A stretch of 34,387 nucleotides of DNA, from positions 1 to 34,387 of the forward strand of contig NEEC01000297.1 in NCBI GenBank assembly GCA_002189035.1, in the 5' to 3' direction. The translations under genes were made by a program, and so were the position numbers. The notes under the pieces were generated by a model that made no database searches, was not told the DNA's origin, and saw nothing but the letters and a program-made list of their open reading frames with translations. Positions 1 to 34,387 of the stretch are shown here, in pieces (the stretch's first letter is position 1; each line of letters starts with the position of its first letter). Origin of the DNA: Utricularia gibba (Eukaryota; Streptophyta; Magnoliopsida; Lamiales; Lentibulariaceae).

Positions 1-40
1 ACCGCCTGCTCAAGTATAAAGTAAGTTGTTGAAAAAATCA
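1..40 (+). repeat. Partial satellite monomer cut by the left window edge
   Basis: The window opens inside the monomer at ACCGCCTGCTCAAGTATAAA, the end of the second half-unit, and runs through GTTGTTGAAAAAATCA to the first phase marker at 41. The array therefore continues to the left. Confidence 0.95.
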
Positions 41-342
41 TGTGGGGTGCACGTGACATCGTAATTTAAACAAATGCATCATTTTATTCATTGATTTGCA
101 TCCAGTTGACCTCATGAGCCATAAAGAATCGGGGCAAGGACCAAGTTCCTAGCGAGACTGGCCGCCACAAAACGAGAAGCGTTCCTTGAAAAACCATGTA
201 GGCAGCCCCGAAAACCGAACGTTAATAAATACATCACTTTTTTGCCGGCTACAACTTACTCGGGCCAAGCCTAAATCTTTTTCCGGTTCCAAGTGCCCCC
301 AAGACCGCCTGCTCATTATAAAGTAAGTTGTTAAAAAAATCA
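41..342 (+). repeat. B-like monomer (mixed), 302 bases
   Basis: B markers are CATAAAGAATCG, CCTAGCGAG, CGTTAATAAAT and TTCCGGTTCCAAGTGCCCCC. A markers are GACATCG with intact ATTTGCATCCAG, CAAGGACC and GGCAGCCCC. It is intermediate between B and A and is the first recognisable B copy in the window. Confidence 0.78.
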
Positions 343-966
343 TGTGGGGTGCACGTGACATCGTAATTTAAACAAATGCATCATTTTTTTTATCGATTTG
401 CATCCAGTTGACCTCATGAGCCATACAGAATCGGGGTCAAGGACCAAGTTCCCAGCGAGACTGGCCGCCAAAAAAACGAGAAGCGGTTCCTTGAAAAACC
501 ATGTAGGCAGCCCCCGAAAACGAACGATAATAAATACATCACTTTATTTGCCGGACTACAACTAACTCTCGTGCAAGCCAAACCTTACCTTTGTCCCGTT
601 CCAGGTGCACCAAAGACCGCTGCTCAAGTATAAAGTAAGTTGTTGAAAAAATCATGTGGGGTGCACGTGACATCATAATTTAAACAAATGCATCATTTTT
701 TTTAATCGATTTGCATCCAGTTGACCTCATGAGCCATACAGAAATCGGGTCAAGGACCAAGTTCCCAGCGAGACTGGCCGCCACAAACGAGAAGCGGTTC
801 CTTGAAAAACCATGTAGGCAGCCCCGAAAACGAACGATAATAAATACATCACTTTATTTGCCGGACTACAACTAACTCTCGTGCAAGCCAAACCTTACCT
901 TTGTCCCGTTCCAGGTGCACCCAAAGACCGCCTGCTCAAGTATAAAGTAAGTTGTTGAAAAAATCA

Positions 967-1274
967 TGTGGGGTGCACGTGATATCGTAATTTAAACAAA
1001 TGCATCATTGTATTCATTGATTTGTATCCTTGTCCTCATGAGCCATAAAGAATCGGGCCCGGACCAAGTTCCTAGCAAAACTGGCCGCCACAAAACGAGA
1101 AGCTGTTCCTTGAAAAACCATGTAGGCAACACCGAAAACCGAACGTTAATAAATACATCACTTTCTTTGCCGGGCTACAACTACTTTGGGCCAAGCCTAA
1201 GCTGATTTTTTCCGGTTCCAAGTGCCCCCCAAAGACCGCCTCCTCATGTATAAAGTATGTTGTTAAAAAAATCA
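967..1274 (+). repeat. B monomer, 308 bases
   Basis: Carries GTGATATCG, CATTGTATTCATTGATTTG, ATTTGTATCC, CATAAAGAATCGGGCCCGG, GCAACACCG and CGTTAATAAAT. It ends with CTCATGTATAAAGTATG and GTTGTTAAAAAAATC. A complete B copy. Confidence 0.88.
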
Positions 1275-1587
1275 TGTGGGGTGCACTTGACATCGTAATT
1301 TAAACAAATGCATCATTTTTTATTCGATTTGCATCCAGTTGACCTCATGAGCCAGACAGAATGGGGTCAAGGACCAAGTTCCCAGCGAGACTGGCCGCCA
1401 CAAAACGAGAAGCGGTTCCTTGATAAACCATGTAGGCAGCCCCCGAAAAACGAACGATAATAAATACATCACTTTATTTGCCGGACTACAACTAACTCTC
1501 GGTGCAAGCCAAACATTACCTTTGTCCCGTTCCAGGTGCACCCAAAGACCGCCTGCTCAAGTATAAAGTAAGTTGTTGAAAAAATCA
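1275..1587 (+). repeat. A1 monomer following a B copy
   Basis: Starts GTGCACTTGACATCG, so CACGTG is lost. It has TTTTTTATTCGATTTG, GCCAGACAGAATGGGG and CTTGATAAACC. The last marker is shared only with the A1 copy at 9035, a link between two distant parts of the array. Confidence 0.8.
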
Positions 1588-2516
1588 TGTGGGGTGCACG
1601 TGACATCATAATTTAAACAAATGCATCATTTAATCGATTTGCATCCAGTTGACCTCATGAGCCATACAGAATCGGGTCAAGGACCAAGTTCCCGGCGAGA
1701 CTGGCCGCCACAAAACGAGAAGCGGTTCCTTGAAAAACCATGTAGGCAGCCCCCGAAAACGAACGATAATAAATACATCACTTTATTTGCCGACTACAAC
1801 TAACTCTCGGTGCAAGCCAAACATTACTTTGTCCGTTCCAGGTGCACCCAAAGACCGCCTGCTCAAGTATAAAGTAAGTTGTTAAAAAACATGTGGGGTG
1901 CACGTGACATCATAATTTAAACAAATGCATCATTTTTTTTAATCGATTTGCATCCAGTTGACCTCATGAGCCATACAGAATCGGGGTCAAGGACCAAGTT
2001 CCCAGCGAGACTGGCCGCCACAAAACGAGAAGCGGTTCCTTGAAAAACCATGTAGGCAGCCCCCGAAAACCGAACGATAATAAATACATCACTTTATTTG
2101 CCGGACTACAACTAACTCTCGATGCAAGCCATTTACCTTTGTCCCGTTCCAGGTGCACCCAAAGACCGCCTGCTCAAGTATAAAGTAAGTTGTTGAAAAA
2201 ATCATGTGGGGTGCACGTGACATCATAATTTAAACAAATGCATCATTTTTTTTAATCGATTTGCATCCAGTTGACCTCATGAGCCATACAGAATCGGGGC
2301 AAGGACCAAGTTCCCAGCGAGACTGGCCGCCACAAAACGAGAAGCGGTTCCTTGAAAAACCATGTAGGCAGCCCCCGAAAACGAACGATAATAAATACAT
2401 CACTTTATTTGCCGGACTACAACTAACTCTCGATGCAAGCCAACCTTACTTTGTCCCGTTCCAAGTGCACCCAAAAACCGCCTGCTCAAGTATAAAGTAA
2501 GTTGTTGAAAAAATCA

Positions 2517-2817
2517 TGTGGGGTGCACGTGACATCGTAATTTAAACAAATGCATCATTTTTCATTGATTTGTATCCTTTTGTCCTCATGAGCCATAAGA
2601 ATCGCGGGCCCGGACCAAGTTCCAGCGAGACTGCCGCCACAAAACGAGAAGCTTTCCTTGAAAAACCATGTAGGCAACACCGAAAACGAACGTTAATAAA
2701 TACATCACTTTCTTTGCCGGCTACAACTTACTTTGGCCAAGCCTAAGCTGATCTTTTCCCGTTCCAAGTGCCCCCAAGACCGCCTCCTCAAGTATAAAGT
2801 ATGTTGTTAAAAAATCA
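2517..2817 (+). repeat. B monomer, short (301 bases)
   Basis: Has ATTTGTATCCTTTTGTCC, CATAAGAATCGCGGGCCCGG, GCAACACCG and CGTTAATAAAT. It differs from other full B copies in having GACATCG rather than GATATCG, and in several one-base deletions (TTCCAGCGAG, CTGCCGCC). Confidence 0.85.
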
Positions 2818-3128
2818 TGTGGGGTGCACTGACATCAATTTAAACAAATGCATCATTTTTTTTTAATCGATTTGCATCCAGTTGACCTCATGAGCCATAC
2901 AGAATGGGGTCAAGGACCAAGTTCCCAGCGAGACTGGCCGCCAAAAACGAGAAGCGGTTCCTTGAAAAACCATGTAGGCAGCCCCCCGAAAACGAACGAT
3001 AATAAATACATCACTTTATTTGCCGGACTACAACTAACTCTCGGTGCAAGCCAACTTACCTTTGTCCCGTTCCAGGTGCACCCAAAGACCGCCTGCTCAA
3101 GTATAAAGTAAGTTGTTGAAAAAAATCA
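2818..3128 (+). repeat. A1 monomer following a B copy
   Basis: Reads GTGCACTGACATCAATTT at its start, so CACGTG is destroyed by deletion. It keeps the A1 marker CAGAATGGGG. The rest is ordinary A sequence. Confidence 0.75.
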
Positions 3129-3445
3129 TGTGGGGTGCACGTGACATCATAATTTAAAACAAATGCATCATTTTTTTTAATCGATTTGCATCCAGTTGAC
3201 CTCATGAGCCATACAGAATCGGGGTCAAGGACCAAGTTCCCAGCGAGACTGGCCGCCACAAAACGAGAAGCGGTTCCTTGAAAAACCATGTAGGCAGCCC
3301 CCGAAAACCGAACGATAATAAATACATCACTTTATTTGCCGGACTACAACTAACTCTCGGTGCAAGCCAAACCTTACCTTTGTCCCGTTCCAGGTGCACC
3401 CAAAGACCGCCTGCTCAAGTATAAAGTAAGTTGTTGAAAAAATCA

Positions 3446-3748
3446 TGTGGGGTGCACGTGATATCGTAATTTAAAAATGCATCATTGTATTCATTGATTT
3501 GTATCCTTTTGTCCTCATGAGCCATAAAGAATCGCGGGCCGGACCAAGTTCCTAGCGAGACTGGCCGCCACAAAACGAGAAGCTGTTCCTTGAAAAACCA
3601 TGTAGGCAACACCGAAAACCGAACGTTAATAAATACATCACTTTCTTTGCCGGGCTACAACTACTTGGGCAAGCCTAAGCTGATCTTTTCCGGTTCCAAG
3701 TGCCCCCAAACCGCCTCCCATGTATAAAGTATGTTGTTAAAAAAATCA
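3446..3748 (+). repeat. B monomer of higher-order unit 1
   Basis: Has GTGATATCG, CATTGTATTCATTG, ATTTGTATCCTTTTGTCC, GAATCGCGGGCCGG, GCAACACCG, CGTTAATAAAT and CTTTCTTTGCCGGGC. It is shortened at AATTTAAAAATGC and at CCAAACCGCCTCC near its end. Confidence 0.88.
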
Positions 3749-4682
3749 TGTGGGGTGCACTGACATCGTAATTTAAACAAATGCATCATTTTTTTTATTC
3801 GATTTGCATCCAGTTGACCTCATGAGCCATACAGAATGGGGTCAAGGACCAAGTTCCCAGCGAGACTGGCCGCCACAAAACGAGAAGCGGTTCCTTGAAA
3901 ACCATGTAGGCAGCCCCCGAAAAACGAACGATAATAAATACATCACTTTATTTGCCGGACTACAACTAACTCTCGGTGCAAGCCAAACATTACCTTTGTC
4001 CCGTTCCAGTGCACCCAAAGACCGCCTGCTCAAGTATAAAGTAAGTTGTTGAAAAAATCATGTGGGGTGCACGTGACATCATAATTTAAACAAATGCATC
4101 ATTTTTTTTAATCGATTTGCATCCAGTTGACCTCATGAGCCATACAGAATCGGGGTCAAGGACCAAGTTCCCAGCGAGACTGGCCGCCACAAAACGAGAA
4201 GCGGTTCCTTGAAAAACCATGTAGGCAGCCCCCGAAAACCGAACGATAATAAATACATCACTTTATTTGCCGGACTACAACTACTCTCGGTGCAAGCCAA
4301 ACTTACTTTGTCCCGTTCCAGGTGCACCCAAAGACCGCCTGCTCAAGTATAAAGTAAGTTGTTAAAAAATCATGTGGGGTGCACGTGACATCATAATTTA
4401 AACTGCATCATTTTTTTTAATCGATTTGCATCCAGTTGACCTCATGAGCCATACAGAATCGGGGTCAAGGACCAAGTTCCCAGCGAGACTGGCCGCCACA
4501 AAACGAGAAGCGGTTCCTTGAAAACCATGTAGGCAGCCCCCGAAAACGAACGATAATAAATACATCTTTTATTTGCCGGACTACAACTAACTCTCGATGC
4601 AAGCCATACCTTACCTTTGTCCCGTTCCAGTGCACCAAAAAGACCGCCTGCTCAAGTATAAAGTAAGTTGTTGAAAAAATCA
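3446..4682 (+). repeat. Higher-order repeat unit 1
   Basis: Monomers are B 3446..3748, A1 3749..4060, A2 position 4061..4372 and A3 4373..4682. A1 has TTTATTCGATTT and CAGAATGGGG, with the CACGTG core shortened to GCACTGACATCG. The A2-position copy still has an ordinary A 3' end (GTCCCGTTCCAGGTGCACC), unlike units 2-4, so this unit probably represents an earlier or partly converted state. A3 shows the shortened ACATCTTTTATT at about 4562 and CGATGCAAGCCATACC. Confidence 0.8.
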
Positions 4683-4987
4683 TGTGGGGTGCACGTGATA
4701 TCGTAATTTAAACAAATGCATCATTGTATTTGATTTGTATCCTTTGTCCTCATGAGCCATAAAGAATCGGGGCCCGGACCAAGTTCCTAGCGAGACTGGC
4801 CGCCACAAAACGAGAAGCTGTTCCTTGAAAAACCATGTAGGCAACACCGAAAACCGAACGTTAATAAATACATCACTTTCTTTGCCGGGCTACAACTTAC
4901 TTTGGGCAAGGCCTAAGCTGATCTTTTTCCGGTTCCAAGTGCCCCCAAAACCGCCTCTCATGTATAAAGTATTGTTTAAAAAAATCA
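4683..4987 (+). repeat. B monomer of higher-order unit 2
   Basis: Has GTGATATCG, CATTGTATTTGATTTG (deleted relative to CATTGTATTCATTG), GAATCGGGGCCCGG, GCAACACCG and CGTTAATAAAT. The 3' joint is shortened to GTATTGTTTAAAAAAATC. Confidence 0.88.
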
Positions 4988-5918
4988 TGTGGGGTGCACT
5001 TGACATCGTAATTTAAACAAATGCCATTTTTTTTATTCGATTTGCATCCAGTTGACCTCATGCAAGACAGAAATGGGGTCAAGGACCAAGTTCCCAGCGA
5101 GACTGGCCGCCAAAAACGAGAAGCGGTTCCTTGAAAAACCATGTAGGCAGCCCCGAAAAACGAACGATAATAAATACATCACTTTATTTGCCGGACTACA
5201 ACTAACTCTCGGTGCAAGCCAAACATTACCTTTGTCCCGTTCCAGGTGCACCCAAAGACCGCCTGCTCAAGTATAAAGTAAGTTGTTGAAAAAATCATGT
5301 GGGGTGCACGTGACATCATAATTTAAACAAATGCATCATTTTTTTAATCGATTTGCATCCAGTTGACCTCATGAGCCATACAGAATCGGGTCAAGGACCA
5401 AGTTCCCAGCGAGACTGGCCGCCACAAAACGAGAAGCGGTTCCTTGAAAAACATGTAGGCAGCCCCGAAAACCGAACGATAATAAATACATCACTTTATT
5501 TGCCGGACTACAACTAACTCTCGGTGCAAGCCTAAGCTGACTTTTGTCCGGTTCCTCTTCCCCCCAAGACCGCCTGCTCAAGTATAAAGTAAGTTGTTAA
5601 AAAACATGTGGGGTGCACGTGACATCATAATTTAAATAAAATGCATCATTTTTTTTAATCGATTTGCATCCAGTTGACCTCATGAGCCATACAGAATCGG
5701 GGTCAAGGACCAAGTTCCCAGCGAGACTGGCCGCCACAAAACGAGAAGCGGTTCCTTGAAAAACCATGTAGGCAGCCCCCGAAAACGAACGATAATAAAT
5801 ACATCTTTTATTTGCCGGACTACAACTAACTCTCGATGCAAGCCATACCTTACCTTTGTCCCGTTCCAAGTGCACCCAAAAACCGCCTCAAGTATAAAGT
5901 AAGTTGTTGAAAAAATCA
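4683..5918 (+). repeat. Higher-order repeat unit 2
   Basis: Monomers are B 4683..4987, A1 4988..5297, A2 5298..5606 and A3 5607..5918. A1 has GTGCACTTGACATCG and GCAAGACAGAAATGGGG. A2 ends in CCTAAGCTGACTTTTGTCC followed by GGTTCCTCTTCCCCCC, a B-like tail on an A body. A3 begins with the B-like joint GTTGTTAAAAAACATG, has TTTAAATAAAATGC, ACATCTTTTATT and CGATGCAAGCC. Confidence 0.85.
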
Positions 5919-6231
5919 TGTGGGGTGCACGTGATATCGTAATTTAAACAAATGCATCATTGTATTCATTGATTTGTATCCTTTTGTCCTCATGAGCCAT
6001 AAAGAATCGCGGGCCCGGACCAAGTTCCTAGCGAGACTGGCCGCCACAAAACGAGAAGCTGTTCCTTGAAAAACCATGTAGGCAACACCGAAAACCGAAC
6101 GTTAATAAATACATCACTTTCTTTGCCGGGCTACAACTTACTTTGGGCCAAGGCCTAAGCTGATCTTTTTCCGGTTCCAAGTGCCCCCCAAAACCGCCTC
6201 CTCATGTATAAAGTATGTTGTTAAAAAATCA
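5919..6231 (+). repeat. B monomer of higher-order unit 3
   Basis: One of the longest B copies (313 bases): GTGATATCG, CATTGTATTCATTG, ATTTGTATCCTTTTGTCC, GAATCGCGGGCCCGG, CCTAGCGAG, GCAACACCG, CGTTAATAAAT, GGCCAAGGCCTAAGCTG and TCCGGTTCCAAGTGCCCCC. Useful as the B reference. Confidence 0.9.
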
Positions 6232-7169
6232 TGTGGGGTGCACTTGACATCGTAATTTAAACAAATGCATCATTTTTTTTATTCGATTTGCATCCAGTTG
6301 ACCTCATGAGCAAGACAGAAATGGGGTCAAGGACCAAGTTCCCAGCGAGACTGGCCGCCAAAAACGAGAAGCGGTTCCTTGAAAAACCATGTAGGCAGCC
6401 CCGAAAAACGAACGATAATAAATACATCACTTTATTTGCCGGACTACAACTAACTCTCGGTGCAAGCCAAACATTACCTTTGTCCCGTTCCAGGTGCACC
6501 CAAAGACCGCCTGCTCAAGTATAAAGTAAGTTGTTGAAAAAATCATGTGGGGTGCACGTGACATCATATTTAAACAAATGCATCATTTTTTTTAATCGAT
6601 TTGCATCCAGTTGACCTCATGAGCCATACAGAATCGAGGTCAAGGACCAAGTTCCCAGCGAGACTGGCCGCCACAAAACGAGAAGCGGTTCCTTGAAAAA
6701 CATGTAGGCAGCCCCCGAAAACCGAACGATAATAAATACATCACTTTATTTGCCGGACTACAACTAACTCTCGGCAAGCCAAACTGACTTTGTCCGTTCC
6801 TCTTCCCCCCAAGACCGCCTGCTCAAGTATAAAGTAAGTTGTTTAAAAAAACATGTGGGGTGCACGTGACATCATAATTTAAATAAATGCATCATTTTTT
6901 TTAATCGATTTGCATCCAGTTGACCTCATGAGCCATACAGAATCGGGGTCAAGGACCAAAACCCAGCGAGACTGGCCGCCACAAAACGAGAAGCGGTTCC
7001 TTGAAAAACCATGTAGGCAGCCCCCGAAAAGCGAACGATAATAAATACATCTTTTTTATTTGCCGGACTACAACTAACTCTCGATGCAAGCCATACCTTA
7101 CCTTTGTCCCGTTCCAAGTGCACCCAAAAACCGCCTGCTCAAGTATAAAGTAAGTTGTTGAAAAAATCA
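5919..7169 (+). repeat. Higher-order repeat unit 3
   Basis: Monomers are B 5919..6231, A1 6232..6545, A2 6546..6853 and A3 6854..7169. A1 again has GTGCACTTGACATCG and GCAAGACAGAAATGGGG. A2 has GAATCGAGGTC, a substitution shared with unit 4, and the GTTCCTCTTCCCCCC tail. A3 has TTTAAATAAATGC, GGACCAAAACCCAGCG, GAAAAGCGAACG and ACATCTTTTTTATT. The shared private substitutions with unit 4 suggest these two units are the most recent duplicates. Confidence 0.85.
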
Positions 7170-7479
7170 TGTGGGGTGCACGTGATATCGTAATTTAAAC
7201 AAATGCATCATTGTATTCATTGATTTGTATCCTTTTGTCCTCATGAGCCATAAAGAATCGCGGGCCCGGACCAAGTTCCCAGCGAGACTGGCCGCCACAA
7301 AACGAGAAGCTGTTCCTTGAAAAACCATGTAGGCAACACCGAAAACCGAACGTTAATAAATACATCACTTTCTTTGCCGGGCTACAAACTTACTTTGGGC
7401 CAAGGCCTAAGCTGATCTTTTTCCGGTTCCAAGTGCCCCCCAAAACCGCCTCCTCATGTAGTATGTTGTTAAAAAATCA
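7170..7479 (+). repeat. B monomer of higher-order unit 4
   Basis: Nearly the same as the B copy of unit 3, including GAATCGCGGGCCCGG and GGCCAAGGCCTAAGCTG. It differs in TTCCCAGCGAG, an A-type base in place of the B-type TTCCTAGCGAG, and a deleted 3' joint CTCATGTAGTATGTTG. Confidence 0.9.
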
Positions 7480-8723
7480 TGTGGGGTGCACTTGACATCG
7501 TAATTTAAACAAATGCATCATTTTTTTTATTCGATTTGCATCCAGTTGACCTCATGAGCAAGACAGAATGGGTCAAGGACCAAGTTCCCAGCGAGACTGA
7601 CCGCCAAAAACGAGAAGCGGTTCCTTGAAAAACCATGTAGGCAGCCCCCGAAAAACGAACGATAATAAATACATCACTTTATTTGCCGGACTACAACTAA
7701 CTCTCGGTGCAAGCCAAACATTACCTTTGTCCCGTTCCAGGTGCACCCAAAGACCGCCTGCTCAAGTATAAAGTAAGTTGTTGAAAAAATCATGTGGGGT
7801 GCACGTGACATCATAATTTAAACAAATGCATCATTTTTTTAATCGATTTGCATCCAGTTGACCTCATGAGCCATACAGAATCGAGGTCAAGGACCAAGTT
7901 CCCAGCGAGACTGGCCGCCACAAAACGAGAAGCGGTTCCTTGAAAAAATGTAGGCAGCCCCCGAAAACCGAACGATAATAAATACATCACTTTATTTGCC
8001 GGACTACAACTAACTCTCGGTGCAAGCCTAACTGACTTTTGTCCGGTTCCTCTTCCCCCAAGACCGCCTGCTCAAGTATAAAGTAAGTTGTTAAAAAACA
8101 TGTGGGGTGCACGTGACATCATAATTTAAATAAATGCATCATTTTTTTTAATCGATTTGCATCCAGTTGACCTCATGAGCCATACAGAATCGGGTCAAGG
8201 ACCAAGTCCCAGCGAGACTGGCCGCCACAAAACGAGAAGGTTTTTGAAAAACCATGTAGGCAGCCCCGAAAACGAACGATAATAAATACATCTTTTTATT
8301 TGCCGGACTACAACTAACTCTCGATGCAAGCCATACCTTACCTTTGTCCCGTTCCAGTGCACCCAAAACCGCCTGCTCAAGTATAAAGTAAGTTGTTGAA
8401 AAAATCATGTGGGGTGCACGTGACATCATAATTTAAATAAATGCATCATTTTTTTTAATCGATTTGCATCCAGTTGACCTCATGAGCCATACAGAATCGG
8501 GGTCAAGGACCAAAATCCCAGCGAGACTGGCCGCCACAAAACGAGAAGCGGTTCCTTGAAAAACCATGTAGGCAGCCCCCGAAAAGCGAACGATAATAAA
8601 TACATCTTTTTATTTGCCGGACTACAACTAACTCTCGATGCAAGCCATACTTTACCTTTGTCCCGTTCCAAGTGCACCCAAAAACCGCCTGCTCAAGTAT
8701 AAAGTAAGTTGTTGAAAAAATCA
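7170..8723 (+). repeat. Higher-order repeat unit 4 with one extra A3 monomer
   Basis: Monomers are B 7170..7479, A1 7480..7792, A2 7793..8100, A3 8101..8407 and a second A3 8408..8723. The first four span 1238 bases, the normal unit length; the additional 316 bases are another A3 carrying TTTAAATAAATGC, CCAAAATCCCAGCG, GAAAAGCGAACG and CGATGCAAGCCATAC. GAATCGAGGTC in A2 links this unit to unit 3. The second A3 is closer to the A3 of unit 3 (both have GAAAAGCGAACG) than to its immediate neighbour, which points to unequal exchange rather than simple local duplication. Confidence 0.8.
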
Positions 8724-9034
8724 TGTGGGTGCACGTGATATCGTAATTTAAACAAATGCATCATTGTATTCATTGATTTGTATCCTTTTGTCCTCATGAG
8801 CCATAAAGAATCGTGGGCCCGGACCAAGTTCCTAGCGAGACTGGCCGCCACAAAACGAGAAGCTGTTCCTTGAAAAACCATGTAGGCAACACCGAAAACC
8901 GAACGTTAATAAATACATCACTTTCTTTGCCGGGCTACAACTTACTTTGGCCAAGGCCTAAGCTGATCTTTTCCGGTTCCAAGTGCCCCCCAAGACCGCC
9001 TCCTCATGTATAAAGTATGTTGTTAAAAAAATCA
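8724..9034 (+). repeat. B monomer closing the higher-order repeat region
   Basis: Full B marker set with GAATCGTGGGCCCGG. Its phase marker has three rather than four G (TGTGGGTGCACGTGATATCG). It is followed by an A1 copy but the next B is five monomers away, so the four-monomer rhythm ends here. Confidence 0.88.
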
Positions 9035-9349
9035 TGTGGGGTGCACTTGACATCGTAATTTAAACAAATGCATCATTTTTTTTATTCGATTTGCATCCAG
9101 TTGACCTCATGAGCCAGACAGAAATGGGGTCAAGGACCAAGTTCCCAGCGAGACTGGCCGCCACAAAAACGAGAAGCGGTTCCTTGATAAACCATGCAGG
9201 CAGCCCCCGAAAAACGAACGATAATAAATACATCACTTTATTTGCCGGACTACAACTAACTCTCGGTGCAAGCCAAACATTACCTTTGTCCGTTCCAGGT
9301 GCACCCAAAGACCGCTGCTCAAGTATAAAGTAAGTTGTTGAAAAAATCA
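9035..9349 (+). repeat. A1 monomer following a B copy
   Basis: Has GTGCACTTGACATCG, TTTATTCGATTTG, GCCAGACAGAAATGGGG and CTTGATAAACCATGCAGG. It is the last A1 copy with the CACTTG change; A1-position copies further right have CACGTG restored. Confidence 0.8.
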
Positions 9350-10285
9350 TGTGGGGTGCACGTGACATCATAATTTAAACAAATGCATCATTTTTTTTAA
9401 TCGATTTGCATCCAGTTGACCTCATGAGCCATACAGAATCGGGGTCAAGGACCAAGTTCCCAGCGAGACTGGCCGCCACAAAACGAGAAGCGGTTCCTTG
9501 AAAAACCATGTAGGCAGCCCCGAAAACCGAACGATAATAAATACATCACTTTATTTGCCGGACTACAACTAACTCTCGGTGCAAGCCAAACTTACCTTTG
9601 TCCGTTCCAGGTGCACCCAAAGACCGCCTGCTCAAGTATAAAGTAAGTTGTTGAAAAAATCATGTGGGGTGCACGTGACATCATAATTTAAACAAATGCA
9701 TCATTTTTTTTTAATCGATTTGCATCCAGTTGACCTCATGAGCCATACAGAATCGGGGTCAAGGACCAAGTTCCCAGCGAGACTGGCCGCCACAAAACGA
9801 GAAGCGGTTCCTTGAAAAACCATGTAGGCAGCCCCCGAAAACGAACGATAATAAATACATCACTTTATTTGCCGGACTACAACTAACTCTCGGTGCAAGC
9901 CAACCTTACCTTTGTCCGTTCCAGTGCACCCAAAGACCGCCTGCTCAAGTATAAAGTAAGTTGTTGAAAAAATCATGTGGGGTGCACGTGACATCATAAT
10001 TTAAACAAATGCATCATTTTTTTTAATCGATTTGCATCCAGTTGACCTCATGAGCCATACAGAATCGGGGTCAAGGACCAAGTTCCCAGCGAGACTGGCC
10101 GCCACAAAACGAGAAGCGGTTCCTTGAAAAACCATGTAGGCAGCCCCCGAAAACCGAACGATAATAAATACATCACTTTATTTGCCGGACTACAACTAAC
10201 TCTCGGCAAGCCAACTTACCTTTGTCCGTTCCAAGTGCACCAAAGACCGCCTGCTCAAGTATAAAGTAAGTTGTTGAAAAAATCA

Positions 10286-10588
10286 TGTGGGGTGCACGTG
10301 ACATCATAATTTAAACAAATGCATCATTTTTTCGATTTGCATCCAGTTGACCTCATGAGCCATAAAGAATCGGGGCAAGGACCAAGTTCCCAGCGAGACT
10401 GGCCGCCACAAAACGAGAAGCGTTCCTTGAAAAACCATGTAGGCAGCCGAAAACCGAACGTTAATAAATACATCACTTTATTTGCCGGGCTACAACTACT
10501 TTGGCAAGCCTAAGCTGATCTTTTTTCCGGTTCCAAGTGCCCCCAAAGACCGCCTCCTCATGTATAAAGTAAGTTGTTAAAAAAATCA
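10286..10588 (+). repeat. B-like mixed monomer
   Basis: A-type start (GACATCATAATTT, ATTTGCATCCAG) with B-type CATAAAGAATCGGGG and CGTTAATAAAT, CCGGGCTACAAC and GCCTAAGCTGATC. TTTATTTGCC is A-type. Resembles the copy at 41. Confidence 0.75.
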
Positions 10589-11503
10589 TGTGGGGTGCAC
10601 GTGACATCGTAATTTAAACAAATGCATCATTTTTTTAATCGATTTGCATCCAGTTGACCTCATGAGCCATACAGAATCGGGGTCAAGGACCAAGTTCCCA
10701 GCGAGACTGGCCGCCAAAAACGAGAAGCGGTTCCTTGAAAAACCATGTAGGCAGCCCCCGAAAACGAACGATAATAAATACATCACTTTATTTGCCGGAC
10801 TACAACTAACTCTCGGTGCAAGCCAAATTACCTTTGTCCCGTTCCAGGTGCACCCAAAGACCGCCTGCTCAAGTATAAAGTAAGTTGTTGAAAAAAATCA
10901 TGTGGGGTGCACGTGACATCATAATTTAAACAAATGCATCATTTTTTTTAATCGATTTGCATCCAGTTGACCTCATGAGCCATACAGAATCGGGGTCAAG
11001 GACCAAGTTCCAGCGAGACTGGCGCCCCACAAAACGAGAAGCGGTTCCTTGAAAAACCATGTAGGCAGCCCGAAAACCGAACGATAATAAATACATCACT
11101 TTATTTGCATAACTCTCGGTGCAAGCCAAACTTACTTTTGTCCGGTTCCAGGCCCAAGACGCCTGCTCAAGTATAAAGTAAGTTGTTGAAAAAATCATGT
11201 GGGGTGCACGTGACATCATAATTTAAACAAATGCATCATTTTTTTCGATTTGCATCCAGTTGACCTCATGAGCCATACAGAATCGGGGTCAAGGACCAAG
11301 TTCCCAGCGAGACTGGCCGCACAAAACGAGAAGCGGTTCCTTGAAAAACCATGTAGGCAGCCCCCGAAAACCGAACGATAATAAATACATCACTTTATTT
11401 GCCGTACAACTAACTCTCGGTGCAAGCCAAACTTACCTTTGTCCGTTCCAGGTGCACCAAAAGACCGCCTGCTCAAGTATAAAGTAAGTTGTTGAAAAAA
11501 TCA

Positions 11504-11813
11504 TGTGGGGTGCACGTGACATCATAATTTAAACAAATGCATCATTTTTTTTCGATTTGCATCCAGTTGACCTCATGAGCCATACAGAATCGGGGTCAAG
11601 GACCAAGTTCCCAGCGAGACTGGCCGCCACAAAACGAGAAGCGGTTCCTTGAAAAACCATGTAGGCAGCCCCGAAAAAACCGAACGTTAATAAATACATC
11701 ACTTTATTTGCCGGGCTACAACTTACTTCGGGCAAAGCCTAAGCTGACCTTTTCCGTTCCAAGTGCCCCCCAAGACCGCCTCTCAAGTATAAAGTAAGTT
11801 GTTAAAAAAATCA
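11504..11813 (+). repeat. Chimeric monomer: A first half, B second half
   Basis: The first half is ordinary A, with GACATCATAATTT, CATACAGAATCGGGGTC and TTCCCAGCG. From about 11685 it is B-type, with CGTTAATAAAT, CCGGGCTACAACTTAC, GCCTAAGCTGACC and AAGTGCCCCCCAAGACC. The switch lies between CATGTAGGCAGCC and CGTTAAT, near the half-unit boundary. TTTATTTGCC inside the B half is A-type. Confidence 0.8.
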
Positions 11814-12126
11814 TGTGGGGTGCACGTGACATCATAATTTAAACAAATGCATCATTTTTTTTAATCGATTTGCATCCAGTTGACCTCATGAGCCATACAG
11901 AATCGGGGTCAAGGACCAAGTTCCCAGCGAGACTGGCCGCCACAAACGAGAAGCGGTTCCTTGAAAAACCATGTAGGCAGCCCCGAAAACGAACGATAAT
12001 AAATACATCACTTTATTTGCCGGACTACAACTAACTCTCGGTGCAAGCCAAACCTTACCTTTGTCCCGTTCCAGGTGCACCCAAAGACCGCCTGCTCAAG
12101 TATAAAGTAAGTTGTTGAAAAAATCA

Positions 12127-12437
12127 TGTGGGGTGCACGTGATATCGTAATTTAAACAAATGCATCATTGTATTCATCGATTTGCATCCTTTTGTCCTCA
12201 TGAGCCATAAAGAATCGGGGGGGACCAAGTTCCTAGCGAGACTGGCCGCCACAAAACGAGAAGCTGTTCCTTGAAAAACCATGTAGGCAACACCGAAAAC
12301 CGAACGTTAATAAATACATCACTTTCTTTGCCGGGCTACAACTTACTTTGGGCCAAGGCCTAAGCTGATCTTTTTCCGGTTCCAAGTGCCCCCCAAAACC
12401 GCCTCTCATGTATAAAGTATGTTGTTAAAAAAAATCA
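12127..12437 (+). repeat. B monomer with A-type octamer
   Basis: Has GTGATATCG, CATTGTATTCATCG, CATAAAGAATCGGGGGGG, CCTAGCGAG, GCAACACCG, CGTTAATAAAT and GGCCAAGGCCTAAGCTG, but reads CGATTTGCATCCTTTTG, keeping the ATTTGCAT octamer that left-hand B copies lack. Confidence 0.87.
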
Positions 12438-12744
12438 TGTGGGGTGCACGTGACATCGTAATTTAAACAAATGCATCATTTTTTTTATCGATTTGCATCC
12501 AGTTGACCTCATGAGCCATACAGAATGGGGTCAAGGACCAAGTTCCCAGCGAGACTGGCCGCCAAAAACGAGAAGCGGTTCCTTGAAAAACCATGTAGGC
12601 AGCCCCCGAAAACGAACGATAATAAATACATCACTTTATTTGCCGACTACAAACTCTCGGTGCAAGCCAAACATTACTTTGTCCCGTTCCAGGTGCACCC
12701 AAAGACCGCCTGCTCAAGTATAAAGTAAGTTGTTGAAAAAATCA

Positions 12745-13054
12745 TGTGGGGTGCACGTGACATCATAATTTAAACAAATGCATCATTTTTTTTATCGATT
12801 TGCATCCAGTTGACCTCATGAGCCATACAGAATCGGGTCAAGGACCAAGTTCCCAGCGAGACTGCCGCCACAAAACGAGAAGCGGTTCCTTGAAAAACCA
12901 TGTAGGCAGCCCCCGAAAACGAACGATAATAAATACATCACTTTATTTGCCGGACTACAACTAACTTCGGTGCAAGCCTAAGCTGACTTTTTGTCCGGTT
13001 CCAGTGCCCCCAAGACCGCCTGCTCAAGTATAAAGTAAGTTGTTAAAAAAATCA
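12745..13054 (+). repeat. A monomer with B-like 3' end
   Basis: Ordinary A up to CTAACTTCGGTGCAAG, then GCCTAAGCTGACTTTTTG, TCCGGTTCCAGTGCCCCC and the joint GTTGTTAAAAAAATC. The B-like tract of about 85 bases resembles the A2 copies of the higher-order repeat without their TCCTCTTCC marker. Confidence 0.75.
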
Positions 13055-15204
13055 TGTGGGGTGCACGTGACATCATAATTTAAACAAATGCATCATTTTT
13101 TTTAATCGATTTGCATCCAGTTGACCTCATGAGCCATACAGAATCGGGGTCAAGGACCAAGTTCCCAGCGAGACTGGCCGCCACAAAACGAGAAGGTTCC
13201 TTGAAAACCATGTAGGCAGCCCCGAAAACCGAACGATAATAAATACATCACTTTATTTGCCGGACTACAACTAACTCTCGGTGCAAGCCAAACTTACCTT
13301 TCCCGTTCCAGTGCACCCAAAGACCGCCTGCTCAAGTATAAAGTAAGTTGTTGAAAAAATCATGTGGGGTGCACGTGACATCATAATTTAAACAAATGCA
13401 TCATTTTTTTAATCGATTTGCATCCAGTTGACCTCATGAGCCATACAGAATCGGGGTCAAGGACCAAGTTCCCAGCGAGACTGGCCGCCACAAAACGAGA
13501 AGCGGTTCCTTGAAAAACCATGTAGGCAGCCCCGAAAACGAACGATAATAAATACATCACTTTATTTGCCGGACTACAACTAACTCTCGGTGCAAGCCAA
13601 CTTACTTTTGTCCGGTTCCAGTGCACCCAAGACCGCCTGCTCAAGTATAAAGTAAGTTGTTGAAAAATGTGGGGTGCACGTGACATCATAATTTAAACAA
13701 ATGCATCATTTTTTTTAATCGATTTGCATCCAGTTGACCTCATGAGCCATACAGAATCGGGGTCAAGGACCAAGTTCCCAGCGAGACTGGCCGCCACAAA
13801 ACGAGAAGCGGTTCCTTGAAAAACCATGTAGGCAGCCCCCGAAAACCGAACGATAATAAATACATCACTTTATTTGCCGGACTACAACTAACTCTCGGTG
13901 CAAGCCAAACATTTTTCCCGTTCGTGCACCCAAAGACCGCCTGCTCAAGTATAAAGTAAGTTGTTGAAAAAATCATGTGGGTGCACGTGACATATAATTT
14001 AAACAAATCATTTTTTTTAATCGATTTGCATCCAGTTGACCTCATGAGCCATACAGAATCGGGGTCAAGGACCAAGTTCCAGCGAGACTGGCCGCCACAA
14101 ACGAGAAGCGGTTCCTTGAAAAACCATGTAGGCAGCCGAAAACGAACGATAATAAATACATCACTTTATTTGCCGGACTACAACTAACTCTCGTGCAAGC
14201 CAAACTTACCTTTGTCCGTTCCAGGTGCACCCAAAGACCGCCTGCTCAAGTATAAAGTAAGTTGTTGAAAAATCATGTGGGGTGCACGTGACATCATAAT
14301 TTAAACAAATGCATCATTTTTTTTTCGATTTGCATCCAGTTGACCTCATGAGCCATACAGAATCGGGTCAAGGACCAAGTTCCCAGCGAGACTGGCCGCC
14401 ACAAAACGAGAAGCGGTTCCTTGAAAAACCATGTAGGCAGCCCCGAAAACCGAACGATAATAAATACATCACTTTATTTGCCGGACTACAACTAACTCTC
14501 GGTGCAAGCTTACCTTTGTCCCGTTCCAGGTGCACCCAACCGCCTGCTCAAGTATAAAGTAAGTTGTTGAAAAAATCATGTGGGGTGCACGTGACATCAT
14601 AATTAAACAAATGCATCATTTTTTTTAATCGATTTGCATCCAGTTGACCTCATGAGCCATACAGAATCGGGGTCAAGGACCAAGTTCCCAGCGAGACTGG
14701 CCGCCACAAAACGAGAAGCGGTTCCTTGAAAAACCATGTAGGCAGCCCCGAAAACCGAACGATAATAAATACATCACTTTATTTGCCGGACTACAACTAA
14801 CTCTCGGTGCAAGCCAAACCTTACTTTTGTCCGTTCCAGGTGCACCCAAAGACCGCCTGCTCAAGTATAAAGTAAGTTGTTGAAAAAATCATGTGGGGTG
14901 CACGTGACATCATAATTTAAACAAATGCATCATTTTTTTTAATCGATTTGCATCCAGTTGACCTCATGAGCCATACAGAATCGGGGTCAAGGACCAAGTT
15001 CCCAGCGAGACTGGCCGCCACAAAACGAGAAGCGGTTCCTTGAAAAACCATGTAGGCAGCCCCCGAAAACCGAACGATAATAAATACATCACTTTATTTG
15101 CCGGACTACAACTAACTCTCGTGCAAGCCAAACTTACCTTTGTCCGTTCCAGGTGCACCCAAAGACCGCCTGCTCAAGTATAAAGTAAGTTGTTGAAAAA
15201 ATCA

Positions 15205-15499
15205 TGTGGGGTGCACGTGACATCATAATTTAAAAAATGCATCATTTGATTTGCATCCTTTGACCTCATGAGCCATAAAGAATCGGGGGGACCAAGTTCC
15301 CAGCGAGACTGGCCGCCACAAAACGAGAAGCGTTCCTTGAAAAACCATGTAGGCAACCCGAAAACCGAACGTTAATAAATACATCACTTTATTTGCCGGG
15401 CTACAACTTACTTTGGGCCAAGGCCTAAGCTGACTTTTTCCGGTTCCAAGTGCCCCAAGACCGCCTCCTCAAGTATAAAGTAAGTTGTTAAAAAAATCA
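15205..15499 (+). repeat. B-like mixed monomer, 295 bases
   Basis: Reads CATCATTTGATTTGCATCC, TTTGACCTC, CATAAAGAATCGGGGGGACC, GCAACCCG, CGTTAATAAAT and GGCCAAGGCCTAAGCTGAC. GACATCA and TTCCCAGCG are A-type. Shortness comes mainly from loss of the poly-T and nearby bases. Confidence 0.76.
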
Positions 15500-16743
15500 T
15501 GTGGGGTGCACGTGACATCATAATTTAAACAAATGCATCATTTTTTTTAATCGATTTGCATCCAGTTGACCTCATGAGCCATACAGAATCGGGGTCAAGG
15601 ACCAAGTTCCCAGCGAGACTGGCCGCCACAAAACGAGAAGCGGTTCCTTGAAAAACCATGTAGGCAGCCCCGAAAACGAACGATAATAAATACATCACTT
15701 TATTTGCCGGACTACAACTAACTCTCGGTGCAAGCCAAACCTTACCTTTGTCCCGTTCCAGGTGCACCCAAAGACCGCCTGCTCAAGTATAAAGTAAGTT
15801 GTTGAAAAAATCATGTGGGGTGCACGTGACATCATAATTTAAACAAATGCATCATTTTTTTTATCGATTTGCATCCAGTTGACCTCATGAGCCATACAGA
15901 AATCGGGTCAAGGACCAAGTTCCCAGCGAGACTGGCCGCCACAAAACGAGAAGCGGTTCCTTGAAAAACCATGTAGGCAGCCCCGAAAACCGAACGATAA
16001 TAAATACATCACTTTATTTGCCGGACTACAACTAACTCTCGGTGCAAGCCAAACTTACCTTTGTCCCGTTCCAGGTGCACCCAAAGACCGCCTGCTCAAG
16101 TATAAAGTAAGTTGTTGAAAAAATCATGTGGGGTGCACGTGACATCATAATTTAAACAAATGCATCATTTTTTTTAATCGATTTGCATCCAGTTGACCTC
16201 ATGAGCCATACAGAATCGGGGTCAAGGACCAAGTTCCCAGCGAGACTGGCCACAGAAGCGGTTCCTTGAAAAACCATGTAGGCAGCCCCGAAAACCGAAC
16301 GATAATAAATACATCACTTTATTTGCCGGACTACAACTAACTCTCGGTGCAAGCAAACCTTACCTTTGTCCGTTCCAGGTGCACCCAAAGACCGCCTGCT
16401 CAAGTATAAAGTAAGTTGTTGAAAAAATCATGTGGGGTGCACGTGACATCATAATTTAAACAAATGCATCATTTTTTTAATCGATTTGCATCCAGTTGAC
16501 CTCATGAGCCATACAGAATCGGGGTCAAGGACCAAGTTCCCAGCGAGACTGGCCGCCACAAAACGAGAAGCGGTTCCTTGAAAAACCATGTAGGCAGCCC
16601 CCGAAAACGAACGATAATAAATACATCACTTTATTTGCCGGACTACAACTAACTCTCGGTGCAAGCCAAACCTTACCTTTGTCCCGTTCCAGTGCACCCA
16701 AAGACCGCCTGCTCAAGTATAAAGTAAGTTGTTGAAAAAATCA

Positions 16744-17053
16744 TGTGGGGTGCACGTGATATCGTAATTTAAACAAATGCATCATTGTATTCATCGATTT
16801 GCATCCTTTTGTCCTCATGAGCCATAAAGAATCGCGGGCCCGGACCAAGTTCCTAGCGAGACTGGCCGCCACAAAACGAGAAGCTGTTCCTTGAAAAACC
16901 ATGTAGGCAACACCGAAAACCGAACGTTAATAAATACATCACTTTCTTTGCCGGGCTACAACTTACTTTGGGCCAAGGCCTAAGCTGACTTTTTCCGTTC
17001 CAAGTGCCCCAAAGACCGCCTCCTCATGTATAAAGTATGTTGTTAAAAAATCA
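16744..17053 (+). repeat. B monomer with A-type octamer
   Basis: Full B set (GTGATATCG, GAATCGCGGGCCCGG, CCTAGCGAG, GCAACACCG, CGTTAATAAAT, CTTTCTTTGCC) with CATCGATTTGCATCC as in the copy at 12127. These two form a B sub-class distinct from the left-hand B copies. Confidence 0.87.
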
Positions 17054-17368
17054 TGTGGGGTGCACGTGACATCGTAATTTAAACAAATGCATCATTTTTT
17101 TTAATCGATTTGCATCCAGTTGACCTCATGAGCCATACAGAATCGGGGTCAAGGACCAAGTTCCCAGCGAGACTGGCCGCCACAAAACGAGAAGCGGTTC
17201 CTTGAAAAACCATGTAGGCAGCCCCCGAAAACGAACGATAATAAATACATCACTTTATTTGCCGGACTACAACTAACTCTCGGTGCAAGCCAAACATTAC
17301 CTTTGTCCCGTTCCAGGTGCACCCAAAGACCGCCTGCTCAAGTATAAAGTAAGTTGTTGAAAAAATCA

Positions 17369-17676
17369 TGTGGGGTGCACGTGACATCATAATTTAAACA
17401 AATGCATCATTTTTTTTAATCGATTTGCATCCAGTTGACCTCATGAGCCATACAGAATCGGGTCAAGGACCAAGTTCCCAGCGAGACTGGCCGCCACAAA
17501 ACGAGAAGCGGTTCCTTGAAAAACATGTAGGCAGCCCCCGAAAACCGAACGATAATAAATACATTTTTTTTGCCGGACTACAACTAACTCTCGGTGCAAG
17601 CCTAAGCTTACTTTGTCCGGTTCCAGGTGCCCCCAAGACCGCCTGCTCAAGTATAAAGTAAGTTGTTAAAAAATCA
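17369..17676 (+). repeat. A monomer with B-like 3' end and local deletion
   Basis: Ordinary A with AATACATTTTTTTTGCC replacing the usual ACATCACTTTATTTGCC at about 17561. It then switches to GCCTAAGCTTACTTTG, TCCGGTTCCAGGTGCCCCC and the joint GTTGTTAAAAAATC. The local change resembles the A3 marker ACATCTTTTTATT. Confidence 0.7.
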
Positions 17677-20482
17677 TGTGGGGTGCACGTGACATCATAA
17701 TTTAAACAAATGCATCATTTTTTTTAATCGATTTGCATCCAGTTGACCTCATGAGCCATACAGAATCGGGGTCAAGGACCAAGTTCCCAGCGAGACTGGC
17801 CGCCACAAAACGAGAAGCGGTTCCTTGAAAAACCATGTAGGCAGCCCCCGAAAACGAACGATAATAAATACATCACTTTATTTGCCGGACTACAACTAAC
17901 TCTCGGTGCAAGCCAAACTTACCTTTGTCCCGTTCCAGGTGCACCCAAAGACCGCCTGCTCAAGTATAAAGTAAGTTGTTGAAAAAATCATGTGGGGTGC
18001 ACGTGACATCATAATTTAAACAAATGCATCATTTTTTTTAATCGATTTGCATCCAGTTGACCTCATGAGCCATACAGAATCGGGGTCAAGGACCAAGTTC
18101 CCAGCGAGACTGGCCGCCACAAAACGAGAAGCGGTTCCTTGAAAAACCATGTAGGCAGCCCCCGAAAACCGAACGATAATAAATACATCACTTTATTTGC
18201 CGGACTACAACTAACTCTCGGTGCAAGCCAAATTACCTTTGTCCCGTTCCAGTGCACCCAAAGACCGCCTGCTCAAGTATAAAGTAAGTTGTTGAAAAAA
18301 TCATGTGGGGTGCACGTGACATCATAATTTAAACAAATGCATCATTTTTTTTAATCGATTTGCATCCAGTTGACCTCATGAGCCATACAGAATCGGGGTC
18401 AAGGACCAAGTTCCCAGCGAGACTGGCCGCCACAAAACGAGAAGCGGTTCCTTGAAAAACCATGTAGGCAGCCCCCGAAAACCGAACGATAATAAATACA
18501 TCACTTTATTTGCCGGACTACAACTAACTCTCGGTGCAAGCCAAACTTACTTTGTCCGGTTCCACCCCCAAGACCGCCTGCTCAAGTATAAAGTAAGTTG
18601 TTGAAAAAATCATGTGGGGTGCACGTGACATCATAATTTAAACAAATGCATCATTTTTTTTAATCGATTTGCATCCAGTTGACCTCATGAGCCATACAGA
18701 ATCGGGTCAAGGACCAAGTTCCCAGCGAGACTGGCCGCCACAAAACGAGAAGCGGTTCCTTGAAAAACCATGTAGGCAGCCCCGAAAACGAACGATAATA
18801 AATACATCACTTTATTTGCCGGACTACAACTAACTCTCGGTGCAAGCCAAGCTTACTTTTGTCCGTTCCAGTGCCCCCAAGACCGCCTGCTCAAGTATAA
18901 AGTAAGTTGTTGAAAAAAATGTGGGTGCACGTGACATCATAATTTAAACAAATGCATCATTTTTTTTAATCGATTTGCATCCAGTTGACCTCATGAGCCA
19001 TACAGAATCGGGGTCAAGGACCAAGTTCCCAGCGAGACTGGCCGCCACAAAACGAGAAGCGGTTCCTGAAAAACCATGTAGGCAGCCCCGAAAACCGAAC
19101 GATAATAAATACATCACTTTATTTGCCGACTACAACTAACTCTCGGTGCAAGCCAAACTTACCTTTGTCCCGTTCCAGGTGCACCCAAAGACCGCCTGCT
19201 CAAGTATAAAGTAAGTTGTTGAAAAAATCATGTGGGGTGCACGTGACATCATAATTTAAACAAATGCATCATTTTTTTTAATCGATTTGCATCCAGTTGA
19301 CCTCATGAGCCATACAGAATCGGGGTCAAGGACCAAGTTCCAGCGAGACTGGCCGCCACAAAACGAGAAGCGGTTCCTTGAAAAACCATGTAGGCAGCCC
19401 CCGAAAACGAACGATAATAAATACATCACTTTATTTGCCGGACTACAACTAACTCTCGGGCAAGCCAAACTTACCTTTGTCCCGTTCCAGGTGCACCCAA
19501 AGACCGCCTGCTCAAGTATAAAGTAAGTTGTTGAAAAAATCATGTGGGGTGCACGTGACATCATAATTTAAACAAATGCATCATTTTTTTTAATCGATTT
19601 GCATCCAGTTGACCTCATGAGCCATACAGAATCGGGGTCAAGGACCAAGTTCCCAGCGAGACTGGCCGCCACAAAACGAGAAGCGGTTCCTTGAAAAACC
19701 ATGTAGGCAGCCCCCGAAAACCGAACGATAATAAATACATCACTTTATTTGCCGGACTACAACTAACTCTCGGTGCAAGCCAAACATTACCTTTGTCCGT
19801 TCCAGGTGCACCCAAAGACCGCCTGCTCAAGTATAAAGTAAGTTGTTGAAAAAATCATGTGGGGTGCACGTGACATCATAATTTAAACAAATGCATCATT
19901 TTTTTTAATCGATTTGCATCCAGTTGACCTCATGAGCCATACAGAATCGGGGTCAAGGACCAAGTTCCCAGCGAGACTGGCCGCCACAAAACGAGAAGCG
20001 GTTCCTTGAAAAACCATGTAGGCAGCCCCCGAAAACGAACGATAATAAATACATCACTTTATTTGCCGGACTACAACTAACTCTCGGTGCAAGCCAACTT
20101 ACCTTTGTCCGTTCCAGGTGCACCCAAAGACCGCCTGCTCAAGTATAAAGTAAGTTGTTGAAAAAATCATGTGGGGTGCACGTGACATCATAATTTAAAC
20201 AAATGCATCATTTTTTTTAATCGATTTGCATCCAGTTGACCTCATGAGCCATACAGAATCGGGGTCAAGGACCAAGTTCCAGCGAGACTGGCCGCCACAA
20301 AACGAGAAGCGGTTCCTTGAAAAACCATGTAGGCAGCCCCGAAAACCGAACGATAATAAATACATCACTTTATTTGCCGGACTACAACTAACTCTCGTGC
20401 AAGCCAAACCTTACCTTTGTCCCGTTCCAGGTGCACCCAAAGACCGCCTGCTCAAGTATAAAGTAAGTTGTTGAAAAAATCA

Positions 20483-20773
20483 TGTGGGGTGCACGTGATA
20501 TCAATTTAAACAAATGCATCATTTATTCATCGATTTGCTCCTTTTGTCCTCATGAGCCATAAAGAATCGGGGGACCAAGTTCCTAGCGAGACTGGCCGCC
20601 ACAAAACGAGAAGCTGTTCCTTGAAAAAACATGTAGGCAACCCGAAAACCGAACGTTAATAAATACATCACTTTCTTTGCCGGGCTACAACTACTTTGGG
20701 CAAGCCTAAGCTGATCTTTTTCCGTTCCAAGTGCCCCAAGACCGCCTCGTATAAAGTAGTTGTTAAAAAATCA
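20483..20773 (+). repeat. B monomer, shortest spacing outside the disrupted zone (291 bases)
   Basis: Has GTGATATCAATTT, TATTCATCGATTTGCTCC (octamer broken by a lost base), CATAAAGAATCGGGGGACC, CCTAGCGAG, CGTTAATAAAT and CTTTCTTTGCC. The 3' end is deleted to CGCCTCGTATAAAGTAG. It is the last full B copy in the window. Confidence 0.84.
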
Positions 20774-22021
20774 TGTGGGGTGCACGTGACATCGTAATTT
20801 AAACAAATGCATCATTTTTTTTATTCGATTTGCATCCAGTTGACCTCATGAGCCATACAGAATCGGGGTCAAGGACCAAGTTCCCAGCGAGACTGGCCGC
20901 CACAAAACGAGAAGCGGTTCCTTGAAAAACCATGTAGGCAGCCCCCGAAAACGAACGATAATAAATACATCACTTTATTTGCCGGACTACAACTAACTCT
21001 CGGTGCAAGCCAAACATTACCTTTGTCCCGTTCCAGGTGCACCCAAAGACCGCCTGCTCAAGTATAAAGTAAGTTGTTGAAAAAATCATGTGGGGTGCAC
21101 GTGACATCATAATTTAAACAAATGCATCATTTTTTTAATCGATTTGCATCCAGTTGACCTCATGAGCCATACAGAATCGGGTCAAGGACCAAGTTCCCGC
21201 GAGACTGGCCGCCACAAAACGAGAAGCGGTTCCTTGAAAAACCATGTAGGCAGCCCCCGAAAACCGAACGATAATAAATACATCACTTTATTTGCCGGAC
21301 TACAACTAACTCTCGGTGCAAGCCAAACTTACCTTTGTCCCGTTCCAGGTGCACCCAAAGACCGCCTGCTCAAGTATAAAGTAAGTTGTTGAAAAAATCA
21401 TGTGGGGTGCACGTGACATCATAATTTAAACAAATGCATCATTTTTTTTAATCGATTTGCATCCAGTTGACCTCATGAGCCATACAGAATCGGGGTCAAG
21501 GACCAAGTTCCCAGCGAGACTGGCCGCCACAAAACGAGAAGCGGTTCCTTGAAAAACCATGTAGGCAGCCCCCGAAAACCGAACGATAATAAATACATCA
21601 CTTTATTTGCCGGACTACAACTAACTCTCGGTGCAAGCCAAACCTTACCTTTGTCCCGTTCCAGGTGCACCCAAAGACCGCCTGCTCAAGTATAAAGTAA
21701 GTTGTTGAAAAAATCATGTGGGGTGCACGTGACATCATAATTTAAACAAATGCATCATTTTTTTAATCGATTTGCATCCAGTTGACCATGAGCCATACAG
21801 AATCGGGTCAAGGACCAAGTTCCCAGCGAGACTGGCCGCCACAAAACGAGAAGCGGTTCCTTGAAAAACCATGTAGGCAGCCCCGAAAACGAACGATAAT
21901 AAATACATCACTTTATTTGCCGGACTACAACTAACTCTCGTGCAAGCCAACCTTACCTTTGTCCCGTTCCAGTGCACCAAAACCGCCTGCTCAAGTATAA
22001 AGTAAGTTGTTGAAAAAATCA

Positions 22022-22313
22022 TGTGGGGTGCACGTGATATCGTAATTTAAACAAATGCATCATTTTTTCGATTTGCATCCTTTGACCTCATGAGCCATAA
22101 AGAATCGGGGCAAGGACCAAGTTCCCAGCGAGACTGGCCGCCACAAAACGAGAAGCGTTTCCTTGAAAAACCATGTAGGCAGCCCGAAAACCGAACGATA
22201 ATAAATACATCACTTTATTTGCCGGACTACAACTACCCAAGCCAAGTACCTTTTCCGTTCCAGTGCCCCAAAGACCGCCTCCTCAAGTATAAAGTAAGTT
22301 GTTAAAAAAATCA
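22022..22313 (+). repeat. Last B-like monomer (mostly A), 292 bases
   Basis: Retains GTGATATCG, TTTGACCTC, CATAAAGAATCGGGG and GTTGTTAAAAAAATC from B. Its second half is A-type (CGATAATAAAT, CCGGACTAC) with a deletion at CTACCCAAGCCAAGTACC. No B-type copy occurs after it. Confidence 0.75.
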
Positions 22314-23532
22314 TGTGGGGTGCACGTGACATCGTAATTTAAAAATGCATCATTTTTTTTATTCGATTTGCATCCAGTTGACCTCATGAGCCATACAGAA
22401 TCGGGTCAAGGACCAAGTTCCCAGCGAGACTGGCCGCCACAAAACGAGAAGCGGTTCCTTGAAAAACCATGTAGGCCGAAAACGAACGATAATAAATACA
22501 TCACTTTATTTGCCGGACTACAACTAACTCTCGGTGCAAGCCAAACTTACCTTTGTCCCGTTCCAGGTGCACCCAAAGACCGCCTGCTCAAGTATAAAGT
22601 AAGTTGTTGAAAAAATCATGTGGGGTGCACGTGACATCATAATTTAAACAAATGCATCATTTTTTTTAATCGATTTGCATCCAGTTGACCTCATGAGCCA
22701 TACAGAATCGGGTCAAGGACCAAGTTCCAGCGAGACTGGCCGCCAAAAACGAGAAGCGGTTCCTTGAAAAACCATGTAGGCAGCCCCGAAAACCGAACGA
22801 TAATAAATACATCACTTTATTTGCCGGACTACAACTAACTCTCGGTGCAAGCCAAGCTACTTTGTCCGGTTCCATGCCCCAAAGACGCCTGCTCAAGTAT
22901 AAAGTAAGTTGTTGAAAAAATCATGTGGGTGCACGTGACATCGTAATTTAAACAATGCATCATTTTTTAATCGATTTGCATCCAGTTGACCTCATGAGCC
23001 ATACAGAATCGGGGTCAAGGACCAAGTTCCCAGCGAGACTGGCCGCCACAAAACGAGAAGCGTTCCTTGAAAAACCATGTAGGCAGCCCCGAAAACCGAA
23101 CGATAATAAATACATCACTTTATTTGCCGGACTACAACTAACTCTCGTGCAAGCCAACATTTTTGTCCCGTTCCAGGTGCACCCAAAGACCGCCTGCTCA
23201 AGTATAAAGTAAGTTGTTGAAAAAATCATGTGGGGTGCACGTGACATCATAATTTAAACAAATGCATCATTTTTTTTAATCGATTTGCATCCAGTTGACC
23301 TCATGAGCCATACAGAATCGGGGTCAAGGACCAAGTTCCCAGCGAGACTGGCCGCCACAAAACGAGAAGCGGTTCCTTGAAAAACCATGTAGGCAGCCCC
23401 GAAAACCGAACGATAATAAATACATCACTTTATTTGCCGGACTACAACTAACTCTCGGTGCAAGCCAACTTACTTTGTCCCGTTCCAGCCCCAAGACCGC
23501 CTGCTCAAGTATAAAGTAAGTTGTTAAAAAAA

Positions 23533-23613
23533 CATCACTTTATTTGCCGGCATCTTGACATGAGCCATACAGAATCGGGGTCTTCGGTGCAAAAACGCCA
23601 AAAACATTAGGCC
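23533..23613. repeat. Patchwork junction 1
   Basis: After GTTGTTAAAAAAA the sequence jumps to CATCACTTTATTTGCCGG (second-half sequence), then CATCTTGACATGAGCC and ATACAGAATCGGGGTC (first-half), then TTCGGTGCAAAAACGCC and AAAAACATTAGGCC, before normal second-half sequence resumes at TAATAAATACATCAC. The short linking bases (for example AAAACG, TTAGGCC) match no standard position. Confidence 0.75.
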
Positions 23614-23970
23614 TAATAAATACATCACTTTATTTGCCGGACTACAACTAACTCTCGGTGCAAGCCAAACATTACCTTTGTCCCGTTCCAGGTGCACCCA
23701 AAGACCGCCTGCTCAAGTATAAAGTAAGTTGTTGAAAAAATCATGTGGGGTGCACGTGACATCATAATTTAAACAAATGCATCATTTTTTTAATCGATTT
23801 GCATCCAGTTGACCTCATGAGCCATACAGAATCGGGGTCAAGGACCAAGTTCCCAGCGAGACTGGCCGCCACAAAACGAGAAGCGGTTCCTTGAAAAACC
23901 ATGTAGGCAGCCCCGAAAACGAACGATAATAAATACATCACTTTATTTGCCGGACTACAACTAACTCTCG

Positions 23971-23999
23971 CCCAAACATACAGAATCGTATAAAGGTCA
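23971..23999. repeat. Patchwork junction 2
   Basis: CTAACTCTCG is followed by CCCAAACATACAGAATCG and TATAAAGGTC, then the next monomer's CATGTGGGG. About 60 bases of the normal 3' end are missing. The ATACAGAATCG piece belongs to the first half-unit. The monomer is 256 bases long. Confidence 0.75.
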
Positions 24000-24180
24000 T
24001 GTGGGGTGCACGTGACATCATAATTTAAACAAATGCATCATTTTTTTTAATCGATTTGCATCCAGTTGACCTCATGAGCCATACAGAATCGGGTCAGGAC
24101 CAAGTTCCCGCGAGACTGGCCGCCACAAAACGAGAAGCGGTTCCTTGAAAAACCATGTAGGCAGCCCCGAAAACCGAACG

Positions 24181-24196
24181 TAACCGAACGATTAAT
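24181..24196. repeat. Patchwork junction 3
   Basis: AAAACCGAACG is followed by TAACCGAACGATTAA, a local repeat of AACCGAACG, and then directly by TGCACCCAAAGACC. The interval from ATAATAAAT to CCAGG is absent. The monomer is 247 bases long. Confidence 0.75.
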
Positions 24197-24296
24197 GCAC
24201 CCAAAGACCGCCTGCTCAAGTATAAAGTAAGTTGTTGAAAAAATCATGTGGGGTGCACGTGACATCATAATTTAAACAAATGCATCATTTTTTTTA

Positions 24297-24403
24297 TCGG
24301 ACCAGTTGACCTCAACTACACTCTCGGAGACTGGCAAGAGAAGCGGTTCCTTGAAAAACCATGTAGGCAGCTTTACATCACTTTATTTGTACCCGTTTAC
24401 CAG
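24297..24403. repeat. Patchwork junction 4 (most reduced monomer, 209 bases)
   Basis: Contains in-order fragments with several internal losses: ATCGGACCAGTTGACC, TCAACTACACTCTCGG, AGACTGGCAAGAGAAGCGG, the intact CTTGAAAAACCATGTAGG joint, then GCAGCTTTACATCAC, TTTATTTGTACCC and GTTTACCAGGTGCACC. It mixes second-half words (CAACTACACTCTCGG) into the first half. Confidence 0.75.
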
Positions 24404-25089
24404 GTGCACCCAAAGACCGCCTGCTCAAGTATAAAGTAAGTTGTTGAAAAAATCATGTGGGGTGCACGTGACATCATAATTTAAACAAATGCATCATTTT
24501 TTTTAATCGATTTGCATCCAGTTGACCTCATGAGCCATACAGAATCGGGGTCAAGGACCAAGTTCCCAGCGAGACTGGCCGCCACAAAACGAGAAGCGGT
24601 TCCTTGAAAAACCATGTAGGCAGCCCCCGAAAACCGAACGATAATAAATACATCACTTTATTTGCCGGACTACAACTAACTCTCGTGCAAGCCAACATTA
24701 CCTTTGTCCCGTTCCAAGTGCACCCAAAGACCGCCTGCTCAAGTATAAAGTAAGTTGTTGAAAAAATCATGTGGGGTGCACGTGACATCATAATTTAAAC
24801 AAATGCATCATTTTTTTTTAATCGATTTGCATCCAGTTGACCTCATGAGCCATACAGAATCGGGTCAAGGACCAAGTTCCCAGCGAGACTGGCCGCCACA
24901 AAACGAGAAGCGGTTCCTTGAAAAACCATGTAGGCAGCCCCGAAAACCGAACGATAATAAATACATCACTTTTTGCCGGACTACAACTAACTCTCGGTGC
25001 AAGCCAAACATTACCTTTGTCCCGTTCCAGGTGCACCCAAAGACATGCCTGCTCAAGTATAAAGTAAGTTGTTGAAAAAATCATGTGGG

Positions 25090-25190
25090 CCCCGAAAACC
25101 GAACGATGCACTACAACTAACTCTCGGTGAAGCATCCTTTGTCCCGTTCCAGGTGCACCCATGCTCAAGTAAACAACGTGACATGCATCA
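25090..25190. repeat. Patchwork junction 5
   Basis: CATGTGGG joins directly to CCCCGAAAACCGAACGAT, skipping most of the first half-unit. Pieces CTACAACTAACTCTCGG, TGAAGCATCC, TTTGTCCCGTTCCAGG, TGCACCCATGCTCAAG, TAAACAACGTGACATGCATC follow in order, with internal deletions. Normal monomer sequence resumes at the poly-T near 25190. Confidence 0.75.
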
Positions 25191-28100
25191 TTTTTTTTAA
25201 TCGATTTGCATCCAGTTGACCTCATGAGCCATACAGAATCGGGTCAAGGACCAAGTTCCCAGCGAGACTGGCCGCCACAAAACGAGAAGCGGTTCCTTGA
25301 AAAACCATGTAGGCAGCCCCCGAAAACCGAACGATAATAAATACATCACTTTATTTGCCGGACTACAACTAACTCTCGGTGCAAGCCAAACATTACCTTT
25401 GTCCCGTTCCAGGTGCACCCAAAGACCGCCTGCTCAAGTATAAAGTAAGTTGTTGAAAAAATCATGTGGGGTGCACGTGACATCATAATTTAAACAAATG
25501 CATCATTTTTTTTAATCGATTTGCATCCAGTTGACCTCATGAGCCATACAGAATCGGGGTCAAGGACCAAGTTCCCAGCGAGACTGGCCGCCACAAAACG
25601 AGAAGCGGTTCCTTGAAAAACCATGTAGGCAGCCCCCGAAAACCGAACGATAATAAATACATCACTTTATTTGCCGGACTACAACTAACTCTCGGTGCAA
25701 GCCAAACATTACCTTTGTCCCGTTCCAGGTGCACCCAAAGACCGCCTGCTCAAGTATAAAGTAAGTTGTTGAAAAAAAATCATGTGGGGTGCACGTGACA
25801 TCATAATTTAAACAAATGCATCATTTTTTTAATCGATTTGCATCCAGTTGACCTCATGAGCCATACAGAATCGGGGTCAAGGACCAAGTTCCAGCGAGAC
25901 TGGCCGCCACAAAACGAGAAGCGGTTCCTTGAAAAACCATGTAGGCAGCCCCCGAAAACCGAACGATAATAAATACATCACTTTATTTGCCGGACTACAA
26001 CTAACTCTCGGTGCAAGCCAAACATTACCTTTGTCCCGTTCCAGGTGCACCCAAAGACCGCCTGCTCAAGTATAAAGTAAGTTGTTGAAAAAATCATGTG
26101 GGGTGCACGTGACATCATAATTTAAACAAATGCATCATTTTTTTTAATCGATTTGCATCCAGTTGACCTCATGAGCCATACAGAATCGGGTCAAGGACCA
26201 AGTTCCCAGCGAGACTGGCCGCCACAAAACGAGAAGCGGTTCCTTGAAAAACCATGTAGGCAGCCCCCGAAAACCGAACGATAATAAATACATCACTTTA
26301 TTTGCCGGACTACAACTAACTCTCGGTGCAAGCCAAACATTACCTTTGTCCCGTTCCAGGTGCACCCAAAGACCGCCTGCTCAAGTATAAAGTAAGTTGT
26401 TGAAAAAATCATGTGGGGTGCACGTGACATCATAATTTAAACAAATGCATCATTTTTTTTAATCGATTTGCATCCAGTTGACCTCATGAGCCATACAGAA
26501 TCGGGTCAAGGACCAAGTTCCCAGCGAGACTGGCCGCCACAAAAAGAAGCGGTTCCTTGAAAAACCATGTAGGCCCCCGAAAACCGAACGATAATAAATA
26601 CATCACTTTATTTGCCGGACTACAACTAACTCTCGGTGCAAGCCAACTTACCTTTGTCCCGTTCCAGGTGCACCCAAAGACCGCCTGCTCAAGTATAAAG
26701 TAAGTTGTTGAAAAAATCATGTGGGGTGCACGTGACATCATAATTTAAACAAATGCATCATTTTTTTTAATCGATTTGCATCCAGTTGACCTCATGAGCC
26801 ATACAGAATCGGGGTCAAGGACCAAGTTCCCAGCGAGACTGGCCGCCACAAAACGAGAAGCGGTTCCTTGAAAAACCATGTAGGCAGCCCCCGAAAACCG
26901 AACGATAATAAATACATCACTTTATTTGCCGGACTACAACTAACTCTCGGTGCAAGCCAAACATTACCTTTGTCCCGTTCCAGGTGCACCCAAAGACCGC
27001 CTGCTCAAGTATAAAGTAAGTTGTTGAAAAAATCATGTGGGGTGCACGTGACATCATAATTTAAAAAATGCATCATTTTTTTTAATCGATTTGCATCCAG
27101 TTGACCTCATGAGCCATACAGAATCGGGTCAACAAGTTCCCAGCGAGACTGGCCGCCACAAAACGAGAAGCGGTTCCTTGAAAAACCATGTAGGCAGCCC
27201 CCGAAAACCGAACGATAATAAATACATCACTTTATTTGCCGGACTACAACTAACTCTCGGTGCAAGCAAACCTTACCTTTGTCCGTTCCAGGTGCACCCA
27301 AAGACCGCCTGCTCAAGTATAAAGTAAGTTGTTGAAAAAATCATGTGGGGTGCACGTGACATCATAATTTAAAAAATGCATCATTTTTTTTAATCGATTT
27401 GCATCCAGTTGACCTCATGAGCCATACAGAATCGGGGTCAAGGACCAAGTTCCCAGCGAGACTGGCCGCCACAAAACGAGAAGCGGTTCCTTGAAAAACC
27501 ATGTAGGCAGCCCCAAAACGAACGATAATAAATACATCACTTTATTTGCCGGACTACAACTAACTCTCGGTGCAAGCCAAACTTACCTTTGTCCCGTTCC
27601 AGGTGCACCCAAAGACCGCCTGCTCAAGTATAAAGTAAGTTGTTGAAAAAATCATGTGGGGTGCACGTGACATCATAATTTAAACAAATGCATCATTTTT
27701 TTTAATCGATTTGCATCCAGTTGACCTCATGAGCCATACAGAATCGGGGTCAAGGACCAAGTTCCCAGCGAGACTGGCCGCCACAAAACGAGAAGCGGTT
27801 CCTTGAAAAACCATGTAGGCAGCCCCCGAAAACCGAACGATAATAAATACATCACTTTATTTGCCGGACTACAACTAACTCTCGGTGCAGCCAAACATTA
27901 CCTTGTCCCGTTCCAGGTGCACCCAAAGACCGCCTGCTCAAGTATAAAGTAAGTTGTTGAAAAAATCATGTGGGGTGCACGTGACATCATAATTTAAAAA
28001 TGCATCATTTTTTTTAATCGATTTGCATCCAGTTGACCTCATGAGCCATACAGAATCGGGTCAAGGACCAAGTTCCCAGCGAGACTGGCCGCCACAAAAC

Positions 28101-31100
28101 GAGAAGCGGTTCCTTGAAAAACCATGTAGGCAGCCCCGAAAACCGAACGATAATAAATACATCACTTTATTTGCCGGACTACAACTAACTCTCGGTGCAA
28201 GCCAAACTTACCTTTGTCCCGTTCCAGGTGCACCCAAAGACCGCCTGCTCAAGTATAAAGTAAGTTGTTGAAAAAATCATGTGGGGTGCACGTGACATCA
28301 TAATTTAAACAAATGCATCATTTTTTTTTAATCGATTTGCATCCAGTTGACCTCATGAGCCATACAGAATCGGGTCAAGGACCAAGTTCCAGCGAGACTG
28401 GCCGCCACAAAACGAGAAGCGGTTCCTTGAAAAACCATGTAGGCACCCCGAAAACCGAACGATAATAAATACATCACTTTATTTGCCGGACTACAACTAA
28501 CTCTCGGTGCAAGCCAACATTACCTTTGTCCCGTTCCAGGTGCACCCAAAAGACCGCCTGCTCAAGTATAAAGTAAGTTGTTGAAAAAATCATGTGGGTG
28601 CACGTGACATCATAATTTAAACAAATGCATCATTTTTTTTAATCGATTTGCATCCAGTTGACCTCATGAGCCATACAGAATCGGGTCAAGGACCAAGTTC
28701 CCAGCGAGACTGGCCGCCACAAAACGAGAAGCGGTTCCTTGAAAAACCATGTAGGCAGCCCCCGAAAACCGAACGATAATAAATACATCACTTTATTTGC
28801 CGGACTACAACTAACTCTCGGTGCAAGCCAAACATTACCTTTGTCCGTTCCAGGTGCACCCAAAGACCGCCTGCTCAAGTATAAAGTAAGTTGTTGAAAA
28901 AATCATGTGGGGTGCACGTGACATCATAATTTAAACAAATGCATCATTTTTTTTAATCGATTTGCATCCAGTTGACCTCATGAGCCATACAGAATCGGGG
29001 TCAAGGACCAAGTTCCCAGCGAGACTGGCCGCCACAAAACGAGAAGCGGTTCCTTGAAAAACCATGTAGGCAGCCCCCGAAAACCGAACGATAATAAATA
29101 CATCACTTTATTTGCCGGACTACAACTAACTCTCGGTGCAAGCCAAACTTACCTTTGTCCCGTTCCAGGTGCACCCAAAGACCGCCTGCTCAAGTATAAA
29201 GTAAGTTGTTGAAAAAATCATGTGGGGTGCACGTGACATCATAATTTAAAAATGCATCATTTTTTTTAATCGATTTGCATCCAGTTGACCTCATGAGCCC
29301 AGAATCGGTCAAGGACCAAGTTCCCAGCGAGACTGGCCGCCACAAAACGAGAAGCGGTTCCTTGAAAAACCATGTAGGCAGCCCCCGAAAACGAACGATA
29401 ATAAATACATCACTTTATTTGCCGGACTACAACTAACTCTCGGTGCAAGCCAAACATTACCTTTGTCCCGTTCCAGGTGCACCCAAAGACCGCCTGCTCA
29501 AGTATAAAGTAAGTTGTTGAAAAAATCATGTGGGGTGCACGTGACATCATAATTTAAAAAATGCATCATTTTTTTTAATCGATTTGCATCCAGTTGACCT
29601 CATGAGCCATACAGAATCGGGGTCAAGGACCAAGTTCCCAGCGAGACTGGCCGCCACAAAACGAGAAGCGGTTCCTTGAAAAACCATGTAGGCAGCCCCC
29701 GAAAACCGAACGATAATAAATACATCACTTTATTTGCCGGACTACAACTAACTCTCGGTGCAAGCCAAACCTTACCTTTGTCCCGTTCCAGGTGCACCCA
29801 AAGACCGCCTGCTCAAGTATAAAGTAAGTTGTTGAAAAAATCATGTGGGGTGCACGTGACATCATAATTTAAACAAATGCATCATTTTTTTTAATCGATT
29901 TGCATCCAGTTGACCTCATGAGCCATACAGAATCGGGTCAAGGACCAAGTTCCCAGCGAGACTGGCCGCCACAAAACGAGAAGCGGTTCCTTGAAAAAAC
30001 CATGTAGGCAGCCCCCGAAAAACCGAACGATAATAAATACATCACTTTATTTGCCGGACTACAACTAACTCTCGGTGCAAGCCAAACATTACCTTTGTCC
30101 CGTTCCAGGTGCACCCAAAGACCGCCTGCTCAAGTATAAAGTAAGTTGTTGAAAAAATCATGTGGGGTGCACGTGACATCATAATTTAAACAAATGCATC
30201 ATTTTTTTTAATCGATTTGCATCCAGTTGACCTCATGAGCCATACAGAATCGGGGCAAGGACCAAGTTCCAGCGAGACTGGCCGCCACAAAACGAGAAGC
30301 TGTTCCTTGAAAAACCATGTAGGCAGCCCCGAAAACCGAACGATAATAAATACATCACTTTATTTGCCGGACTACAACTAACTCTCTCGGTGCAAGCCAA
30401 ACATTACCTTTGTCCCGTTCCAGGTGCACCCAAAGACCGCCTGCTCAAGTATAAAGTAAGTTGTTGAAAAAATCATGTGGGGTGCACGTGACATCATAAT
30501 TTAAACAAATGCATCATTTTTTTTAATCGATTTGCATCCAGTTGACCTCATGAGCCATACAGAATCGGGTCAAGGACCAAGTTCCCAGCGAGACTGGCCG
30601 CCACAAAACGAGAAGCGGTTCCTTGAAAAACCATGTAGGCAGCCCCCGAAAACCGAACGATAATAAATACATCACTTTATTTGCCGGACTACAACTAACT
30701 CTCGGTGCAAGCCAAACATTACCTTTGTCCCGTTCCAGGTGCACCCAAAGACCGCCTGCTCAAGTATAAAGTAAGTTGTTGAAAAAATCATGTGGGGTGC
30801 ACGTGACATCATAATTTAAACAAATGCATCATTTTTTTTAATCGATTTGCATCCAGTTGACCTCATGAGCCATACAGAATCGGGTCAAGGACCAAGTTCC
30901 CAGCGAGACTGGCCGCCACAAAACGAGAAGGTTCCTTGAAAAACCATGTAGGCAGCCCCGAAAACCGAACGATAATAAATACATCACTTTATTTGCCGGA
31001 CTACAACTAACTCTCGGTGCAAGCCAAACTTTACCTTTGTCCCGTTCCAGGTGCACCCAAAGACCGCCTGCTCAAGTATAAAGTAAGTTGTTGAAAAAAT

Positions 31101-33311
31101 CATGTGGGTGCACGTGACATCATAATTTAAACAAATGCATCATTTTTTTTAATCGATTTGCATCCAGTTGACCTCATGAGCCATACAGAATCGGGTCAAG
31201 GACCAAGTTCCCAGCGAGACTGGCCGCCACAAAACGAGAAGCGGTTCCTTGAAAAACCATGTAGGCAGCCCCCGAAAACCGAACGATAATAAATACATCA
31301 CTTTATTTGCCGGACTACAACTAACTCTCGGTGCAAGCCAAACATTACCTTTGTCCCGTTCCAGGTGCACCCAAAGACCGCCTGCTCAAGTATAAAGTAA
31401 GTTGTTGAAAAAATCATGTGGGGTGCACGTGACATCATAATTTAAAAATGCATCATTTTTTTTAATCGATTTGCATCCAGTTGACCTCATGAGCCATACA
31501 GAATCGGGTCAAGGACCAAGTTCCCAGCGAGACTGGCCGCCACAAAACGAGAAGCGGTTCCTTGAAAAACCATGTAGGCAGCCCCCGAAAACCGAACGAT
31601 AATAAATACATCACTTTATTTGCCGGACTACAACTAACTCTCGGTGCAAGCCAAACATTACCTTTGTCCCGTTCCAGGTGCACCCAAAGACCGCCTGCTC
31701 AAGTATAAAGTAAGTTGTTGAAAAAATCATGTGGGGTGCACGTGACATCATAATTTAAACAAATGCATCATTTTTTTTTAATCGATTTGCATCCAGTTGA
31801 CCTCATGAGCCATACAGAATCGGGTCAAGGACCAAGTTCCCAGCGAGACTGGCCGCCACAAAACGAGAAGCGGTTCCTTGAAAAACCATGTAGGCAGCCC
31901 CCGAAAACCGAACGATAATAAATACATCACTTTATTTGCCGGACTACAACTAACTCTCGGTGCAAGCCAAACATTACCTTTGTCCCGTTCCAGGTGCACC
32001 CAAAGACCGCCTGCTCAAGTATAAAGTAAGTTGTTGAAAAAATCATGTGGGTGCACGTGACATCATAATTTAAACAAATGCATCATTTTTTTTAATCGAT
32101 TTGCATCCAGTTGACCTCATGAGCCATACAGAATCGGGGTCAAGGACCAAGTTCCCAGCGAGACTGGCCGCCACAAAACGAGAAGCGGTTCCTTGAAAAA
32201 CCATGTAGGCAGCCCCCGAAAACCGAACGATAATAAATACATCACTTTATTTGCCGGACTACAACTAACTCTCGGTGCAAGCCAACATTACCTTTGTCCC
32301 GTTCCAGGTGCACCCAAAGACCGCCTGCTCAAGTATAAAGTAAGTTGTTGAAAAAATCATGTGGGGTGCACGTGACATCATAATTTAAACAAATGCATCA
32401 TTTTTTTTAATCGATTTGCATCCAGTTGACCTCATGAGCCATACAGAATCGGGTCAAGGACCAAGTTCCCAGCGAGACTGGCCGCCACAAAACGAGAAGC
32501 GGTTCCTTGAAAAACCATGTAGGCACCCCGAAAACCGAACGATAATAAATACATCACTTTATTTGCCGGACTACAACTAACTCTCGGTGCAAGCCAAACA
32601 TTACCTTTGTCCCGTTCCAGGTGCACCCAAAGACCGCCTGCTCAAGTATAAAGTAAGTTGTTGAAAAAATCATGTGGGGTGCACGTGACATCATAATTTA
32701 AACAAATGCATCATTTTTTTTAATCGATTTGCATCCAGTTGACCTCATGAGCCATACAGAATCGGGGTCAAGGACCAAGTTCCCAGCGAGACTGGCCGCC
32801 ACAAAACGAGAAGCGGTTCCTTGAAAAACCATGTAGGCAGCCCCCGAAAACCGAACGATAATAAATACATCACTTTATTTGCCGGACTACAACTAACTCT
32901 CGGTGCAAGCCAACATTACCTTTGTCCCGTTCCAGGTGCACCCAAAGACCGCCTGCTCAAGTATAAAGTAAGTTGTTGAAAAAATCATGTGGGGTGCACG
33001 TGACATCATAATTTAAACAAATGCATCATTTTTTTTAATCGATTTGCATCCAGTTGACCTCATGAGCCATACAGAATCGGGTCAAGGACCAAGTTCCCAG
33101 CGAGACTGGCCGCCACAAAACGAGAAGCGGTTCCTTGAAAAACCATGTAGGCAGCCCCCGAAAACCGAACGATAATAAATACATCACTTTATTTGCCGGA
33201 CTACAACTAACTCTCGGTGCAAGCCAAACATTACCTTTGTCCCGTTCCAGGTGCACCCAAAGACCGCCTGCTCAAGTATAAAGTAAGTTGTTGAAAAAAT
33301 CATGTGGGGTG

Positions 33312-33319
33312 CACGTGAC
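33312..33319 (-). other. GTCACGTG motif, one per standard monomer (example)
   Basis: The plus strand reads CACGTGAC, so the minus strand reads GTCACGTG. This fits the general E-box/G-box core CACGTG and also the yeast CDEI consensus RTCACRTG bound by bHLH proteins. Standard A monomers keep it, B monomers have CACGTGAT (ATCACGTG, still a match), and the seven A1 copies in the left 9.4 kb lose it. Whether any protein binds it here is not known; an 8-base match is weak evidence by itself. Confidence 0.45.
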
Positions 33320-33343
33320 ATCATAATTTAAACAAATGCATCA

Positions 33344-33350
33344 TTTTTTT
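33344..33350 (+). other. Poly-T tract inside monomer (example)
   Basis: A run of 7-9 T follows GCATCA in A monomers (seven here, eight in most copies). The run is broken in B copies, which read GCATCATTGTATTCATTG. With the A6 run at the monomer boundary and the A5 run at the half-unit boundary it forms a set of A/T tracts that may affect DNA bending or nucleosome placement. The number of Ts is also a likely site of sequencing error. Confidence 0.6.
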
Positions 33351-33355
33351 AATCG

Positions 33356-33363
33356 ATTTGCAT
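33356..33363 (+). other. ATTTGCAT octamer, one per standard monomer (example)
   Basis: The perfect octamer ATTTGCAT, the known site of POU-domain factors in animals, lies in CGATTTGCATCC directly after the poly-T tract. B copies at 967, 2517, 3446, 4683, 5919, 7170 and 8724 have ATTTGTAT instead; later B copies at 12127 and 16744 have the intact octamer. Binding is unproven. Confidence 0.4.
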
Positions 33364-33396
33364 CCAGTTGACCTCATGAGCCATACAGAATCGGGG

Positions 33397-33453
33397 TCAA
33401 GGACCAAGTTCCCAGCGAGACTGGCCGCCACAAAACGAGAAGCGGTTCCTTGA
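33397..33453 (+). repeat. Imperfect inverted repeat TCAAGGACC / GGTTCCTTGA
   Basis: The left arm is 33397..33405 and the right arm 33444..33453, separated by 38 bases. They pair as a nine-base stem with a one-base bulge. The arms are preserved in most A monomers. B copies reading CGGGCCCGGACC in place of the left arm cannot form the same stem. Could form a hairpin in a transcript or a cruciform; neither is shown. Confidence 0.4.
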
Positions 33454-33460
33454 AAAACCA

Positions 33461-33617
33461 TGTAGGCAGCCCCCGAAAACCGAACGATAATAAATACATC
33501 ACTTTATTTGCCGGACTACAACTAACTCTCGGTGCAAGCCAAACATTACCTTTGTCCCGTTCCAGGTGCACCCAAAGACCGCCTGCTCAAGTATAAAGTA
33601 AGTTGTTGAAAAAATCA
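33461..33617 (+). repeat. Second half-unit (~157 bases) of the dimeric monomer
   Basis: It starts at CATG|TAGGC and ends where GTTGAAAAAATCA meets the next marker. Both half-units are preceded by a similar joint: TTGAAAAACCATG here and TTGAAAAAATCATG at the monomer boundary. In B monomers the same half differs by CAACACCG, CGTTAATAAAT, CTTTCTTTGCC and a longer C-rich 3' end, so most A/B divergence outside the poly-T area lies here. Confidence 0.82.
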
Positions 33618-34246
33618 TGTGGGGTGCACGTGACATCATAATTTAAACAAATGCATCATTTTTTTTAATCGATTTGCATCCAGTTGACCTCATGAGCCAT
33701 ACAGAATCGGGGTCAAGGACCAAGTTCCCAGCGAGACTGGCCGCCACAAAACGAGAAGCGGTTCCTTGAAAAACCATGTAGGCAGCCCCCGAAAACCGAA
33801 CGATAATAAATACATCACTTTATTTGCCGGACTACAACTAACTCTCGGTGCAAGCCAAACATTACCTTTGTCCCGTTCCAGGTGCACCCAAAGACCGCCT
33901 GCTCAAGTATAAAGTAAGTTGTTGAAAAAATCATGTGGGGTGCACGTGACATCATAATTTAAAAAATGCATCATTTTTTTTAATCGATTTGCATCCAGTT
34001 GACCTCATGAGCCATACAGAATCGGGTCAAGGACCAAGTTCCCAGCGAGACTGGCCGCCACAAAACGAGAAGCGGTTCCTTGAAAAACCATGTAGGCAGC
34101 CCCCGAAAACGAACGATAATAAATACATCACTTTATTTGCCGGACTACAACTAACTCTCGGTGCAAGCCAAACCTTACCTTTGTCCCGTTCCAGGTGCAC
34201 CCAAAGACCGCCTGCTCAAGTATAAAGTAAGTTGTTGAAAAAATCA

Positions 34247-34387
34247 TGTGGGGTGCACGTGACATCATAATTTAAACAAATGCATCATTTTTTTAATCGA
34301 TTTGCATCCAGTTGACCTCATGAGCCATACAGAATCGGGGTCAAGGACCAAGTTCCCAGCGAGACTGGCCGCCACAAAACGAGAAGC
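34247..34387 (+). repeat. Partial satellite monomer cut by the right window edge
   Basis: A standard A monomer begins at 34247 with TGTGGGGTGCACGTGAC and is cut after AAAACGAGAAGC, close to the end of the first half-unit. The array continues to the right. Confidence 0.95.

Follow-up and report, generated by a model that had tools for sequence, protein, structure and literature searches.

The tandem repeat that fills this locus raises the question of whether its 315-base unit is one sequence of single origin or the product of an old doubling. The window analysed here is the whole 34,387-base stretch, which is the entire contig C54 (C54:1-34387) of the Utricularia gibba assembly, and all of it (1..34387, forward strand) is a tandem array of a 315-base A-B heterodimer. 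TRF returned a single array at 1-34387 with a period of 313, 110.6 copies, 90% matches and 4% indels, and 226 half-units cover a fraction of 1.00 of the window. The left part of the array (39..11194, forward strand) is more heterogeneous, neighbouring units being 93-94% alike and the best lags, of 4-5 and 8-9 units, being weak, and the right part (22312..34243, forward strand) is homogenised, with units 99.3-99.9% alike and a near-uniform extreme right end (99.8-99.9%). Substitution variants shared between units number 54 in the first 36 units of the window versus 3 in the last 37, while deletions per unit rise from left to right (6.5, 7.3 and 9.8), and base-calling error was therefore rejected as the main cause of this gradient. 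At 34 kb, consisting of repeat alone and rich in small indels (6.5-9.8 deletions per unit), the contig could be an assembly artefact or foreign DNA, but this is highly improbable, as the same satellite family is met in at least 60 contigs and forms the end of a 3.7-Mb contig, C213, that has histone-family matches and starts with a plant telomere; the joint presence of these matches, the telomere and the satellite on C213 led us to reject foreign DNA. What we take to be histone H3, with plant-like neighbouring frames, was recognised in this genome, and plant-type telomeres were also observed. No Rfam family reached its gathering score in the four sources searched.

The initial annotation had proposed that the 315-base monomer is an ancient dimer of a ~157-base, nucleosome-sized unit, with half-units starting at 33303 and 33461. 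Both starts were placed 2 bases too high: half-unit A occupies 33301..33458 (forward strand; 158 bases here, 159 in the consensus) and begins with CATGTGGGG at 33301, half-unit B occupies 33459..33615 (forward strand; 157 bases) and begins with CATGTAGGC at 33459, and the following CATGTGGGG lies at 33616. Measured from these joints, the proposed lengths of 158 and 157 bases are correct, as is the presence of TTGAAAAA upstream of both joints, separated from CATG by one or two bases. The paired landmarks CAAATGCATCAT/TAAATACATCAC and AGCCATACAG/AGCCAAACAT do fall at equal offsets in the two halves; these offsets are +32 and +78 from CATG, and the values of +30 and +76 given for them apply solely to the shifted start. 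The core of half A, CAAATGCATCAT (33333..33344, forward strand), lies in the best-conserved stretch common to the A and B halves of three subfamilies, and its homologous counterpart in half B is TAAATACATCAC (33491..33502, forward strand). A gap-free alignment credited with 73 identities in 140 positions contains exactly 73 when counted from the true CATG and 71 when counted from 33303.

Circular self-comparison of the 315-mer gave a peak of 40% identity at lag 157, against a mean of 25.6% (sd 2.9%) over lags 1-157. A window consensus was built from 101 of the 108 CATG-to-CATG units, the 7 units outside 290-325 bases having been dropped, and its halves (A, 159 bases; B, 157 bases) share 86 identities over 160 columns of a global alignment. 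The global A-B score of 6.0 compares with means of -33.7 for base shuffles (maximum -12, n=1000, z 6.5) and -35.3 for dinucleotide shuffles (maximum -15, n=1000, z 6.7), and the observed score was attained in 0 of these 2,000 shuffles (1,000 of each kind). The best lag, 158 (0.386), likewise exceeds the best-of-all-lags maxima of 300 base shuffles (0.358) and 300 dinucleotide shuffles (0.367). The local A-B score of 54 stands against shuffle maxima of 46 (base) and 55 (dinucleotide; z 6.6), and because the dinucleotide control equalled or passed it at least once in 1,000 shuffles, the local test taken alone is weaker. A half-unit alignment falling inside the range of shuffled controls had been named at the outset as the result that would speak against a dimer; the global and lag tests place the alignment outside that range, and the local dinucleotide test places it at the extreme of the range. 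Within the single halves, the best internal lag of A (23) was attained by 231 of 300 shuffles, and that of B (99) by 3 of 300, with an overlap of just 58 bases; neither is taken as an internal repeat.

Two further, diverged subfamilies occur in the same genome, at the contig ends of C213 and C402, and are 66-75% like the window type. Half consensuses were built for 11 arrays from 604 of 607 half-units (3 overlapping ones were removed), matches with less than 90% model coverage or running off a piece being excluded. Five of the 11 array consensuses (C90, C8, C7, C213, C402) entered a joint half alignment and a consensus tree, and three arrays (C90, C213, C402) were used for the consensus, reversal and core tests; C10, C131, C135, C314 and the window contig C54 appear to be near-copies of C90, and C25 appears to be one of C7. 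In the joint alignment, identity between subfamilies is 66-75% for A-A and 68-76% for B-B, and A-B identity is 49-58%, with 54% for the C90 halves and 58% for the C402-type halves, which are the closest. The within-array A-B comparison gave z values of 6.6 (C90), 6.1 (C8), 6.5 (C7), 7.7 (C213) and 9.7 (C402), and 0 of 1,000 base shuffles attained the observed score in each of the five arrays. The tree sets the A consensuses opposite the B consensuses with an ultrafast bootstrap of 100, the branch between A and B being the longest (0.47), and the 96 single halves taken from six pieces separate into equal sets of 48 A and 48 B.

In the three-subfamily alignment, A equals B in 44 of the 58 columns that are invariant within both halves, and in 41 of the 98 other columns (C90 halves). 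Since A groups with A and B with B across subfamilies, and A and B agree in these invariant columns, the doubling predates the subfamilies. The A/B signal is strongest in the subfamilies' consensus: a 2-of-3 consensus gives 88 A-B identities in 140 positions (columns without a majority omitted), with z 11.3 relative to base shuffles. At sites that distinguish A from B and have changed in another subfamily, the base of the opposite half appears more often than in slid controls in all ten comparisons (rates of 0.41-0.68 versus 0.28-0.36), as common descent of both halves predicts and chance resemblance does not; the ten comparisons overlap and are not independent, five of them reach p<0.05, and the four with C90, the window type, as reference give p 0.11-0.23. 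Half consensus lengths across the subfamilies are 153-159 bases. The dimer is ancient, as the initial annotation held, in the sense of a doubling older than the subfamily split, each subfamily having the same alternation and near-equal half lengths, and the common origin of its two parts is supported by the shuffles and by the diverged subfamilies.

From sequence comparison, then, the 315-base unit almost certainly joins two homologous halves of ~157 bases, A and B, into a heterodimer. The idea that the halves resemble each other by chance, or through a low-complexity bias shared by A-rich joints and poly-T within a single-origin 315-base sequence, could draw on the half identity of just 52% noted at first and on the dinucleotide local control, but it is rejected as very improbable after the subfamily results, given that none of the 2,000 global and 0 of 600 best-lag shuffles attained the observed values, that the A/B signal returns in each subfamily, and that A-B agreement is concentrated in the columns invariant within halves.

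The arrangement of the halves bears on how the array has grown. Across 20 pieces, adjacent halves comprised 347 AB, 341 BA, 5 BB and 2 AA pairs, so that half-register neighbours account for 7 of 695 pairs; neighbours 20 bases or more apart were not counted. Pairs of B starts that match CATGTAGGCANCC and lie half a unit apart number 14 genome-wide, in a search to which the C402 type, which lacks this start, is invisible; in the window, 77 such start pairs stand at full spacing and 0 at half spacing. The same genome-wide search by B-B half spacing, with this exact start form, found no monomeric 157-base array. The rarity of half-register neighbours among the adjacent pairs and genome-wide supports the proposal that the dimer became the unit of amplification. 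With halves that are homologous above shuffles, that alternate, and that appear to be amplified in full-dimer steps, the satellite can be placed in the fused-dimer class.

We propose that a ~157-base ancestral unit gave rise, most likely by tandem duplication, to a head-to-tail A-B heterodimer, whose halves would then have drifted to ~49-58% identity. The diverged halves may have become too unlike for half-register recombination, and unequal exchange or break-induced copying would from then on have proceeded in full ~313-base dimer steps; the scarcity of half-register neighbours speaks for this course. As the pieces read show, variants of the dimer were later amplified separately, yielding the subfamilies and higher-order repeats that are 2 or 7 dimers long, and one branch led to a 2.33-kb unit carrying foldback-like DNA. 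On some chromosomes the arrays would most likely make up (peri)centromeric chromatin, each half taking about one nucleosome. Exchange in dimer register is very likely as the mode of amplification, and duplication of a ~157-base unit followed by divergence is the probable start of the series. In a competing account, which we regard as unlikely, A and B are homologous but were fused: two already diverged repeats met by recombination and were co-amplified. The A-B branch, as the longest in the tree, and the lack of an array with near-equal halves among the pieces read would agree with such a fusion, but simple duplication takes fewer steps, and the 58% identity of the C402-type halves is consistent with gradual divergence. 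The whole chain of duplication, divergence, dimer-register amplification and (peri)centromeric packaging is held to be likely and is not put higher because a fusion would exclude its duplication step.

Higher-order structure was examined in at most the first 40 units of each piece. Units two apart are 0.994 alike in the C7 piece (versus 0.890 for neighbours) and 0.998 alike in the C25 piece (versus 0.894), and units seven apart are 0.993 alike in the C8 piece (versus 0.914-0.926 at other lags). In some pieces, then, homogenisation has locally produced higher-order repeats, built of two dimers on C7 and C25 and of seven on C8. No higher-order period was seen in the pieces from C314 and C90, all lags exceeding 0.99; no strong lag was found in the C10 and C213 pieces, where it is weak or absent, and in the left part of the window it is weak. 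A composite tandem unit of ~2,334 bases (2.33 kb) occurs on C403 (L059:91-2421) and at the end of C402 (L052, L041), and contains three A-B dimers, the last incomplete, together with ~1.44 kb of inverted-repeat-rich DNA. On C402 the composite was seen from 2,620,008 to the contig end, and it is absent from two stretches read before 2,602,500. The ~1.44 kb part is foldback-like, as if a foldback element had landed in the satellite and had then been co-amplified with it.

The assembly holds 100.09 Mb in 516 contigs, in which the exact core patterns matched 12,094 times for A and 10,576 times for B; of the ~110 units of the window they recover 87 and 102, respectively. Counting one 313-base unit per A core suggests that the satellite makes up at least ~3.8 of the 100 Mb. 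The large array on C213, a contig of 3.70 Mb, starts at 3,486,161 and was sampled over ~218 kb, all six further places read between that start and the contig end being satellite, and the opposite end, the contig start, carries telomere repeats. A Ty1/copia-type element (L060:1371-5876) adjoins the array start on this contig, its long reading frame split in two.

Sixteen large contigs were examined for telomere and satellite, with 0.6-2 kb read per end. Telomere repeats lie at both ends of C3 and C4, at the start alone of C1, C2, C213, C244 and C451 (degenerate on C451), at the end alone of C142, C321, C375 and C413, and at neither end of C98 (the start of which reads N), C402, C409, C414 and C505. 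Satellite lies at an end without telomere repeats on C213 and C402 and, as a remnant, on C414, and for the nine large contigs with one telomere it occupies the other end in one (0.6-2 kb read). No satellite was found at telomere-bearing contig ends over the 0.6-1.5 kb read. At the start of C414 the short satellite remnant (L026:1-124) is followed by a retrotransposon gag frame (L031:226-1260). Taken in contig order, the A and B core matches begin at C7, and C1-C6 thus seem to be without an exact match, although exact patterns may miss diverged copies. The lengths of C1 (8,500,000), C2 (6,192,500), C409 (2,492,500) and C505 (3,452,500 bases) are exact multiples of 2,500, and the ends of C1 and C2 lack a telomere; together with C409 and C505, these contigs look as if they had been cut.

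These positions allow a chromosomal role for the satellite to be weighed. The available parts of PMC8333044 describe a U. gibba assembly with 18 contigs >1 Mb, four of them putatively whole chromosomes, and putative U. gibba centromeres have been described, in the text available, as being without satellites. The two-telomere contigs seem to agree with that description, and the genome as a whole disagrees with it. The satellite has a trait expected of centromeric satellites, namely abundant long tandem arrays of a nucleosome-scale unit, and its presence appears to differ between contigs, with C213 ending in it and the two-telomere contigs C3 and C4 having no exact core match. A role in (peri)centromeric chromatin of some chromosomes is, on sequence grounds, more probable than not. 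That the satellite is instead non-centromeric heterochromatin, knob-like or interstitial, which would be compatible with a dimer origin, is a less probable account. It can point to C3 and C4, which have telomeres at both ends and no core match, and from which it follows that the satellite is perhaps not needed on every chromosome; against it stand the large array at the non-telomeric end of C213, a contig that starts with a telomere, the satellite-free telomere-bearing ends, the at least 12,094 A cores, and the dimer-based higher-order structure. Exons that are presumably CENH3-like lie at C375:2691900-2694600 (L067) on the minus strand, with the segments RPGTVALREIRRYQKS, AAPFIRLV and DFELARRIGG.

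The description of each half as nucleosome-sized stands as a statement of length; WW periodicity near 10 bases was not found, the values of all six half consensuses lying within those of base shuffles. One nucleosome per half is plausible from length and gains no support from the WW periodicity. Returning to the (peri)centromeric reading, a bolder extension of it, put forward tentatively, is that U. gibba has independently built a plant centromere system resembling that of alpha satellite, in which satellite and satellite-free centromeres coexist and compete in a 100-Mb genome. Such a system would consist of the A/B heterodimer, three or more diverged families that seem to occupy different chromosomes, and dimer-based higher-order repeats of 2 and 7 units. 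The picture of U. gibba as a model minimal genome is amended by satellites that lie on numerous small contigs and on a 3.7-Mb contig, at its end. The two-telomere contigs seem satellite-free, and the coexistence of satellite and satellite-free centromeres is now directly testable.

Among the known repeats that come close is Gn7c161 of Genlisea nigrocaulis, a 161-bp tandem repeat that the accessible text of PMC4542322 reports as centromere-associated; like the present satellite it belongs to a member of the Lentibulariaceae, the family of Utricularia, and its unit length is near-identical to that of our halves. Of the three conserved 8-mers of A and B that score highest, one, ATGCATCA, is present in its forward primer as given in that text, and any of the three appears in 125 of 20,000 shuffled primer pairs. 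The best local matches of the two primers to the satellite are within chance (65 of 500 and 93 of 500 shuffles), and both fall on one strand, which is impossible for a primer pair. The resemblance to Gn7c161, as compared by these two primers, may serve as a lead and is not put forward as homology. Primers were also sought in the available parts of PMC8333044, and none were found there. Among plants, the available text of PMC4053949 further describes an AB-dimer in sorghum and higher-order centromere repeats in switchgrass, which share with our satellite the alternation of variants and the higher-order organisation; by that account sorghum A and B differ by SNPs, whereas the present halves are about half different and their dimer is the building block of further higher-order repeats. 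No described 315-bp or U. gibba satellite matching this repeat was found in the portions of the literature available. Satellites with a doubled unit are a kind already known; the present one appears undescribed in the literature searched, as do the three subfamilies and the higher-order repeats it forms.

The best-known case in which a nucleosome-length unit dimerised and the dimer then served to build higher-order repeats is primate alpha satellite. The CENP-B box has the sequence TTCGNNNNANNCGGG; an exact copy was found 0 times in 67 loci, and the window holds 1 match with one mismatch versus 6.55 expected. In the accessible part of Melters et al. (2013; PMC4053949), the 343-bp alpha-satellite repeat of New World monkeys has, as here, a unit about twice the nucleosome length, weakly related halves and a dominant dimer, and a 171-bp monomeric relative exists in other primates; the likeness is one of architecture, and no sequence relation is claimed. 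In human alpha satellite, as covered in the available text of Talbert and Henikoff (2022; PMC8997354), the A/B (n/B) dimers of suprachromosomal families SF1 and SF2 and their higher-order repeats share with our satellite two half-types in alternation, the presence of several diverged families, the assembly of dimers into longer higher-order repeats, and uniform stretches that adjoin more diverged copies. Unlike human alpha satellite, the present repeat is a plant sequence with no exact CENP-B box, and its subfamily differences are seen between contigs. That a plant satellite has deeply diverged halves, three subfamilies, and both 2-mer and 7-mer higher-order repeats suggests that this route is general and that a CENP-B box is not needed for it.
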